DNA of 64,000 nt from Desulfuromonas sp. CSMB_57. GTDB lineage: Bacteria > Desulfobacterota > Desulfuromonadia > Desulfuromonadales > Syntrophotaleaceae. A model generated the notes under the pieces. That model was not told the DNA's origin. It made no database searches and worked only from the letters and a program-made list of their open reading frames with translations. Shown here one piece after another: positions 1 to 64,000 of this stretch. The position numbers and the translations under genes are program-made. The stretch spans positions 124,001 to 188,000 of the forward strand of contig NZ_JAFCIY020000023.1 in the NCBI RefSeq assembly GCF_020194955.2, in the 5' to 3' direction. Numbering within the stretch: the first letter of the stretch is position 1; each line of letters begins with the position of its first letter.

Positions 1-51
1 TTCCTTTGGTGGAAAGTTCCAAATAATTTTTCTATTTGAGGAATTAAAATA

Positions 52-3000
52 ATGAATAAAAATTTTTTAGCGATAAATATCAAAAGGCTTTTTCTCCTGG
101 TATTTTTTGCTTTTTTTGGTGGTTCTCCGATTTTGGCAGGGACCATTTCGCAAGCCCCCTTATTTATATCCGGGGCTGATATCGATCCTAATATTATGTT
201 TATTATTGATGATTCAGGTTCAATGCAATGGGAGTTTATGCCTGATGAAACAATGCATTTTTCTATTTATGTTTTTCCTGTCGTAAACAATGTATATGGG
301 GGATCTGTTTATACAAATCAGGTTCCAAATTTTGATGACAATAATCTCCATAATTTTTTTAGTCGTTCTAGTGAAAACAATAAGGTTTTTTACAATCCTG
401 ATATCACTTATAAACCATGGCATAATCATGATGGCACGCCAATGGCTGACGCAAACCCAACATGCGCCTACTATAATCCAGCTTCTACAGGCTTGGGCTG
501 CATGAATCTGAAAGATCAAAACACAAAATATGCGCTCTGGTTTTATAATACAAGCAACCAAGATTTAAGTCAGGCATGGGGTAACTGGTCTAATCATACT
601 TTTTGGCCTATCACCTACTATAATTATGTTGGCGGAAGTAGAACTTTGCGTTCCAGTTATACTCGGGTGCAAATCACGAGTTCTACGCCTTCCACGTCAA
701 CGTTTACCAGTCCAAACGGAACAATCCGCACCCGCGATCAGGAAATTCAGAATTTTGCCAACTGGTACCAATACTATCGTTCAAGGATTCTGGCTTCTCG
801 CGCGGGTATCGGCAAGGCATTTGCCGCTCAGGGAGAGTCGATCAGGGTTGGTTTCGGTGCTATCAACAAGGAGGCCTCCTCTGTTGATAACGTAAGTACC
901 ACGACCATCATTCGTGGTGTGCGTCCCTTCAGTGGTTCCGATCGAGAGGATTTTTTTACCAGGCTCTACAACCACATTATCCCTACGTCGGGAACACCGT
1001 TGCGACGGGCTCTGGACGCTGCGGGACAATATTATATGCGAACCGACTCCCGTGGGCCATGCAGCACGACTCCTGGCCAATCCGGCGGGGATGATATCTC
1101 CTGTCGGCAGAACTACACGGTGCTTATGACTGATGGGTATTGGAACGGTTCTGCTGCTGCAACTGCGGCCGCGAGGGACAATGTCGATGGGCAGGCTGGT
1201 TCGTTGATTATCAATCCAAATCCGTCCAAAAGTAACTTTCAATATTCCCCGAAACCTCCCTATGAAGATGCCTGGTCCAATACTCTGGCCGATATTGCCA
1301 TGTATTACTGGAACCGCGATCTGCGGCCGGACCTGGACAACAATGTGCCAACTTCTACCTCCAACGAAGCCTTTTGGCAACATATGGTCACCTTCGGAGT
1401 CGGTCTTGGGGTTGCCGGGACCCTCGATCCAGAAAATGATTTTGCCGGTCTGGTGGCCGGTACCACGCAATGGCCGCAGCCCTACGCAGATGCCGGCCCC
1501 GCCAACGTCGATGATCTATGGCATGCGTCGGTAAATAGTCGTGGCGGCTTTTTCAGTGCTGCCGATCCGGATGTGTTTGCCGAGCGTCTGGGGGAGACAC
1601 TGGATAGCATTGTTTCCCAATCGATGGGGACAGCGGCGGCCATCGCTACCAACTCGACGCGTTTGGTGGATGGCGCCCTGATTTACCAGGCTAAATTCGA
1701 TAGCACTGACTGGAGCGGTGAGTTGGTCTGTTATCGCCTGGACCCTGATACCGGCTATGTCGACGGTACGGCATGGACCACGGATGATGCGGGTAGGATT
1801 CCCAGTCATGAGTCACGCAGGATTTTCACGTGGAATGGGAGTGCAGGGCTCCAGTTCTCGGAGAGTTCCTGGGATTCTCTTTCGGTGGCCCAGCGTACCG
1901 CCTTACAGGCTGGTGGGACCGTACAGCAAGGAAAAGATCGCCTCAACTGGATTCGAGGTCAACAGAGCAAAGAAGAGGGCCAAGCTGGCGGATATTTGCG
2001 CAAACGTAGTAAAGTTTTGGGGGATATCGTCAATTCCGACCCGGTTGTAGTGGGTGTCCTAAATTTCCGATATGAAAACCTGCCGGCCGGGACGCCGGGA
2101 CAAGATACCTATGCGGCTTTCGTCGAAGCCAACAAAACCCGCCGGCGGATGGTGTACGTCGGGGCCAATGACGGTATGCTGCATGCATTTGACGCCAATT
2201 CTGGTGAGGAGGTGTTCGCCTATGTCCCTGGGGGCGTGTACCAGAATCTGGCGTATCTGACCGATCCCGCCTACACCCATCGATATTACGTGGATGGCTC
2301 TCCCTTTGTCGGCGACGCCTATATCGATGGCCAATGGCGAACCATTCTGATCGGGACCCTCGGGGGCGGTGGGCGCAGCGTTTTTGCCCTGGATGTGACC
2401 GATCCGGATAACTTCAATGCCGGTAATGTAATGTGGGAATTTGCTGACCCCGAACTGGGGAATTCTTTTGCGCAGCCGGTGATCGGCAGGATGGCCAACG
2501 GTGCCTGGGCCGTGATTTTCGGCAACGGTTACGGCAGCAACCTTGGCGAATCCAGGTTGTTCATTCTCGACGTTAAGACTGGCGGCACAACGCTTAGAAG
2601 GGTAATCAGCGCCGGGACAGGTCCTGGAAATGGCCTTTCGACGCCGGCCATGGTGGCCAACAGCCAACGGACCCTGACCACCGGGTATGCCGGCGATCTC
2701 CTCGGCAATCTGTGGAAATTCGACCTTTCTCACGCCTCGAATACCGGCCAATGGAATGTAGCCTTTACCTCTGGCTCCAATCGCTATCCCTTATTCACCG
2801 CTCGATACGGAAGCACCCAGGTGCAACCGATTACGGCGCCGTTGGATATTGGGTTACATCCCAACGGCAATTACATGATCTATTTCGGCACCGGCAAATA
2901 CTTCGAGGTCGGTGACAACCTGGTCGGCAGCAATCCGGATGTTCAGACCTTCTATGCCATCGAGGATACCGGCACCCGCATCTCCGTTTTGGATCGCAGC

Positions 3001-3534
3001 TCCCTCGTCAAGCAGGATATCCTGGCGGAAGTCACCTTTAGCGGGCTGACTTGGAGGATTACATCCCATAAGTCCGATGCCGCGTTTGCCGGCAAGCGGG
3101 GTTGGTACCTGGATCTCCTGACGCCGGTGAATGTGCGCAAGGGTGAGCGGGTGGTCAGCGTGCCTTTGCTACGGCATGGTCGCGTCATTTTCACTACCCT
3201 GATTCCATCCCAGGATCCCTGTTCGGCCGGCGGCAAAAGCTGGCTGATGGAACTCGACGCACGTACCGGAAATCGAGTTGGTTACGCGGTGTTTGACGTG
3301 AATCGGGACGGCCGGATCGATGCCTCGGATGTTGTGGCCTGGGGAACCGACAATGCCTCGAACTTCCCATCCGGCGTGCAGGTGGACGGCATCATCAAGA
3401 CCGGTGCGGTGATCACTGCAGGAGCGACGGAAAAGAAATATTTCGGCAAATCGGATGGGGACCTGTTTATCGCAACCGAACCTACTGACCCGGATGGCGG
3501 TTATGGGCGCCGTTCCTGGCGGCAATTGAAATAA
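52..3534 (+). CDS. pilY1: PilY1-type pilus tip-associated adhesin/assembly protein
   Basis: The 1160-residue product is probably exported and associated with the type IV pilus tip, where PilY1 proteins help pilin priming, adhesion and mechanosensing. Seen: an N-terminal hydrophobic signal (about residues 10-30), a von Willebrand A-like segment with the metal site D53-x-S55-x-S57, a long middle region, and a C-terminal half with the repeated aromatic/Gly strands of the PilY1 beta-propeller (about 640-1150). An EF-hand-like loop lies at residues 1082-1093 (D-x-N-x-D-G-x-I-D-x-x-D). A GAGG motif 9 bases upstream supports this start. A prepilin gene follows after 13 bp. The first ~800 bases are strikingly AT-rich compared with the rest of the gene, which suggests a replaced or fast-evolving N-terminal region. 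The family call is firm; the exact tip function is inferred. Confidence 0.9.
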   Translation: MNKNFLAINIKRLFLLVFFAFFGGSPILAGTISQAPLFISGADIDPNIMFIIDDSGSMQWEFMPDETMHFSIYVFPVVNNVYGGSVYTNQVPNFDDNNLHNFFSRSSENNKVFYNPDITYKPWHNHDGTPMADANPTCAYYNPASTGLGCMNLKDQNTKYALWFYNTSNQDLSQAWGNWSNHTFWPITYYNYVGGSRTLRSSYTRVQITSSTPSTSTFTSPNGTIRTRDQEIQNFANWYQYYRSRILASRAGIGKAFAAQGESIRVGFGAINKEASSVDNVSTTTIIRGVRPFSGSDREDFFTRLYNHIIPTSGTPLRRALDAAGQYYMRTDSRGPCSTTPGQSGGDDISCRQNYTVLMTDGYWNGSAAATAAARDNVDGQAGSLIINPNPSKSNFQYSPKPPYEDAWSNTLADIAMYYWNRDLRPDLDNNVPTSTSNEAFWQHMVTFGVGLGVAGTLDPENDFAGLVAGTTQWPQPYADAGPANVDDLWHASVNSRGGFFSAADPDVFAERLGETLDSIVSQSMGTAAAIATNSTRLVDGALIYQAKFDSTDWSGELVCYRLDPDTGYVDGTAWTTDDAGRIPSHESRRIFTWNGSAGLQFSESSWDSLSVAQRTALQAGGTVQQGKDRLNWIRGQQSKEEGQAGGYLRKRSKVLGDIVNSDPVVVGVLNFRYENLPAGTPGQDTYAAFVEANKTRRRMVYVGANDGMLHAFDANSGEEVFAYVPGGVYQNLAYLTDPAYTHRYYVDGSPFVGDAYIDGQWRTILIGTLGGGGRSVFALDVTDPDNFNAGNVMWEFADPELGNSFAQPVIGRMANGAWAVIFGNGYGSNLGESRLFILDVKTGGTTLRRVISAGTGPGNGLSTPAMVANSQRTLTTGYAGDLLGNLWKFDLSHASNTGQWNVAFTSGSNRYPLFTARYGSTQVQPITAPLDIGLHPNGNYMIYFGTGKYFEVGDNLVGSNPDVQTFYAIEDTGTRISVLDRSSLVKQDILAEVTFSGLTWRITSHKSDAAFAGKRGWYLDLLTPVNVRKGERVVSVPLLRHGRVIFTTLIPSQDPCSAGGKSWLMELDARTGNRVGYAVFDVNRDGRIDASDVVAWGTDNASNFPSGVQVDGIIKTGAVITAGATEKKYFGKSDGDLFIATEPTDPDGGYGRRSWRQLK

Positions 3535-3547
3535 GGGAGGGACACAT

Positions 3548-3946
3548 ATGCGTCGAAATATCAGGGGCTTTTCCCTTATCGAGTTGCTAGTGGTTATGGC
3601 CATCCTCGGCATTCTCATGGCCATCGCCGTTCCCATGTACAACCAGTACCGCCGCCGGGCCAATCGCGCCGAAGGGCGCGCGACCCTGGTCGAGGCGGCG
3701 CAAATAGCCGAGCGGTCCTTCGTGCGCAATAATACCTACATGAATGTTACCATCGGCCCGAATGTTGCCGATGACATCCGCGATAGGTCCCCTCACGGCC
3801 TTTACGCTATCGCTTTTGTCAATCGTACGGCCACCACCTTTACCATCTCCGCCACTCCACAGGGTAGCCAGACCGGCGACGAATGCGGTCAGCTCACCAT
3901 CAATCAGGCCGGCGCGCGCGGGGCGGCCCAGGACGGTTGCTGGTAG
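3548..3946 (+). CDS. pilE: PilE-like type IV prepilin (minor pilin)
   Basis: This 132-residue prepilin is expected to be cleaved by PilD, N-methylated and inserted into the pilus. Residues 7-30 hold the class III signal: Gly followed by FSLIELLVVMAILGILMAI, with the Glu at mature position 5. The sequence then reads PMYNQYRRRANRAEGRATL and ends in a two-cysteine C-terminal segment (ECGQLT to DGCW), the D-loop disulfide layout of PilE-type pilins. A GGGAGG motif stands 8 bases before the ATG. It directly follows pilY1, the usual last genes of a minor-pilin operon whose beginning lies left of the window. It could equally be named fimT- or pilE-like; minor rather than major pilin is inferred from context. 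Confidence 0.88.
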   Translation: MRRNIRGFSLIELLVVMAILGILMAIAVPMYNQYRRRANRAEGRATLVEAAQIAERSFVRNNTYMNVTIGPNVADDIRDRSPHGLYAIAFVNRTATTFTISATPQGSQTGDECGQLTINQAGARGAAQDGCW

Positions 3947-3970
3947 TTTGGTTCTGAAATATCCACCTTG

Positions 3971-3998
3971 CAACGGGCGACGCATGCGTCGCCCGTTG
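3971..3998. terminator. Perfect 28-bp palindrome after the minor pilin gene
   Basis: A perfect inverted repeat (two 14-base arms, no loop) lies 24 bases past the pilin stop codon. It would form a GC-rich hairpin in RNA from either strand. Only scattered T residues follow, so it is a possible but non-classical terminator. Confidence 0.5.
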
Positions 3999-4100
3999 CC
4001 GTTTCCGCGCCTTTCCAGCTTTTTCCTTGCCACCTCCCTTCCGGCTTGCTTATAGTGAAACCTTTGAAGAACCCACACCTACCCAAGGGAGATGCAACGC

Positions 4101-5450
4101 ATGGCTAAGATCGCTCCGTTTCGGGCTGTTCGTTACAATCTTGACAAGTTGGCCGATCCTGCCCGGGTCATGGCCCCTCCTTATGATGTTATTTCTCCCG
4201 AATTACAGGAAACTCTTTACCAGCGCAGCCCCTTCAACGTGGTCCGGCTGATCCTGGGCAAGACGGACCCGGCCGATACGGCGACGGACAACCGCTACAC
4301 GCGGGCCGCGACCTTTTTTCGTCAGTGGCGGGAAGAAGGGGTGCTGGTCCGGGATGAAACCCCCTCCCTCTATCTCTATGACGAGGAATACCAGGCAACG
4401 GGCATCGGCAAGGTGGTGCGGCAGGGCTTCATTGCTCTGGCTCGTCTGGAGGATTTTGCTACCGGAGTGGTCAAGCCCCACGAGAAAACCCTGTCCGGTC
4501 CCAAGGCGGATCGTCTGGAACTGACCAAGGCCTGTCGGGCCAACTTCAGTCCCATTTTCGGCTTGTATTCCGATCCCTGCTGCGTACAGGAAGCCCTCAC
4601 CTGGGAAATAAAGAAAAGGGTGCCGGATCTGGAGGTGATGGATGACGATGGCGTTGTTCACCGCCTCTGGCAGGTGACGGACCGCACCGTTTTCAAAAAG
4701 ATTCGTGATATGCTCGACAATAAGCCGCTGTTCATCGCCGATGGCCATCATCGCTATGAAACGGCCCTGAATTATCGAAACTTGCGCCGCGACCAGGACC
4801 CGGATTTCAGCGGCAAGGAATTGTATAATTATGTCCTGATGTATTTCGCCAACATGGAAGACCAGGGCATGCTCATCTTCCCGACCCATCGCTTGGTGCA
4901 TGGTCTGCAGGATTTTCGGCTGGAACCCTTGCTGACCTCAGTCGGTGAGTATTTTCAGGTCGAAGCGCATACCTTTGACCCGGATGACGCCGAATCCCGT
5001 CAGCAGATGCGTTCCCTGTTGCAACAGAGGGGGGAGGACAAAGTTGCGTTGGGCTTGTATGGCGGCGGCGATACATTGTACCTGTTGATCCTCAAGGACA
5101 AAAAACTCATGGACGGTTTTTTCGATGCCAAAACCTCCAAGGCCTTGCGCACCCTGGATGTTTCCGTCCTGCATCGGGTGGTTCTGGAAAAGGGGCTGCA
5201 CATTTCCCTCGAAGCCCAGGAAGCGCAGACTCACCTCACTTATGTCAAGAACTTCGACGAACCCTTCAGCCTGGTGCGGTCCGGCCAATGCCAACTGGCT
5301 TTCCTGATGAATCCCACCCGCATGAGCCAGGTCCGGGATGTTGCCAATGCCGGCGAAAAAATGCCCCAGAAGTCGACCTATTTCTATCCCAAGTTGCTCA
5401 CCGGTTTGGTGATCAATCCCATCGCCGACGGTGAAACGATCGAAGAATGA
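4101..5450 (+). CDS. DUF1015 family protein
   Basis: This protein of about 449 residues belongs to the conserved DUF1015 family, recognised by its N-terminal opening (AKIAPFRAVRYNLDKL), the early PPYDVISPE motif and the central FIADGHHRYETAL motif near residue 210. The family has been linked to the ParB/sulfiredoxin fold and, in archaea, to serine kinase activity, but the bacterial role is unclear. The start was set at the second ATG because AAGGGA is 10 bases upstream of it; a first ATG three codons earlier overlaps that site. It probably forms a transcription unit with rnr downstream, separated only by an open repeat array. No frameshift is seen. Confidence 0.8.
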   Translation: MAKIAPFRAVRYNLDKLADPARVMAPPYDVISPELQETLYQRSPFNVVRLILGKTDPADTATDNRYTRAATFFRQWREEGVLVRDETPSLYLYDEEYQATGIGKVVRQGFIALARLEDFATGVVKPHEKTLSGPKADRLELTKACRANFSPIFGLYSDPCCVQEALTWEIKKRVPDLEVMDDDGVVHRLWQVTDRTVFKKIRDMLDNKPLFIADGHHRYETALNYRNLRRDQDPDFSGKELYNYVLMYFANMEDQGMLIFPTHRLVHGLQDFRLEPLLTSVGEYFQVEAHTFDPDDAESRQQMRSLLQQRGEDKVALGLYGGGDTLYLLILKDKKLMDGFFDAKTSKALRTLDVSVLHRVVLEKGLHISLEAQEAQTHLTYVKNFDEPFSLVRSGQCQLAFLMNPTRMSQVRDVANAGEKMPQKSTYFYPKLLTGLVINPIADGETIEE

Positions 5451-5467
5451 ACGATATACGAATTATG

Positions 5468-5660
5468 AGTCTTCAGCCTTCACTCTTAAGCCTTCAGTCT
5501 GTAGTGCCTGGCTTTCTTCAGTCTTCAGCCTTCAGTCTTCAGTCTGTAGTGCCTGGCTTTCTTCAGCCTTCAGCCTTCAGTCTTCAGTCTGTAGTGCCTG
5601 GCTTTCTTCAGCCTTCAGTCTTCAGTCTTCAGTCTGTAGTTAACGTCTTCAGCCTTCGGA
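5468..5660. repeat. 45-bp tandem repeat array built from CTTCAGY heptamers
   Basis: A segment beginning GTCTGTAGTGCCTGGC recurs at 5497, 5542 and 5587, with a partial copy at 5632, giving an exact 45-base period. Between these copies lie runs of CTTCAGT/CTTCAGC heptamers. The whole stretch stays open in one frame from an ATG at 5447 (overlapping the previous stop as ATGA) to a TAA at 5669-5671 that overlaps the rnr ATG, giving a 15-residue peptide repeat. It is annotated as a repeat, not as a confident gene. Confidence 0.9.
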
Positions 5661-5670
5661 CTGCCTTATA

Positions 5671-7785
5671 ATGATTCCCACCCCGGATCTTCTCCTCGAT
5701 TTGTTCAGGCGCCAAAAGGGCAAACCCCTTTCCGGGCGGCAGGTTCTGGCCCACTTCGACCTGGACCGAAAGGAACGCCAGGAGACCTTGGCGCTGCTTG
5801 ATGCTCTGGTTGAGGAGGGATTGTTGCGACGGGCCCGCAAGGGGCACTACCTGGCGGCCCGTTCCGGGCAGGTGGTGACCGGCATCGTATCGGTGCATCG
5901 TGACGGTTACGGGTTTGTCGCGCCGGAACAAGGGCAGGGGTCGGATGTTTTCATCCCGGCCCGCTACTTGCGCGGGGTCATGAACGGCGATCGGGTCGCC
6001 ATCCAGGTCGGTCCCGCGCCTCGCGGCGGCGTGCAGGGCCAGGTGGTTCGGGTGTTGAATCGTGCCCACCAGCAGTTGCTCGGCCGGTTGCAAGAGGGCG
6101 GTCGCCACGGGATGGTGATACCCAGCGATCCGGCCTTGTCCTTCGCCATTCCCCTGGCGGCCCCGCCGCCTGATAAGGCGCTCCCGGGATTCCTGGTTCT
6201 GGTGCGTATCGACCGCTATCCGGATCGCACCGGCGGTCCCTTGGGCACCGTGGTGGAGGTGTTGGGCGATCCCGCCGACCCGCAGGTCGAAATTCTCGCC
6301 ATTGCCCACAAGTTTGACTTGCCCCATCGCTTTTCCCGGCAGGTTGAGGACCTGGCCCGCCAAATTCCGCAAGTCGTCACTGCTGCAGAGTGCCAGGGAC
6401 GCACCGATCTCCGCCAACTCGACATTGTGACCATCGACGGCGAAACGGCCAAGGACTTCGACGACGCCGTCGCCGTAAAGCGCGAAGAGCGGGGCACGAT
6501 TCGCCTGTGGGTGGCCATTGCTGATGTCGGCCACTATGTGCCGGAGGGCGGCCCCATCGACGTCGAGGCCCTGGAACGGGCCACCAGCGTCTATTTTCCC
6601 GGTGCCTGTCTCCCCATGCTGCCGGAAACGTTGAGCAACGGCATCTGTTCCCTGCGACCTGATGAGGATCGGTTGGCCTTGGTGGCCGAAATGCTCTTCA
6701 GTGGGGATGGTCGGAGACTGGAGGCCCGTTTTTATCCGGCTGTCATGCGCAGTTGTGCACGCCTGACCTATCGGGAAGTTGCCGCCGCCCTGGAGGATCG
6801 GCTTGACGCGGATTCCCCCTTGGTGCTGCGCCGTGACCAGTTTCAGGTCATGGCCGAATTGGCCGAACGTCTCATGGCCATGCGCCGTCGGCGCGGCAGT
6901 CTCGACTTCGATTTGCCGGAACCGGAAATCGTGCTGGATCTGCAGGGCCGTCCGGACCAGATCCTGCGCTCCGAGCGGACCTTGGCGCACCGCATCATCG
7001 AGGAATTCATGCTGGCCGCCAACGAGGCCGTGGCCGGTTTTCTGGCCGACCGGGAAATACCTCTGCTGTACCGCATCCACGAACCGCCGGAGCTGGAAAA
7101 ATTGCAGCGATTCCAGGAATTCCTCAGCCATTTCAATATCGGTCTGGAGTTGCAGGATGACACCGTCAATCCGCGTGAATTGCAGGCGGTGCTGGACCGG
7201 GTGTCCGGTCATCCCGAGGAGCGGATGGTCAACCAGTTGTTGTTGCGCAGCATGCGGCAGGCCCGCTACAGTGAAGACAACGCCGGGCATTTCGGTCTGG
7301 CGGCGGACTGCTACTGCCATTTTACGTCACCCATACGCCGTTATCCCGACCTGGTGGTGCACCGCATCCTGCGCCAGGCCTTGTCCGAAGAGGGCGTTTC
7401 CGCCCGATTCAAGCAAAATCTCGAACGCAATCTGCCGGGTTTGGGCGAGGTAACGTCCCAACGTGAACGGCGCGCCATGGAGGCCGAGCGCGACAGCGTC
7501 GCCCTCAAGCGCTGCCAGTTCATGGAGGACAAGATCGGCGAGGAATTCGAAGCTTTGGTCGCCGATGTCCAGCCTTTCGGGTTTTTCGTGGAATTGATCG
7601 ATGTTTTCGTCGAGGGTCTGGTGCATGTCAGCAGCCTGGATGACGATTATTATGAGTTCGAAGAACATCTCCACCGCCTTGTCGGTCAGCGCCGCCGGCG
7701 CCTGTTCCGCATCGGTGACGCGGTACGCGTGAAATTGGTTCGCGTCAATCTGGATCGACGTGAGCTCGACTTTGAGTTGATGTGA
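5671..7785 (+). CDS. rnr: Ribonuclease R (3'-5' exoribonuclease)
   Basis: This 704-residue member of the RNase II/R family degrades structured RNA processively in the cytoplasm. Order of domains: an N-terminal winged-helix segment (about 1-65), cold-shock/OB domains (VHRDGYGFVAPEQG near 75), the RNB catalytic domain containing the metal-binding motif IDGETAKDFDDAVAVK near 250 and a later PIRRYPDLVVHR motif, then a C-terminal S1 domain (FEALVADVQPFGFFVEL). It is shorter than E. coli RNase R (813 residues) mainly at the tails. No Shine-Dalgarno is evident before this ATG; the stop of the upstream repeat-encoded open frame overlaps it (TAATG), so translational coupling is possible. An alternative later start cannot be excluded. 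Confidence 0.92.
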   Translation: MIPTPDLLLDLFRRQKGKPLSGRQVLAHFDLDRKERQETLALLDALVEEGLLRRARKGHYLAARSGQVVTGIVSVHRDGYGFVAPEQGQGSDVFIPARYLRGVMNGDRVAIQVGPAPRGGVQGQVVRVLNRAHQQLLGRLQEGGRHGMVIPSDPALSFAIPLAAPPPDKALPGFLVLVRIDRYPDRTGGPLGTVVEVLGDPADPQVEILAIAHKFDLPHRFSRQVEDLARQIPQVVTAAECQGRTDLRQLDIVTIDGETAKDFDDAVAVKREERGTIRLWVAIADVGHYVPEGGPIDVEALERATSVYFPGACLPMLPETLSNGICSLRPDEDRLALVAEMLFSGDGRRLEARFYPAVMRSCARLTYREVAAALEDRLDADSPLVLRRDQFQVMAELAERLMAMRRRRGSLDFDLPEPEIVLDLQGRPDQILRSERTLAHRIIEEFMLAANEAVAGFLADREIPLLYRIHEPPELEKLQRFQEFLSHFNIGLELQDDTVNPRELQAVLDRVSGHPEERMVNQLLLRSMRQARYSEDNAGHFGLAADCYCHFTSPIRRYPDLVVHRILRQALSEEGVSARFKQNLERNLPGLGEVTSQRERRAMEAERDSVALKRCQFMEDKIGEEFEALVADVQPFGFFVELIDVFVEGLVHVSSLDDDYYEFEEHLHRLVGQRRRRLFRIGDAVRVKLVRVNLDRRELDFELM

Positions 7786-7806
7786 GGCAACCTTCAGTCT
7801 TAATAT

Positions 7807-8790
7807 ATGAAAATATTTCACAATCTCGACGAACTCAAAACTCCCCTCGAAAATGCCGTGCTCACCCTCGGCAACTTCGACGGCATCCATCTTGGCCACC
7901 GGGAAATTTTCCGCCGGGTGGTGCGCCGGGCGCGGGAAATCGGCGGCCAATCCGTGGTCTATACCTTTGTGCCTCATCCCCTCAAGATTTTGGCGCCGGA
8001 ACACGCGCCCCCCCTCATCAACACCTACGATGAGAAAGAGATCCTCATCGAAGCCTCCTGTATCGATGTGTTGATCAGCGCGCCCTTCACCCGGGAACTG
8101 GCCAATCTGCCGGCTCATCGATTCGTGCGTGAAATTCTGGTGGAAAAGGTTGGCGTTTCCCATCTGGTGGTGGGTTACGATTACCTGTTCGGCAAGGATC
8201 GGTCCGGGGATGTGAATCTGTTGCGCCGCATGGGGGAATATCTCGGCTTTGCCGTCGAGGTACTGGATCCCATCCGGGAAAACGGCGAAGTCTACAGTTC
8301 CACCCGGGTCAGGAAGATGATTCGCGAGGGAGAGGTGCGGGCCGTGACCAAGGTGCTGGGACGCAATTACAACTTTTCCGGGCGGGTGGTGCATGGCTTC
8401 GGCCGCGGTTCGAAGCTGGGTTTTCCCACCGCCAATCTGGCCACGGACAAGGAGTTGCTGCCCTGTCCCGGCGTCTATGCGGTCAAGGTGAAGCGGGGCG
8501 AGGAGATTCTCGACGGGGTCCTCAATATCGGTCGCAATCCCACCTTCAATGCCGCCGGCCTGTTCATCGAAGTCCATCTGCTGGATTTCTCGGGCGACTT
8601 GTACGGCGAAGAACTACGGGTCTATTTCGTCGAGCGGTTGCGGGACGAGATCCGTTTCGCGGAACTGGAACAGCTCAAGCGTGCCATCAACAACGATATT
8701 GCCCGTGGCCGGGAAATACTGGCCGTGGCCCGACTGATCCAGTACCAGGAATATCTGGATTGCGGCCGTGGGCAGAGGGATTGCCCATGA
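7807..8790 (+). CDS. ribF: Bifunctional riboflavin kinase/FAD synthetase
   Basis: The enzyme phosphorylates riboflavin to FMN and adenylylates FMN to FAD. The 327-residue protein has the N-terminal FMN adenylyltransferase domain with the nucleotidyltransferase motif TLGNFDGIHLGHREI (about residues 20-34) and a C-terminal flavokinase domain with GRGSKLGFPTANL (near 200) and GVLNIGRNPTF. Length matches the family. Its last codon overlaps the aroE start as ATGA, so the two are translationally coupled. It lies 21 bp after rnr, in a short CTTCAGTCTT-containing gap. No unusual features. Confidence 0.95.
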   Translation: MKIFHNLDELKTPLENAVLTLGNFDGIHLGHREIFRRVVRRAREIGGQSVVYTFVPHPLKILAPEHAPPLINTYDEKEILIEASCIDVLISAPFTRELANLPAHRFVREILVEKVGVSHLVVGYDYLFGKDRSGDVNLLRRMGEYLGFAVEVLDPIRENGEVYSSTRVRKMIREGEVRAVTKVLGRNYNFSGRVVHGFGRGSKLGFPTANLATDKELLPCPGVYAVKVKRGEEILDGVLNIGRNPTFNAAGLFIEVHLLDFSGDLYGEELRVYFVERLRDEIRFAELEQLKRAINNDIARGREILAVARLIQYQEYLDCGRGQRDCP

Positions 8791-9671
8791 ACATCACCGG
8801 CGAAACCCGCGTTTTGGGGATCTTCGGCGATCCCGTCCGGCATTCCCTGTCGCCGGTGATGCAGAACGCCGCGTTGCAACGGGCCGGCATCGATGCCGTC
8901 TACCTGCCGTTCCGGGTGCGTAGCGAGGAATTGGCCGGCGCCGTCCAGAGCCTGCGGGCCCTGAATCTGTGGGGTGTCAACGTGACCATCCCCCACAAGG
9001 AACAGGTCCTGCCGTATCTGGATGCGCTGGATCCCCTCGCCGCCAGGATCGGCGCCGTCAACACCATTGTCAACCGGGATGGACTCCTGACCGGTTTCAA
9101 TACCGATGCGCCGGGCCTGTTGGCTTCCCTGGCTGAAGATCTGGCTTTTTTGCCGGTTGGCCGTCGAGTGCTGCTGCTCGGTGCCGGCGGGGCGACCCGG
9201 GCCGCTCTGGTGGCTCTGGCTGAGGCCGGTGCCGTCTGGATCGGCGTCGCCAACCGTACCCGCGTGCGGGGCGAGCAACTGGTGGAAAATTTCCGGGCGG
9301 TCTTTCCGGGAACGGAATTTGCTGCGATGGGATTGTCGACGGCGGAGTTGGCAGGGGTTTTTCCCGCCGTCGACCTGGTGATCAACAGTACCTCCCTGGG
9401 TTTGCACGGGGAAGGTTTCGACGTTCTGCCCTGGCACCGCCTGGCCCCGCGGGCCGTGGTGCTGGACATGGTCTACAGCGCCGATTCGACGCCTCTGGTT
9501 GCCATGGCTCGTGAACACGGGTACCGGGTTGCGGATGGCCTCGGTATGCTGGTCGGCCAGGGCGAGGAGGCCTTTGCCCTGTGGACCGGGCGCCGGCCCG
9601 AACCGGGATTGATGAAAAGAACCCTTTATGATTGCCTGGGGGTGCAGAATTGGCATCTTGACAGCACATGA
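8787..9671 (+). CDS. aroE: Shikimate dehydrogenase
   Basis: AroE reduces 3-dehydroshikimate to shikimate with NADPH in the shikimate pathway. The 294-residue protein shows FGDPVRHSLSPVMQNAAL near the N terminus (substrate-binding SxS motif), NVTIPHKE with the catalytic Lys, NTDAPG, the Rossmann motif LGAGGATRAAL and the C-terminal DMVYSADSTPL. The start was set at the ATG that overlaps the ribF stop (ATGA); the frame opens 27 bases earlier without a better site. Other shikimate genes (aroC, aroB, aroQ) lie 19-23 kb away on the far side of the pilus locus. aroK, aroA and aroF/G/H are not in the window. Confidence 0.95.
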   Translation: MNITGETRVLGIFGDPVRHSLSPVMQNAALQRAGIDAVYLPFRVRSEELAGAVQSLRALNLWGVNVTIPHKEQVLPYLDALDPLAARIGAVNTIVNRDGLLTGFNTDAPGLLASLAEDLAFLPVGRRVLLLGAGGATRAALVALAEAGAVWIGVANRTRVRGEQLVENFRAVFPGTEFAAMGLSTAELAGVFPAVDLVINSTSLGLHGEGFDVLPWHRLAPRAVVLDMVYSADSTPLVAMAREHGYRVADGLGMLVGQGEEAFALWTGRRPEPGLMKRTLYDCLGVQNWHLDST

Positions 9672-9820
9672 AGCCATCGTTAACATGCCGCTGAGGTTAG
9701 AGGTTTTTTTGTTTACGTTTTGAACCCCATTTAATGCTATGACGTCTTTTCTCTTTCGTGACCATAAACGTTTGATGACGCGCGGTAATTTGCTGCGATA
9801 CATGCAGGAAAGGTAGCGGC

Positions 9821-11521
<1,701 letters not shown>

Positions 11522-11619
11522 GGGGGCGGTAGATATTAATCGGTTTCGCCGACGGCTGGCGTACTTCTTGCTATTAGTTGAACACCGAGCTGTAATTTGC
11601 AGGCTGGGTTTGAATTTTT

Positions 11620-11650
11620 CTTCAGCCTTCAGCCTTCAGCCTTCAGCCTG
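11620..11650. repeat. CTTCAGC heptamer run before pilT
   Basis: Four successive CTTCAGC units sit in the 147-bp gap between pilB and pilT and end 18 bases before the pilT start. They belong to the same family as the arrays near 5.5, 12.8, 16, 23 and 29.8 kb. Confidence 0.9.
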
Positions 11651-11668
11651 CTTTAAATGGAGCCAATC

Positions 11669-12793
11669 ATGTCCGAAGAAGCGCCGGCCGTCAGCGTCGG
11701 CATCCGGGAGTTGCTCAAAACCATGGTGGAGATGGGGGCTTCGGACCTGCACATCACCACTGGAACACCGCCCCAGGTGCGTATCGACGGACAGATTCGC
11801 TCCCTGAAATTTCCGCCCCTGCAGCCGGCCGAGACCAAGCAGCTCTGCTACAGCATCCTTACCGATGCCCAGAAACGCAAGTTCGAGGAGGAAAGCGAAC
11901 TGGACCTGAGTTTCGGCGTCAAGGGTCTGGCGCGATTCCGCGGCAACGTCTACCTGCAGCGCGGAGCCCTGGCCGGCGCCTTCCGCATGATCCCGTACAA
12001 GTTCATGACCTTCGAGGAATTGGGCCTGCCGCCGGTGGTGCGGGAAATCTCGCGCAAGCCGCGCGGCCTGGTGCTGGTCACGGGGCCGACGGGCAGCGGC
12101 AAGTCCACCACTCTGGCGTCCATCATCGATTCCATCAACATGGAGCGGCAGGAACACATCATCACCATCGAAGACCCCATCGAATATATCCACCCCCACA
12201 AGAACTGTATCGTCAACCAGCGGGAGGTGGGGGCGGATACCCATTCCTTCAAAAAGGCCCTCAAGTACATTCTGCGCCAGGATCCGGACGTGGTACTGCT
12301 GGGCGAGTTGCGGGACCTGGAAACCATCGAGGCGGCCCTGACCATTGCCGAGACCGGCCACCTCTGCTTCGCCACTCTGCACACCAACTCCTGCGTGCAG
12401 ACCATCAACCGCATCGTCGATGTGTTCCCCACCAGCCAGCAGACCCAGGTGCGCACCCAGCTGTCCTTTGTGCTCGAAGGGGTGCTGTCCCAGACCCTGC
12501 TGCCCCGGGCCAGCGGTCACGGCCGGATTCTGGCTCTGGAGGTGATGGTGCCCAACACCGCCATCCGCGCTCTGATACGAGACGACAAGGTGCACCAGAT
12601 CTACTCCCAGATGCAGATGGGGCAGGACAAGTTCGGCATGCAGACCATGAATCAGGCCCTGTTCCTGCTCTACCACAAAAAACAGGTCACCTTGGAGACC
12701 GCCCTGTCGCGATCCTCGGATCCGGACGAACTGCGGCAGATGATCGCCAATCCCAACGCCCACCTGCGGCGAATGCCGCATAAGGCAGGCTGA
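11669..12793 (+). CDS. pilT: Twitching motility retraction ATPase PilT
   Basis: PilT disassembles the pilus and powers retraction. The 374-residue protein has the PilT-type N-terminal PAS-like domain, Walker A GPTGSGKST (near residue 137), the Walker B region LRQDPDVVLLGELRD and the retraction-specific motif AIRALIRDDKVHQIYS (AIRNLIRE in most homologues). The start was chosen at the second ATG, which has GGAG 7 bases upstream; an in-frame ATG lies 4 codons earlier. The last codons and the stop (AAG GCA GGC TGA) run directly into the heptamer repeat block. Stands between pilB and pilC, the standard order. Confidence 0.95.
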   Translation: MSEEAPAVSVGIRELLKTMVEMGASDLHITTGTPPQVRIDGQIRSLKFPPLQPAETKQLCYSILTDAQKRKFEEESELDLSFGVKGLARFRGNVYLQRGALAGAFRMIPYKFMTFEELGLPPVVREISRKPRGLVLVTGPTGSGKSTTLASIIDSINMERQEHIITIEDPIEYIHPHKNCIVNQREVGADTHSFKKALKYILRQDPDVVLLGELRDLETIEAALTIAETGHLCFATLHTNSCVQTINRIVDVFPTSQQTQVRTQLSFVLEGVLSQTLLPRASGHGRILALEVMVPNTAIRALIRDDKVHQIYSQMQMGQDKFGMQTMNQALFLLYHKKQVTLETALSRSSDPDELRQMIANPNAHLRRMPHKAG

Positions 12794-13096
12794 AGGCTGG
12801 GTAAGTGCAGACTGAAGGCTGAAGGCTGAAGGCTGAAGTGAAGGCGTAAAAAACAGGTTGAAAGCTGAGAAAAACAGGCTGAAGGCTGAAGACTGAAGAC
12901 TGAAGTGAAGGCGTAAAAGGCAGGTTGAAGGCTGAGAAAAACAGGCTGAAGTCTTCAGTCTGCATCATTTTAAGACAACAGAGGGGGTTGGGCTGCGGCG
13001 GCGAGTAAGTCAGCGGAACACTGAGGCAAGAAGGTTTTACTTCAGCCTTCGGACTTCAGTCTTCAGCCTGCTTTACCCAGCCTTCAGCCTGATTTA
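12785..13096. repeat. Heptamer repeat block with duplicated ~68-bp unit, pilT-pilC gap
   Basis: This 317-bp gap contains no gene. It begins with TGAAGGC-type heptamers. A unit of about 68 bp (heptamers, then GTGAAGGCGTAAAA, CAGGTTGAA and GCTGAGAAAAA) is present twice in tandem (about 12803-12945). The block ends with complementary CTTCAGY-type heptamers (13041-13090) just before the pilC ribosome binding site. The opposed orientations could pair in RNA. Confidence 0.88.
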
Positions 13097-13110
13097 AAGA
13101 GGTCCCAAAT

Positions 13111-14328
13111 ATGGCTAAATTCGCATGGGAAGGCAAGGTCCGCGGCGGTCAGGTGCAGAAGGGCGAGATGGAGGCTTCCAACGAGGCCGCCGTCATGGCC
13201 CAGTTGCGCCGTCAGGGCATCATGCCCACCAAGGTCAAGGAGCGCGGCAAGGGCCTGGACGTGGAACTCAAGATCCCCGGGTTCGGCGGCAAGGTCACCA
13301 TCAAGGACAAGGTGGTGTTCACCCGCCAGTTCGCCACCATGATCGATGCCGGCCTGCCCCTGGTGCAATGCCTCGATATTCTCAGCCGTCAGCAGGACAA
13401 CAAGCTTTTTAAAAAGGTGCTGGCCGAGGTCAAGGAGAGCGTCGAATCCGGTGCGACCTTTGCCGAGGCTTTGAAAAAGCATCCCAAGGTCTTTGACGAA
13501 CTGTTCGTCAATCTGGTGGCCGCCGGCGAGGTCGGCGGTATCCTGGATACCATCCTCAACCGCCTGGCCGCCTACCTGGAAAAGGCCCACAAGCTGAGGA
13601 AACGGGTCAAGGGCGCCATGACCTATCCGGCCACGGTGGTCGGCATCGCTCTCATCGTCATCTCCGTCATTCTGATTTTCGTCATACCGGCATTCGAGAA
13701 GATGTTCGCCGACTTCGGCAGTTCCCTGCCGGTGCCGACCCAGATTGTCATCAATTTCAGCAACTTCGTTCGCAGCTATATTCTTGCCATTATCGGCGCC
13801 ATTGTTGTCATCATCTTTCTCTTCAAACGTTTTTACGCCACGCCCCGGGGGCGGGAATTGGTGGATGCCTATGCTCTGCGACTGCCGGTGTTCGGCGTCC
13901 TCATCCGCAAGGTGGCGGTGGCCAAGTTCTCCCGTACTCTCGGCACCATGATTTCCAGCGGTGTGCCGATTCTCGATGGTTTGGATATCGTGGCCAAGAC
14001 CGCCGGCAATCGCACCATCGAGAAGGCCATCTATAACGTCAAGCAGAGCATCAGCGAGGGCAAGACCATTGCCGAACCCCTGGAAAAAACCAGCGTTTTC
14101 CCACCCATGGTCTGCCAGATGATTGCGGTCGGGGAGCAGTCCGGTTCCATCGACGCCATGCTGGCCAAAATCGCCGACTTCTACGACGACGAGGTGGATG
14201 AAGCCGTCGGCAACCTGACCGCCATGATGGAGCCCATGCTGATGCTGTTTTTGGGCACCACCGTCGGCGGTCTGGTTATTGCCATGTACCTGCCCATCTT
14301 CAAGATTGCCGGAGCCGTGGGCGGCTGA
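13111..14328 (+). CDS. pilC: Type IV pilus inner-membrane platform protein PilC
   Basis: PilC (GspF family) is the polytopic membrane protein that couples PilB/PilT to pilin movement. The 405-residue sequence begins AKFAWEGKVRGG, a characteristic PilC opening, and has two GspF domains (about 70-190 and 270-395). Transmembrane segments are at about 170-195, 215-240 and 375-400. The motif FTRQFATMIDAGLPLVQCL near 75 and its repeat FSRTLGTMISSGVPILDGL near 275 mark the two domains. AAAGAGG precedes the ATG by about 8 bases. The pilS start follows after 2 bp. Confidence 0.96.
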   Translation: MAKFAWEGKVRGGQVQKGEMEASNEAAVMAQLRRQGIMPTKVKERGKGLDVELKIPGFGGKVTIKDKVVFTRQFATMIDAGLPLVQCLDILSRQQDNKLFKKVLAEVKESVESGATFAEALKKHPKVFDELFVNLVAAGEVGGILDTILNRLAAYLEKAHKLRKRVKGAMTYPATVVGIALIVISVILIFVIPAFEKMFADFGSSLPVPTQIVINFSNFVRSYILAIIGAIVVIIFLFKRFYATPRGRELVDAYALRLPVFGVLIRKVAVAKFSRTLGTMISSGVPILDGLDIVAKTAGNRTIEKAIYNVKQSISEGKTIAEPLEKTSVFPPMVCQMIAVGEQSGSIDAMLAKIADFYDDEVDEAVGNLTAMMEPMLMLFLGTTVGGLVIAMYLPIFKIAGAVGG

Positions 14329-14330
14329 CC

Positions 14331-15971
14331 GTGATGACCCATGGCCTGCCCGGCCTGAATCAGGACGAGGGCTACCGCCGCCTGCTGCAGGGCTACCTGG
14401 CTCTGCGGGTGCTGGTGCTGACCCTGCTGCTGGGCGGCACTCTGCTGTACCAGGTCAAAGGCCGGCCGCCCGGACATTGGCCGGATCCCCAATATCTGTA
14501 CTCCCTCATCGCCGCTTCCTACCTGCAGGCCCTGCTGTCCCTGCTGGCATTGCGTTGGTTGCGGCGTTTCCGCGGCCTGGTTCAGGTTCAGATTGCCTGG
14601 GATCTGCTGTTCATCACCGCCATTCTCTATCTGACCGGCGGTATCGATAGTCCCTTCCCCTTTCTTTTCCTGCTGGTGATTCTCAGCGCCGCGCTGTTGC
14701 TGACCCGGCGCGATGTACTGATTGTCGCCGCCGCCGCCGCCATCCTCTATGGCAGCCTGGTGGATTTGCAGTATTTCGGATTCCTGCCGGTACTGCCCGG
14801 CATCTCCTTTGTGGAACGGGTGGCGCCATACCGGGCCCTGTATGCCGTCTTTGTCCACGTTTCGGCTTTTTTCGCCATGGCCATGCTGGCCGCCAGCCTG
14901 GTCGGACGCCTGCGTTACAGCGAAGTTGCGCGCCGGCAGGCCGAGGATGACTTTGCCCAATTGGGGCTGCTCAACCGCACCATTCTGGCCAACATGCCCA
15001 GCGGACTGATGATTATCGACCTCGAGGGACGCGTACAATCGGTGAATCCGGCGGCGGAGGAAATGTTGGGCGTGACCCTGGAGCAGTTGAAGGACCATCC
15101 TGCCGGTCGATTTTTCCCGGCTCTGGAAGTGCCTCAGGAGGGGCGTTTTCGACTGGTGGAGCGGGCCGAAGGCACCTTGTGCAACGGCAGCGGGCTGACC
15201 CGGCCCATCGGTTACAACACCTCATTGGTCAATGATCCGGACGGCAAATTGCGCGGCCTGCTGGTGACTTTTCAGGATCTCAGTCGCCTCAAAGAGATGG
15301 AAGAGCGTCTCAAGCGCGCCGATCGTCTGGCGGCCGTCGGTCATCTCGCCGCCGGCATGGCCCACGAGATCCGCAATCCCCTGGCCTCCATCAGCGGCTC
15401 GGTGCAACTCCTTTCCGAAAGCCTGGCCGCCGGCGAGGAGGATCGTCACCTGCTGGCCATCGTGGTGCGCGAAGCCGATCGCCTCAACAAACTGCTGAGC
15501 GATTTTCTGCAGTTCGCCCGTCCCGTGCGCCCGGACCAAGCGCCCTTTGAGCCTGCTGCCATGCTGGATGATTTGCAGGGTCTGGTCGGGGGCGACCCAC
15601 GTTTTACGCACATCACATTGCAGGTGGATGCGCCATGCGGAGAAGTGCTGCTGGGTGACCGTCGGCAATTGCAGCAGGCCCTCTGGAATCTGCTCATCAA
15701 TGCCGCCGAAGCCATGCCGTCGGGGGGCGCCCTGCGCCTGGCCTACGAGCCCCAAACCCAAAGTCTCATCGTCGAGGACAGCGGCCACGGCGTGGCCGAT
15801 GCCCTGCGGGAAAAAATCTTCGATCCCTTTTTCACCACCAAGGATCACGGTACCGGCCTGGGATTGGCCACCGTCTATGCCATCGTGACCGCCCATGGCG
15901 GCACCCTCGATCTGGGCACCAGTCCCCTGGGAGGCGCGAAGTTTATAATCAGACTGAAGGCTGAAGGCTGA
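14331..15971 (+). CDS. pilS: Sensor histidine kinase PilS
   Basis: PilS is the membrane-bound kinase partner of PilR and controls pilin transcription. The 546-residue protein has about six N-terminal transmembrane segments (20-195), a PAS domain (about 215-320), a HisKA dimerisation helix with the phospho-acceptor in AAGMAHEIRNPLASISGS (near 345), and an HATPase domain with the N box (LLINAAEAM), G1 (VEDSGHGV) and GTGLGLATVYAIVTAHGG. A GTG starts 2 bp after pilC and an ATG follows at 14334; either may be used. Its last six codons (RLKAEG) and stop are encoded by the start of the heptamer repeat. pilR is 500 bp away instead of adjoining, because repeats fill the gap. Confidence 0.94.
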   Translation: MMTHGLPGLNQDEGYRRLLQGYLALRVLVLTLLLGGTLLYQVKGRPPGHWPDPQYLYSLIAASYLQALLSLLALRWLRRFRGLVQVQIAWDLLFITAILYLTGGIDSPFPFLFLLVILSAALLLTRRDVLIVAAAAAILYGSLVDLQYFGFLPVLPGISFVERVAPYRALYAVFVHVSAFFAMAMLAASLVGRLRYSEVARRQAEDDFAQLGLLNRTILANMPSGLMIIDLEGRVQSVNPAAEEMLGVTLEQLKDHPAGRFFPALEVPQEGRFRLVERAEGTLCNGSGLTRPIGYNTSLVNDPDGKLRGLLVTFQDLSRLKEMEERLKRADRLAAVGHLAAGMAHEIRNPLASISGSVQLLSESLAAGEEDRHLLAIVVREADRLNKLLSDFLQFARPVRPDQAPFEPAAMLDDLQGLVGGDPRFTHITLQVDAPCGEVLLGDRRQLQQALWNLLINAAEAMPSGGALRLAYEPQTQSLIVEDSGHGVADALREKIFDPFFTTKDHGTGLGLATVYAIVTAHGGTLDLGTSPLGGAKFIIRLKAEG

Positions 15972-15974
15972 AGG

Positions 15975-16448
15975 GTAATCATTAAAGGCATTGGCAAGCC
16001 CATTAAAATATGTAAAATGGGCTTGCTGAGCTACAGGTGACGAGAAGGCCCATGCCTTGGCTGTAAAGTTTTTACCTTCAGTCTTCGGACTTCAGTCTTC
16101 AGTCTGACGTGAAGCAGTCCGAAGGCTGAAGTCCGAGGACTGAAGAAAAGTCATATAAAGCATTGGCAAGACCATTAAAATCTGTACAATGACAATCTGA
16201 ATCTCTGGTGGCGGGAAGGCCCTCGTCTTGGCTGTCGAGTTTTTACCTTCAGTCTTCGGACTTCAGTCTTCAGTCTGAGGTGAAGCAGTCTGAAGACTGA
16301 AGTCCGAAGACTGAAGGGTAATCAATAAAGGCATTGGCAAGCCCATTAAAATCTGTACAATGACAAATTGAACATCTGGTGGCGGAAAGGCCCTTGTCTT
16401 GGCTGTTGAGTTTTTTCCTTCAGCCTTCGGACTTCAGTCTTCAGTCTG
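15975..16448. repeat. Triplicated ~171-bp tandem repeat with 31-bp hairpins, pilS-pilR gap
   Basis: CATTGGCAAG recurs at 15989, 16161 and 16332, giving a 171-172 bp period over three copies. Each copy has a ~100-bp body and then a CTTCAG-type arm. Inverted arms of 31 bp flank an 8-base loop at 16076-16106/16115-16145 and 16247-16277/16286-16316; the latter has one mismatch. The third copy has only the left arm (16418-16448) and stops 23 bases before the pilR start. No coding frame is convincing. Confidence 0.93.
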
Positions 16449-16471
16449 CCTCCAACCCCGGAGGAAAAACC

Positions 16472-17857
16472 TTGCCCGAAAAAGCCCATCGCATCCTGGT
16501 CGTTGACGACGAAGAAAGCATGCGGGAGTTTCTGTCCATCCTGCTGCGGCGGGACGGTTATCAGGTGGAAACCGCCGTGGACGGAGCGCAGGCCGTGGCC
16601 TGCCTGCGGGACGGGCATTTCGATCTGGTGATCAGCGATGTCAAGATGCCCCGGCTGGATGGTTTCAGTCTGCTGGAGCATGTCATGGCCCGTGCTCCGG
16701 GCACCGCCGTCATCATGATCACCGCCTTCTCCAATACCGAACAGGCCGTCGAGGCCATGAAGAAGGGCGCCTACGATTACATCACCAAGCCCTTCAAGAA
16801 CGACGAAATCCGCCTCATTGTCCAGAACGCCCTGGAACGCATGGAATTGCGCAAGGAGAACCGGCAGCTCAAGCGCGAACTGGAGCAGCGATTTTCCTTC
16901 GGCAGCATCATCGGCAAGAGCCGTCCCATGCAGGCGGTGTATGATCTCATCGAAAAGGTGGCCGGCAGCCGGGTCAATATTCTGGTCACCGGCGAGAGCG
17001 GCACGGGCAAGGAACTGGTGGCCAAGGCCATCCATTTCAACAGCGAGCGCCGGGACCAGCCCTTTGTGGCCATCAACTGCGGCGCCATCCCCGAGAATCT
17101 GCTGGAAAGCGAACTGTTCGGCCATGAAAAGGGTTCCTTCACCGGCGCCGTGGCCCAGAAGGCCGGCCTGTTCGAGGTGGCCGACGGCGGTACCCTGTTC
17201 CTCGACGAGATTGCCGAATTGCCGGCCATGATGCAGGTCAAGCTGCTGCGGGTGCTGCAGGAGCGGGAACTGCGCCGGGTCGGCGGCACCCGCACCCTGC
17301 CCGTGGACGTGCGCCTGGTGGCGGCCACCAACAAGGATCTGAACCGCCTGGTTTCTTGCGGCCAGTTCCGCGAGGATCTTTTCTACCGCCTCAACGTCAT
17401 CCAGTTGGCCCTGCCGGCCCTGCGCGAGCGGCGCGAGGACATCCCCCTGCTGGTGGAGCATTTTCTCGGCAAATACAGTCCGACCGTGTCCCTGACCCTT
17501 GCCGACGGCGTCCTGCGCCGCCTCCTCGATTACGGTTGGCCGGGCAATATCCGTGAGTTGGAGAACACCATCGAGCGTTGCGTGGTGCTGTGCGGCGACG
17601 GGGCCATCACCGTCGACAGCCTGCCAGGCCATATCCGGACCGGCGCCGATCCGGTGGAGGCCCCCATGCAGGATCTGCCGGAAGAGGGGCTCGATCTTGA
17701 CAACTACCTCGGCAATATCGAAAAAAGCATTCTCCTCAAAGCCCTCGACCGCACCGGCGGCATCCGCAAGCGCGCCGCCGAGTTGCTGGGCATTTCCTTC
17801 CGCTCCATTCGCTATCGTTTGGCCAAGTACGGGTTGGAGGTGGGGGAAGAGGAGTAG
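16472..17857 (+). CDS. pilR: Sigma-54-dependent response regulator PilR
   Basis: PilR activates sigma-54 RNA polymerase at pilin promoters when phosphorylated by PilS. The 461-residue protein has a receiver domain (acidic pocket VDDEE near 11-15, phospho-Asp in ISDVKMPR, then KPF), an AAA+ domain with Walker A GESGTGKE, the sigma-54 contact loop GSFTGA (commonly GAFTGA) and GGTLFLDEI, and a C-terminal Fis-type helix-turn-helix ([19 protein letters not shown]). The start is set at a TTG with GGAGG 7 bases upstream; the open frame extends to 16379, but that extension is repeat sequence. Three strong -24/-12 sites within 7 kb downstream (pilA, pilD, pilM) are its likely targets. Confidence 0.95.
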
Positions 17858-18007
17858 GGCCTTGGTGCCAAAAAACGTCACTCATATTGACGCGCATTGT
17901 TGCTCCCCGGCCGGACTATCTGTTAAACTGCTTCGCGCTTGCCGGGCCGTTTGGCTAATGGGCCGAAGATTCAAGCTTTTTTATTTATTTTTGGATTTTG
18001 GAAAATT

Positions 18008-18023
18008 TGGCACGGCCGCTGCA
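18008..18023 (+). promoter_or_regulatory. Sigma-54 (-24/-12) promoter of pilA
   Basis: TGGCACGGCCGCTGCA matches the -24 element exactly and the -12 element with one change. The invariant GG (18009-18010) and GC (18021-18022) are spaced by exactly one helical turn as required. Transcription would start near 18034, leaving an 84-base leader before pilA. The ~150 bp upstream, back to pilR, would hold PilR sites. Confidence 0.9.
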
Positions 18024-18117
18024 AGTTAATTTGGCCAAGCGGAACGATTTTCCCGTTCATTCATCCGGTGCCGAATCTACGGTTCCGAACACTCAACCAT
18101 TTGAAAGGAGTTTCATC

Positions 18118-18717
18118 ATGTTCAAGGCGCTTCGTAAGAGCGAGAAGGGTTTCACCCTCATCGAGCTGTTGATCGTCGTCGCGATCATCGGCATCCTGGC
18201 CGCCATCGCCATCCCGCAGTTCGCGGCTTATCGGCAGCGGGCCTACAACTCTGCGGCCCTGTCGGACCTCAACAATCTGCAAAAGTCCCAGGCTGCCTTT
18301 TTCAGTGATTGGCAGACTTTTGGTCAGAGTGCGCTTGGTGCTAATGAGGCTGGTGCTGCTGCTGTTTCAGGAGCAAATACCGGAGTCCTGCTTACTGGGC
18401 CCGGCGCAGGCAATGCGTTGCCGTTTATTGCAGGGGGCCTCAACGGCGCCACGAATGCCATGCGCATTGGTTTGAGCAACAATGTCAACTTGGTGGCTCA
18501 TACGCTTGCAACCGGTACTGGTTTCAATGCAACTAGTAAGCATCTTCAAGGGATTAATTTCTACGGCATTGATAGCGACATTACCGCTCAATATCAGGTT
18601 CGTTCCACTGCTGGTCCTGGGGCAATGGCACTCGCTGTGTGCCCGAACGTGACAGCAGCAGATGACTTTACCGGTGTCACCCCGGCTGGTGGCGCTGCTG
18701 CATGGTCCATGATGTAA
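18118..18717 (+). CDS. pilA: Major type IV prepilin PilA (long form)
   Basis: The 199-residue prepilin is expected to be cleaved after Gly11 to give a mature pilin beginning [20 protein letters not shown], which is inserted by PilB/PilC. The first ~60 mature residues follow the short Geobacter pilin closely, with aromatics at mature positions 1, 24, 27, 32, 50, 51, 54 and 57. About 130 further residues (Gly/Ala-rich, one Cys near the end) form a globular domain that Geobacter sulfurreducens lacks in PilA-N. The start was set at the ATG with AAAGGAG 9 bases upstream; the frame opens 40 codons earlier in leader sequence. Preceded by a sigma-54 promoter and followed by a strong terminator. The C-terminal part is less GC-rich than its neighbours. 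Confidence 0.95.
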
Positions 18718-18731
18718 TCAGTATGGATACT

Positions 18732-18762
18732 AAAAAGGGCCGGCAATATGCCGGCCCTTTTT
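18732..18762 (+). terminator. Rho-independent terminator after pilA
   Basis: A perfect 14-base stem (18732-18745 with 18749-18762) closes a 3-base loop, and the right arm ends in a T run. It should end most pilA transcripts before the second pilin gene. Confidence 0.93.
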
Positions 18763-18869
18763 AGTTTAAATTAGAGTTCTTGTTGGTGATGTTTGCGGAT
18801 TCGTTTTTCTTTTTAAAGAAACTTCTTAGAATGCTGTCTGAATGCTAATGGACTTTTGGGGAGGAAAAG

Positions 18870-19451
18870 GTGGTCAGTGGCAGTGCGCAAACAGAAAATA
18901 TTGAAGGAAAATTTGATAGGGTCAGTTTGGGAATCGAGGGTTTTACCCTGATTGAATTGATCCTAGTCGTGCTGATAATTGCCATACTTGCCTCCCTTGC
19001 CATTCCTCGCTATCAGGAGTTAACTGCAAGAGCTCAAAACGGATCTGCAATGGCGGACTTGGGCCAGTTATGTGTTGCTGAGGCGGCTTTTTTTAGCGAT
19101 TTTCAGCAATATGGTCGCAGCAATAATGCTAGCGCTGCCGCTTCACACGGCCTTGGGGTTATACTTATTGGCCCATCAAATACAGCCGTGATTGCGGGGC
19201 CTGTCCAATTTTCACCCGTTGGATTGAGTACGGGCGTTCATTTGGTAGCACATACCAACGCGCCTGACGGAACTCATTTTGGTGCCATGGTAAAGCATAT
19301 GGGGGGTACTCGCATATTTGGCGCAGATAATGCTGCCAGTGGTTTATATCAACGACCAGGGCAGCGCGGTCAAACGTTGGCTGAGGCCGGAATTGCTCTG
19401 GTAGTAACTGACATGGATGATTTGGCCGGGAACGGTTGGGAAAATTTGTAA
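18870..19451 (+). CDS. Second long type IV prepilin, PilA paralogue
   Basis: The 193-residue protein has a prepilin signal at residues 24-43 (Gly24 then FTLIELILVVLIIAILASLA, Glu at mature position 5) behind an unusually long 24-residue leader. Its globular part parallels PilA: FFSDFQQYG against FFSDWQTFG, and HLVAHTNAPDGTHF against [14 protein letters not shown]. It is therefore probably a diverged duplicate. A GTG start with GGGGAGG 5 bases upstream is used; no ATG is available in a sensible place. It lies behind the pilA terminator without a clear promoter. GC is lower than in surrounding genes (29 of 60 in the line at 19081). Its role as minor, alternative or secretion pilin is unknown. 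Confidence 0.85.
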   Translation: MVSGSAQTENIEGKFDRVSLGIEGFTLIELILVVLIIAILASLAIPRYQELTARAQNGSAMADLGQLCVAEAAFFSDFQQYGRSNNASAAASHGLGVILIGPSNTAVIAGPVQFSPVGLSTGVHLVAHTNAPDGTHFGAMVKHMGGTRIFGADNAASGLYQRPGQRGQTLAEAGIALVVTDMDDLAGNGWENL

Positions 19452-19473
19452 ATTATTGATAGTAGGATAGGTG

Positions 19474-20217
19474 ATGGTTTCAATCCAAGGAATAAGTAAA
19501 ACCTTTCGCGAAGGGTTAAGCAGTCGAAAGGTTCAAGCTTTGCAAAGATTGACTTTGGAGATTGCGAGTGGTGAGGTGTTCGGCTTTCTCGGCCCCAACG
19601 GCGCCGGAAAGTCGACCTCCATCAAGGTGCTGCTCAATCTCATCCGGCCCGACGACGGCAAGGCTACTATTCTTGACCGCGACGTTTCGGACCGGCGGGT
19701 AAGGCGGCAGGTCGGCTACCTGCCGGAAAACCCCTATTTTTATGACTACCTTAACGCCGACGAACTGCTCTGGTTCGGTGGCCGTTCCTCCGGCATGACC
19801 GCCGACGATCTGCGTCACAAGACTCCGGCGTTGTTGGAACGGGTCGGTTTGCTGGAGGCCCGTAAACGGCCCCTGCGTACCTATTCCAAGGGCATGGTGC
19901 AGCGCGCCGGGCTGGCCCTGGCCTTGATCCACGATCCGGCCGTGGTGATACTCGATGAACCCATGAGTGGTCTCGACCCCGTCGGTCGCAAGATGGTCGG
20001 GGACCTGATCCTGGATCTCAAGCATCAGGGCAAGACGGTCTTTTTCTCCTCCCACATCCTCAATGACATCGAGCGGTTCTGCGACCGCATCGGCATCATT
20101 GCCGGTGGTCGCCTGCGCCTGGTAGGCGAGTTGGATAAGGTGGTACCGGCCGGCGAAACTCTGGAAGGACTGTTTCTGCGCGCCATTGCCGATGATTTTG
20201 GAGGATTGCCGTCATGA
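19474..20217 (+). CDS. ABC transporter ATP-binding protein
   Basis: This 247-residue ATPase energises the permease encoded next. Seen: Walker A GPNGAGKST near residue 43, Q-loop region VGYLPENPYFYDYL, signature-like YSKGMVQR, Walker B VVILDEPMSGLDP and the switch His in FFSSHILND. It resembles the ABC-2 / CcmA class that works with a six-helix permease. ATG at 19474 follows AGGATAG; a GTG at 19471 is the alternative. It overlaps the permease gene as ATGA. A comparable ATPase-permease-TPR trio stands beside pilA in Geobacter genomes, as I recall. A pilus role is unproven. Confidence 0.9.
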   Translation: MVSIQGISKTFREGLSSRKVQALQRLTLEIASGEVFGFLGPNGAGKSTSIKVLLNLIRPDDGKATILDRDVSDRRVRRQVGYLPENPYFYDYLNADELLWFGGRSSGMTADDLRHKTPALLERVGLLEARKRPLRTYSKGMVQRAGLALALIHDPAVVILDEPMSGLDPVGRKMVGDLILDLKHQGKTVFFSSHILNDIERFCDRIGIIAGGRLRLVGELDKVVPAGETLEGLFLRAIADDFGGLPS

Positions 20218-21026
20218 GACCCCTTTGGCCCCTGGCCGTCATCACCTTCAAGGAGGGTATCCGCAACCGGGCCCTGTACGGTATCTTTCTGCTGGCCCTG
20301 CTGCTGTTCGTCGCCAACTTTCTGATCTGCGGGATGATCATGCAGGAGGTCGGCAAGGTGGCGGTGGATGTGGCTTTGTCGGCGGTGTCCTTTTCCGGTC
20401 TGCTTCTGGTGCTGTTCGTGGGCATCAACCTGTTGGCCAAGGATCTGGACCGCCGCACCATCTACATGGTGTTGGCGCGGCCTATTTCCCGGCGGCATTA
20501 TATCTGGGGCAAGTTCCTGGGCATGGCCATGCTCATCGTCACGGCCACCGCCATGCTGGGAGGCTGCGCCCTGCTGTCCATCGGCTCCGTCAGGTGGGCC
20601 TTCCCCAGCTATTTCCCGCGATTCGCCTGGAGCCCCGTTCTGTTGGCCCTGATGCTCATCACCCTGATGCTGGTATTGCTGGCCGGAATGAGTTTTCTGT
20701 TTGCGTCCTTTGCCACCAGTTCCTTCGTGACCCTCATTCTGACGGTGGTCAGTTATCTCATCGGCCATGGCGTGGCGGCCATCAAGGCCCTGGTGGAGTC
20801 GCCGGCGGCGGTGGGCATCGAGGTGTCCGCCACCACGGTGCGTGTGGTGAAGGCGGCCTATTACCTGTTTCCCAACCTGTCCCTGTTCGACATCAAGGTC
20901 CAGGCGGCCCATAATTTGCCGGTGTCCTGGACCTACCTGGCAGGAACCGTGGCCTATGGCCTGTTTTATACGGCCCTGTCCGTCACCCTGGCCGGCCTGG
21001 TGTTTTCGCGGAGGGAATTTCCGTGA
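20214..21026 (+). CDS. ABC-2 type transporter permease
   Basis: The 270-residue integral membrane protein pairs with the preceding ATPase. About six hydrophobic helices are visible (residues 22-45, 55-75, 100-125, 140-165, 170-190, 240-262). The family opening WPLAVITFKEGIRNRALYGI and the motif DLDRRTIYMVLARPISRRHY between helices 2 and 3 are typical of ABC-2 exporters of the NosY/Gld type. Start overlaps the upstream stop (ATGA) and the end overlaps the next gene (GTGA), so all three genes are co-translated. The substrate is unknown. Confidence 0.88.
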   Translation: MRPLWPLAVITFKEGIRNRALYGIFLLALLLFVANFLICGMIMQEVGKVAVDVALSAVSFSGLLLVLFVGINLLAKDLDRRTIYMVLARPISRRHYIWGKFLGMAMLIVTATAMLGGCALLSIGSVRWAFPSYFPRFAWSPVLLALMLITLMLVLLAGMSFLFASFATSSFVTLILTVVSYLIGHGVAAIKALVESPAAVGIEVSATTVRVVKAAYYLFPNLSLFDIKVQAAHNLPVSWTYLAGTVAYGLFYTALSVTLAGLVFSRREFP

Positions 21027-21907
21027 GACGCCTGCTGGCGACCCTGGTGCTGGTGGCGGCTCTGGCCGCGGGTCAGGTCGCAACCCTGTGGTGGGCGGCC
21101 GGCGCCCGACAGGATTTGCCCTTGCCGGAGGATCACAGCTACGTGTTGCCGGGGCCCCTGTTGCGGGTGGTGGCGGGAGAATTCCGCGGTCTGGCGGCGG
21201 ATTTCTGTTTTCTGCAGGGTTTGACCGCTTACGGAAAACTCCTTGAAAGTGCCGGGCCAAGCCAGGCTCGGGACAGTGATTGGCAGCGGGTCTACCGGCT
21301 TCTCGACGCGGCCACGGATTTGGATCCCTATTTTTTCGACCCTTATTATTTCGGTAATGCGGTTTTGAGTCGCAATCCGGAAATGATTCCGCGTATCAAC
21401 CAGTTGCTGGAGAAGGGCCTGGAGTGGCGGGACTGGGACTGGTTGCTGCCCTTTTATCTCGGATTCAATCATTTTTATTACCTGCAGGACAGCGGTCGCG
21501 CCTCCGAATATCTCATGCTAGGCGCTCAACGTCCCGACGCCATGCCGCTGCTGGCCACCCTGGCTGCCCGGTTGGCCTACCAGGAAAACCGCACCGAAAA
21601 TGCCATTGTTTTTTTGCGCGGTATTCTCAGCCGGACCGAGGATGAACGCACCCGGGAGTTGTACCAGGTGCGCCTGGAGGCGCTGGAAAAGATCCATTAT
21701 CTGGAGCAAGCCGTACTGGTCTACCGACAACATTACGGGGAAATGCCCGGGACTTTGAATGTCTTGCAGGAAAGAGGAGTGATTTCAGCCATTCCCGAAG
21801 ACCCTTATGGAGGGACCTTCTATCTGGATGCGGACGGCAGCGTGAAATCCACCAGCGAACTGACCTATGCCAAAGGTGGCACTTCGAACGAAATTCCTGC
21901 CAACTGA
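21023..21907 (+). CDS. Membrane-anchored TPR-like protein, third gene of ABC operon
   Basis: The 294-residue protein starts with a signal-anchor (about residues 3-27, without a lipobox Cys), so most of it should be outside the cytoplasm. The rest is helical: FRGLAADFCFLQGLTAYGKLLE, a TPR-like repeat region (DPYFFDPYYFGNAVL, SEYLMLGAQRPDAMPLLATLAARL), and a C-terminal PEDPYGGTFYLDADG segment. This segment recalls the C-terminal calcium-loop region of type II secretion pseudopilins (inference). GTG start overlaps the permease stop. It presumably works with the ABC transporter; function not recognised. Confidence 0.78.
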   Translation: MRRLLATLVLVAALAAGQVATLWWAAGARQDLPLPEDHSYVLPGPLLRVVAGEFRGLAADFCFLQGLTAYGKLLESAGPSQARDSDWQRVYRLLDAATDLDPYFFDPYYFGNAVLSRNPEMIPRINQLLEKGLEWRDWDWLLPFYLGFNHFYYLQDSGRASEYLMLGAQRPDAMPLLATLAARLAYQENRTENAIVFLRGILSRTEDERTRELYQVRLEALEKIHYLEQAVLVYRQHYGEMPGTLNVLQERGVISAIPEDPYGGTFYLDADGSVKSTSELTYAKGGTSNEIPAN

Positions 21908-22069
21908 AAACCCTTGAATTTTCCTGGCGTGGCTGGCTGAGGTTTCCCATGGTGGGGTTCCCTCATCATGCTTGTAGAAATTTTCTCCTTCATCCTTCCT
22001 TGAAAAATGTTCACCAGCGGTAACAGGATTCTTTCGGCCGGGATTTCTATTGCGCATCCCGCAAGCGCA

Positions 22070-22085
22070 TGGCATTGTTGATGCA
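22070..22085 (+). promoter_or_regulatory. Probable sigma-54 promoter of pilD
   Basis: TGGCATTGTTGATGCA has the invariant GG (22071-22072) and GC (22083-22084) at the required spacing. It differs from consensus at one important base in each element. Predicted start of transcription is near 22096, 54 bases before pilD. A small GC hairpin (CCCGCC/GGCGGG, 22110-22127) follows. Confidence 0.68.
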
Positions 22086-22149
22086 ATTAAGTCCGGTGTC
22101 CCGCCATATGGGGCGGGATTGCTGACTGTCAGAACGTGGAGTGGAAAAT

Positions 22150-22950
22150 ATGGCATTTTTATACAGTCCGGTAACCATTTTCATCCTCGGGGCCGTCATC
22201 GGTTCCTTCCTCAATGTCTGCATCGCCCGCATCCCTGAGGGCCTTTCCATCGTTTCGCCGGCCTCCCGCTGCCCCCATTGCCAGGCCCCCATCCGCTGGT
22301 ACCAGAATATTCCCATCCTCAGTTTTCTGGCCCTGCGCGGCCGCTGCGCCGCTTGCGGAGCGGCCATTTCCTGGCGTTATCCCCTGGTCGAGGCACTCAC
22401 CGGCGGTCTGTTCGTGCTGGTGGTGCGCAGTTTCGGTTTGTCCTGGGTGGGGCTGGTTTACCTGGTCTTCGTGGCGGCCCTAGTGGTCATTACCTTTATC
22501 GATCTGGATCACCGCATCATCCCCGATGTCATCAGCCTGCCCGGCATCGTGGTGGGACTGTTGGCGGCTTTGGTGGTGCCCTGGCTGACCTGGTGGGCGG
22601 CGCTGCTCGGAGTTTTGCTCGGTGGAGGCATTCTGTTCCTGGTGGCCTGGGGCTATGAAAAGCTGACCGGCGTCGAGGGCATGGGTGGCGGTGATGTCAA
22701 ACTGTTGGCCATGATGGGCGCGTTTTTGGGCTGGCAGGCGGTGCTGCCGGTCATCTTCCTCAGTTCCCTGGCCGGAACCCTGGTGGGGGTGCCCCTGATG
22801 CTGGTCAAGCGCACCGGCGGCAAGCTGGCCATTCCCTTCGGACCTTTTCTGGCACTTGGCGCAGTCATTTACCTGTTCTGGGGTCAGGAGATCATCGATT
22901 GGTACCTTGTCACCGTGGGGATGGAGCCACGGATGCAACTCGGGCGCTGA
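22150..22950 (+). CDS. pilD: Prepilin peptidase / N-methyltransferase PilD
   Basis: PilD cleaves the leader of class III prepilins and methylates the new N terminus. The 266-residue polytopic membrane protein has the N-terminal GSFLNVCIARIPEG motif and the paired zinc-binding cysteines CPHC and CAAC (methylase domain, about residues 36-60). The first catalytic Asp is in FIDLDHRIIPD and the second in the GxGD motif of GMGGGDVKLLAMMGAFLGW. The start was placed at the ATG with GGAG 8 bases upstream; a GTG three codons earlier is possible. It has its own probable sigma-54 promoter and serves both pilins and the PilE-like protein here. Confidence 0.95.
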   Translation: MAFLYSPVTIFILGAVIGSFLNVCIARIPEGLSIVSPASRCPHCQAPIRWYQNIPILSFLALRGRCAACGAAISWRYPLVEALTGGLFVLVVRSFGLSWVGLVYLVFVAALVVITFIDLDHRIIPDVISLPGIVVGLLAALVVPWLTWWAALLGVLLGGGILFLVAWGYEKLTGVEGMGGGDVKLLAMMGAFLGWQAVLPVIFLSSLAGTLVGVPLMLVKRTGGKLAIPFGPFLALGAVIYLFWGQEIIDWYLVTVGMEPRMQLGR

Positions 22951-23015
22951 TAGGGGATGGGGGAACTCTTTTGATAAGACGGGATATGGGAAGAATCCAT
23001 TAAGGCGAGATTTTC

Positions 23016-23054
23016 CTTCAGTCTTCAGTCTTCAGTCTTCAGTCTTCAGTCTTC
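23016..23054. repeat. CTTCAGT heptamer run
   Basis: Five perfect CTTCAGT units plus a partial one lie 65 bp after pilD. They belong to the same family as the other junction repeats in the first 30 kb. Confidence 0.92.
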
Positions 23055-23344
23055 CCCCCCCTCCCCAATATCTGGCACCCTGCCGGGTCTCGCCTACAGC
23101 ATGTAGATGGGGCATTGCCATTGATCCCAATCCTCGAAAGTCCATTAAATTATTTTGTTGACACTATTGTTGCCACACCTATAATTAACCCAGAATTTTC
23201 GATACGTTTTGTGGACGAAGTGGTGGCGATAAAAGCCGTTTTTCTTTTGGAACCATGTTTCAGCCCGGGAAAGACAAGGATGGGGTTCGCGGCAGGGTTC
23301 CGATGTTGTCGAAAAAGAGCAAAATAAAACCATTTAGGGCCGGA

Positions 23345-23360
23345 TGGCACGGCCCTTGCT
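23345..23360 (+). promoter_or_regulatory. Sigma-54 (-24/-12) promoter of pilMNOPQ
   Basis: TGGCACGGCCCTTGCT is a consensus match to both elements, with GG at 23346-23347 and GC at 23358-23359. Predicted transcription start is near 23371, 56 bases before pilM. Confidence 0.93.
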
Positions 23361-23426
23361 GTTTCGTCAGGTTGTCACAACGGGCAGCGATGTTGTTTTT
23401 TAATTCAAAGAGGCGGGGTCATCGAG

Positions 23427-24491
23427 ATGGCGTTTGGACTGTTCAGCAAGCAGGATGATCTGGTCGGCATTGACATCGGTTCCAGTTCGGTCAAGCTGAT
23501 CCAGCTTCGTCAGGTCAAAGAGGGGTATGAACTGGTTCACTTGGGGGTGGCGGCCTTGCCCCCGGAAACCATTGTCGATCATTCGGTCATGGACTCGGTC
23601 ACGCTGGTCGACTGCCTGCGCGGTCTGGTGGAAAACCAGAAGGTGAAGACAAAAAATGTCGCTACCTCCGTTTCCGGCCATTCCGTCATTATCCGCAATA
23701 TCTACCTTCCCAACATGACCTCCGACGAGGTCGAGGCTTCCATCGAATGGGAAGCCGAACAATATATCCCCTTTGAAATTTCCGAAGTCAACCTGGATTT
23801 CCAGATTCTCGGTCCGGACAGCAAGGATCCCGCCCAGATGAAGGTGCTGCTGGTGGCCGCCAAGAAGGAATTCATTCAGGATTATCTGACGGTTTTCGGC
23901 GAGTGCGGTCTGACCCCGGTGGTGGTGGATGTCGACTGCTTCGCCCTGGAAAACGCCTATCAACTCAACTATGACCCCGAGAACGGCCTGATTGCCCTGG
24001 TGAACGTCGGCGCCAGTTCCATGAACATCAACATTCTCAAGGACGGGGTATCGGTTTTTACCCGCGATATTCAGAACGGCGGCAACCTGTTCAACGAGGA
24101 ACTGCAGAAGCGTCTCGGGTTGAACGGCGAAGAGGCGGAGCGCGTCAAATTGGGGGAAAGGACGGGAGAGGTCGATGCAGCCACCGTCGCCGAAGTATTG
24201 CGCTACGCATCGGAAACCCTTGCCCAGGAGATCCAACGTTCCCTGGATTTCTTTGCCGCCACCTCCACCGACGGCAAGGCCGGCAAACTGTATCTGGCCG
24301 GAGGAGTGTCCCGCACCGCCGGACTGGATTCCGTCCTCGGTCGGCAATTGGGCATTCCGGTGGAAATTCTCAATCCGTTCCGACGCATCACTATGGATGA
24401 AAACCGGTTCGATCCGGCATTTGTTGAAGCTGTGCGGCCCCTGTTCGCGGTCGGCGTGGGCCTTGCCACAAGGAGGGTTGGGGACAAATGA
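23427..24491 (+). CDS. pilM: Type IV pilus assembly protein PilM
   Basis: PilM is the actin-like cytoplasmic ring protein that binds the PilN N terminus. The 354-residue protein has the ASKHA fold motifs: GIDIGSSSVKLIQL near residue 12, VNVGASSMNINIL near 195 and the adenosine motif LYLAGGVSRTAGLDSVL near 295. GCGGGG lies some bases upstream of the ATG. It is first gene of a five-gene operon under the consensus sigma-54 promoter at 23345, and its end overlaps pilN as ATGA. Confidence 0.95.
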   Translation: MAFGLFSKQDDLVGIDIGSSSVKLIQLRQVKEGYELVHLGVAALPPETIVDHSVMDSVTLVDCLRGLVENQKVKTKNVATSVSGHSVIIRNIYLPNMTSDEVEASIEWEAEQYIPFEISEVNLDFQILGPDSKDPAQMKVLLVAAKKEFIQDYLTVFGECGLTPVVVDVDCFALENAYQLNYDPENGLIALVNVGASSMNINILKDGVSVFTRDIQNGGNLFNEELQKRLGLNGEEAERVKLGERTGEVDAATVAEVLRYASETLAQEIQRSLDFFAATSTDGKAGKLYLAGGVSRTAGLDSVLGRQLGIPVEILNPFRRITMDENRFDPAFVEAVRPLFAVGVGLATRRVGDK

Positions 24492-25066
24492 TCCGAATTA
24501 ATCTATTGCCCGTCAGGGTGGCGCAGAAGCGAGCCAAGTCGCAGCGCCAACTTCTGGTTGCGGGATTGGCGGTGGGACTGATGGTGTTGGCCTGCGCCGG
24601 GCTCCATCTGGCCCTGGTGGCCCGCGTGGCCCGGGAGAAGGCGGAGATCGCCGAAATTCAGACAGAACTGAATTCCCTGCGCAAGGCCATCGGCGAAGTG
24701 GCCCAGTTCAAGAAGTTGCAGGCTGAACTGCAGGGCAAGTTGGATGTGCTCGAGGATTTGAAACGCAAGAAAACCGGGCCTGTCCACCTGCTGGACGAAT
24801 TGAGCCGGGTGTTGCCCGACAAATTGTGGCTGACCTCCTTCACGGAGAAAAGCGGCCAGATAAACATCAAGGGCATCGGTCTCAACGAGAACATCGTCGC
24901 CACCTTTATTCGTGACCTGGAAAGCTCCCCCTACTACCAGAAAGTGGATCTGACCGTCACCCGGCAGGTAGTGCAGGAGGGTATCAAGTTGCATGAATTT
25001 GAAATTACCAGCGGGGTGGCCATTCCGCAGCCTGCCGTGGCGGTATCCGGGGAGGTGGGACGATGA
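24488..25066 (+). CDS. pilN: Type IV pilus alignment protein PilN
   Basis: PilN is a bitopic inner-membrane protein linking PilM to PilO. The 192-residue protein opens with IRINLLPVR, the conserved PilM-binding peptide. It has one transmembrane helix (about 22-42), then a coiled coil (45-90, LNSLRKAIGEVAQFKKLQAEL), then a ferredoxin-like periplasmic domain with LPDKLWLTSFTEKSGQ. Overlaps pilM and pilO by four bases each. Confidence 0.95.
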   Translation: MIRINLLPVRVAQKRAKSQRQLLVAGLAVGLMVLACAGLHLALVARVAREKAEIAEIQTELNSLRKAIGEVAQFKKLQAELQGKLDVLEDLKRKKTGPVHLLDELSRVLPDKLWLTSFTEKSGQINIKGIGLNENIVATFIRDLESSPYYQKVDLTVTRQVVQEGIKLHEFEITSGVAIPQPAVAVSGEVGR

Positions 25067-25668
25067 ATCCCAGAGTTGAAAAGATTCTCAACCTGCCGCG
25101 ACAACAGCAGTATCTCATTCTGGGGGGAATCTGTGCCGTGGTGGTGGCGCTGTTCTGGTTCGGCTTTTACGGGCCCAAGCGGCAGGAATTAAAGGAGCAG
25201 CTCCAGCAGAAAGAGACCTTGATGGCGAGATTGGAGGAAGATCGGCGTATTGCTGCTGATCTGCCCCGCTTCAAGGCGGAATATGAACGCATGCAGGCCA
25301 AGCTGGAAGCGGCCCTGCAGGAGTTGCCCGACAGCAAGGAGATCGCTTCCCTGCTGACCAGCATCGCCGATCTGGCACGGAACAACGGTCTGGAGGTGCT
25401 GGAATTCAAGCCGGGCGGGGAAGTGCCTCGCGATTTCTATGCCGAAGTTCCCGTGTCCCTCAAACTGCGCGGAACCTATCATGAATTTGCCATGTTCTGC
25501 TACCAAGTGGGTAATTTGCCGCGGATTGTCAACATCGGCGAATTGAAGCTGGATAATGCCAAGCTGGAGGAGTCGCGCAACCTGTTGTCGGTGGATTGTG
25601 TGGCCACCACCTTCCGCTTTATTGAAAAGGCCGCGCAGGAGGCAGCCAAGAAAGGTGGGAAGTCATGA
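25063..25668 (+). CDS. pilO: Type IV pilus alignment protein PilO
   Basis: PilO forms the periplasmic heterodimer with PilN. The 201-residue protein has one helix at about 17-36 (LILGGICAVVVALFWFGFY), a coiled coil (40-95), and the periplasmic domain with LPDSKEIASLLTSIADLARNNGL and a conserved YHEFAMFCYQVGNLPRIVNI stretch. Four-base overlaps on both sides keep it in the pilMNOPQ translational chain. Confidence 0.95.
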   Translation: MNPRVEKILNLPRQQQYLILGGICAVVVALFWFGFYGPKRQELKEQLQQKETLMARLEEDRRIAADLPRFKAEYERMQAKLEAALQELPDSKEIASLLTSIADLARNNGLEVLEFKPGGEVPRDFYAEVPVSLKLRGTYHEFAMFCYQVGNLPRIVNIGELKLDNAKLEESRNLLSVDCVATTFRFIEKAAQEAAKKGGKS

Positions 25669-26201
25669 GCCGGGCCGGATTCCGGATGGTCGCCGTTTTC
25701 GGGCTGGTGCTGCTGGCGGCGGGTTGCAGTGATGGTACCGCACCGCCCCCTCAACCTGCGGCGCCGCAAAAAATCAAGGTTCAATCCCCCAAGTCCGGCG
25801 AGAATGCCGTTGCCGAAGAGTCTCAATCGACGGCAGCAGCGCCGGTTTTTGTCTATAATCCCAGCGGTCGCCGCGATCCCTTTCTCGGCTTGCTGGCGGT
25901 GAAAAAGCCGGTCGGAGCACGGCAGTTACAGCCGCAAACCCCCTTGCAGGAATATGAACTGGGCCAGTTCCGATTGACCGGCGTGATTCGCAATTCGTCC
26001 GGCCCGGCCGCCATGGTCATGGCGCCCGGCGGCAAATCCTATGTCGTGAAAAAAGGCGTCAAGATCGGCAAAAACGGGGGTACCATCATCGCTATCGAAC
26101 AAGACCGCATTGTCGTGGAGGAACGTTACTACGATTTTGCCGGTGAATTGCGCAGGGACAGGCAGGAGATCCGATTCCCCAATAAGGCAGGAGATAATTG
26201 A
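25665..26201 (+). CDS. pilP: Type IV pilus lipoprotein PilP
   Basis: PilP connects PilN/PilO to the secretin PilQ. The 178-residue protein has a lipoprotein signal ending in LLAAGC (Cys at about residue 22), a Pro/Ala/Gln-rich linker, the PSGRRDPF motif before the folded domain, and a beta-domain with RLTGVIRNSSGPAAMVMAPGG typical of PilP. Overlaps pilO by four bases; pilQ begins one base after its stop. Confidence 0.94.
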   Translation: MSRAGFRMVAVFGLVLLAAGCSDGTAPPPQPAAPQKIKVQSPKSGENAVAEESQSTAAAPVFVYNPSGRRDPFLGLLAVKKPVGARQLQPQTPLQEYELGQFRLTGVIRNSSGPAAMVMAPGGKSYVVKKGVKIGKNGGTIIAIEQDRIVVEERYYDFAGELRRDRQEIRFPNKAGDN

Positions 26202-26202
26202 A

Positions 26203-28488
26203 ATGCGACCTTTGCCGCTGAAAATGACTGGAGGCAGGATTTGTGCCGGGCTTTGTCTGGCAATGCTGGCAAGTTTGTTGTTCTGGCCGGCTTTGGGTAT
26301 CGGCCAGGATGCCGTGGTCGAGGATGTTATCCCGCCGGTGCCGGCAAATTCCCGGGCCCGTCGCGTCGAACAGGTGCAAATCCGCGACGGACGCATCGCC
26401 TTTGTTGCTGATGGCAACATTCGCGATTATCGCTACTTCACCATGGATGGGCCGCCCCGCCTGGTCGTGGATCTGCGGGGTTTGAAGCCCGGTTTCGATG
26501 CCCAGTCCTTTTCGGTGCCGGCCGGCTTTCAGACCATTCGGGTGGGACAATCTTCCGACCGGTTGCGTTTTGTTCTGGACGCGCCGCGTAGCGGGCTGCC
26601 TGACTACGCCATCGATCGCCAGGCCAACGCCGTGATCATTACCTGGCCCAACTCCCGGCCTGCGGCGGCTGTGGTACCCGAGGCGGTTGCTTCCGCGTCT
26701 CCGGTGGTTGCTCCTGAGCCTGTGGCCGCACCGATGGCCCCGACTGTCGCTGCGACCCCGATTGCGGCGCCGGAACCAGCCGCAAAACCGGTGATCAATA
26801 AGGCGGTCAGCATTACCTCCGTCGATTTCAGCCAGCAAAACGGCCGTTCCGTCTTGGCCGTCGGGCTTTCGGGCCGGGCCGAACTGCTGCCGGTGCTGGC
26901 GGCCGGGGACATGGTGCGCATCGGCGTCAAGAACGCTTCCATCAGCAGAGCGTTGCGGCGGGCCATCGACACCTCGGCGTTTCCCAGCGCCATCCGTTTG
27001 ATTACGCCCTACACGGTCAGTGCCGGTTCCGGTCAGGACGTCCTGTTCGCCATCGAACTCAAGGGGCCGATGCCCTATGAGCTGAAACAGGTCGGCAATC
27101 GGGTGCTGTTCAGCGTTGAGGACGGACCTTACGCCGAGGCCAAGCCGGCGGCTCGCAGCGAGCGCGTGGTGCCCGTTGCGACCCGTCCCGCTACCGCAGT
27201 GGCCCGCGGTGTTGCCGATACCGCACCCGGAACCTTGACTTCTGGGGTGCCGTCCATCGACCGCGGCCCGGCCCGACGCTACACCGGGCAGAAAATCAAC
27301 CTGATCTTCGATGACGCCAACATCCGCAGCATCATGCAGTTGATCGCCGAAGTCAGTAAATTGAACATCATCGTCGGCGATGATGTGCAGGGCACCGTCA
27401 CTCTGCGGTTGGTGGATGTACCCTGGGATCAGGCCTTCGATCTGGTGCTGGAAACCCGCGGCTTGGGCCAGATCCGGGAAGGCAATGTGGTGCGGGTCAT
27501 GCCCCGGGAGAAAATCAGGCAGATGCAGCAGGAGCAGTTCGCCGCCGCCCGGGCTCTGGAAAAGCTGGAAGACTTGACCACCCAGGTGGTGACTGTCAAT
27601 TATTCGGACGTTAATTCCGTGGCGGAAAACGGTAAGAAGCTGCTGACGGAACGTGGCAAAATTGTCGCAGATGCCCGCGACAAGAAAATGATTGTTACCG
27701 ATATCCCATCGGTGGTGGCGGAAATCAGGAAATTGGCTTCACTTCTGGATACGCCGGAGCGTCAGGTTCTCATTGAAGCGCGGATTGTTGAGGCTAGCGC
27801 TACCTTTTCACGGAACCTTGGGGTCAATTGGGGCCTTACCTATAACAATATTGCGGGTGATGCCACGGGCAACAAGGCTAGTATCGGTGGTGGTGGCACA
27901 TTGATCGGGATACCTATCAGTCCCGGTACGGTTACTGGGGGACTGGTTAGCGGATTGACTTTCGGGCGTGTTGGAATCGATAAGGCTGTATTGGACCTGC
28001 GCCTCGCTGCCCTGGAGACTTCCGGTCACGGTCGTATTGTTTCCACTCCGCGCATCACCACCCTGAACGGCATGGAAGCGGAGATTGCCCAGGGCACTGA
28101 AATCCCGTACCTTACGACTAGCGACCAAGGAACTAAGACTGAGTTCAAGAAAGCTGAACTGAGCCTCAAGGTGACTCCGGAAATCAATCCTGACGGTTCT
28201 ATCTTACTGGATATCGAAGCCAGAAACGACTCGCGTGGAGCTGATGTCTCCGTGGGGTTGGGTAATGCACCGGCTATCGACACTAAACAGGCAACCAGCA
28301 AGGTGCTGATTCGAGACGGGGAAACCACGGTTATCGGCGGCATCTTCATCCAGGATCGGCAGGAGAGCAGCGCCGGGGTTCCCTTCCTGAAAAACGTGCC
28401 GGTTCTGGGCCATTTGTTCAAATCCACCTCTGTGAGCGAGGAGCGTCGCGAGCTGCTGGTCTTCATCACGCCGCGCATTTTGGACTAG
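26203..28488 (+). CDS. pilQ: Type IV pilus secretin PilQ
   Basis: PilQ is the outer-membrane secretin through which the pilus exits. The 761-residue protein has a signal peptide (about 1-37), two AMIN peptidoglycan-binding domains (45-155 and 200-310) separated by a Pro/Ala/Val-rich linker, a secretin/TonB N-terminal domain (INLIFDDANIRSIMQLIAEV near 365), an N1 domain, and the secretin domain with GMEAEIAQGTEIPY and the C-terminal VLIRDGETTVIGGIF motif. The start is set at the ATG with GGAGA 8 bases upstream; the frame opens 31 codons earlier inside pilP. The stretch around 27780-28260 is less GC-rich than its flanks. A strong terminator follows. Confidence 0.95.
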   Translation: MRPLPLKMTGGRICAGLCLAMLASLLFWPALGIGQDAVVEDVIPPVPANSRARRVEQVQIRDGRIAFVADGNIRDYRYFTMDGPPRLVVDLRGLKPGFDAQSFSVPAGFQTIRVGQSSDRLRFVLDAPRSGLPDYAIDRQANAVIITWPNSRPAAAVVPEAVASASPVVAPEPVAAPMAPTVAATPIAAPEPAAKPVINKAVSITSVDFSQQNGRSVLAVGLSGRAELLPVLAAGDMVRIGVKNASISRALRRAIDTSAFPSAIRLITPYTVSAGSGQDVLFAIELKGPMPYELKQVGNRVLFSVEDGPYAEAKPAARSERVVPVATRPATAVARGVADTAPGTLTSGVPSIDRGPARRYTGQKINLIFDDANIRSIMQLIAEVSKLNIIVGDDVQGTVTLRLVDVPWDQAFDLVLETRGLGQIREGNVVRVMPREKIRQMQQEQFAAARALEKLEDLTTQVVTVNYSDVNSVAENGKKLLTERGKIVADARDKKMIVTDIPSVVAEIRKLASLLDTPERQVLIEARIVEASATFSRNLGVNWGLTYNNIAGDATGNKASIGGGGTLIGIPISPGTVTGGLVSGLTFGRVGIDKAVLDLRLAALETSGHGRIVSTPRITTLNGMEAEIAQGTEIPYLTTSDQGTKTEFKKAELSLKVTPEINPDGSILLDIEARNDSRGADVSVGLGNAPAIDTKQATSKVLIRDGETTVIGGIFIQDRQESSAGVPFLKNVPVLGHLFKSTSVSEERRELLVFITPRILD

Positions 28489-28530
28489 TCAAGTCAGACA
28501 TTTTTCGGTAAGGTATTTCACCGAAAATTC

Positions 28531-28562
28531 AAAGGACAGGTGCTGAACCTGTCCTTTTTTTT
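28531..28562 (+). terminator. Rho-independent terminator after pilQ
   Basis: An 11-bp stem (28531-28541 with 28547-28557) and 5-base loop are followed by a run of eight T. It closes the pilMNOPQ operon just ahead of aroC. Confidence 0.95.
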
Positions 28563-28584
28563 CCTGAAAACGGGAAGGCTGACC

Positions 28585-29745
28585 ATGGAATTGCGTTATT
28601 TGACGGCCGGGGAATCCCACGGCCCGGTACTGACCGCCATCATCGAGGGGCTGCCGGCCAATCTTGACCTGGCGGAAGCCGACATCAACCGGGATCTGGC
28701 CCGCCGCCAGGAGGGCTACGGGCGCGGCGGCCGCATGCAGATCGAGCGGGATCAGGTCGAAATTCTGTCCGGCGTGCGCTGGGGAAAGACCCTGGGCTCG
28801 CCTCTGACCCTTTCGGTTCGGAACCGGGATTGGGAGAACTGGTCGCAGAAAATGTCGCCCCGTTCCGAGGACCGGATGACGGATCAGGCCATTACCCAGC
28901 CGCGTCCCGGTCATGCGGATCTGACCGGGGTCATCAAATACCATCAGGACGATTGCCGCAATATTCTCGAGCGCTCCAGCGCCCGCGAAACCGCCGCCCG
29001 GGTGGCGGTGGGCGCGGTCTGCAAACGGCTGCTGGCGGAACTGGGCATGGAGGTCTTGGGCTACGTGGCCGAAATCGGCGGGATTGTTGCCGTGGGCGAT
29101 GCCGTGCCCTTCCGTGAACGTTTTCAGCGCAGCGAGGAATCGCCCTGCCGCACCTTCGATGTCGATGCCGAACAGCGCATGATGGCGGCCATCGACCAGG
29201 CCAGGGAGGCCGGCGACAGCCTCGGCGGGGTGGTCGAGGTGGCGGTGCTCGGCGCTCCTTTGGGCCTGGGCAGTCACGTGCATTGGGACCGCCGGCTGGA
29301 TGCCCGCTTGGCCGCCGCGATGATGAGCATTCAGGCCTTCAAGGGGGTGGAGATCGGCCTCGGCTTCGAGGCGGCGCGGCGCCCCGGTTCCCAGGTGCAT
29401 GATGAAATCGCCTGGCAGGGCCAACAGTTCGTGCGCCTGACCAATCGTGCCGGCGGCCTGGAAGGCGGCATGACCAACGGTGCCCCGCTGGTGGTGCGTG
29501 GCGCCATGAAGCCCATCCCGACCCTGTATCAGCCCCTGCAGAGCGTCGACTTCGTCTCCAAACAACCCTTCGCCGCCGCTATCGAACGTTCCGATGTGTG
29601 CGCCGTGCCGGCCGCCGCCGTGGTGGCCGAAGCCATGGTGGCCATCGAACTGGCGCGGGCGGTGCTGGAAAAGTTCGGCGGCGACGCCATGGAGGACCTG
29701 CAGGGAAATTTGGCGGCTTATATGGAATATGTTAAAGGGTTTTGA
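28585..29745 (+). CDS. aroC: Chorismate synthase
   Basis: AroC removes phosphate from EPSP to give chorismate, using reduced FMN. The 386-residue protein starts [23 protein letters not shown], the family signature (GESHG), and shows the [15 protein letters not shown] region, [21 protein letters not shown] and [10 protein letters not shown]. The start was chosen at the ATG after GGGAAGGCTGACC; the upstream in-frame extension crosses the pilQ terminator. aroB and aroQ follow; aroK is not present between them. Confidence 0.96.
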
Positions 29746-29756
29746 TTTGTGGCGGC

Positions 29757-29969
29757 AGGCTGAAGACTGAAGACTGAAGGGTGAAGGCTGAAGACTGAAG
29801 GCTGAAGACTGAAGGCTGAAGAATAGGCAAGGGAAGGGCAAGGCAAAGCAAAGCCTATATGATTATTAGGCTGTTTTTGGGGTTGGATTTTACTTCAGTC
29901 TTCAGTCTTCAGCCTTCAGCCTTCTAACAGTCTTCAGCCTTCAGCCTTCTAACAGTCTTCAGCCTTCTG
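29757..29969. repeat. Opposed heptamer repeat blocks between aroC and aroB
   Basis: A block of TGAAGRC heptamers (29757-29822) and a block of the complementary CTTCAGY heptamers (29893-29969) flank about 70 bp containing a purine-rich tract. In RNA the blocks could pair over many base pairs. The right block itself contains the segment TTCTAACAGTCTTCAGCC twice. No gene lies here. Confidence 0.92.
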
Positions 29970-29993
29970 TCTTTATTAAGGACCTTACCTTTT

Positions 29994-31100
29994 ATGCAAC
30001 TGGAACATTTAACCGTAGGGCTGGACGAGCGCAGTTATTCCATCTGGATTGGCCACGGTATCTTGCCGTGCCTGCCCGATGCTCTGCGGGAGGTAGCTTT
30101 TCCTCGCCGCGTGGCCGTGGTCAGCAATCCGCGTGTCATGGGTCTGTTTGGCGAGGAATTAATCGGCAACCTGCGGGATGCGGGCTATGGGGTCCAGCCC
30201 ATAACCGTACCCGACGGCGAACAATACAAGAACTGGCAGGTTCTGCAGGGCATCTACACCACCCTCATCGAGCAGGAGTTCGATCGGCATTGCGGCTTGA
30301 TCGCATTAGGTGGCGGCGTGATTGGCGATATGACGGGCTTCGCCGCCGCGACCTTTTTGCGCGGCGTTCCCTTTGTGCAGGTGCCGACCACCCTGCTGGC
30401 CCAGGTCGACAGTTCCGTCGGCGGCAAAACCGCCATCAATCACGAGTTGGGTAAAAATCTTATCGGCGCCTTTTATCAGCCGCGCCATGTGCATGTCGAT
30501 GTCGCCACCCTGCGGAATCTTGATGATCGCGATTTCGCCGCCGGCATGGCCGAGATCATCAAATACGGGGTGATTCGCGACCGCGATTTCTTTCAGTGGC
30601 TCAGGCAGCATCGCGAAGCCCTGCGTCGCAGGGACCCGCAGGCCTTGATCGCCGCGGTAAAGAGGTCTTGCCAAATCAAGGCGAATATTGTAGAAATTGA
30701 CGAAACGGAAAAGGGCCAGCGGGCTATCCTCAACTTTGGTCACACCTTTGGCCATGCCGTCGAAACCCTGACCGGTTATCGGCAGTATCGGCATGGTGAG
30801 GCGGTGGCCATCGGCATGGTGGTCGCAGCCGCCGTTGCCCATCGTCTGAGTCTCTGTTCCGCAGAGGATGCCGCCGCTCTCAAAGCCCTTCTCGAGGCGT
30901 TCGATCTGCCGGTCACGCCGCCGGATTTCCCTTTGCAAAGTTATCTGCAGGCCATGCGCAGGGACAAAAAGATGCATGAGGGAAGGTTGCGCCTGGTTTT
31001 GAACCGGGGCATCGGTGACTGCGAATTGCGCGACGTGTTCGACCCTGCAGATGTTTTTGGGCCCGTATTGGCGACCGCCCCCGGAGGGCCGTCGATGTGA
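29994..31100 (+). CDS. aroB: 3-dehydroquinate synthase
   Basis: AroB converts DAHP to 3-dehydroquinate with NAD and a divalent metal. The 368-residue protein has DGEQYKNW near 67, the NAD-binding GGGVIGDMTGFAAATFLRG near 105, PTTLLAQVDSSVGGKTAIN, the metal ligand region AEIIKYG and the His pair in NFGHTFGHAVE and RHGEAVAIGM. AAGGACC lies upstream of the ATG. It begins a run of closely packed genes (TPR, roadblock-like, aroQ). Confidence 0.96.
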   Translation: MQLEHLTVGLDERSYSIWIGHGILPCLPDALREVAFPRRVAVVSNPRVMGLFGEELIGNLRDAGYGVQPITVPDGEQYKNWQVLQGIYTTLIEQEFDRHCGLIALGGGVIGDMTGFAAATFLRGVPFVQVPTTLLAQVDSSVGGKTAINHELGKNLIGAFYQPRHVHVDVATLRNLDDRDFAAGMAEIIKYGVIRDRDFFQWLRQHREALRRRDPQALIAAVKRSCQIKANIVEIDETEKGQRAILNFGHTFGHAVETLTGYRQYRHGEAVAIGMVVAAAVAHRLSLCSAEDAAALKALLEAFDLPVTPPDFPLQSYLQAMRRDKKMHEGRLRLVLNRGIGDCELRDVFDPADVFGPVLATAPGGPSM

Positions 31101-31891
31101 CCATGGACAAGGATCAGGCAACCCGACTGCTGGCGAAAATTGCCGGCTATCTGGAAATCCTCGGCAAAGATCCGCGCTCGACGGTGTTTGTGCCCTTGAG
31201 CGACGCCTATCGGCGGCTGGGGATGCTTGATGACGCCTTGTCTCTGGCGCAGCGGGGGGTGCGGACTCTGCCCTGGTTCGGCCCCGGTTTCGTGGCCCTG
31301 GGGCGGGTGCAGATGCAGCAGGGCGATCTGGAAGAGGCGCTGCATTCCTTCCGCAAGGCCCTGGAACTGGATGAAGACAGCATCGCCGCCATGCAGTCGC
31401 TGGTGCGGTTGCATCTGCTGCGCGGCGAAAAGGACCAGGCCGTCGCCTTGCTGGAACGAGCGGTGCAACTGGCTCCGGAACAACTGGTTTTCGTCAACCT
31501 GCTGCGTTCCCTGCGTCCCGAAGGAGCCGAGGCCGGTGCCTGCAGCGAACACACCGAACCGGTTGTCGAGCCTGCGGCAGCGCCAATCGCGACGACCACC
31601 CTGGCCGAGTTGTATGTTCGCCAGGGTCATTTTCAGCGGGCGCTGGATATCTACCAGCAACTGCTCGGCGTGCATCCGGACGACCCGCGCCTGCGGGCGG
31701 CATGTGCCGACCTGCAAAATCGCTTGTCCGCAGTCGCTGAAGAACAAGCAGACCAACAGGCCGCCTCTTTAGAGGTTTTTGAACCGGCGGGCGCGCCCAT
31801 TCCGACTGCCGAGGGCACCGACGAATCGGCCGCAACGGCTTTGGGTGCATGGCTGACCGCCATCCGAAAAAGGAGGGAGCATGTTCGGTGA
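31097..31891 (+). CDS. Tetratricopeptide repeat protein
   Basis: This 264-residue helical protein has no signal peptide. TPR units are clear at about 28-60 (VFVPLSDAYRRLGMLDDAL), 62-95 (GFVALGRVQMQQGDLEEAL) and 98-130 (SLVRLHLLRGEKDQAVALLE), with another after a linker at 170-205 (LAELYVRQGHFQRALDIYQQ). It probably serves as a protein-interaction scaffold in the cytoplasm. A GTG overlapping the aroB stop is used, with GGAGGG 8 bases upstream; ATG at 31103 is possible. It overlaps the next gene by 11 bases, which suggests the two products act together. Confidence 0.85.
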   Translation: MTMDKDQATRLLAKIAGYLEILGKDPRSTVFVPLSDAYRRLGMLDDALSLAQRGVRTLPWFGPGFVALGRVQMQQGDLEEALHSFRKALELDEDSIAAMQSLVRLHLLRGEKDQAVALLERAVQLAPEQLVFVNLLRSLRPEGAEAGACSEHTEPVVEPAAAPIATTTLAELYVRQGHFQRALDIYQQLLGVHPDDPRLRAACADLQNRLSAVAEEQADQQAASLEVFEPAGAPIPTAEGTDESAATALGAWLTAIRKRREHVR

Positions 31892-32240
31892 AATTCTGCA
31901 GGGTATCGTCGAGGAGGCGGGTGGCGGCATCAGCGCCTCGCTGATGGGCTATGACGGCATCGCCATCGAGCAGTTCGAGCAACCCTGCGACGGCATCGAC
32001 CTGCAACTGGTGGCCGTAGAATATGCCAATGTGCTGAAGGAAATCAAGCAGACCGCCGGGATTCTCAATGCCGGCGTCATGGAGGAGGTCGCCATCGGCA
32101 CCCAGCGTTTTTGGGTGTTGATTCGAGCCCTGTCCGAGGACTATTTCGTCACCCTGACCCTGCATCGGGATGGGAATTTCGGCAAGGCGCGCTATCTTTT
32201 GAACCGCGAAGCGGGCCGCTTGCGCGAGGCCCTGACATGA
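31881..32240 (+). CDS. Roadblock/LC7-like small protein
   Basis: The 119-residue protein has the alternating helix-strand pattern of roadblock/LC7 domains: an N-terminal helix ([14 protein letters not shown]), the strand pair [14 protein letters not shown], a long central helix ([20 protein letters not shown]) and strands [18 protein letters not shown] to [14 protein letters not shown]. Such proteins regulate small Ras-like GTPases (MglA/MglB type), but no GTPase gene is in the window. Start has GGAGGG upstream and overlaps the TPR gene; its end overlaps aroQ as ATGA. The family assignment is by pattern only. Confidence 0.72.
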
Positions 32241-32689
32241 GCGGTGTCCGTCATCGGGTGCTGATTGTACACGGCCCCAATCTCAACCTGCTCGGTACCC
32301 GGGAACCCCAGGTTTACGGTCGCGAGACCCTCGATGAAATTCATGCCGGGCTGCAGCGCCTGGCCGAGGAACTGGGTGTTGACCTTTTCTTTTTTCAGTC
32401 CAATCACGAAGGGGCCCTCATCGACCGTCTGCATCAGGCCCGCCATGAAAACATCGACGGTATCATCATCAATCCCGGCGGGTTGACCCATACCAGTGTC
32501 GCCCTGCGGGATGCGTTGGTGGCCGTGGACATTCCCGCTGTCGAAGTGCATCTCTCCAATATCTTTGCCCGCGAATCTTTTCGTCATCATTCCTTCATCT
32601 CGCCCGTGGCTGTCGGCCAGTTGTGCGGCTTCGGCGCCATGGGCTATCAGCTTGCCCTGCGGGGCCTTTGCGGCCGATTCGGGGCTTAA
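32237..32689 (+). CDS. aroQ: Type II 3-dehydroquinate dehydratase
   Basis: AroQ dehydrates 3-dehydroquinate to 3-dehydroshikimate as a dodecamer. The 150-residue protein has the family motifs [17 protein letters not shown] (catalytic loop with Arg and Tyr), [28 protein letters not shown] and [11 protein letters not shown]. The start is set at the ATG overlapping the preceding stop (ATGA); the frame opens 42 codons earlier inside the neighbour. Links the TPR/roadblock pair into the aro operon. Confidence 0.95.
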
Positions 32690-32709
32690 AGGACAAGGGC
32701 TTTCCCTTC

Positions 32710-33786
32710 ATGCGCCAGGACAGGATAGCCAGGCTGCGGCAATTGCTCGAAACCCGGGAACTGGATGCCGTGCTGCTGGCCGGTTCGGCGAGCTTGCGCT
32801 ATTTTTGTGGCTTTTCCGGGTCCGACGGCGCCCTGATGGTCAGCGCCGACGCAGTCATCTTCCTGACCGATTCCCGTTATACCAGCCAGGCCGGCCAGGA
32901 AGTCGTCGCCGACCATATCCGCCAATATTCCGGCAAGGTGGAGGGCATCGCCGGGCTCATCGGCGAACAGGGTTGGCACCGTGTCGGCTTCGAGGCGGAG
33001 GCAATCTCCTTTGCCCTGGCTCAGCGGTTGCAAGGGCAGGCGCCACAGGAATGTGACTGGCAGCCTCTGGGGCAGGAGGTTCAGGCCCTGCGCCAACGCA
33101 AGGATGCCGAGGAAATCCGCATCATGGCGGCGGCGGCGCGCCTGGCCGGAGATGCCTTCGAGGAAATTCGACCGACCATCCGGCCCGGAGTCACGGAGCG
33201 GGAATTGGCCCTGGCTCTGGAGTTTGCCATGAAGCGCCGCGGGGCGGAGGATAAGTCCTTCGATTTCATCGTCGCTTCCGGTGAGCGCGGTGCCCTGCCC
33301 CACGGGGTGGCTTCCCAGCGCCGGTTGGCTGCAGGAGAACTGGTCACCTTCGATTTCGGCGCTCGCTGGCAGGGGTACTGCTCAGATGAAACGGTAACTC
33401 TCGCCTTGGGCGAGGTGCCGGCGCAATTGGAAGAGGTTTACCACGTCGTATTGGCCGCCCGGAGACTGGCCCTGGAACAGGTCCGGCCGGGGGTGGCATT
33501 GCGCGAGTTGGACCGGGTGGCCCGCGACCACATCGCCGCCAGCGGCTACGGACCCTTTTTCGGCCACGGCCTGGGGCATGGCGTCGGCCTGGAAGTGCAT
33601 GAGCAACCGCTGGTTTCCGGGCGTTCCGAAGCCGTTGCTGAGATCGATATGGTGTTTACCATCGAACCGGGCATTTATCTGCCGGGCGCCGGGGGGGTGC
33701 GAATTGAGGATACCATCCAGGTGACCGCCGACGGCTATCGGCGGTTGACCTGCTTGCCCAAGGAATATAGCGTATTGCCGGTCTGA
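32710..33786 (+). CDS. pepP: Xaa-Pro aminopeptidase (M24 family)
   Basis: This cytoplasmic dimetal peptidase removes N-terminal residues preceding proline. The 358-residue protein has an N-terminal creatinase-type domain (about 1-125) and a pita-bread catalytic domain. Ligands are visible in VTFDFGARWQGYCSDET (two Asp), GHGLGHGVGLEVHE (His), FTIEPGIY (Glu) and GVRIEDTIQVT (Glu). The start was set at the ATG 20 bases after aroQ, preceded by AAAGGACAAGG; the frame opens upstream inside aroQ. In related genomes efp usually lies between this gene and accB, as I recall; it is absent here. Confidence 0.93.
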   Translation: MRQDRIARLRQLLETRELDAVLLAGSASLRYFCGFSGSDGALMVSADAVIFLTDSRYTSQAGQEVVADHIRQYSGKVEGIAGLIGEQGWHRVGFEAEAISFALAQRLQGQAPQECDWQPLGQEVQALRQRKDAEEIRIMAAAARLAGDAFEEIRPTIRPGVTERELALALEFAMKRRGAEDKSFDFIVASGERGALPHGVASQRRLAAGELVTFDFGARWQGYCSDETVTLALGEVPAQLEEVYHVVLAARRLALEQVRPGVALRELDRVARDHIAASGYGPFFGHGLGHGVGLEVHEQPLVSGRSEAVAEIDMVFTIEPGIYLPGAGGVRIEDTIQVTADGYRRLTCLPKEYSVLPV

Positions 33787-33867
33787 GCATCAATGCCGCC
33801 CGCGAAGGGCCGGGCCGGTGTGGAAGAAACCTGGAATTGGTCATCAACTGTCAGGAGGCAAAGCCTT

Positions 33868-34359
33868 ATGGATATCAAGGATATCAAGGTTCTCATCAAG
33901 ATCGTCACCGAGTCGGATATCACCGATTTTGAAATGGAAAGCGGCGGCGAAAAGCTGGTGATTCGCCGTGGCCAGGCGCCGGTCATGGTTGCCGCTCCGG
34001 CCCCGCAGGTCGTGGCTGCGCCGGCTCCGGCCGCGGCGCCTTCCGTTCTTCCGGCGGCCGCAGCCGCTCCGGCGGTACCGGAAGCCGCTCCGACAGGGAA
34101 AGGCTCTGCCGACGAGCGTTACGAGACGGTGGTGTCGCCCATTGTCGGGACCTTCTATCGTTCCCCTTCGCCCGACTCCGACGCCTATGTGGAGGTCGGT
34201 ACGGTGCTGGAAAAAGGGCAGATCATGTGCATCGTCGAGGCTATGAAGCTGATGAACGAGATCGAGGCGGAATTCAAGTGCCGCGTGGTTCAGATTCTCA
34301 AGGAAAACGCCACGGCGGTGGAATTCGGCGATCCCCTGTTCCTGGTGGAACCTCTTTAA
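33868..34359 (+). CDS. accB: Biotin carboxyl carrier protein of acetyl-CoA carboxylase
   Basis: BCCP carries biotin between biotin carboxylase and carboxyltransferase in fatty-acid synthesis. The 163-residue protein has an N-terminal helix (MDIKDIKVLIKIV), an Ala/Pro/Val-rich linker (about 45-85) and the biotinyl domain (88-163), with the biotin attachment motif VEAMKLMNEIEAE. The ATG with AGGAGG 9 bases upstream is used. accC follows after 120 bp. Confidence 0.96.
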   Translation: MDIKDIKVLIKIVTESDITDFEMESGGEKLVIRRGQAPVMVAAPAPQVVAAPAPAAAPSVLPAAAAAPAVPEAAPTGKGSADERYETVVSPIVGTFYRSPSPDSDAYVEVGTVLEKGQIMCIVEAMKLMNEIEAEFKCRVVQILKENATAVEFGDPLFLVEPL

Positions 34360-34479
34360 TCGGCGGCCGGATCCGTTTGGGGGGCAGGGCAATGCCATGC
34401 AGCCTGCCTGTCCCTTTTCAGGCAGCATATGAGCCTCATCGGACTGCCTGGCACTGCATAGCATCGGAGATAAAATCGC

Positions 34480-35817
34480 ATGTTTCATAAAATTCTCATT
34501 GCCAACCGCGGCGAAATCGCGCTTCGGGTGATTCGGGCCTGCAAGGAGCTGGGGATCAAGACCGTGGCGGTGCATTCCAATGTCGACAGCGAATCCCTGC
34601 ACGTCAAGCTGGCCGACGAAAGCATCTGCATCGGCCCGGCGCCCAGCGCCAAGAGCTATCTGAACATCAAGGCCATCATCAGCGCCGCCGAGGTGACCGA
34701 TGCCGAAGCGATTCACCCCGGCTACGGTTTTCTTGCCGAAAATGCCGAATTCGCCGAGATCTGCCAGGACTGCGGTTTGACCTTCATCGGTCCCACCCCG
34801 GAAAACATGCGGCTCATGGGGGACAAGATCAGTGCCCGGCAGACCGTGACCAAGGCCGGCGTGCCGATTCTGCCCGGCACCACGGAAGGCGTGGCGACGG
34901 TGGAGGAGGCCAAGAAGATTGCCCACGACATCGGCTATCCCATCATCATCAAGGCCACGGCCGGCGGCGGCGGGCGCGGCATGAAGGTGGTGCACTCCCC
35001 CGCATCCCTGGGCAACGCCTTTGCCGCGGCGCGCAGCGAGGCCCAGGCCGGGTTCGGCAATCCGGATGTCTACATCGAAAAGTTCTGCAAGAATCCGCGC
35101 CACGTGGAAGTGCAGATCCTCGCCGACCAGCACGGCAACGTCATCCATCTGGGTGAACGCGACTGTTCCATCCAGCGCCGTCATCAGAAACTGCTGGAGG
35201 AGGCGCCCTGTCCGGTGCTGACCCCCGAACTGCGCCAGCGCATGGGCGACTGTGCGGTGGCGGCGGCCAAGGCGGTCAACTATTCCAGCGTCGGCACCAT
35301 GGAATTCCTGCTCGATGCGGAGGGCAATTTCTATTTCATGGAAATGAATACCCGCGTGCAGGTGGAGCATCCGGTGACGGAAATGGTTACCGGCATCGAT
35401 ATCATCAAGGAGCAGATCCGCTCCGCAGCCGGCCTGCCGCTGCGTTACCAGCAGTCGGACATCAAGATCACCGGTCACGCCATCGAATGCCGCATCAATG
35501 CCGAGCATCCTTTCAAGTTCACGCCCTCGCCGGGCAAAATCGAGGGGTATCACCCCCCGGGAGGACTGGGCGTGCGGGTGGACAGCGCGGTCTATGACCA
35601 ATATTTCGTGCAGCCTCATTACGACTCGCTGGTCGCCAAGTTGATTGTTCACGCCGATACCCGCGAGGAAGCCATTCTGCGCATGCAGCGGGCCCTGGAT
35701 GAATACATCATCGGCGGTATCCGGACCTCCATTCAACTGCATCAGCGAATCATGAAGAACAAGGATTTCATGCAGGGACTGGTGGATACAGGTTTCATGG
35801 AACGACTCGAAATCTGA
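34480..35817 (+). CDS. accC: Biotin carboxylase subunit of acetyl-CoA carboxylase
   Basis: AccC carboxylates biotin on BCCP with ATP and bicarbonate. The 445-residue ATP-grasp protein has [18 protein letters not shown] at the N terminus, the Gly-rich ATP loop [13 protein letters not shown] near 165, [13 protein letters not shown], the [16 protein letters not shown] segment, and the catalytic [15 protein letters not shown]. Length equals that of the E. coli enzyme. The 120-bp gap upstream has a possible GGCAGG/CCTGCC hairpin (34383-34408) and an imperfect sigma-54-like site with wrong spacing. A terminator-like hairpin follows at 35914. Confidence 0.97.
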
Positions 35818-35913
35818 CCAGGTCATTCGGCAATCGGCCGGTTTTATTCAGCCGGCTCGGTTGAATAAATCTTCATGCAACGGACGCTATCCGGTCCGTG
35901 ATCTGTAATCGGC

Positions 35914-35942
35914 ACGGGCCGGGCACACAAGGCCCGGCCCGT
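35914..35942 (+). terminator. GC-rich hairpin after accC
   Basis: An 11-bp perfect stem (35914-35924 with 35932-35942) with a 7-base loop lies about 100 bases after accC and 33 bases before the TolC-type gene. There is no clear T run, so termination may be partial. Confidence 0.62.
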
Positions 35943-35974
35943 TGTCCATGGGACCGGAAAAAAGGGGAACCGTC

Positions 35975-37504
35975 ATGCGCCACCTCATCCTGGCAATGGG
36001 CCTGCTGCTGTCGGTCGCAAGCGCCCTTGCTGCTCAAGACGACTCGCTTGCGCCGGTCATTCCGGCGGATGCCGGGCGGAAGGTGTTGGCTCTGGAAGAG
36101 GCCGTCCGGCTGGCCTTGACCCGCAACCTCGCCCTGCAGGCCCAGAGCTTTGAAACCCGCGCCGGTGATGCGGAATTGAGCCGGGCCTACGGCCTCTACG
36201 ATCCGCGCCTGGGTCTGTATTTTAACGAGGGTGAGAGCAACGAACGCTCCAACCAGGTGTTTTTTGAGGCCAGCAACGCGGTTCGCTTCCGTGAGTTCGG
36301 GGTGTCCCTGGATCAGAAGCTGCCGACGGGCGCCGCACTCAGCCTGGACTTCGATAACCGGCGGCAGGACAGCAGCCCGGCTCCCGGCATCAATCCCGCC
36401 TATCGCGGCGAGGTACGGTTCAGCCTGGTGCAGCCCCTGCTGAAGGGCCTGGGCAGCACGGTGACGGAGCAGGGAATTCTGCTGGCAGCCAAAGACCGGG
36501 ACGTGGCGGTGGAAAACCTGCGGGAACAGGCCTTTGCCGTCCTGTCGGAAGTGCGAAACGGCTATTTCGAAGCATTGCGCCTGCGGCGCAATGTGCTGGC
36601 CCGACAGACCTCGGTAGCTTTGGCCGAGACCCTCTTGGCCGAAAACCGCGAGCGGGTTCGGGTCGGGATGTTGCCGCAATTGGATGTGCTGGAAGCGGAA
36701 TTCGGATTGAAACAGCGCGAGAGGGATTTGCTCGATGCCGAGCGGGCTTATCTGGATGCCCTGGATTTGCTGGCGCTGCTGCTGGACAGCCCGGAGCCGG
36801 TGACGGTGGCAGCCGTGCCCATGGAAAATGCCGTGCAGACCGACCTCCAGGCCGATACCCAACAGGCCCTGGCAAAGCGGCCGGATGTGCAGCGCCGGCA
36901 GCGGGAAATCGAGCGTTTGGACATCCAGCGTCGCGTGGCTCGCAACGCCCGGTTACCCGCCCTGGATCTGGGCGCCAGTTACGGGCACAAAGGCCTGGGG
37001 CGGGAATACAGCAACAACCTGTCCGATCTCGGCGGGGGCGATTTCCCCAACTGGCAGGTCGGGCTGACCCTGTCCTATCCCCTTGGCAACCGCGAGGCCC
37101 GGCATGAAGCCCGGCGCCTGGCGTTTCTGCAGCAGAGCCGCCAGGCCCTGCTGGCGCAGTTGCACAGCCAGGTGCGGACGGAAATCATGGCCGCCATCCG
37201 GCTGCTGGAAGTGAGCGGTAAAAAACTCGAGGTGGCGGCCAGCGGTTTGGCCTTTGCCGAGGAAAAGCTCCGCAACGTCATGAAGCGCAAGGAGGTCGGG
37301 CTGGCCACCACCCGCCAAGTGCTCGAAGCCGAAGAGGACCTGGCCCAGGCGCGCACGGACGAATCGGCATCACGGGCCGATTATCACAATGCCGTCACCG
37401 TCTACTGGCAGGTTTCCGGGCAGTTGCTCGAAATTCAGGGGGTACGTTTCAGCGGTGAGTTCCGGGACGAGAGCCGACCGTTGTTGGCCCCGCACCAGCC
37501 ATGA
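35975..37504 (+). CDS. TolC-family outer membrane efflux protein
   Basis: The 509-residue protein has a signal peptide (RHLILAMGLLLSVASALA) and two OEP repeats rich in long helices: LALEEAVRLALTRNLALQAQ near 35 and RREIERLDIQRRVARNARLPALDLGASYG near 315. This is the TolC/OMF layout for a trimeric outer-membrane channel. The start is the ATG with AAAAGGGG 7 bases upstream; a TTG 11 codons earlier lies in the hairpin. No periplasmic adaptor or inner-membrane pump is adjacent, so the partner system is unknown. Overlaps mqnA as ATGA. Confidence 0.88.
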   Translation: MRHLILAMGLLLSVASALAAQDDSLAPVIPADAGRKVLALEEAVRLALTRNLALQAQSFETRAGDAELSRAYGLYDPRLGLYFNEGESNERSNQVFFEASNAVRFREFGVSLDQKLPTGAALSLDFDNRRQDSSPAPGINPAYRGEVRFSLVQPLLKGLGSTVTEQGILLAAKDRDVAVENLREQAFAVLSEVRNGYFEALRLRRNVLARQTSVALAETLLAENRERVRVGMLPQLDVLEAEFGLKQRERDLLDAERAYLDALDLLALLLDSPEPVTVAAVPMENAVQTDLQADTQQALAKRPDVQRRQREIERLDIQRRVARNARLPALDLGASYGHKGLGREYSNNLSDLGGGDFPNWQVGLTLSYPLGNREARHEARRLAFLQQSRQALLAQLHSQVRTEIMAAIRLLEVSGKKLEVAASGLAFAEEKLRNVMKRKEVGLATTRQVLEAEEDLAQARTDESASRADYHNAVTVYWQVSGQLLEIQGVRFSGEFRDESRPLLAPHQP

Positions 37505-38355
37505 GTCTGCTCGTCGGCCATATTCCCTATCTCAACTGCGCGCCTTTCTTTCACCATCTGCCCGATTTCGGGTTTTCCGGCAGACTGGTCAGAGATGTTC
37601 CGACGCGGCTGAACGCCCTGCTTGCCGCGGGCCGCATCGATGTGGCGCCGGCCTCCTCCTTCGAATACGGTTGCCGCGCCGACCGTTATCGCCTGTTGCC
37701 TGCTCTTTCCATCAGTTCCATGGGAGCGGTGCAGAGCGTGCTGCTGTTGGCTTCCGATTCCATCGAAAGCCTGCGCGATGGCACCATTGCCGTCACCGAC
37801 GCCTCGGCAACCTCCGTCGCCCTGCTGCGGGTGCTGCTGCGGGAATGGTATGGCTGGACCGGCCGGCTTGCCGTGTATCCTACCAACGAAGTGGAACGCA
37901 TTATCGCCGCCGGCGGCGCGGGCCTGCTCATCGGCGACCGGGCCCTGCGTGCCGGACTCTCCGGCTCGGCGCCATGCATCTACGACCTTGGTCAACTCTG
38001 GCATGAATATACCGGCCTGCCCTTCGTTTTCGCCCTGTGGATCGTTCACCAACGGGCGGCGGAGACCAAGGCTGCCGAAATTCAGGCCTTTGCCGTCCAA
38101 TTGCAGGCCTCCCTGCAGCGATCCCGACAGGATTACGCTGCCTTGGCGCGGCATTTGGCAACAGATTGTGGTTTCAACGCGACCGCCTTGGTGGCCTATT
38201 GGAAGGCCATGTCCTTCCAATTCGGCGAAACCCACCGCCAGGGCTTGGAACTGTTTTTCCGCCTCGCCGTCCGCCACGGCCTGTTGCCTGAAGCGCCGCC
38301 ATTATGCTTTTTTGGCGACCCCTTTTCCGTTGACGCTTTCAAAGGAATAACATAA
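37501..38355 (+). CDS. mqnA: Chorismate dehydratase, futalosine menaquinone pathway
   Basis: MqnA converts chorismate to 3-enolpyruvylbenzoate, the first step of the futalosine route to menaquinone. The 284-residue protein has the periplasmic-binding-protein-like fold of the DUF178 family: GHIPYLNCAPFFHHL at the N terminus, LNALLAAGRIDVAPASSFEY near 38-57 and the central ITAVTDASATS-type segment (IAVTDASATSVALLRVLL). The C-terminal region has LWIVHQRAAETK. Start overlaps the preceding stop. It links the nearby shikimate genes to quinone synthesis. mqnB-E are not in the window. Distinguishing MqnA from MqnD rests on the N-terminal motif. Confidence 0.85.
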   Translation: MSLLVGHIPYLNCAPFFHHLPDFGFSGRLVRDVPTRLNALLAAGRIDVAPASSFEYGCRADRYRLLPALSISSMGAVQSVLLLASDSIESLRDGTIAVTDASATSVALLRVLLREWYGWTGRLAVYPTNEVERIIAAGGAGLLIGDRALRAGLSGSAPCIYDLGQLWHEYTGLPFVFALWIVHQRAAETKAAEIQAFAVQLQASLQRSRQDYAALARHLATDCGFNATALVAYWKAMSFQFGETHRQGLELFFRLAVRHGLLPEAPPLCFFGDPFSVDAFKGIT

Positions 38356-38376
38356 ACTGGCGAACCATTCACACCG

Positions 38377-38463
38377 GCCCGGGTGGCGGAACTGGCAGAC
38401 GCAAGGGACTTAAAATCCCTCGGCCGTATGGCTGTACGGGTTCGACCCCCGTCCCGGGCACCA
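38377..38463 (+). tRNA. tRNA-Leu (anticodon UAA)
   Basis: An 87-base gene including an encoded CCA. The acceptor stem is GCCCGGG/CCCGGGC, the D-arm contains GGCAGACGC, the anticodon stem AGGGA/TCCCT encloses the loop CTTAAAA with TAA at 38411-38413, a long type II variable arm is present and the T-arm reads GGGTTCGACCCCC. It reads UUA codons. It lies 21 bp after mqnA and is followed by a terminator. Confidence 0.97.
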
Positions 38464-38471
38464 AAAAAACC

Positions 38472-38508
38472 AAGGCGAATCAAGCTTTTATGCTGATTCG
38501 CCTTTTTT
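38472..38508 (+). terminator. Rho-independent terminator after tRNA-Leu
   Basis: An 11-bp stem (38472-38482 with 38494-38504) and an 11-base loop are followed by a T run. It ends the mqnA-tRNA transcript. Confidence 0.93.
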
Positions 38509-38585
38509 ATATGCGCTGTCCGGAAATAACGAAAAATGCCTCAGGTATTAAGTGTGATCCCCCTTCTTGCGTACGACCGCCGGCA

Positions 38586-38798
38586 TCACTTCTCCGCCAC
38601 GGAAAGATCCTGATAGGCCGCCCAGATTTTGGCCGGGGTCGCTTTGCCGACAATGCAGACGACGCCGGAATGGACAAACACGTCGCCCTCCCTGATCTGG
38701 ATTTCGAATTGCCCGCCGCCTTGATTGATGGCCCGGACGGCGGTTCCGGTTTCCGTGGTGAACTGGGTTACGCCCTGAAAAATAACGGTATCCTTCAT
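38586..38798 (-). CDS. Small hypothetical protein (70 residues)
   Basis: A perfect AGGAGG lies 6 bases before the ATG on the minus strand, which supports a real gene. The product is mostly beta-strand by pattern (KDTVIFQGVTQFTTETGTAV, GGQFEIQIREGDVFVHSG), without signal peptide or cysteine clusters (one Cys only). It ends in a short helix. I do not recognise the family. It is 141 bp downstream of the HDOD-GGDEF gene on the same strand and may be co-transcribed. Confidence 0.7.
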   Translation of the reverse strand: MKDTVIFQGVTQFTTETGTAVRAINQGGGQFEIQIREGDVFVHSGVVCIVGKATPAKIWAAYQDLSVAEK

Positions 38799-38939
38799 CG
38801 TCGCCTCCTATCCAAAATCATGAAAATCTGGTACTGCCCTTGCACGGCCAAGTCAAAACAGCCCGCCTGCGCAAAGAGTCACACGGTGAAGTTTACCACT
38901 CTTTTACCTGCCTGCTCTGGTCGTCCCGCTTTGTGCCGG

Positions 38940-40520
38940 TTACAGTTCGACTACCAGAATCCCGTTGCGTCCGGCGCGTTTAGCCTGGTAAAGGGCCTTG
39001 TCGGCAGCGGCGATAATGGCCATTTCGTTCACCTTTTTCTGTTTTCCGCTGGTGGCCGTTCCACCCACGCTGATGGTCAGTTGCAGCGGCACCCCGTCGA
39101 CGGTTATGGTCATGGCTTCGATGCTGTGCCGGATACGCTCGGCGAAAGCTTCCAGACCGGCCTTGTCGGTTTCCGGCATGATGATGGCAAATTCGTCGCC
39201 ACCATAACGAACCACGATGTCCGAGGTCCGCATGACCTGTGACACCTGCTTGGCGACTTCACGCAAGGCGACATCGCCGACCAAATGTCCCAACCTGTCG
39301 TTGATTTCCTTGAATAGATCGATGTCGAAAAAGATCAGGGACAGAGGCCGCTGGTAGCGTTTGCTTCGGTCCAGTTCGTTTTCCATAGCCTCCTGGAAAT
39401 AGCGATTATTGTAGAGACCGGTCAACTCATCGCGATAGGCCAGTTGGCGATAGCGTTTGTTGGCCTCGAGGAGTTTGGTGACATAGATGCTCGATTCCTC
39501 CTTGGACTGCTTCAGGTCCATGAACAACTGCTCGTAGCCGATGTTGAGTTTGCCCAGTTCCTGGTTGGCTTCCTGCAACATTTCCGAAAATGGCTTGATC
39601 TTGTTGTTCGGAATGTCGAAAAAATCCATGACTTCGTTAGCTTGGCCGGCCAGACTGTCGATGAGGTTTTTAGCTTCCTGCTCCGTCAGATTGTAACGGA
39701 GGGTAAGCACATCAAGAACTTCAACCATATTGACGCTGCTTTGGCTGCCATGATAGGTCGCAGAAATTCTGTCGGCCAGATTCAGGATGTCCAACGTTGT
39801 CCGATGGCTGTCAGGAACAGATTGCGGCCGATGGGAATAAAAAATCGGCAGGTAGATGTTTTCCGGGAGACCCCAATCCTTTAGCAGAGTGCCACCCAGG
39901 CCGGCATGGCAAAAGCCCAGCAGTTCATGCTCAATATCGTGGCCGGAGCGTGCGCGGCTGTTCTTTTGAACCAGCACTTCCATGTAGGTGTCCGTACAGT
40001 GGTGAAAAAGCACCAGTACGCCGATGTCCTGTAGCAGGGCGCTGACAAACAGGGTGTCACTGTCCTGCCCAACCTGTTGGGCCAATGTCCTGGCGGCAAC
40101 GGCCGCGGTTACCGCACGCTTCCAGAAATACTTGAAATCGAAAAAACCATCCGCATCGCTGTGCATGGTGCGGACAATAATGAAGGTCAGGGCAATGTTT
40201 TTCAGGGCGCTGATGCCGAGAATGGTCAGGGCGCTTTCAATGCTCTGCACTTTGCCGTTACAGCCATACATGGAGGAATTGGCCACCTTCAGCAGCTTGA
40301 CCGCCAATGCTGGATCGGCGGCGACGATGCGACCCAGATTGGCAAAACATTGGTCATCATTTTGGACCGCTTCCAGAATGCGGACGACAATCCCCGGTGG
40401 AGAGGGAAGTTCAACTTTTTGACCGATCAGAGTCCGGACGGCATGAATGTCGCGCAGGGGGAGGGCGGAGGCCTTCCCTTCAGATCCGGAGGTATTCCGA
40501 TTTCCATCCATAGAGTGCAT
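38940..40520 (-). CDS. HDOD-GGDEF protein, probable diguanylate cyclase
   Basis: The 526-residue cytoplasmic protein has an HDOD domain (about 28-225: LPSPPGIVVRILEAVQND, DPALAVKLLKVANSSMYG), a coiled-coil link (about 295-350) and a C-terminal GGDEF domain (about 355-526). The active motif GGDEF is intact at 440-444 and an RxxD inhibitory site (RTSD, 431-434) lies exactly five residues before it. Active synthesis of c-di-GMP with product inhibition is therefore expected. GGAG precedes the ATG; a second in-frame ATG is three codons in. c-di-GMP could act on PilB-type MshEN domains, but that link is inferred only. Confidence 0.9.
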   Translation of the reverse strand: MHSMDGNRNTSGSEGKASALPLRDIHAVRTLIGQKVELPSPPGIVVRILEAVQNDDQCFANLGRIVAADPALAVKLLKVANSSMYGCNGKVQSIESALTILGISALKNIALTFIIVRTMHSDADGFFDFKYFWKRAVTAAVAARTLAQQVGQDSDTLFVSALLQDIGVLVLFHHCTDTYMEVLVQKNSRARSGHDIEHELLGFCHAGLGGTLLKDWGLPENIYLPIFYSHRPQSVPDSHRTTLDILNLADRISATYHGSQSSVNMVEVLDVLTLRYNLTEQEAKNLIDSLAGQANEVMDFFDIPNNKIKPFSEMLQEANQELGKLNIGYEQLFMDLKQSKEESSIYVTKLLEANKRYRQLAYRDELTGLYNNRYFQEAMENELDRSKRYQRPLSLIFFDIDLFKEINDRLGHLVGDVALREVAKQVSQVMRTSDIVVRYGGDEFAIIMPETDKAGLEAFAERIRHSIEAMTITVDGVPLQLTISVGGTATSGKQKKVNEMAIIAAADKALYQAKRAGRNGILVVEL

Positions 40521-41013
40521 ATTCTCCGGCAGGCCGAAGGGCAGTCGGCCGCTTATCGAACCGGCTTTCGGCAGGCAATTGAAAATCTTCCTGAAGCTGG
40601 TGTGCGTAATAGCCAGCTAACAGAGTGTTGTCGGTTCCAGTCAAATTTTTGGCTGGCTGTCATTGTGCTGAATCTCCAGGAAGATGGCCAAAAATGAAAA
40701 ACCCTATCCCTGGGAAAAGCCGTGCCGGGCCCCCAAACTCCTGGGCTGAGCAGTTACGTTTTTTTCTTTTCCAAGGTATCACAGAACATGAAGACGGCTT
40801 TGCAGAAAGGCTTTTCTTTAATCGACTTGGTGTATGCAAAGAATGGGCCTTAATGAATGTCAAGTTTAGCGCATTGTATATATCGTAAACAATTAGAAAT
40901 CTTGACATGAAAAAGAATGAGATTTATTTTGTGATCCATGCGGGACGTTATGTGTCTTTCGTTATAAGGCCTGCTGCCGGGCCTTTGTGTCCACCTTTAA
41001 AAAGGAGGGCGGG
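40521..41013. other. 493-bp intergenic region with a candidate sigma-70 promoter
   Basis: No convincing gene is seen between the divergent HDOD-GGDEF and zinc-ribbon genes; the open frames here lack ribosome binding sites and family motifs. TTGACA at 40902-40907 and TATTTT at 40925-40930 are 17 bases apart and could drive the plus-strand genes. A small hairpin AAGGCC/GGCCTT (40966-40985) follows. The part from 40760 to 40930 is AT-rich. Confidence 0.6.
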
Positions 41014-41226
41014 ATGCCCGGAAATGGCTTCTCCGAGTCCAAACACCTTGTCGAACTGCATTGTCCCTGCTGCCAGGCCCTGGTCCGGGTTCTGCCAAGG
41101 GAGGTGCGACTGCAGGCGACGTTTTGCTGCCCGCATTGTTGTCAAGAAACCCGGTTCGAAAGCTCCCACCTACTGGAATCCCTGCATCAAATCGAGGCCA
41201 TGCTGGCTCAGTGCCAAGCACGATAG
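41014..41226 (+). CDS. Small zinc-ribbon-like protein (70 residues)
   Basis: The start with AGGAGG 6 bases upstream gives a 70-residue protein; an in-frame GTG nine codons earlier precedes that site and is unlikely. It has two Cys clusters, CPCC (residues 17-20) and CCPHCC (about 38-43), which could bind one zinc as a ribbon, followed by a helix (SSHLLESLHQIEAMLAQC). This resembles MJ0042/FleS-type zinc finger starts of larger proteins, but here it stands alone. Function unknown; a DNA-, RNA- or protein-binding role is possible. Confidence 0.72.
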   Translation: MPGNGFSESKHLVELHCPCCQALVRVLPREVRLQATFCCPHCCQETRFESSHLLESLHQIEAMLAQCQAR

Positions 41227-41413
41227 GTCTTCCCACCTCCAAAAATTCTTCTTGCATAGGGTTCTGATCCCTTGGGCGAATGGTATAGTTGAGCCGAGAG
41301 CGGCCGTTGCGTCATGCCCCTGAGCAGCCAGACCTTCGTGAGCACTTCGGCGTGACCGTTGCATCGCCGCTGTTTGGTGCCCATCAGCCAAGGCGGTGTT
41401 CCAAGGAGTATCC

Positions 41414-41911
41414 ATGACACCTAAATCCCTTTTGGAACAGAGTCTCGGCTTCGTCATCTGGCTGGTCATCACCTTTTCCGCTGCGGCTGTCGGCAGCGTC
41501 GCGACCATGAATGCCCGGGATTTCTACTCCCAACTGGTTTTGCCGGCCTGGGCGCCGCCGGGATGGGTTTTCGGCCCAGTCTGGACCCTGCTTTATGCCA
41601 TGATGGCGGTGGCGGCCTGGCTGGTCTGGCGGGTTGGGGGATTTCGTGCGGCGCGCGGCGCGCTGTGCCTGTTTCTGATTCAACTTGCGTTTAATGCACT
41701 CTGGAGTTGGCTGTTCTTTGCCTGGAATCGCGGTGCCCTGGCATTTCTGGAAATATGGCTGTTGTGGCTGCTGATCCTGGCAACGCTGCTGGCCTTCTGG
41801 CGAGTCAGAGCCGCCGCCGCTTGGCTGCTGGTTCCCTATCTGCTGTGGGTGAGTTTTGCCGCGGTTCTGAGCCATGCCATCTGGCAACTCAACCCCTCGA
41901 TCCTGGGCTGA
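41414..41911 (+). CDS. tspO: TspO/MBR family tryptophan-rich sensory protein
   Basis: The 165-residue protein has five hydrophobic helices and the family pattern: ATMNARDFYSQLVLPAWAPPGWVFGPVW after helix 1, LYAMMAVAAWLVWRVGG, FLIQLAFNALWSWLFFAWN, and a last helix with VPYLLWVSFAAVLSHAIWQLN. TspO proteins bind tetrapyrroles and in bacteria modulate responses to oxygen and porphyrin. The start is the ATG after AAGGAG (8 bases). It is upstream of two cobalamin-type radical SAM genes, which could be a functional hint. Confidence 0.9.
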   Translation: MTPKSLLEQSLGFVIWLVITFSAAAVGSVATMNARDFYSQLVLPAWAPPGWVFGPVWTLLYAMMAVAAWLVWRVGGFRAARGALCLFLIQLAFNALWSWLFFAWNRGALAFLEIWLLWLLILATLLAFWRVRAAAAWLLVPYLLWVSFAAVLSHAIWQLNPSILG

Positions 41912-42003
41912 TATTCCCATGAACCGAGGAGTGCGAGTGTTTGCTCCAAGGCTGCTGGATAGTTGCACCATTTTTTTCCTGCTGGAAGAGGAGCAAGCAC
42001 CCC

Positions 42004-42270
42004 ATGGAAAGTGAAAAAATACAGATTCGTACCGAAGCCGGGCAAATTCTTGAAGTGGAGGTGGCCGGCAAAAAGTCCGATGCCATCTGGGTGGTACTGG
42101 GCGAAGGGGCGCACAGTATCAAGTGCAAACTGACTCCGACCCGTACCGGTCGGGCCTATGCGGGCACTGTCATGGGCCGTGAAATCGTCTACGAACGCAG
42201 CGTGCAACAGGTTCGAGAGGATCTGGCCCGACACCGTCCTGAGCAAAACTTGCGCAAACCTTCTCGCTGA
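42004..42270 (+). CDS. Small hypothetical protein (88 residues)
   Basis: The 88-residue protein is mostly beta by pattern (KIQIRTEAGQILEVEVAG, AIWVVLGEGAHSIKCKLTPT, AYAGTVMGREIVYERS) and ends in a basic helix (VQQVREDLARHRPEQNLRK). It looks like a small beta-barrel domain with a charged tail. GAGGAG lies 11 bases before the ATG; the frame opens 21 codons earlier with a TTG. No signal peptide. I do not recognise the family. Confidence 0.65.
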   Translation: MESEKIQIRTEAGQILEVEVAGKKSDAIWVVLGEGAHSIKCKLTPTRTGRAYAGTVMGREIVYERSVQQVREDLARHRPEQNLRKPSR

Positions 42271-42421
42271 GGCGGATTTTTCGTGAGGCGAACACCAATG
42301 CGCGTCGCCGGAGTTTGAAACCTACAGGGGAAACCTTGGCCAGGTCTGCGGCGGCGCGCCTTGCCGGCAACCAAAATCTCTCAGAATTTCTTGACACGAC
42401 TAACCGTACGGGACACAAGTC

Positions 42422-43138
42422 TTGAGATTGGCCATCAATCCCTATGGAACCATCGGTTTCGGCCTGGCCTCGACTTATGCGCTGCTTGGGTCCTGGTCCC
42501 TGCCGGAGTTCTGCTGGAGCACCTGGTTGGCGGGTCTGGTCTATGCCTGGGGTTGCATTGCCACGGCCTCGGTGCAAGGCGTTTTCGCCGCCTGCTCCCA
42601 TCGGAAAGCCATCGAGGAGCGTTTGCCCTTGCTACGGCATTTCTCTCCTGCGGTCTTTCTGTTTGGCGCCATTCTGCTCAGTCTGTCCCTGGGGTGGCTG
42701 ACCTTCCGCCTTTACAGTTTTTTGTTCGGTTTCTATGGTCTGTTTCTCTCCGTATTCGCCGAACTGGAACCCTATTCCCTGTTCGGACGTAACGGCTTCA
42801 TCAACTCGGACTTTTTTACCCCGGTGTTTTTTCTGCTTGAGCGTTTCTGGCCCATGGTGGTCGGCGTGCTGATTGCGAACTGGCAGGACTTTCTCGGCGG
42901 CAACCCTTGGCAGCGAGTCCGATTGCCCTTGCAGAGAGAGATCGTGCGTCTGCACGTCATGATTCTCGCATTGCCGTTTTTGGCCCTGCTGGCATGGGCT
43001 CTGGTCGGCGCGGCCTACCAGCCCATCACCATCCTGCTGCTCATGGCTCTGCTCTATCTGTTGCCGAAACCGTCGCAGGCCAAGCGTGACCAAGACGGAG
43101 AGATAAAACGGGAGAAGGCCGTACCCTGGGTGGAGTGA
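42422..43138 (+). CDS. Polytopic membrane protein of unknown function
   Basis: The 238-residue product is very hydrophobic, with about five or six helices (approximately 8-28, 30-50, 75-115, 130-150, 178-212) and a charged C-terminal tail. Aromatic stretches (FRLYSFLFGFYGLFLSVFAEL) are notable. The only early start is a TTG with a weak ACGGGA site, so the exact N terminus is uncertain. It ends 4 bases before the first radical SAM gene, suggesting that the three genes form one operon. Family not recognised. Confidence 0.72.
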   Translation: MRLAINPYGTIGFGLASTYALLGSWSLPEFCWSTWLAGLVYAWGCIATASVQGVFAACSHRKAIEERLPLLRHFSPAVFLFGAILLSLSLGWLTFRLYSFLFGFYGLFLSVFAELEPYSLFGRNGFINSDFFTPVFFLLERFWPMVVGVLIANWQDFLGGNPWQRVRLPLQREIVRLHVMILALPFLALLAWALVGAAYQPITILLLMALLYLLPKPSQAKRDQDGEIKREKAVPWVE

Positions 43139-43142
43139 GACG

Positions 43143-44471
43143 GTGAAGGTACTTTTTCTGCAACCCAACCTGGCCGATGTACGCTCCGCGGATGCCATGG
43201 AGCCGCTGGTGTTTGCCATTCTGAAAAGCCTCACTCCGGCGGATGTCGAAGTGGCTCTGCGTGATGAACGGGTGGAGCCGATTCCGGATGAGGAATCGGC
43301 CGATCTGGTGGCCATGACCATCCAGACTTTTACCGCCCGCCGGGCCTATCAACTGGCGGCCCAATTTCGGGGTCGCGGCATCCCGGTGGTTGCGGGCGGC
43401 CATCATCCAACCCTGCTGCCGGAAGAAGTGCTCCGGCATGTCGATGCGGTGGTCATGGGGGATGCCGAGGGGATCTGGCCGCAACTGCTGGCCGATGCCC
43501 GCAGCGGTCGCCTGCGCCGTCTCTACCGCGGGCCGCAGCCGCCGCTGACTTCCGGCCTGATTCCGGACCGTACCATTTTTGCCGGCAAGAAATATCTTCC
43601 CATCCATCCCGTGCAGTTCGGTCGCGGCTGCCGCTATGCCTGTGACTTCTGTTCCGTGCATGCCTTTTACGGCACGTCGCTGCGTTATCGGCCGGTTGCC
43701 GACCTGGTTGCCGAGCTGGCCGCATTGTCGGGGCGGATGGTTTTTCTGGTGGACGACAACCTGTTCGCCGATCCGGCCCGTGCCCGGGAACTGCTGCAGG
43801 CCGTTGCTCCACTCGGATTGCGCTGGGTCTGTCAAGCCAGCATCGATGTCGCGGCCGATGCATCCATGCTGGATCTTTTGTCCCGAAGCGGCTGCTGCTG
43901 CGTCCTCATCGGTTTTGAATCCCTGCGGCGCGGCAACCTGGTGCAGATGGGCAAAGCCGCCAACCTCGCGCTGCCCGATTACGATTCCGCCGTGGCCCGA
44001 ATCCGGCGCCGGGGCATGATGGTCTATGGCACCTTTGTGTTCGGCTATGATGCCGACGATGAAACGGTATTCGCCGAAGCGGCGGATTTTGCCATTCGCA
44101 ACAAGCTGTGTCTGGCCAACTTCAATCCTCTGGTCCCCATCCCCGGAACCCCACTGTTCCGGCGCCTGGCCGCGGAAGGGCGTTTGCTGTTTCCCGCCTG
44201 GTGGCTTGCGCCCGACTATCGCTACGGCATGGCGACCTTTCGTCCCCGGAGCATGACCGAAGCGGAACTTACCGCCGGCTGTTTTTGGGCTCGCAAACGT
44301 TTCAATGCCTTGGGCACCATTGTCCGCCGGGCCCTGGACCGGCAGGCCAACGGGCATAATCTGCAGCAACTGGCTCTGTTTCTAGCTGCCAATCTGACAT
44401 CGCGGCGGGAAATTTTCCGCAAACAAGGGCTGGCCCTCGGGCCCGATGGCGGTTTATGCGAATCACCCTGA
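43143..44471 (+). CDS. B12-binding-type radical SAM protein, copy 1
   Basis: The 442-residue protein has an N-terminal Rossmann-like cobalamin-binding-type domain (KVLFLQPNL, VAMTIQTFTARRAYQLA, VVAGGHHPTLLPEEVL, DAVVMGDAEGIWPQLL; about 1-125). A radical SAM barrel follows with the 4Fe-4S motif CRYACDFC (about residue 162), then VFLVDDNLFADP and VLIGFESLRRGNL. This is the architecture of BchE/HpnR/HpnJ-like methylases and oxidoreductases. GTG start 4 bases after the membrane protein. It overlaps copy 2 by 16 bases. The substrate is unknown. Confidence 0.87.
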   Translation: MKVLFLQPNLADVRSADAMEPLVFAILKSLTPADVEVALRDERVEPIPDEESADLVAMTIQTFTARRAYQLAAQFRGRGIPVVAGGHHPTLLPEEVLRHVDAVVMGDAEGIWPQLLADARSGRLRRLYRGPQPPLTSGLIPDRTIFAGKKYLPIHPVQFGRGCRYACDFCSVHAFYGTSLRYRPVADLVAELAALSGRMVFLVDDNLFADPARARELLQAVAPLGLRWVCQASIDVAADASMLDLLSRSGCCCVLIGFESLRRGNLVQMGKAANLALPDYDSAVARIRRRGMMVYGTFVFGYDADDETVFAEAADFAIRNKLCLANFNPLVPIPGTPLFRRLAAEGRLLFPAWWLAPDYRYGMATFRPRSMTEAELTAGCFWARKRFNALGTIVRRALDRQANGHNLQQLALFLAANLTSRREIFRKQGLALGPDGGLCESP

Positions 44472-45784
44472 TCAAACCCAATATCGGCCGGATGGAACAT
44501 AGCCTGTACGTCGATGAAGGGCGCATGGAGCCCCTGCAACTCGGTGTGCTGGCCGGCATGACGCCTGCCGACGTGGAGGTGGAACTGGTCGACGATCGGA
44601 TCGAGGCGATCCCCTATGAACGGCCAACGGATCTGGCAGCCATCACCGTCGAAACCTTTACCGCCCGGCGCGCCTATGAAATCGCCGCCGGTTACCGGGC
44701 CCAGGGAGTTCCGGTGGTGATGGGCGGCATGCATGCCACCCTCCTGCCGCAGGAAGTTGGCCGCCATGCCGATGCCGTCTGCATCGGCGATGCCGAACCG
44801 GTCTGGAAGCACATTCTGGAGGATGCCCGGCGGGGAGTCTTGCGCCCGCTTTACGAGGGCACATGCGACCTTCCCCAGCCGGCAAGCCTGACCCGCCGGG
44901 ATCTGTTCCGGGGCAAGGGATATCTCCCCATCACCCTCCTGCAGTTCAGTCGCGGCTGTCGTTACACCTGCCGGTTCTGTGCCACCAGCCGTTTTTTCGG
45001 TGGGCGTCATCTGGTGCGGCGAATCGACGAGGTATTGAGGGAAATCGACGCGCAGGAGCGCAAACTGCTGTTCTTTGTGGATGACAACATTGTCGCCAGC
45101 CCGGAGAGTGCCAAGGAACTGTTCAGGGAGTTGATTCCTCTCAAGATGCGCTGGGTTTCTCAGGGCAGTCTCGATATGGTCAACGATGGGGAATTGATGC
45201 GGCTTATGGCGGATAGCGGTTGTCTGGGGCACGTCATGGGTTTTGAATCCCTGCGGCCGGAAAACCTGCGCGTCATGGGCAAAACCCCCAATTCCGGCGC
45301 CGGTTCCCGGTATCAACACGAACTGGCCGTGCTGCGTGAGTACGGTCTGCAGATCTGGGCCGCCTTTACTCTGGGCCATGACGGTGATACCCTCGAATCC
45401 ATTCGGGGCATCCTGGATTTTGCCCTGGAAAGCCGCTTCGCCTATGCCGCCTTCAATATCCTCATGCCCTATCCCAACACGCCCTGGTACCACGAACTGG
45501 CCGCTGCCGGGCGCCTGCTGTACGACGGCTGCTGGTGGTTGCATCCCGACTACCGTTTCAACCATGCCGCCTTCCTACCGCGCGGCATGTCCGCCGAGGC
45601 CTTGACCGAAGCCGCGTTCCAGGTTCGGGCGCGGTTCAACAGTCCGGGGGCCTTGCTGCGGCGTTTCATCGGTTTGCAGGGAAATCTGCTGTCCCTCTAT
45701 CGGGTGGCCCAGTTCCTGATTTACAGCCGGCTTTTTCGGCGCGAGCTGTTCAAAAAACAGGGCATGCGTTTCGGCCTGGGATAG
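44456..45784 (+). CDS. B12-binding-type radical SAM protein, copy 2
   Basis: The 442-residue paralogue of the preceding gene is colinear with it: TPADVEVELVDDRIEAIPYE, TVETFTARRAYEIA, VVMGGMHATLLPQEV, the cluster motif CRYTCRFC, LFFVDDNIVASPESAKELF and GFESLRPENL. Equal length and shared spacing show a tandem duplication followed by divergence, which suggests successive or heterodimeric reactions on one substrate. Start is an ATG inside the end of copy 1. The convergent minus-strand aminotransferase ends 54 bp after it, with no obvious terminator. Confidence 0.87.
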   Translation: MRITLIKPNIGRMEHSLYVDEGRMEPLQLGVLAGMTPADVEVELVDDRIEAIPYERPTDLAAITVETFTARRAYEIAAGYRAQGVPVVMGGMHATLLPQEVGRHADAVCIGDAEPVWKHILEDARRGVLRPLYEGTCDLPQPASLTRRDLFRGKGYLPITLLQFSRGCRYTCRFCATSRFFGGRHLVRRIDEVLREIDAQERKLLFFVDDNIVASPESAKELFRELIPLKMRWVSQGSLDMVNDGELMRLMADSGCLGHVMGFESLRPENLRVMGKTPNSGAGSRYQHELAVLREYGLQIWAAFTLGHDGDTLESIRGILDFALESRFAYAAFNILMPYPNTPWYHELAAAGRLLYDGCWWLHPDYRFNHAAFLPRGMSAEALTEAAFQVRARFNSPGALLRRFIGLQGNLLSLYRVAQFLIYSRLFRRELFKKQGMRFGLG

Positions 45785-45838
45785 TCCCGCGGTCAGAAAG
45801 AGTGTTTCCGAAACAGGTGCCGAACTGCGCAAGCCAAT

Positions 45839-47200
45839 TCAAATTCCTGTCAGCAGGCAGGGATCCTGCCGGATTTCCAGCTTGCGGAAATCACCGCGCC
45901 GCAGCACGTTGCGGATGATGTCGATGCCCTGCCCAATCTCCTCCGCACTGACGATGAGATGAGGCCGAAAGCGGATGCCGCATTCGCCGCAGCCGCTAAG
46001 CAGCAGTCGAGCCTGGAAAAAGGCTTTGAGCAACTGGTCGCGGGTATGGGAGTCGGGGGCGTCAAAGGCGCACATCAGTCCGCGGCCGCGGGGATTGAGC
46101 AGGGTTTCGGGAAATTCCGCGGCCAGTTTCCGCAATTCGGCCAACAGCAGAGCCCCTTGCCGGCGGGCATTTTCGACCAGTTGTTCCTCCTCGATAATTT
46201 CCAGAATGTAGCGGCAACGGGCCATGTCCACCAGGTTGCCGCCGAAAGTCGAGTTGAGACGGCTGCGCTCCTGAAAGACGTGGCAGCCGACCTGCTCCAC
46301 GCGGCGCGAGGCCAGCATGCCGCAGACCTGGGTTTTTTTGCCGAAGGCCAAAAGGTCGGGTTGAATGCCGAAGTGCTCATAGGCCCAGAACCGTCCGGTC
46401 AGGCCGATTCCGGTCTGCACCTCGTCCAGAACCAGCATGATCTCATGGTCATCGCAGATGGCGCGCAGGGCCTGAAAAAATTCCGGCCGGAAATGATTGT
46501 CTCCGCCCTCGCCCTGGATGGGTTCGATGATCAGGGCGGCAATATCGGCGCCATGCTCTGCGATAGCGCTGCGGATCTCTGCCAGGGACTGATTTTCCAA
46601 AATCTCGACGGCTGCCAGACCTGGCTCGTCGAGAGGGAAGGAAATCTTGGGAATGCTGATACGCGGCCAGGAAAACTTCGGGAAAAACTTGGTTTTCCGG
46701 GCATCGAAGGTGTTGGTCAGGGACAGGGTGTAACCGCTGCGGCCGTGAAAGGCCTGGCGGAAGTGAATGACCTGCGAGCCGTTTTCGCCGCGCAGACCGG
46801 CGGCCAGGTTCTTACGCACTTTCCAGTCGAAGGCGGTTTTCAACGCATTTTCCACCGCCAGGGTGCCGCCGTCGATAAAGAAGGCGTGGGGCAGATGGTC
46901 GGGCATGGCGAGGCGGGAGAAAGTGGCCACGAATTCCGCCATGGCGGTGGTATAGACATCGGAGTTGGACGGCTTGTTGACCGCCAGGCGGCCGAGATCT
47001 TCACAGGCGGCCAGCAGACGCGGATGGTTGTAGCCGACAGCCATGGAGGCGTACATGGAAAAAAAATCGAGGTAACGATCGCCGTTGCGCTGGTCGACGA
47101 ACCAGCTGCCCCGGGAGCGCTCCAGATCGAGGATGATATCGAAACCTTCCGTCAACAGATGGCGGGACAACTGCGCTTTGACATCCTGGGGCTGAATCAC
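45839..47200 (-). CDS. lat: L-lysine 6-aminotransferase
   Basis: This PLP enzyme transfers the epsilon-amino group of lysine to 2-oxoglutarate, giving allysine (cyclising to piperideine-6-carboxylate). The 453-residue class III aminotransferase follows the Lat subtype closely: NKPSNSDVYTTAMAEFV, GGTLAVENALKTAFDWK, AFHGRSGYTLSLTNT, EPIQGEGGDNHFRPEF, DEVQTGIGLTGRFW, the PLP-lysine region AFGKKTQVCG and NPRGRGLMCAF. The start is set at a GTG with AAGGAGG 5 bases upstream, trimming 14 residues from the longest frame. Neighbours aguA/aguB suggest a diamine or amino-acid degradation context. Confidence 0.9.
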   Translation of the reverse strand: MIQPQDVKAQLSRHLLTEGFDIILDLERSRGSWFVDQRNGDRYLDFFSMYASMAVGYNHPRLLAACEDLGRLAVNKPSNSDVYTTAMAEFVATFSRLAMPDHLPHAFFIDGGTLAVENALKTAFDWKVRKNLAAGLRGENGSQVIHFRQAFHGRSGYTLSLTNTFDARKTKFFPKFSWPRISIPKISFPLDEPGLAAVEILENQSLAEIRSAIAEHGADIAALIIEPIQGEGGDNHFRPEFFQALRAICDDHEIMLVLDEVQTGIGLTGRFWAYEHFGIQPDLLAFGKKTQVCGMLASRRVEQVGCHVFQERSRLNSTFGGNLVDMARCRYILEIIEEEQLVENARRQGALLLAELRKLAAEFPETLLNPRGRGLMCAFDAPDSHTRDQLLKAFFQARLLLSGCGECGIRFRPHLIVSAEEIGQGIDIIRNVLRRGDFRKLEIRQDPCLLTGI

Positions 47201-47228
47201 CGGCACCTCCTTGGTGGAAACGGCAGAC

Positions 47229-47242
47229 TTGCATCGATGCAA
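47229..47242. promoter_or_regulatory. 14-bp perfect palindrome upstream of lat
   Basis: TTGCATCGATGCAA lies 28 bases before the lat start. A plausible minus-strand promoter (TTGCCG, 16 bases, TAAACT, about 47256-47283) lies just upstream, so the palindrome would sit near the transcription start, as a repressor operator does. Inference only. Confidence 0.4.
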
Positions 47243-47358
47243 TGTACCATTTCAGTTTAACAAGGTCGCCGGCTTCGGCAATGGTACCAAAAGGCACCCT
47301 GCCTGGAAAACGTGGTGCCGGGTGCAATCCGCGGGTGAAACGGTGTGGTCCGGTGGGC

Positions 47359-48009
47359 TTATACAACTGACGCCGGCAGGCCGCTGCCGGTGGAGATGCT
47401 GCGGATGATCTGCGGCAGTTCCTGATGATGCTGGATGGTGAGGGAATCAGGGAAATGGCCTTTATAGCCGACGAAGGCCATGCCGGCGCGGCGCGCCGCT
47501 TCCCGATCCACATCCATGTCGCCGACGAACAGCAGGTCGGTCACCGGCAGCTTGAGACGTTCGGAGGCCAGCAGCAACAGATCGGGGTGGGGCTTGCCGT
47601 TGACCACGTCGCGGCTGGTAAGGATGGCGGAAAAGTAACGATCCAAGCCGAAATAGGCACTCAAATCGTGCATGCTGTTGCCCCGGTTGGTGGCGACCGC
47701 CAGGGGCATGGTGGAAGACAGTTCGGCCAGCAGGTCCATGATGCCGGGCTCGGGAACGATGAGGGGGATGAACTGGCGGTAGTCGATGGCGGCGGCGATT
47801 TTTACGGCCCTCTCCGCCTGCTCCGGGCCCAGCAGGGCGGCAAACACCTCCGGGGTCGTGACGGTATGGCAGAGGTAGACCTTTTCGTGGTCGTCGTCGG
47901 CGATGGCCGGCAGTCCCAATTCCCGCAACACCGCGCTGTAAAAGGCGACATTGGCTTTCAGGCTGTCGAGCAGCACCCCGTCACAATCGAAAATAAGGCC
48001 GCGCACCAT
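47359..48009 (-). CDS. HAD-superfamily hydrolase, phosphoglycolate phosphatase-like
   Basis: The 216-residue HAD enzyme has motif I FDCDGVLLDS (nucleophile Asp and acid/base Asp), motif II VATNRGNS, motif III Lys in NGKPHPDLLL and motif IV FVGDMDVDREAA, with a helical cap between I and II (gph/PGMB-like type). The likely substrate is a small phosphorylated metabolite. The start is the ATG immediately before VRGLIFDCDG, with GGAGG 11 bases upstream; the longer frame adds 36 unsupported residues. Same strand as lat and the agu genes. Confidence 0.82.
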   Translation of the reverse strand: MVRGLIFDCDGVLLDSLKANVAFYSAVLRELGLPAIADDDHEKVYLCHTVTTPEVFAALLGPEQAERAVKIAAAIDYRQFIPLIVPEPGIMDLLAELSSTMPLAVATNRGNSMHDLSAYFGLDRYFSAILTSRDVVNGKPHPDLLLLASERLKLPVTDLLFVGDMDVDREAARRAGMAFVGYKGHFPDSLTIQHHQELPQIIRSISTGSGLPASVV

Positions 48010-48139
48010 GCTTAGGGTTGCCTCCAAAGGGGTGGCCCGCTGCCGGAAACCACCGACGGGCCGATGGTTCTTCTTCCTGTGCCGCCCATTGTAGCTGGTG
48101 AGGGAGGGGAAAGGCAACAGCGGTCGTCAGTGAAACCGG

Positions 48140-49030
48140 TCAGTCGTCCAGATAGCGTTTTACCAGGCCGTGATAGGCATCGATGCGGCGATCACGCAGA
48201 AAGGGCCAGATGCGACGCACCTGTTCGCTGCGCCGGCGGTCGACGGTGACCACCAATACCTGTTCCTGGTCCTGGCTCGCCCGGGCCAGGATTTCCCCCT
48301 GGCTGCCGGCAACGAAGCTGTTGCCCCAGAAGATGGCGCCTTGCTCGGCGTTGGCGGGATTGGCTTCGAAGCCGACCCGGTTGACGGCCACCACCGGCAG
48401 GCCGTTAGCCACGGCATGGGAGCGCTGGATGGTGAGCCAGGCATCGAGCTGCCGTTGCTGCTCTTCCAAAGAATCTGCGGGATCCCAGCCGATGGCCGTC
48501 GGGTAGATGAGCAGGTCCGCTCCCGCCAGCGCCATGAGGCGGGCGGCTTCCGGATACCATTGATCCCAGCACACCAGCACCCCGAGGCGCCCGACCGAGG
48601 TATCGATGGGGGTGAAGCCGAGATCGCCGGGGGTGAAATAGAATTTTTCGTAATAGCCCGGATCGTCCGGAATGTGCATTTTGCGATAGCGTCCGGCGAT
48701 GCGGCCGTCGCGCTCCAGAACTACCGCCGTATTGTGATAGAGTCCCGGGGCGCGACGTTCGAACAGGGAGGCGACGATGACCACATTCAACTCCCGGGCC
48801 AGGTCGCCGAGTTGTTCCGTGGCGGGACCGGGAATCGTTTCCGCCTGGTCGAAACAGGTCGTATCTTCGGTCTGGCAGAAGTAGAGGCCGGCATGCAACT
48901 CCTGCAGCACCACCAGTTGGGCACCGGCGGCCGCCGCTTCGCGGATGCCGGCCATGCTGCGGGCCAGGTTGTCCTGGCGATGGCCGCTGCAGCTTTGTTG
49001 TACCAGGCCGATGCGCAGTTCGGTGGTCAT
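48140..49030 (-). CDS. aguB: N-carbamoylputrescine amidase
   Basis: AguB hydrolyses N-carbamoylputrescine to putrescine, CO2 and ammonia. The 296-residue nitrilase-superfamily protein shows the E-K-C triad: Glu in VVLQELHAG (near 44), Lys in YRKMHIPDDPGYYEKFYF (near 115) and Cys in GVLVCWDQWYPEAARL (near 150). The ELHAGLYFCQTED and HIPDDPGYYEKFYFTPG segments are typical of AguB. ATG with AAGGAG 8 bases upstream; its start overlaps the aguA stop. Makes a two-step agmatine-to-putrescine route with aguA. Confidence 0.94.
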   Translation of the reverse strand: MTTELRIGLVQQSCSGHRQDNLARSMAGIREAAAAGAQLVVLQELHAGLYFCQTEDTTCFDQAETIPGPATEQLGDLARELNVVIVASLFERRAPGLYHNTAVVLERDGRIAGRYRKMHIPDDPGYYEKFYFTPGDLGFTPIDTSVGRLGVLVCWDQWYPEAARLMALAGADLLIYPTAIGWDPADSLEEQQRQLDAWLTIQRSHAVANGLPVVAVNRVGFEANPANAEQGAIFWGNSFVAGSQGEILARASQDQEQVLVVTVDRRRSEQVRRIWPFLRDRRIDAYHGLVKRYLDD

Positions 49031-50052
49031 GACAGGACTCCTTTCGGCAACTGCATGGTGACGCAATGCAGGGAACCGTGCTGGCGAATCAGGGGCCGGC
49101 AATCGATGCCGATGATGCTGCGTCCCGGAAAGGCGTTGCTGATGGCCGCCAGGGCCTGTGCGTCCCGGGGATCGTCATAGGTGGGAACCAGCACAGCCCG
49201 GTTGATGACCAGAAAATTGGCATAGGTCGCCGGCAGCCGTTGGCCGGTTTCATCGAAACAGGCTTTGGGCCAGGGCAGGGGGATGAGCCGGTAAGGCTGA
49301 TCTTCGGGGGTGCGCAGGGCGCCCAGTTCCTCGCCCATGCGGGCCAGGGCCTCGAAATGCTCGTCCGCCGGATCGTCGCAGGTGACATGAAGAATGGTGT
49401 TGTCCGGTGCCAGGCGCGCCAGGGTATCGATATGCGAATCCGTATCGTCCCCGGCCAGGTAGCCGTTTTCCAGCCAGAGGAAATGTCGGCCGCCCAACAG
49501 GCTGCGCAGTTCCTGTTCCAACTGCTCCCGGGTCAGATGGGGATTGCGGTTGGCGTTGAGCAGGCACGTGGTGGTGGTCAGCAGGGTGCCGGCGCCGTCG
49601 GATTCGATGCTGCCGCCTTCCAGGATCAGGCCGGGAACGGTGATGGGCAGGGCGCCGAAAACTCCGCTGCGGACCAGGCCCTGGGTGACCTGATTGTCGT
49701 GATGGGCGGGGAACTTCAAGCCCCAGCCATTGAAGCCGAAATCGAGCAGGTGCGGGCGGCCGTCCTCTAAAACGGTAATCGGGCCGAAGTCGCGGGTCCA
49801 GGTATCGTTGGTGGGCAATTCCACCACCATGACCCGCTCCGGATCAATGCCGACGGTCTGTAGCCGAGGCAGCAATGTGTGCGCATCGCCGGCCACGATC
49901 AAGACCTTTTCAAAGCGGCTGATTTCCTTGGCAAGGCGTAAAAATACCGGTTCCACCACCTCCAACCAGGGGTGCCAGTCGCTTTCTTCGTGGGGCCAGG
50001 CCAGCAGCACTCCGTCCTGTTCTTCCCATTCCGCCGGCAGTCGCAGGGGCAT
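49027..50052 (-). CDS. aguA: Agmatine deiminase
   Basis: AguA converts agmatine to N-carbamoylputrescine and ammonia. The 341-residue guanidine-modifying enzyme begins LPAEWEEQDGVLLAWPHEESDW and has NDTWTRDFGPI, GGSIESDGAGTLLTT, the catalytic His region AGDDTDSHIDTLARL and the C-terminal Cys nucleophile in HGSLHCVTMQ. GGAGA precedes the ATG. Overlaps aguB by 4 bases. No arginine decarboxylase (speA) is in the window. Confidence 0.95.
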   Translation of the reverse strand: MPLRLPAEWEEQDGVLLAWPHEESDWHPWLEVVEPVFLRLAKEISRFEKVLIVAGDAHTLLPRLQTVGIDPERVMVVELPTNDTWTRDFGPITVLEDGRPHLLDFGFNGWGLKFPAHHDNQVTQGLVRSGVFGALPITVPGLILEGGSIESDGAGTLLTTTTCLLNANRNPHLTREQLEQELRSLLGGRHFLWLENGYLAGDDTDSHIDTLARLAPDNTILHVTCDDPADEHFEALARMGEELGALRTPEDQPYRLIPLPWPKACFDETGQRLPATYANFLVINRAVLVPTYDDPRDAQALAAISNAFPGRSIIGIDCRPLIRQHGSLHCVTMQLPKGVLS

Positions 50053-50130
50053 GTCGCGTGTCTCCTATTCAGGGCAATCAGGGCCGCTCATGATAATCAA
50101 AAGGCCATGGGAGAGCAAGCGGTTCCTGAG

Positions 50131-50850
50131 TTATCCGCGCAGGTAACAACGAATGATCAGGACCATGCCCCCGAACAGGGCGCCAAGGATCAGGAGCAGC
50201 AGGAACAGGGTTCGGCGGCTGAGGGCAACCGGGCTCGGCTCCTTCAGGAAGATGCGCAGACGGGGCCAAAACCCTTTGCCGACGGTCACAACCAGCAGGA
50301 GTGCCACGACCAGGCTCAACTGGCCGCTGAGACGTTCAACCTGGCGCCAACTTGCCGCTCCCAAAAAACCGATGCCCGGATAGACCAGCCCCCAGAGCAG
50401 GCAGCTGAGCAGGGTGGTGACCAGAAAAGGTTTGGGCGCCAGGCGGGCGGTCCCGGTCAGAAACGGCATCATGCCGCGCAGGGGGCCGATGAAGCGGCCG
50501 AAAAAGAGGCTTTTGCGGCCGTGTTCGCGCAACAGCAACTGACCCTTCTGCAACAATTCCCGACGTCGTTGGAAGGGGCGGGAAAACAGCAGGCGCGGCC
50601 CGAGGCGGGCTCCGATGATGTAGCTGAGAGTATCGCCGAGCAGAGCACCGCCGGCGGCGCCGAACATGATCCCGGCGAGGCGGCCTTGGCCATGGGCGGC
50701 CATGAACCCCGCCAAGCCGACCAGCACGCTGCCCGGTACCAGCAGCCCGACCATGACCAGGGATTCCAGTCCGGCCACCAGGGCCACCAGCAGGTAGTAG
50801 GAGGCGCCGTCGGGCAGCAGGGTCCACCAATGGATAACCCATTCGAGCAT
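50131..50850 (-). CDS. DedA-family membrane protein
   Basis: The 239-residue membrane protein has the DedA/SNARE-associated pattern: a hydrophobic N-terminal half with the E-x-x-P-type segment GLESLVMVGLLVPGSVLVGLAG, the re-entrant region GDTLSYIIGARLGPRLL, and the hallmark GRFIGPLRGMMPFLTGTARL, followed by three helices. DedA proteins are undecaprenyl-phosphate or phospholipid transporters/flippases that support envelope homeostasis. GGAAGG lies about 11 bases before the ATG. It lies 78 bp upstream of aguA on the same strand, which may be fortuitous. Confidence 0.88.
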   Translation of the reverse strand: MLEWVIHWWTLLPDGASYYLLVALVAGLESLVMVGLLVPGSVLVGLAGFMAAHGQGRLAGIMFGAAGGALLGDTLSYIIGARLGPRLLFSRPFQRRRELLQKGQLLLREHGRKSLFFGRFIGPLRGMMPFLTGTARLAPKPFLVTTLLSCLLWGLVYPGIGFLGAASWRQVERLSGQLSLVVALLLVVTVGKGFWPRLRIFLKEPSPVALSRRTLFLLLLILGALFGGMVLIIRCYLRG

Positions 50851-51075
50851 CGGGGCAATGACCTTCCGAAAAAGCGCCGGATTGGGGTCAACGGCGGCTA
50901 TAGACGATTTCTCTTGGCGGGTGCGGCTTGCCAGATGGATGCGAGTTGATAGTATCTAGATATTATTAGGTAATCGTTGGCGGCAGGCAACCGTTTTTGA
51001 TGCAGGTTTCCCTTGGGCATGCAAAGTGCGGGGTTTCCGCGAGGCGTGCCGGGTATCAGACAGAGAGGGTTTGGC

Positions 51076-53493
51076 ATGGAACAGTATCGATTGGCTACCC
51101 AGGAACTCACCTGGCGTTGTGACCCGGCCCAGTTCGAATTCTCATCAACGGAAGAATTGAAGTGTCCCGACGAAACCATCGGCCAGGATCGCGCTCTGAC
51201 GGCTATCGAATTCGGACTTAGCATCGATTCGTCGGGATTCAATGTCTTCATCCTCGGCGATCCGGGTACCGGTCGTTCTTCGACCATCAAGCGGATTCTG
51301 GAGCGCCGGGCGCCGGACGAACCGGTGCCGGACGACTGGTGCTATGTCCATGATTTTCGGGATGGCGACCGGCCGAGCTGGATTCGCTTGCCGGCCGGCT
51401 TGGGCAAAGCGCTGCAGACGGACATGGCAGAATTGATCAGCCACTTCGGGGAAGCCATCCCGAAGGTTTTTGAGAGCAAGGAATACGAACAGGCGAAAAA
51501 CGCCATTGCCAGCGAATCCCAGGAAAAAAACAAGAAATTGGTTCAGGCCCTGGAAGAGCGGGTCAATGCCGAAAGTTTCCTGCTGCAGCGCACCGTCGGC
51601 GGCCTGGTGCTGGTGCCGGTCCGCAACGGCGAGCCGCTGTCCCAGCAGGAGTTCGCCGACCTGTCCGAAGAGGAACGAAACACTTACGAAAACAAGGGCA
51701 GTGAACTGCAGGGCCTGCTTAACGACACCCTGCGGCAGATCGTCGAACTCGAAAAGGAAATGCGGGCCGCCACCTTGGAAATGGAGAAAAAATTGCTCGA
51801 CAACGCCCTGGCCCACCTGTTCGAGGACCTTGAAAAAACCTATCAGGGCCATGAGCGGGTGCTGGCGCATTTCGAGAACACCCGGCAGGATCTCCTCGGC
51901 CGGGTGGAGGAATTTCGCCCCGGCGGAGGGCCGCAGATCGCCCTGCCCGGGGGTCGCATGGCCCGCCAGGAACCGTCTTTCGAGCGCTACCAGATCAACC
52001 TGCTGGTCGACAACAGCGAACTCAAGGGCGCGCCCATCATCTATGAGACGAACCCGACCTACTTCGATCTGTTCGGGCGCATCGAGCACATTATCCAGAT
52101 GGGCAACGCCACCACCAACTTCACCATGATCAAGTCGGGTGCCCTGCACCGCGCCAACGGCGGCTACCTGATCCTCGATTGCCGAGAAGTGTTAATCAAC
52201 TTGTTTTCCTACGAGGCCTTGAAGCGCTGCCTGCGCAACCAGGTCATCAAGATTGAGGATATGGCCGAGCAGTATCGACTCATTGCCACGGTGTCCCTCA
52301 AGCCGGAGCCGATTCCTCTGCAATGCAAGGTCATTCTCATCGGCATCCCCCTGTTTTATTACCTGCTGTATCAGCTGGACCCCGATTTTCGCAAGCTGTT
52401 CAAGGTCAAGGCCGATTTCAACGGCATGATGAAAAATACCTGGGAGAACGTCCATCAATACGCCCAGTTCGTCGCCACCCAGTGCCGCAAGGAAGAGTTG
52501 CTGCCCTTCGGTCCGGAGGGGGTGGCGCGGGTCGTGGAGCATGCCGCCCGCCTCATCGAGGACAAGAAACGCCTGTCCTGCCGCTTCATCGATCTCACCG
52601 ATTTGATCCGGGAGGCGTCCTTCTATGCGCGGCAGCAGGATGCCGCCCTGGTCAACGCGGACCATGTGGCCCTGGCCGTAGAGGCGAAAGTCTATCGTTC
52701 CAACAAAATCGAGGACCTGATCCAGGAAAATATCGAAGAGGGCCGCATTCTGGTGGATACGGACGGCGCCGTGGTCGGTCAGGTCAACGGTCTGTCGGTG
52801 TACCTGATGGGAGATTATTCCTTTGGCAAACCGTCCCGCATCACCGCCCGGACCTTTCTCGGCAAGGGCGGTGTGATCAACATCGAACGGGAGGCCAAGC
52901 TGTCCGGCCCCATATACGACAAGGCAATGATGATTCTGGGCGGCCTGATGGGGGATCGCTTCGCCCAGGACAAGCCTTTGACTCTGGCGGCTTCCATCTG
53001 TTTCGAACAGTCCTATGGCGGGGTCGAGGGTGACAGCGCCTCCGCGGCGGAGTTTTTTGCCATCATGTCGTCCCTGGCGGATAAGCCTCTGCAGCAGGGC
53101 ATTGCCGTCACCGGATCGATCAACCAGCGGGGGCAGTTGCAGCCCATCGGTGGAGTGAACGAAAAAATCGAAGGTTTTTTCGCCGTGTGCAAGGCGCAGG
53201 GACTGACGGGCCGCCAGGGGGTGATCATCCCGGTGCAAAATGTGCAGAACCTGATGCTGAAACAGGAGATCATCGATGCCGTCGAACAGGGCCGGTTCAG
53301 CATCTGGGCCGTCAGCCATGTCGATGAGGGTCTCGAAATTCTGACCGGCATGCCGACCGGGCAACGACTCGACGATGGTAGTTGGCCCGAAGGGTCGGTC
53401 AACGATCTGGTCAATCAGCGGTTGCTCAGGATGGCCGAAACCGTGCGTACTTTTGGCCGACCAGAGGAAAAGAACGAACGTCCCACTACCTGA
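51076..53493 (+). CDS. Lon-family ATP-dependent protease (AAA_32/COG1067 type)
   Basis: The 805-residue protein has an N-terminal AAA module split by a coiled-coil insert (about 180-280) and a C-terminal Lon protease domain (about 585-775). The catalytic Ser654 lies in GDSASAAE and Lys697 in GGVNEKIEGFF. The Walker A reads GDPGTGRS (61-68), with Arg in place of the usual Lys. The start is an ATG with GAGAGGG 6 bases upstream, trimming 21 residues. This is not canonical LonA: it lacks the LAN domain and resembles the soluble Lon-like proteases of many proteobacteria. Stand-alone gene with an 11-bp inverted repeat downstream (53522-53532/53558-53568). Confidence 0.9.
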   Translation: MEQYRLATQELTWRCDPAQFEFSSTEELKCPDETIGQDRALTAIEFGLSIDSSGFNVFILGDPGTGRSSTIKRILERRAPDEPVPDDWCYVHDFRDGDRPSWIRLPAGLGKALQTDMAELISHFGEAIPKVFESKEYEQAKNAIASESQEKNKKLVQALEERVNAESFLLQRTVGGLVLVPVRNGEPLSQQEFADLSEEERNTYENKGSELQGLLNDTLRQIVELEKEMRAATLEMEKKLLDNALAHLFEDLEKTYQGHERVLAHFENTRQDLLGRVEEFRPGGGPQIALPGGRMARQEPSFERYQINLLVDNSELKGAPIIYETNPTYFDLFGRIEHIIQMGNATTNFTMIKSGALHRANGGYLILDCREVLINLFSYEALKRCLRNQVIKIEDMAEQYRLIATVSLKPEPIPLQCKVILIGIPLFYYLLYQLDPDFRKLFKVKADFNGMMKNTWENVHQYAQFVATQCRKEELLPFGPEGVARVVEHAARLIEDKKRLSCRFIDLTDLIREASFYARQQDAALVNADHVALAVEAKVYRSNKIEDLIQENIEEGRILVDTDGAVVGQVNGLSVYLMGDYSFGKPSRITARTFLGKGGVINIEREAKLSGPIYDKAMMILGGLMGDRFAQDKPLTLAASICFEQSYGGVEGDSASAAEFFAIMSSLADKPLQQGIAVTGSINQRGQLQPIGGVNEKIEGFFAVCKAQGLTGRQGVIIPVQNVQNLMLKQEIIDAVEQGRFSIWAVSHVDEGLEILTGMPTGQRLDDGSWPEGSVNDLVNQRLLRMAETVRTFGRPEEKNERPTT

Positions 53494-54282
<789 letters not shown>

Positions 54283-54316
54283 AGCCAGGCTTCACATAAT
54301 CCGAGGAGGTAGCGAC

Positions 54317-55669
54317 GTGAAACGATTCAGCAAATATCTGGCGGTTGCGCTGCTGCTGGCCCTTCCGGCCACCGGTCTGGCGGACGAAGTACCGGTTACG
54401 GCGGAAGATGTACAGAACAATTTGAATTTCGTCTGGACCCTGGTAGCGGCATTCATGGTGTTCATCATGCAGGCCGGGTTCGCCATGGTCGAGACGGGCT
54501 TCACCCGGGCCAAGAACGCCTGCAACATCATCATGAAAAATCTGATGGACTTTTCCGTCGGTTCCATCGCCTTCTGGGCCGTGGGGTTCGGCCTGATGTT
54601 CGGTACTTCCAACGGCTTTTTCGGCACTACCGACTTTTTTTTCAGTGGGGCCACGGGCGATGATGCACCCTGGAACTTTGCCTTCTGGATGTTCCAGGTG
54701 GTTTTTGCCGCGACGGCGGCCACCATCATCTCGGGGGCGGTAGCCGAGCGGACCAAGTTCAGCGCCTATCTGGTCTATTCCGCCCTGGTATCGGCCATCA
54801 TCTACCCCATCTCCGGCTCCTGGGCCTGGGGCGGGCTGTTCCACGGCGGCGGCTGGCTGGAAAACCTGGGCTTCATCGATTTTGCCGGATCGACGGTCGT
54901 GCACTCCGTCGGCGGCTGGCTGGCCCTCGCCGGGGCCATCGTCGTCGGCCCCCGTCTCGGCAAATACGACAAGGCCGGCCGGGTCAAGCCGATTCCCGGT
55001 CATAACATCCCTCTGGCGGCTCTGGGCGTTTTCCTGCTCTGGTTCGGCTGGTACGGTTTCAACCCCGGTTCCACAACGGTCGGGGATACCTCCATCGCCA
55101 TCATTGCGGTAACCACCACCCTGGCCGCCGCCGCCGGCGCCATCACCGCCATGTTTGCGACCTGGATCAAGTTCGGCAAGAGCGATATCGGTATGACCAT
55201 GAACGGCGCCCTGGCCGGCCTGGTCGGCATCACCGCCGGTTGCGCCAATGTCAGCGCGGTATCCGCCATCATCATCGGCGCCATCGCCGGGGTGCTGGTG
55301 TTCGCTTCGGTCCTGTTCTTCGACCGCATCCGGGTGGACGACCCCGTCGGCGCCGTATCGGTGCATGGCGTCTGCGGCGCCTGGGGCACCCTGGCCGCGG
55401 GTCTGTTCGACAGCGCCGGTTTCTCTCTGAACCAGGTCGGCGTGCAGCTCCTGGGCATCGGTGCCATATTCGTCTGGGCCTTCGGCACCGGCTTGATTCT
55501 CTTCAAACTCATCGACCTGGTCATCGGCATGCGGGTGTCCAAGGAAGAGGAGATGGCCGGCCTCGACTTCACCGAGCACGGCGCCAATGCCTATGCGGAC
55601 TTCCAGACCGTACGCCTCGGTACGGTGTTCTCTCCCGGTCAGGAGAATGTCAACGGCACCACCAAATGA
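54317..55669 (+). CDS. amtB: Ammonium transporter
   Basis: AmtB is the trimeric inner-membrane ammonium channel. The 450-residue protein has a cleavable signal (KRFSKYLAVALLLALPATGLA) and about eleven transmembrane helices, with family motifs FMQAGFAMVETGFTRAKNA-type at the first helix, the pore-lining SGSWAWGG, the twin-His regions STVVHSVGGWLAL and VSVHGVCGAWGTLA, and the P-II contact loop near 195. The start is a GTG with GAGGAGG 7 bases upstream; the long frame into glnK is not used. Confidence 0.96.
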   Translation: MKRFSKYLAVALLLALPATGLADEVPVTAEDVQNNLNFVWTLVAAFMVFIMQAGFAMVETGFTRAKNACNIIMKNLMDFSVGSIAFWAVGFGLMFGTSNGFFGTTDFFFSGATGDDAPWNFAFWMFQVVFAATAATIISGAVAERTKFSAYLVYSALVSAIIYPISGSWAWGGLFHGGGWLENLGFIDFAGSTVVHSVGGWLALAGAIVVGPRLGKYDKAGRVKPIPGHNIPLAALGVFLLWFGWYGFNPGSTTVGDTSIAIIAVTTTLAAAAGAITAMFATWIKFGKSDIGMTMNGALAGLVGITAGCANVSAVSAIIIGAIAGVLVFASVLFFDRIRVDDPVGAVSVHGVCGAWGTLAAGLFDSAGFSLNQVGVQLLGIGAIFVWAFGTGLILFKLIDLVIGMRVSKEEEMAGLDFTEHGANAYADFQTVRLGTVFSPGQENVNGTTK

Positions 55670-55678
55670 TCATCCGCT

Positions 55679-55700
55679 CCCGAGCGGTGCGCCGCTCGGG
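55679..55700 (+). promoter_or_regulatory. Intra-operon hairpin between amtB and the porin gene
   Basis: A 9-bp perfect stem (55679-55687 with 55692-55700) with a 4-base loop lies 9 bases after amtB and 13 before the next ribosome binding site. Without a T run it is more likely an mRNA processing or stability element than a terminator. Confidence 0.6.
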
Positions 55701-55725
55701 ACATTTCCATCAAGGAGGCTTGAAA

Positions 55726-56457
55726 ATGAAAAAATGGAGCGTTGTTCTGTTGTTCGCCGCCGTACTCGGTCTGGGATTGAGCCAGCCGGCCGCGGCCGCC
55801 ATCGAAGTCGAGGGCGATGTCTATGTCGGAGTCTGGAGCAAATACCTGTGGCGCGGATTCAATCTCAGTGACAGCCGGCCAACCATTCAGGGCGGCATCG
55901 ACCTCACCTCCGGCGGCTGGACCCTGAGCACCTGGCACAACTGGCAGCTGACCAGCGGCGACAACTACAAGTCCGGAGAAATGAACGAAACCGACGTCAT
56001 TATCAGCTATGCCCACGATTTCGGTGACCTGGTTTCCGTGAACGTCGGCAATATCTGGTATGGCCTGGATGGCGCCGAGGACACCAATGAACTGTTCGCC
56101 GGGCTGACCGTCAATACTCTGCTGGCTCCGACCGTAAATCTCTACTGGGACTGGGACGCCGCAGACGAGGAAGGTCTTTATTTTACCTTTGATGTCAGTC
56201 ACACCTTCGAGCTGATGGACAAGCTGGCCCTCAACCTGGGGGCCCTGGTCTCCTACAATCTGCATTCCGATTACAGTGTCGGAGATTATTCCGGATTCCA
56301 CAACTACGAACTGAGCGCCAGCCTGGATTACGCCCTCACCGACCAACTGACCCTCAGCCCGACCTTCATCTTCTCCTCCGGCATCTGCAGCGCCGCCAAG
56401 GACGCCGGAGTGAATACGGAAACCATCGGTGCACTGAACCTCACCTTCAACTTCTGA
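55726..56457 (+). CDS. Putative outer-membrane porin (TorF/Gcw_chp-like)
   Basis: The 243-residue exported protein has a signal peptide ending PAAAA and then alternating beta-strands: VYVGVWSKYLWRGFNLSDSRPTI near the N terminus (the SxYxWRG pattern of TIGR02001 proteins), GWTLSTWHNWQ, VSVNVGNIWYG, VNLYWDWD and a terminal Phe (NLTFNF), the outer-membrane insertion signal. AGGAGG lies 8 bases before the ATG. Placement after glnK-amtB suggests a nitrogen-limitation-induced outer membrane channel. The substrate is unknown. Confidence 0.82.
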   Translation: MKKWSVVLLFAAVLGLGLSQPAAAAIEVEGDVYVGVWSKYLWRGFNLSDSRPTIQGGIDLTSGGWTLSTWHNWQLTSGDNYKSGEMNETDVIISYAHDFGDLVSVNVGNIWYGLDGAEDTNELFAGLTVNTLLAPTVNLYWDWDAADEEGLYFTFDVSHTFELMDKLALNLGALVSYNLHSDYSVGDYSGFHNYELSASLDYALTDQLTLSPTFIFSSGICSAAKDAGVNTETIGALNLTFNF

Positions 56458-56476
56458 CCCTTCCTACCATGGATGC

Positions 56477-56514
56477 GGGGCCGTCTTTCCGAAACGGGAA
56501 GGCGGCCCCTTCTC
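56477..56514 (+). terminator. Terminator after the porin gene
   Basis: A 14-bp stem with G-T pairs (56477-56490 with 56496-56509) and a 5-base loop is followed by TTCTC. It closes the glnK-amtB-porin operon. Confidence 0.8.
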
Positions 56515-56690
56515 ATGTCGGGTTCACTCCGAAATCCAAGCTGCGGTGCGGGCTTTTCCATCCCCTTGCCCCTTGTTTCGCAACCCTGTGGTATACTCGT
56601 CGTACCAGGGTAAGCCTCGCGAACCGGAACTGTTGCATAACCCGGGCATGTTGCCCGGGACCGAACAACCAGCCGTCAGCAGGAGGAATT

Positions 56691-56912
56691 ATGACCCAAG
56701 GGAAAAAATCGGACACGAACCGCCCAACACCTGAAGAAGCTTTAAAGAAGGATGTGGAACGTCTCGATGCCGACCTGGAAATCATGGAACGGCATGCCGA
56801 GGAATTGGCGGAAGTGGAGGACGAAATTCAATCCGCCATGAAAAAGCAGGACCGTGAAATCAAGGACAATCGACTTCACAGCATACCGAGACCTCTGAAA
56901 CACACCCGCTGA
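56691..56912 (+). CDS. Small charged coiled-coil protein (73 residues)
   Basis: A strong AGGAGG 6 bases before the ATG supports this 73-residue protein. It is highly charged and helical; residues 17-58 form a heptad-like stretch (EEALKKDVERLDADLEIMER, AEELAEVEDEIQSAMKKQ). No signal peptide or cysteine is present. A perfect 8-bp hairpin (56641-56648/56652-56659) lies in its leader, and a possible -10 (TATACT, 56592-56597) lies farther upstream. Function unknown. Confidence 0.7.
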   Translation: MTQGKKSDTNRPTPEEALKKDVERLDADLEIMERHAEELAEVEDEIQSAMKKQDREIKDNRLHSIPRPLKHTR

Positions 56913-56915
56913 TAA

Positions 56916-56957
56916 AAAAAGACCGGCGACCCCTGAGTGGAGGTCGCCGGTCTTTTT
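56916..56957. terminator. Bidirectional terminator between convergent small genes
   Basis: A 16-bp stem (56916-56931 with 56942-56957) has A-rich left and T-rich right ends, so it can end transcription from the plus-strand 73-residue gene and from the minus-strand 119-residue gene. Confidence 0.93.
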
Positions 56958-56976
56958 CATCTATTTTTCTGCCCGG

Positions 56977-57336
56977 TCATTGCTCACCCGGTTCCGGTGG
57001 GCGTTCCTCCGTCTCTTCCTTGATGTCCTCGATTTCCGCTTCGATTTCCGCTGCGGCCTGTTTCAGCCCGTCCAGGCGGAAGAACAGGGCCTGTACCTCT
57101 TCCGCTGCAAGCAGGTCGGCGATTTGCTGCTCGCGCAACTCGTCGATCAAGCGACCCAAATCGTTGTGGGACGCATCGATTTTGCGATGCAGGGCGGCCA
57201 GATCGATCTTTTTCTGGACGATGCGCTTGTACTTGCCGGCTTGAAAAGTCGCCATGTGCAAGGTTTTGCGGGTGGAATCCCAGATTTTCTCGGAAGTGGT
57301 TTTTTTTCTGCCGTTGTTATCGAAGGGTTCGTCCAT
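56977..57336 (-). CDS. Coiled-coil hypothetical protein (119 residues)
   Basis: The 119-residue cytoplasmic protein has GGGAGG 4 bases before its ATG. It is helical, with KKIDLAALHRKIDASHNDLG (about 43-62) and a coiled coil (75-110, VQALFFRLDGLKQAAAEIEA) ending in an acidic Pro/Glu tail. It looks like a structural or adaptor protein; the family is not recognised. It is divergent from fbp, sharing a 118-bp AT-rich promoter region. Confidence 0.75.
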   Translation of the reverse strand: MDEPFDNNGRKKTTSEKIWDSTRKTLHMATFQAGKYKRIVQKKIDLAALHRKIDASHNDLGRLIDELREQQIADLLAAEEVQALFFRLDGLKQAAAEIEAEIEDIKEETEERPPEPGEQ

Positions 57337-57454
57337 GCTGCCTCCCGGTTTTTGGCAAATGGGGAAAATATGATAAAAATATTAGCATCCGCAATGGAGC
57401 CGTCAAGCCGGGCCGGCCCCTGCGGTGCAGGCCCGGCAGGAAAGGGAGGCGTTT

Positions 57455-58408
57455 ATGCTGGAGGCCGGCAAGACCAAGTTCCATATCGATCTGCGTCGTT
57501 ACCTGCGTGAGGAGGGCGAAGAGGAGGCCCTGATTCATCTCATCTGCGAAATCGCCGAGGCATCCAAGTACATCATCAACTCCATCCGTACCGGCGATCT
57601 GGGCGTGGCCGGTACCTCCAACCTGTATGGCGAACAGCAACTGACCCTCGATGTGCTGTCCGATCGCATCATGCGCAAGCGCCTCGCCCAGTCCGGGGTG
57701 GTGACCAATGTCGCTTCCGAAGAAGGCCGGGAAATCGTGGCCGTCGCCCCTCATCGCTCCGGCAATTATTCCGTCGCCTACGATCCCCTGGACGGCTCTT
57801 CTCTGGTGGATGTGAACCTGGCGGTGGGTACCATCGCTTCCATTTACCTGGGTGCCGATGTGCTGCAGCCCGGCATCCGCCAGGCGGCGGCCTTGTATAT
57901 CCTTTATGGTCCGCGCACCACCCTGGTATATACCACAGGCAAAGGGGTGCATGAGTTCGGCATGAACCAGCTGATGGAATATACCCTGCTACGGCGCAAT
58001 GTCCGTATGGCGCCGAAGGCCACCATCTACGCGCCGGGCGGCCTGCGCAGCCGGTATACGGCGGGAACCACGCGTCTGGTCAATGAACTGGAGGCGAACG
58101 GGGTGAAACTGCGCTACAGCGGCGGCCTGGTGCCGGATATCAACCAACTGCTGATGAAGGGCTCCGGGATCTTTTTTTATCCCCATCTGCAGGGTGCGGC
58201 TCAGGGCAAATTGCGCCTGCTGTTCGAACTCAACCCCATGGCCTTGCTGGTGGAACAGGCCGGCGGCGCGGCGTCCACCGGTCGCGGGCGGGTGCTGGAA
58301 GTGGTGCCGGAGAAACTGGATGAGGTGCGGCCCTTCTTCTGCGGCTGCCGGGAGGATGTGACCCTGGCCGAGACTTTCATCGCCCAGGAAGGCCGCGGCG
58401 AATTGTAG
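57455..58408 (+). CDS. fbp: Class I fructose-1,6-bisphosphatase
   Basis: FBPase hydrolyses fructose-1,6-bisphosphate to fructose-6-phosphate in gluconeogenesis. The 317-residue protein has the metal-binding motif AYDPLDGSSLVDVNLAVGTI near 105, the earlier VASEEGREIV segment, the substrate loop region GGLVPDINQLLMKG and a C-terminal EQAGGAASTGRGRVLEVVPE. The ATG with GGGAGG 6 bases upstream is used; the frame opens 10 codons earlier. It converges on korC. Fits an organism that builds sugars from C2/C3 acids. Confidence 0.95.
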   Translation: MLEAGKTKFHIDLRRYLREEGEEEALIHLICEIAEASKYIINSIRTGDLGVAGTSNLYGEQQLTLDVLSDRIMRKRLAQSGVVTNVASEEGREIVAVAPHRSGNYSVAYDPLDGSSLVDVNLAVGTIASIYLGADVLQPGIRQAAALYILYGPRTTLVYTTGKGVHEFGMNQLMEYTLLRRNVRMAPKATIYAPGGLRSRYTAGTTRLVNELEANGVKLRYSGGLVPDINQLLMKGSGIFFYPHLQGAAQGKLRLLFELNPMALLVEQAGGAASTGRGRVLEVVPEKLDEVRPFFCGCREDVTLAETFIAQEGRGEL

Positions 58409-58430
58409 GGGCGGGTCCCGGACCCGCCCC
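58408..58430. terminator. Hairpin between convergent fbp and korC
   Basis: A perfect 10-bp GC stem with a 3-base loop (58408-58417 with 58421-58430) begins at the last base of the fbp stop codon. It can act on both strands; no T run is present. Confidence 0.65.
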
Positions 58431-58440
58431 CGCCATGCCC

Positions 58441-58989
58441 TCAGCCCAGCAGGGCCTTGACCCGGTCGTAGCCGGCATTGTAGGCCTTCTTGTTGAGTTC
58501 CGCGAAAGCCGCCGGCACCTTGCGCAGCACCGCCTCTTCGCCTGACTCGCGCCGCACCACGCCGGTCAGAGCGACCATCGCTCCCAGCGCAACGACGTTG
58601 GCGACGATGGCCCGGCCCAAATCGTTCTTGGCGGTGTTGATGATGGGCAGGCGCACTACCTTGAAATCTCCTTGGGGTGGAGCCTTGACGAAATCCTCAT
58701 CCACCAGCAGCAGGCCACCGCTTTTGATGGTGTCGGAATACTTGTCCGCCGCTTCCTGGGTCAGGGCCAGGCAGGCATCGACCAGGGTGGCCTTGGGATA
58801 GTCGATGGGGCCGTCGGAAACGATGACCTCCGATTTGGAAGCTCCGCCGCGCGCTTCGGGACCATAGCTCTGGGACTGCACGGCATACTGATTTTCGATG
58901 ATGGCGGCGGCTTCGGCCAGAATGATGCCGGCGGTGATCAGGCCCTGGCCGCCGGCTCCGGAAAAACGCAATTCATAGCGTCTGGACAC
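58441..58989 (-). CDS. korC: 2-oxoacid:ferredoxin oxidoreductase gamma subunit
   Basis: The 182-residue gamma subunit completes the heterotetrameric 2-oxoglutarate (or branched 2-oxoacid) ferredoxin oxidoreductase. The family motif is at the N terminus (LRFSGAGGQGLITAGIILAEAA), followed by YGPEARGGASKSEVIVS and the later NTAKNDLGRAIVANVVALGA. GTG start with AAGGAG 7 bases upstream. Last gene of korDABC; a 107-bp gap separates it from korB. Confidence 0.92.
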   Translation of the reverse strand: MSRRYELRFSGAGGQGLITAGIILAEAAAIIENQYAVQSQSYGPEARGGASKSEVIVSDGPIDYPKATLVDACLALTQEAADKYSDTIKSGGLLLVDEDFVKAPPQGDFKVVRLPIINTAKNDLGRAIVANVVALGAMVALTGVVRRESGEEAVLRKVPAAFAELNKKAYNAGYDRVKALLG

Positions 58990-59096
58990 GACTTGCTCCT
59001 TGCTCTGTGGAACTGTTCACGAAAAGGTCTCGGTCTGGGGGACGGGAGACCCTTCTCCATGACTGCTGAATGAGGCACCTGCTGCTTTGGAATATT

Positions 59097-59912
59097 TCAT
59101 GCGCCCCGGGCGCGATCGATGACCTGCTGGTATTGCTCACAGTATTCGGGACGCTCTTCGCGGTGCAGGATGCCGGTGACGATTTTGCCCTGCAATTCCT
59201 CGGCACTCATCTTGGCGGCCGTGGCCGCCGGCACGGCGGTCTCCTTGAAGCGCTTCATCATTTCCACCACGGAACGGAATTTGTTGCGCCGACCGAATGC
59301 GGTGGGACAGTCGTCCAGCACCTCGATGACCGACATGCCCTTGTGACGGATGCCCTCGGCGATCAGTTTGTCGATCTGGGTGGCATGGAAGGCGGTGGTG
59401 CGGGCCACGAAGGTGGCGCCGGCGCCAATGGCCAGCTTGGCGATGTCGAAGGTCGGGTCGGGATTGCCGTAAGGGGTGGTGGAGGCCTTGTCGCCCATGG
59501 GGGTGCAGGGCGAAAACTGGCCGCCGGTCATGCCGTAGATATAGTTGTTGCACAGCACGTAGGTCATGTCGATGTTGCGGCGGCAGGCATGGATGAAATG
59601 GTTGCCGCCGATGGCCACGCCGTCGCCGTCGCCACCGACCACCAAAACCGTCATTTCCGGCCGCGCCAGCTTGATGCCGGTGGCAAACGCCGCCGCTCGG
59701 CCATGGGCGGTGTGCAGGGTATTGAAATCGACATAGCCGGGCAGACGGCTGGCGCAGCCGATGCCGGATACCACGGCGGTGCGATCCTTGTCGAGATGGC
59801 AGGCGTCCATGGCCCGCAGCAGTCCCTTGAGGACGATGCCGTGGCCGCATCCGGGACACCAGATGTGGGGCAATTTGCCCGGTCGCAGATATTGTTCGTA
59901 ATTGAAGGCCAT
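59097..59912 (-). CDS. korB: 2-oxoacid:ferredoxin oxidoreductase beta subunit (TPP)
   Basis: KorB binds thiamine diphosphate and carries out 2-oxoacid decarboxylation. The 271-residue protein has the CPGCGHG motif near residue 19, GIGCASRLPGYVDF, the TPP-Mg motif GGDGDGVAIGGNHFIHA and NNYIYGMTGGQFSPC. The start is set at the ATG 2 bases after korA, with GGGAGG upstream; the longer frame lies inside korA. The length and motif order fit KorB/VorA rather than full-length pyruvate oxidoreductase. Confidence 0.93.
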   Translation of the reverse strand: MAFNYEQYLRPGKLPHIWCPGCGHGIVLKGLLRAMDACHLDKDRTAVVSGIGCASRLPGYVDFNTLHTAHGRAAAFATGIKLARPEMTVLVVGGDGDGVAIGGNHFIHACRRNIDMTYVLCNNYIYGMTGGQFSPCTPMGDKASTTPYGNPDPTFDIAKLAIGAGATFVARTTAFHATQIDKLIAEGIRHKGMSVIEVLDDCPTAFGRRNKFRSVVEMMKRFKETAVPAATAAKMSAEELQGKIVTGILHREERPEYCEQYQQVIDRARGA

Positions 59913-59914
59913 GG

Positions 59915-61048
59915 CTAGCACACCTCCCTGATTTGTTCCATGATCTGGTCCGGCGTGATGGGCTCGCCGTCGACCCGGGTGAGGCTGGACACGGAGCAGG
60001 CTCCCTTGACCACCCGTTCCACCTCCAACACCAGTTGGCCGAGGTTCATTTCCGGAACCAGCATGCCTTTGACCTGTTTGGCCAATTCCGCTACGCGTCG
60101 CTCCGGGAAGGGCCACAGGGTGATGGGACGGAACAGGCCGGCCTTGATGCCCTGCTCACGCAAAGCGTTGACCGCGTGCCGGGCCGAGCGACTGATGGTG
60201 CCGAAGGCGATGACCGCCACTTCGGCGTCGTCCAGAAGATATTCCTCGTTCTTTTCGATGAGATCGCGGGCCGCCTCGATCTTGCGCAGCTGGCGGCGTT
60301 CTTCGGCATCCACCAGTTCCGCCCGGGTGGTCGGGAATCCATCGGGGGCCTTGTTCAGGCCGGTGACGTGAAACCGGTAGCCGGAACCGAAGGCAGCCAG
60401 GGGCGGGACATCCCCAACGCTGGGATCAAAGGGCAGATATTGCTCGGGGGGCACCGACGGCGCCGCCCGGTCGAGGACTTCCAATTCGCCGGGTTCCGGC
60501 AGCTCGATGCGTTCGCGCATGTGGCCGTTGATTTCGTCCAGCAGCACCTGTACCGGCATGCGGTAGATTTCGGCCAGGTTGAAGGCACGGACCGTCTCGG
60601 TGAAGATTTCCTGGCAGGATGCCGGCACCAGGGCGATGGTCGGATGATCCCCATGGGTGCCCCAGCGGGCCTGCATGATATCCGATTGGCTGGGCCCGGT
60701 GGGCATGCCCGTCGAGGGTCCGCCGCGCATGACATTGACGATGACACACGGAATTTCGGCGATGCAGGCATAGCCGATGAGTTCCTGCTTGAGGGACATG
60801 CCGGGGCCGGAGCTGGCCGTCAGGACCTTGGCGCCGGTCAGGGACGCGCCCAGAATCGAGGCCATGGCACCGATCTCATCCTCCATCTGGATGAATTTGC
60901 CACCGACCTTGGGCAGTTCGACGGCCATGACTTCGGCCACTTCAGTGGATGGCGTGATGGGGTAACCACCGAAAAACCGGCATCCGGCGTACAAGGCTCC
61001 GTATGCGCTGGCCTCATTTCCCTGGAGCAGAGCAACCTTTTTTGCCAC
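59915..61048 (-). CDS. korA: 2-oxoacid:ferredoxin oxidoreductase alpha subunit
   Basis: The 377-residue alpha subunit contains the pyrimidine-binding and core domains. Seen: LLQGNEASAYGALYAGCRFFGG, PITPSTEVAEVMA, MEDEIGAMASILGASLTGAK, TASSGPGMSLKQELIGYA and the C-terminal MLVPEMNLGQLVLEVERVV. GTG start with AGGAGG 8 bases upstream. Substrate could be 2-oxoglutarate (oxidative or reductive TCA use) or branched-chain 2-oxoacids; sequence alone does not settle this. Confidence 0.92.
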   Translation of the reverse strand: MAKKVALLQGNEASAYGALYAGCRFFGGYPITPSTEVAEVMAVELPKVGGKFIQMEDEIGAMASILGASLTGAKVLTASSGPGMSLKQELIGYACIAEIPCVIVNVMRGGPSTGMPTGPSQSDIMQARWGTHGDHPTIALVPASCQEIFTETVRAFNLAEIYRMPVQVLLDEINGHMRERIELPEPGELEVLDRAAPSVPPEQYLPFDPSVGDVPPLAAFGSGYRFHVTGLNKAPDGFPTTRAELVDAEERRQLRKIEAARDLIEKNEEYLLDDAEVAVIAFGTISRSARHAVNALREQGIKAGLFRPITLWPFPERRVAELAKQVKGMLVPEMNLGQLVLEVERVVKGACSVSSLTRVDGEPITPDQIMEQIREVC

Positions 61049-61100
61049 CTGTGAAACCTCCTGTCGGAAAAGCTGTCAATCCTTTTAGCAACTGTTCAGC

Positions 61101-61205
61101 AAGGGGCTCGGGGCGCCCATGCCGAAGGTGTCCGGCGCCCGGATGGCGCCGGCCAAACTCCAGGCATGGCGGCATGCGGCCCTCGCGTGGGGGCGCGAGC
61201 CCCTT
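61101..61205. repeat. Nested inverted repeats between korD and korA
   Basis: Ten-base arms AAGGGGCTCG (61101-61110) and CGAGCCCCTT (61196-61205) enclose further complementary pairs: CCATGCC with GGCATGG, and GGCGCC with GGCGCC around five bases. It would fold as a branched GC-rich structure inside the kor transcript and accounts for most of the 176-bp gap. Confidence 0.65.
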
Positions 61206-61224
61206 CTCCGCGGCGGGTGAACGG

Positions 61225-61416
61225 TTACTCCTTATATACCTTGATGGCGAAGTCGGGGCAGCGCAGTTCACACTGCATGCAGCCGATGCAAGCCTCGGGG
61301 CGCACCACCGTGGCCAGAAAGCCATCCATTTCCAGAACATGGGTGGGACAAAACTCCACGCAGATACTGCATCCCTTGCAGTAGCGTTCGATAATTTCCA
61401 GTCTCGGGCTGCTCAT
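61225..61416 (-). CDS. korD: 2[4Fe-4S] ferredoxin subunit of the kor complex
   Basis: The 63-residue ferredoxin-type delta subunit has two cluster motifs, CKGCSICVEFCP and CIGCMQCELRCP, and accepts electrons from the TPP subunit. The start is the ATG with AGGAGA 8 bases upstream; the 40-codon upstream extension has no supporting site. First gene of korDABC. Confidence 0.92.
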   Translation of the reverse strand: MSSPRLEIIERYCKGCSICVEFCPTHVLEMDGFLATVVRPEACIGCMQCELRCPDFAIKVYKE

Positions 61417-61716
61417 GGCCCATATCTCCTTCCAACCCGTTTGCCATCCGGGCCTTCCGGATGGGGTGAACATGGTAATCCGGGTACCGCCGACCTGCCG
61501 ATTCGAGGCAGCGGCCATCCCAGGCCCATCGCGCATGCTAGCACGCTGCCGGGCAAAGTGCCAATTTTTTTTGCCGCGGTTCCGTTGCCACTAATCAGCC
61601 GCAGTGGCACAGGGTCTTGCAACCCCCTGTTCCGAACCGCTCTGTTAAGCTAAAGCCACGGCTAAATGCCGTGGCTTTATTGAGCTGGTGAGCACATTCC
61701 CGGTGACGAAGGAACT
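61417..61716. other. 300-bp region between korD and purE
   Basis: Holds the upstream region of the minus-strand korDABC operon and, near its right end, the purE terminator at 61652. No gene or clear promoter consensus was seen; a GC-rich inverted segment (about 61500-61545) is present. Confidence 0.6.
61652..61678 (-). terminator. Terminator after purE
   Basis: A perfect 11-bp stem (61652-61662 with 61668-61678) with a 5-base loop lies 39 bases beyond the purE stop on the minus strand. It could act in both directions. Confidence 0.75.
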
Positions 61717-62214
61717 TCACCGGGACTGCTGAAGTTGCTGGTCTTTTTCTTCCACTTCCAGGGCCATTTGCCGACGATGGGCGAGCAGTTTTTCGGTCAG
61801 GGCGGGATCGGCCAGGGCCAGCATTTGAGCCGCCAACAGGGCCGCGTTGCGGGCTCCGCTCTTGCCGATGGCCATGGTGGCGACGGGGATGCCGGCCGGC
61901 ATCTGCACGATGGAGTAGAGGGCGTCCACACCATTCAGAGGGCCGCCGCCCATGGGCACGCCGATGACCGGCAGGACCGTGCCGGCCGCCACCACGCCGG
62001 GCAGGTGGGCAGCCAGGCCGGCGGCGGCGATGATCACCCGAATGCCGCGTGCCGCTGCCTGTTCGGACAGGGCCGCAACCTTGTGCGGTGCACGATGGGC
62101 CGAGGCGACATGGGTCTCAAAGGGAATGTCGAACTTTTTGAGCAATTGCTCGGTTTCCTGCAGGACCGGGTAGTCCGAGTCGCTGCCCATGACAATCATG
62201 ACTTGGGGATTCAT
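61717..62214 (-). CDS. purE: N5-carboxyaminoimidazole ribonucleotide mutase
   Basis: PurE (class I) converts N5-CAIR to CAIR in purine synthesis. The 165-residue protein has [18 protein letters not shown] at the N terminus, [60 protein letters not shown] and [21 protein letters not shown] lies 9 bases before the ATG. purK is not adjacent within the window. A hairpin (62232-62261) lies between it and nifJ, whose minus-strand transcript may read through. Confidence 0.96.
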
Positions 62215-62231
62215 CTATTGATCTCCTTGAA

Positions 62232-62261
62232 CCTGCGGGCGAGGCGCGCCTCACCCGCAGG
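62232..62261. terminator. GC hairpin between nifJ and purE
   Basis: Arms CCTGCGGG and CCCGCAGG, extended by GAGGC/GCCTC after one mismatch, form a 14-bp stem with a 2-base loop, 24 bases after the nifJ stop. No T run follows, so readthrough into purE is likely. Confidence 0.6.
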
Positions 62262-62284
62262 TGGTTGATAATTCGGTTCCGTCG

Positions 62285-64000
62285 TTATTCAGCCAGTTTG
62301 CGATACAGCGCCTGCCGGCGCTTGGTCCAGGCGTTGGCCCGGGCGATAAGCTCCGCAGCGGCTTCGGGATTGCTGCGCCGCAAGACCCGGAAACGATTCT
62401 GGGTGTTGGCGAAATCCTCGAAGGAAAGGGTGGGTTCCTTGCTGTCCAACTGCAGGGGGTTCAGACCCTCGTCGGCACGGGCCGGATTGTAGCGGAACAG
62501 GGGCCAGTGACCGCAGGCGACGGCCTTTTTCTGGGTGTCGATACCGGTGGTCATATTGATGCCGTGGGCAATGCAGTGGGCATAGGCGATGATCAGCGAC
62601 GGTCCGTCAAATGCCTCCGCCTCGAGGAAGGCCTTGATGGCCTGGGCCGGGTTGGCCAGAGAGACGCCGGCCACGTAGGCGGTGCCGTAGGCCATGGCCA
62701 TCAGGCCGAGGTCCTTTTTCGGGGTATTCTTGCCGCCGGCGGCAAACTGGGCCACGGCCCCGAGGGGCGTGGATTTGGAGGCCTGGCCGCCGGTGTTGGA
62801 ATAGACCTCGGTATCGAGGACCAGCAGGTTGATGTTCTTGTCCGAAGCGATGACGTGGTCCAGACCGCCGTAGCCGATGTCGTAGGCCCAGCCATCGCCG
62901 CCCACGCACCAGACCGATTTTTGAACCAGGTAGTCGGCTACCGTCAGGAGTTTTTTCGCCGCCGGTTCGGTGCAGTCCTTCAGTTTCTCCTTGAGGTTGG
63001 CGACCCGTTCCCGCTGGGCTTCGATGGCGCTCTGGCTGTCCTGTACGGCCGCCAGGATCTCGGCCATCAGCGGCCGCATGGCTCCGCAGACGCGGCATCC
63101 GCAGTTCTGCAGCTGGGCCAGCAGTTCGCGGGCCGACACGGTCAGCTTGTCCACGGCCAGGCGCATGCCGAAACCGAATTCCGCCGTGTCCTCGAACAGG
63201 GAGTTGGACCAGGCCGGGCCCCGACCGTCCTGACGCGTCGCCCAGGGGGTGGTGGGCAGATTGCCGCCGACGATGGAGGTGCAGCCGGTGGAGTTGGCCA
63301 CCAGGGCCCGATCGCCGAACAGCTGCGACATGAGCTTGAGATAGGGCGTTTCACCGCAACCGGAGCAGGCTCCGGAGAACTCGAACAGCGGGGTAATCAG
63401 CTGGCTGCCCTTGAGGGTGTCCCGTTTGATCCGAGCGGCATCCAGGGCCGGCAGGCCGAGGTAGAAATCCCAGTTGTGGGCTTCCTGCTCCCTGAGGGGC
63501 ACCTTGAAGGCCATGGTCAGGGCTTTATGCTCCGGATTTTCCTTGCTCTTGGCCGGGCAGACCTCGGCGCAGATGCCGCAGCCGACGCAGTCCTCCGGCG
63601 CCACCTGCACCGAGCAGCGCATGCCGGCGTACTCCTGGCCCCGGGCTTCGGCGGATTTGAAGGTGGCCGGCGCCCCCTGCAGGCATTCCGGAGCGTAGAT
63701 GTTCATGCGGATGGTGGCATGGGGGCAGACGAAGGAGCAGAGTCCGCACTGCACGCACAGTTCTTCGTCCCAGACCGGAATTTCCAGGGCGATGTTGCGT
63801 TTTTCATACCGGGAGGTGGCAGTCGGGAAGGTTCCGTCCGAAGGCATGCGGGAGACGGGCAGGCTGTCCCCTTTGCCGGCGATGATGGTGGCCAGCACCT
63901 CCTGCACGAAGGGCGGCGCATTGGCCGCCACCATGGGCGGACGCTGCAGGGCGCTGTCGGCGGCGGCCGGAATCGGCACCTCGAAAAGGTTCTCCAGGGC
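62285..64000 (-). CDS. nifJ: Pyruvate:ferredoxin (flavodoxin) oxidoreductase, C-terminal part
   Basis: The 571 residues visible are the C-terminal half of a single-chain PFOR of about 1170-1200 residues; the frame is open to the window edge, so the 5' end is missing. Seen in order: a segment linking to the gamma domain, a two-cluster ferredoxin domain (CVQCGLCSFVCPHATIRMN and CVGCGICAEVCPAKS), cysteines of the third cluster (ACSGCGETPY), and the TPP-binding domain (STGCTSIVGGNLPTTPW, VGGDGWAYDIGYGGLDHV, SNTGGQASKSTPLGA). It interconverts pyruvate and acetyl-CoA with ferredoxin. Confidence 0.95.
   Translation of the reverse strand, partial: ALENLFEVPIPAAADSALQRPPMVAANAPPFVQEVLATIIAGKGDSLPVSRMPSDGTFPTATSRYEKRNIALEIPVWDEELCVQCGLCSFVCPHATIRMNIYAPECLQGAPATFKSAEARGQEYAGMRCSVQVAPEDCVGCGICAEVCPAKSKENPEHKALTMAFKVPLREQEAHNWDFYLGLPALDAARIKRDTLKGSQLITPLFEFSGACSGCGETPYLKLMSQLFGDRALVANSTGCTSIVGGNLPTTPWATRQDGRGPAWSNSLFEDTAEFGFGMRLAVDKLTVSARELLAQLQNCGCRVCGAMRPLMAEILAAVQDSQSAIEAQRERVANLKEKLKDCTEPAAKKLLTVADYLVQKSVWCVGGDGWAYDIGYGGLDHVIASDKNINLLVLDTEVYSNTGGQASKSTPLGAVAQFAAGGKNTPKKDLGLMAMAYGTAYVAGVSLANPAQAIKAFLEAEAFDGPSLIIAYAHCIAHGINMTTGIDTQKKAVACGHWPLFRYNPARADEGLNPLQLDSKEPTLSFEDFANTQNRFRVLRRSNPEAAAELIARANAWTKRRQALYRKLAE

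Follow-up and report, generated by a model that had tools for sequence, protein, structure and literature searches.

The question raised by this locus is what two consecutive B12-type radical SAM genes of equal length do together, and which other genes of the genome they work with. The two genes, here rSAM1 and rSAM2, lie in a 64-kb stretch of DNA that was analysed as a whole and is called the window, and the features around them are as follows:

40987-41226: small open reading frame, 79 aa, upstream of the others
41414-41911, + strand: TspO/MBR protein (PF03073, 142.7 bits), judged an unrelated neighbour
42004-42270, + strand: 88-aa protein of a family seen in the same order, judged to stand outside the system
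42422-43138, + strand: polytopic membrane protein without a family, 236-238 aa depending on which TTG (42422 or 42428) is the start
43143-44471, + strand: rSAM1, B12-type radical SAM protein, 442 aa, GTG start, type C
44456-45784, + strand: rSAM2, B12-type radical SAM protein, 442 aa, ATG start, type D

Gene layout and neighbours of the radical SAM pair

The layout described in an earlier note, made from the letters alone, was confirmed: the two 442-aa reading frames overlap by 16 bases, and 4 bases lie between the end of the membrane protein gene (43138) and rSAM1. Since the gaps upstream measure 92 bases (TspO to the 88-aa gene) and about 150 bases (88-aa gene to the membrane protein gene), the tight spacing concerns only the last three genes. 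The membrane protein gene possibly forms one transcription unit with rSAM1; a promoter scan gave results near chance level and a terminator scan below it. The codon-usage caller gave positive scores for all five genes. Its seed genes included rSAM1, rSAM2, and TspO, so independent support is obtained only for the 88-aa protein (score 18, with a floor of 15) and the membrane protein (score 50). Two small upstream proteins had also been counted in the earlier note; the 88-aa one is fairly clear and has relatives, while the 79-aa frame is without a Pfam or NCBIfam family and was not called as coding.

Both radical SAM proteins, which share 44% identity, score above the Pfam cut-off for Radical_SAM (PF04055; 1e-8 for rSAM1 and 2e-11 for rSAM2). 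The CxxxCxxC motif is placed at residues 163/167/170 of rSAM1 and 168/172/175 of rSAM2, and its cysteines are invariant across 36 C-type and 40 D-type sequences, respectively. For the Pfam B12-binding domain (PF02310, cut-off 32.1), rSAM1 lies above the threshold with 43.1 bits and rSAM2 below it with 28.9 bits. No curated NCBIfam cut-off was reached by either protein. HpnJ (57.2 bits for rSAM1 and 66.4 for rSAM2; cut-off 577.6), HpnR (55.1 and 32.1; 650), BchE (52.7 and 47.9; 481), and PhpK (64.7 and 76; 600) have the broad B12-type radical SAM architecture in common with the window enzymes, but both enzymes score far below these cut-offs, as they do for the ladderane-type family TIGR04072 (59.5 and 30.6; 360). 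By NCBIfam scores and trees, neither enzyme falls within a family of known function, and the idea of a paired, uncharacterised radical SAM system outside every named family holds for all families compared. No GenK model appeared among the NCBIfam matches.

The earlier note had also grouped TspO with the pair in a possible pathway. A tetrapyrrole or membrane substrate handled with TspO would be consistent with the position of its gene upstream on the same strand and with the BchE matches of the two enzymes. However, these matches remain far from the BchE cut-off, and neither TspO nor the 88-aa protein has a relative among 978 proteins called in and around 77 loci of the radical SAM family. TspO was found in 3 of 40 related genomes and the 88-aa protein, beside varying genes, in 29 of 194 genomes of the class (own genome counted in both). 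The distribution of TspO is separate from that of rSAM2, which at E<=1e-95 has matches in three of 277 genomes of the class, its own counted, the other two being pairs of the A and B types described below and not type D. TspO and the 88-aa protein were rejected as pathway members by this distribution and by neighbourhood; because TspO does not look like a part of the system, the tetrapyrrole substrate loses its main support, and we regard this explanation as very improbable.

The membrane protein stands apart from everything compared. No relative was found in 57 other related genomes or the PDB, in 193 other genomes of the class (a set overlapping the 57), or in 43 genomes carrying the radical SAM family, the last search having been run without a positive control. 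The usual membrane neighbour of C-D pairs, C3, was also considered as its counterpart and rejected, no similarity being detected (hhalign probability 0.1%; no other blastp match better than E 0.99).

A four-clade family and its companion genes

To place the pair among its relatives, 75 loci from many phyla were fetched, 73 were typed, and their neighbourhoods were clustered. Four types were distinguished, A to D, each forming one clade (SH-aLRT 99, 99, 93, and 100, respectively), with rSAM1 inside clade C (93) and rSAM2 inside clade D (100). The support of clade C in FastTree is weak (41), and the SH-aLRT tree is a quick search on matched stretches only, with long-branched outgroup rows, from which no order among A-D is claimed. 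As rSAM1 and rSAM2 belong to separate clades, both spread over many phyla, a recent tandem duplication is ruled out, and the local duplication suggested in the earlier note was not borne out. Six family rows fall outside A-D (two each from L094 and L096, one each from L084 and L087).

The 73 typed loci, a count that leaves out the window and L028, carry the sets ABCD (30), D (16), AB (11), CD (6), ACD (6), B (2), BCD (1), and C (1); proteins of odd length had been dropped before typing at L055 (1193 aa), L101, L065, L073, L082, L094, and L106. A further, partly masked gene of the AB locus L060, which is C by best match, was also dropped at that stage. With the window and L028 included, D follows C immediately in 40 of the 44 loci that have both, and B follows A in the same way in 36 of 42. 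A GNAT-like gene is present in all 30 ABCD loci, C1 in 26, and the gene of an acyl-adenylating amide synthetase of the GH3 type, here GH3, in 25; within the stretch covered, four of these loci are without C1 and five without GH3, while the six ACD loci have neither B nor a GNAT-like gene. Exceptions to the full gene set come mostly from drafts or cut contigs. The distances between gene families correlate (r 0.46-0.84, 0 of 500 permutations), which shared descent alone could produce. A search of viral contigs gave 32 pattern matches, none of which was confirmed. The four-clade architecture, with A-B and C-D as near-fixed pairs in the recurrent company of GH3 and the two GNAT-like genes, is well supported. 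The occurrence of four orthologous radical enzymes together across many phyla indicates a defined multi-step radical pathway, widespread and apparently undescribed. Since A+B sets occur without C+D, the core of this pathway would consist of A, B, the GNAT-like proteins, and GH3, and C and D would extend it.

In the genome studied here, C and D are located in the window, and the missing types were found outside the window on another contig, C50. The C50 locus (L028, 6406-12721) contains A, B, GH3, and two GNAT-like genes, encoding a 370-aa protein and a 235-aa protein of a GNAT-fold family; a PLD-type gene lies on the same contig. The assembly is a draft of 94 contigs, and the two halves are on different ones. 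GH3 was detected in all seven genomes with CD-only loci, own included, compared with one of 14 control genomes and one of five D-only genomes. Further family members are present on another contig in four of the six other CD-only genomes, being A+B by best match in three and untyped in the fourth (L035); in the remaining two, L046 and L088, neither A nor B was found at E<=1e-55.

One can also suppose two independent systems: the C50 genes, and the window pair acting on some local substrate with no partner but the orphan membrane protein. The position of the membrane protein gene so close to rSAM1, its lack of relatives at other loci, and the 16 loci with D but no A, B, or C agree with such a view. 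Nevertheless, C and D occur with A at 36 of the 73 typed loci (ABCD 30, ACD 6), GH3 is present in all seven genomes with CD-only loci, and C without D was seen among typed loci only at L054, whose genome has GH3 but no D at E<=1e-55, and at L060, whose D is on another contig. Independent action of the pair is therefore considered improbable. The window pair is probably one half of a pathway whose other half is encoded elsewhere in the genome.

Fold and putative cobalamin site

The AF2 model of rSAM1 (pLDDT 93.2) shows a radical SAM core and an N-terminal Rossmann domain. The nearest solved structure is that of AprD4 (6fd2), a radical SAM dehydratase, aligned over 377 residues with Z 30.9, 2.7 A, and 20% identity, and followed by MgmA (9ccb; Z 26.6), CysS (26.4), TsrM (25.4), MiaB (24.4), OxsB (24.1), and TokK (17.9). 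The alignments with TsrM, CysS, OxsB, AprD4, and MiaB start from residue 1 or 2 of the model; in a Foldseek comparison with the tetraether synthase Tes (7tol), considered as an example of lipid-coupling radical SAM enzymes, part of the chain was matched, over 196 columns (TM 0.33). AprD4 is also the best PDB sequence match for the C and D profiles. However, in NCBIfam the AprD4 model gives rSAM2 43.7 bits against a cut-off of 500, and rSAM1 is unlisted at E<=0.01. MgmA, the methyl-coenzyme M reductase glutamine C-methyltransferase, shows 24% identity to the rSAM1 model, but its family TIGR04014 scores only 59.5 and 23.9 bits for rSAM1 and rSAM2 (cut-off 360), and no methanogenesis gene was noticed in the A-D neighbourhoods.

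The window enzymes resemble TokK, TsrM, OxsB, and CysS in the N-terminal Rossmann domain, as modelled for rSAM1, the CxxxCxxC core, the helical C-terminus, and an aromatic residue at the site equivalent to TokK Trp76, which in TokK sits under cobalt; they differ in that the structural alignments of rSAM1 give only 14-20% identity and no curated cut-off is reached. The aromatic residue, F63 in rSAM1 (after Rossmann strand 3) and F68 in rSAM2, is found in 45/45 C, 60/60 D, and 44/45 B sequences, in contrast to type A, where 47 of 49 have Gly, as read from an N-domain alignment to TokK that is weak (11.3 bits). On this basis cobalamin binding is proposed for types B, C, and D, in which the residue would lie under the cobalt as in TokK.

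AprD4 and MiaB are not known to use cobalamin, which brings in a different version of the same pathway: an AprD4-like Rossmann domain might be kept without cobalamin and serve other radical chemistry, such as dehydration, deoxygenation, epimerisation, or C-C coupling. The rank of AprD4 in both structure and sequence comparisons, the score of MiaB above those of OxsB and TokK, and the position of rSAM2 under the Pfam B12-binding cut-off speak for it. On the other hand, rSAM1 exceeds that cut-off, and the aromatic residue is present in all C and D compared and absent in type A; we consider the cobalamin-free version unlikely.

Proposed pathway and its product

In the proposal made here, rSAM1 serves as enzyme C and rSAM2 as enzyme D of a conserved pathway that the C50 genes complete, and both would carry out cobalamin-assisted steps on an amino-acid-linked, lipid-like substrate. 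We hold this proposal to be reasonably probable, the gene architecture being well supported and the chemistry something that we infer. C and then D would act sequentially on one intermediate in two radical steps, most likely methylation of unactivated carbons. GH3 would convert this molecule to an acyl-adenylate and couple it with an amine or an amino acid, the GNAT-like enzymes would transfer acyl groups on the same molecule, and the membrane protein adjacent to rSAM1 may anchor or export the product.

The lipid-like character of the substrate is suggested by several neighbours. Two GH3 proteins were compared with NCBIfam, and both matched a single model, that of the lipid enzyme OlsH, with 59.5 bits for the protein of the own genome and 41.1 bits for that of L059 (cut-off 620). 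OlsH is a bacterial GH3 lyso-ornithine lipid synthetase that makes N-acyl ornithine and is encoded with OlsI and OlsG (PMC12493201). The likeness is weak, and what OlsH demonstrates is that N-acyl amino acids can be made by a bacterial GH3 enzyme; the systems differ in that OlsI and OlsG are the neighbours of OlsH, and the word "radical" is absent from the accessible text of that paper. Tailoring genes at other loci, with one representative of each tested, include FA_desaturase (a cluster in 12 of the 30 ABCD loci), FA_hydroxylase, P450, AurF-like, Rieske, and MMPL; for PAP2, the representative was below the cut-off. Clusters of PAP2-like, MMPL, and FA_hydroxylase proteins are met repeatedly, as are several clusters of membrane proteins.

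These clusters and the OlsH match argue against another possibility, that the product is a small hydrophilic metabolite derived from an amino acid, the role of GH3 and the GNAT-like proteins being amino-acid conjugation or protection. This reading, although rather unlikely, is consistent with the GH3 and GNAT folds, which are not lipid-specific, with the permease family beside D in eight of the 16 D-only loci, and with the likely anaerobes L063, L076, and L090, in which no desaturase-type neighbour clusters were found in the stretch examined. The one permease tested is a Trp/Tyr permease, at L075. The amino-acid-linked substrate proposed above also agrees with the neighbours of D-type enzymes outside the full set: besides this permease, these are an alpha-oxoamine-synthase-like protein and an SDR at L084 and an Orn/DAP-decarboxylase-like protein at L094, in the company of GNAT or FemAB-like proteins. 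GNAT is present in ten of the 16 D-only loci.

Returning to the lipid-like substrate, a more specific suggestion can be made tentatively: the pathway may produce a widespread, undescribed class of bacterial amino-lipids, assembled with neither a polyketide synthase nor a peptide synthase. An acyl or amino-acid precursor would be reworked by as many as four B12-type radical SAM enzymes, one after another, GH3 and GNAT-fold acyltransferases would add the amine, and individual organisms would add desaturation, hydroxylation, or export; C and D would be an optional second radical module whose presence or absence decides how the finished lipid is branched or cyclised. No curated family tested names a pathway with four radical SAM enzymes. 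If the proposal is correct, then modified amino-lipids, or metabolites related to them, are reached by a new route, C-H functionalising enzymes are to be had from Zhengella mangrovi, Malikia spinosa, and Sedimentibacter saalensis, and the product may be a new biomarker lipid.

A literature search pairing GH3 with radical SAM, mostly outside subscription journals, found no paper naming such a pathway. In the accessible parts of the papers that contain both terms, their uses are unrelated, and GH3, where spelled out, is a glycosidase. One of these papers mentions the Nit1C cluster, in which a radical SAM protein occurs with a GNAT protein; this cluster presumably also contains a nitrilase.

Radical SAM pair of the window and its nearest named relatives

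Four genes of the window, among them the two neighbouring radical SAM proteins (rSAM1 and rSAM2), are arranged as follows:

41414-41911: TspO, genuine by Pfam
42422-43138: membrane protein, ending 4 bases before rSAM1
43143-44471: rSAM1, 442 aa, radical SAM core with CxxxCxxC and B12-type N domain
44456-45784: rSAM2, 442 aa, radical SAM core with CxxxCxxC and B12-type N domain, the latter scoring slightly under the Pfam cut-off

This layout (coordinates, equal 442-aa lengths, the 16-base overlap between rSAM1 and rSAM2, the 4-base gap) bears out that of the earlier note; the two enzymes share 44% identity. TspO and an 88-aa protein, considered as pathway members, do not look like partners of the pair. 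No match to the membrane protein turned up in 43 carrier genomes or in 193 further classmates out of 194, and its identification with C3, the usual membrane-protein neighbour of clades C and D of the family (see below), was rejected, the two being unlike; its tie to the pair is therefore solely one of position. Convergent on rSAM2, minus-strand genes at 45839-50052 (class-III-aminotransferase-like, HAD-like, nitrilase-like and agmatine-deiminase-like) look by eye like polyamine or lysine metabolism.

Neither enzyme reaches any NCBIfam family cut-off, the best matches being ApyD for rSAM1 (73 bits, cut-off 750) and PhpK for rSAM2 (76 bits, cut-off 600). HpnJ, HpnR, BchE and a ladderane-type family were also rejected as identities, with scores far under their cut-offs. 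The structure nearest to the rSAM1 model (pLDDT 93.2) is AprD4 (Z 30.9, 2.7 A, 377 residues), followed in order by MgmA, CysS, TsrM, MiaB and OxsB. Neither AprD4 nor MiaB is known to use cobalamin. AprD4 is described as a radical SAM dehydratase (PMC5461906).

Four clades and a recurrent gene set

A contig scan gave 75 loci with 39-58% identity to rSAM1, spread by record titles over many phyla, although some titles are doubtful as phylum labels. The doubt about such metagenome-bin labels comes from L061, titled Nealsonbacteria, which carries family genes in a 9.1 Mb assembly, a size that does not suit the name; family genes are also present in L046, a 1.0 Mb record titled Uhrbacteria. Two loci hold the family member within a longer open frame, of 1193 aa in a Propionibacterium bin (L055 8073-11654; a fusion or a calling error) and of 815 aa in L106.

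Both FastTree (220 rows) and IQ-TREE (92 rows) resolved four clades, A, B, C and D, with SH-aLRT values in the latter of 99, 99, 93 and 100, respectively; rSAM1 belongs to C and rSAM2 to D. Among the 73 of 75 fetched loci that were typed, the window and L028 (a second locus in the window's genome) standing outside the count, the sets were ABCD 30, D 16, AB 11, CD 6, ACD 6, B 2, BCD 1 and C 1; one locus counted as AB (L060) also has a partly masked gene, C by best match. C lies directly upstream of D in 40 of the 44 loci holding both, and A directly upstream of B in 36/42.

Gene calling and clustering of the neighbourhoods showed that the same gene families recur around the loci. The ABCD loci carry a GNAT-like gene (30/30), the 240-aa family C1 (26/30) and a GH3-type acyl-adenylating amide synthetase (25/30). 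The AlphaFold model of the C1 member of L059 (pLDDT 95.4) has a GNAT fold, so the set holds two GNAT-type proteins.

Split clusters and distribution

In a whole-genome search with rSAM1, its closest relative in its own genome (49% identity) was found on contig C50 beside a second relative (41%). These enzymes are types A and B and open a second locus of the same pathway (L028 4842-12721, contig C50 about 10841-18720), in transcription order:

Gene 1: radical SAM protein, 462 aa
Gene 2: radical SAM protein, 464 aa, 10-base overlap with gene 1
Gene 3: GNAT-like protein, 370 aa
Gene 4: C1 protein, 235 aa
Gene 5: GH3-type amide synthetase (PF03321, 2e-53)
Gene 6: PLD-type protein (best NCBIfam cardiolipin synthase, 109 bits, cut-off 290)

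The GNAT-like protein has no Pfam match of its own; of the 53 length-filtered proteins in the GNAT-like set, 52 (itself counted) match it at 1e-10, and members from G054, a genome of the same order (E 0.003), and L075 (E 0.0096) match GNAT weakly.

Among the other CD-only genomes, four of six (L035, L041, L052, L099) have further family members on another contig, A and B by best match in three of these four; those of L035, untyped, adjoin GH3. L046 and L088 have no further members elsewhere in the genome at E<=1e-55. GH3 is encoded in 7/7 CD-only genomes, the window's included, against 1/14 control genomes, and in 1/5 D-only genomes searched. At the same threshold, 11 of 12 genomes with A+B or B alone show neither C nor D; the twelfth (L060) has both. 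As most of the genomes searched are drafts, all these absences are soft. On the simplest interpretation, A, B, GNAT-like proteins and GH3 form the core and C+D an added module, and D-like enzymes have a separate minority use. Gene-family distances correlate across loci (r 0.46-0.84, 0/500 permutations as high), as expected for a co-inherited set, but plain descent would give the same.

In the window's own class the family is rare: rSAM2 has matches at E<=1e-95 in 3/277 genomes, the window's among them; the other two carry A+B. In G054, a C-type piece (76% to a known C type) lies at the end of a contig, adjacent to a GNAT-like gene (L011, C110 7-609).

In eight loci from Chloroflexi, Anaerolineales and Trueperaceae (L075, L079, L081, L083, L089, L104, L105, L107), a D-type enzyme is accompanied by a GNAT-like protein and a permease, with no GH3 at the locus; the permeases form one cluster (Trp_Tyr_perm in the representative tested, L075). 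These loci may represent a minimal relative of the pathway. In L084, L087, L094 and L096, a D-like enzyme occurs with other radical SAM genes and FemAB-like, GNAT and MMPL-type proteins. L084 and L087 add an alpha-oxoamine-synthase-like protein and an SDR, and L094 and L096 an Orn/DAP-decarboxylase-type protein (one of each pair tested).

Putative cobalamin site and possible product

Trp76 of TokK, located in the loop that follows strand 3, is reported to sit under the cobalt (PMC13331322). A weak profile alignment places rSAM1 residue 63 opposite it, and in the rSAM1 model this residue comes shortly after the third strand (55-59). The position is aromatic in 45/45 C, 60/60 D and 44/45 B sequences and glycine in 47/49 A sequences; our inference is that cobalamin is bound by B, C and D, and that A may not bind it.

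The literature searched, which covers few subscription journals, yielded no account of a gene set of this kind, and co-mentions of GH3 and radical SAM there concern unrelated uses. Each enzyme superfamily involved is known; what appears undescribed is their combination, together with the four clades, and the set is of interest as widespread, tidy and testable.

Genes neighbouring the family suggest the kind of product: fatty-acid desaturase, fatty-acid hydroxylase, P450, AurF-like, Rieske and MMPL proteins (one representative each tested), and a PAP2-like protein below cut-off (one representative). OlsH, a bacterial GH3 enzyme, is described as making N-acyl ornithine (PMC12493201), and its model was the sole NCBIfam match, far under cut-off, of the two GH3 proteins tested. 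Acyltransferase-like proteins accompany D-type genes outside the full set. Given these neighbours, the weak likeness of GH3 to OlsH and the D-type gene neighbours, an amino-acid-linked, lipid-like product would fit.
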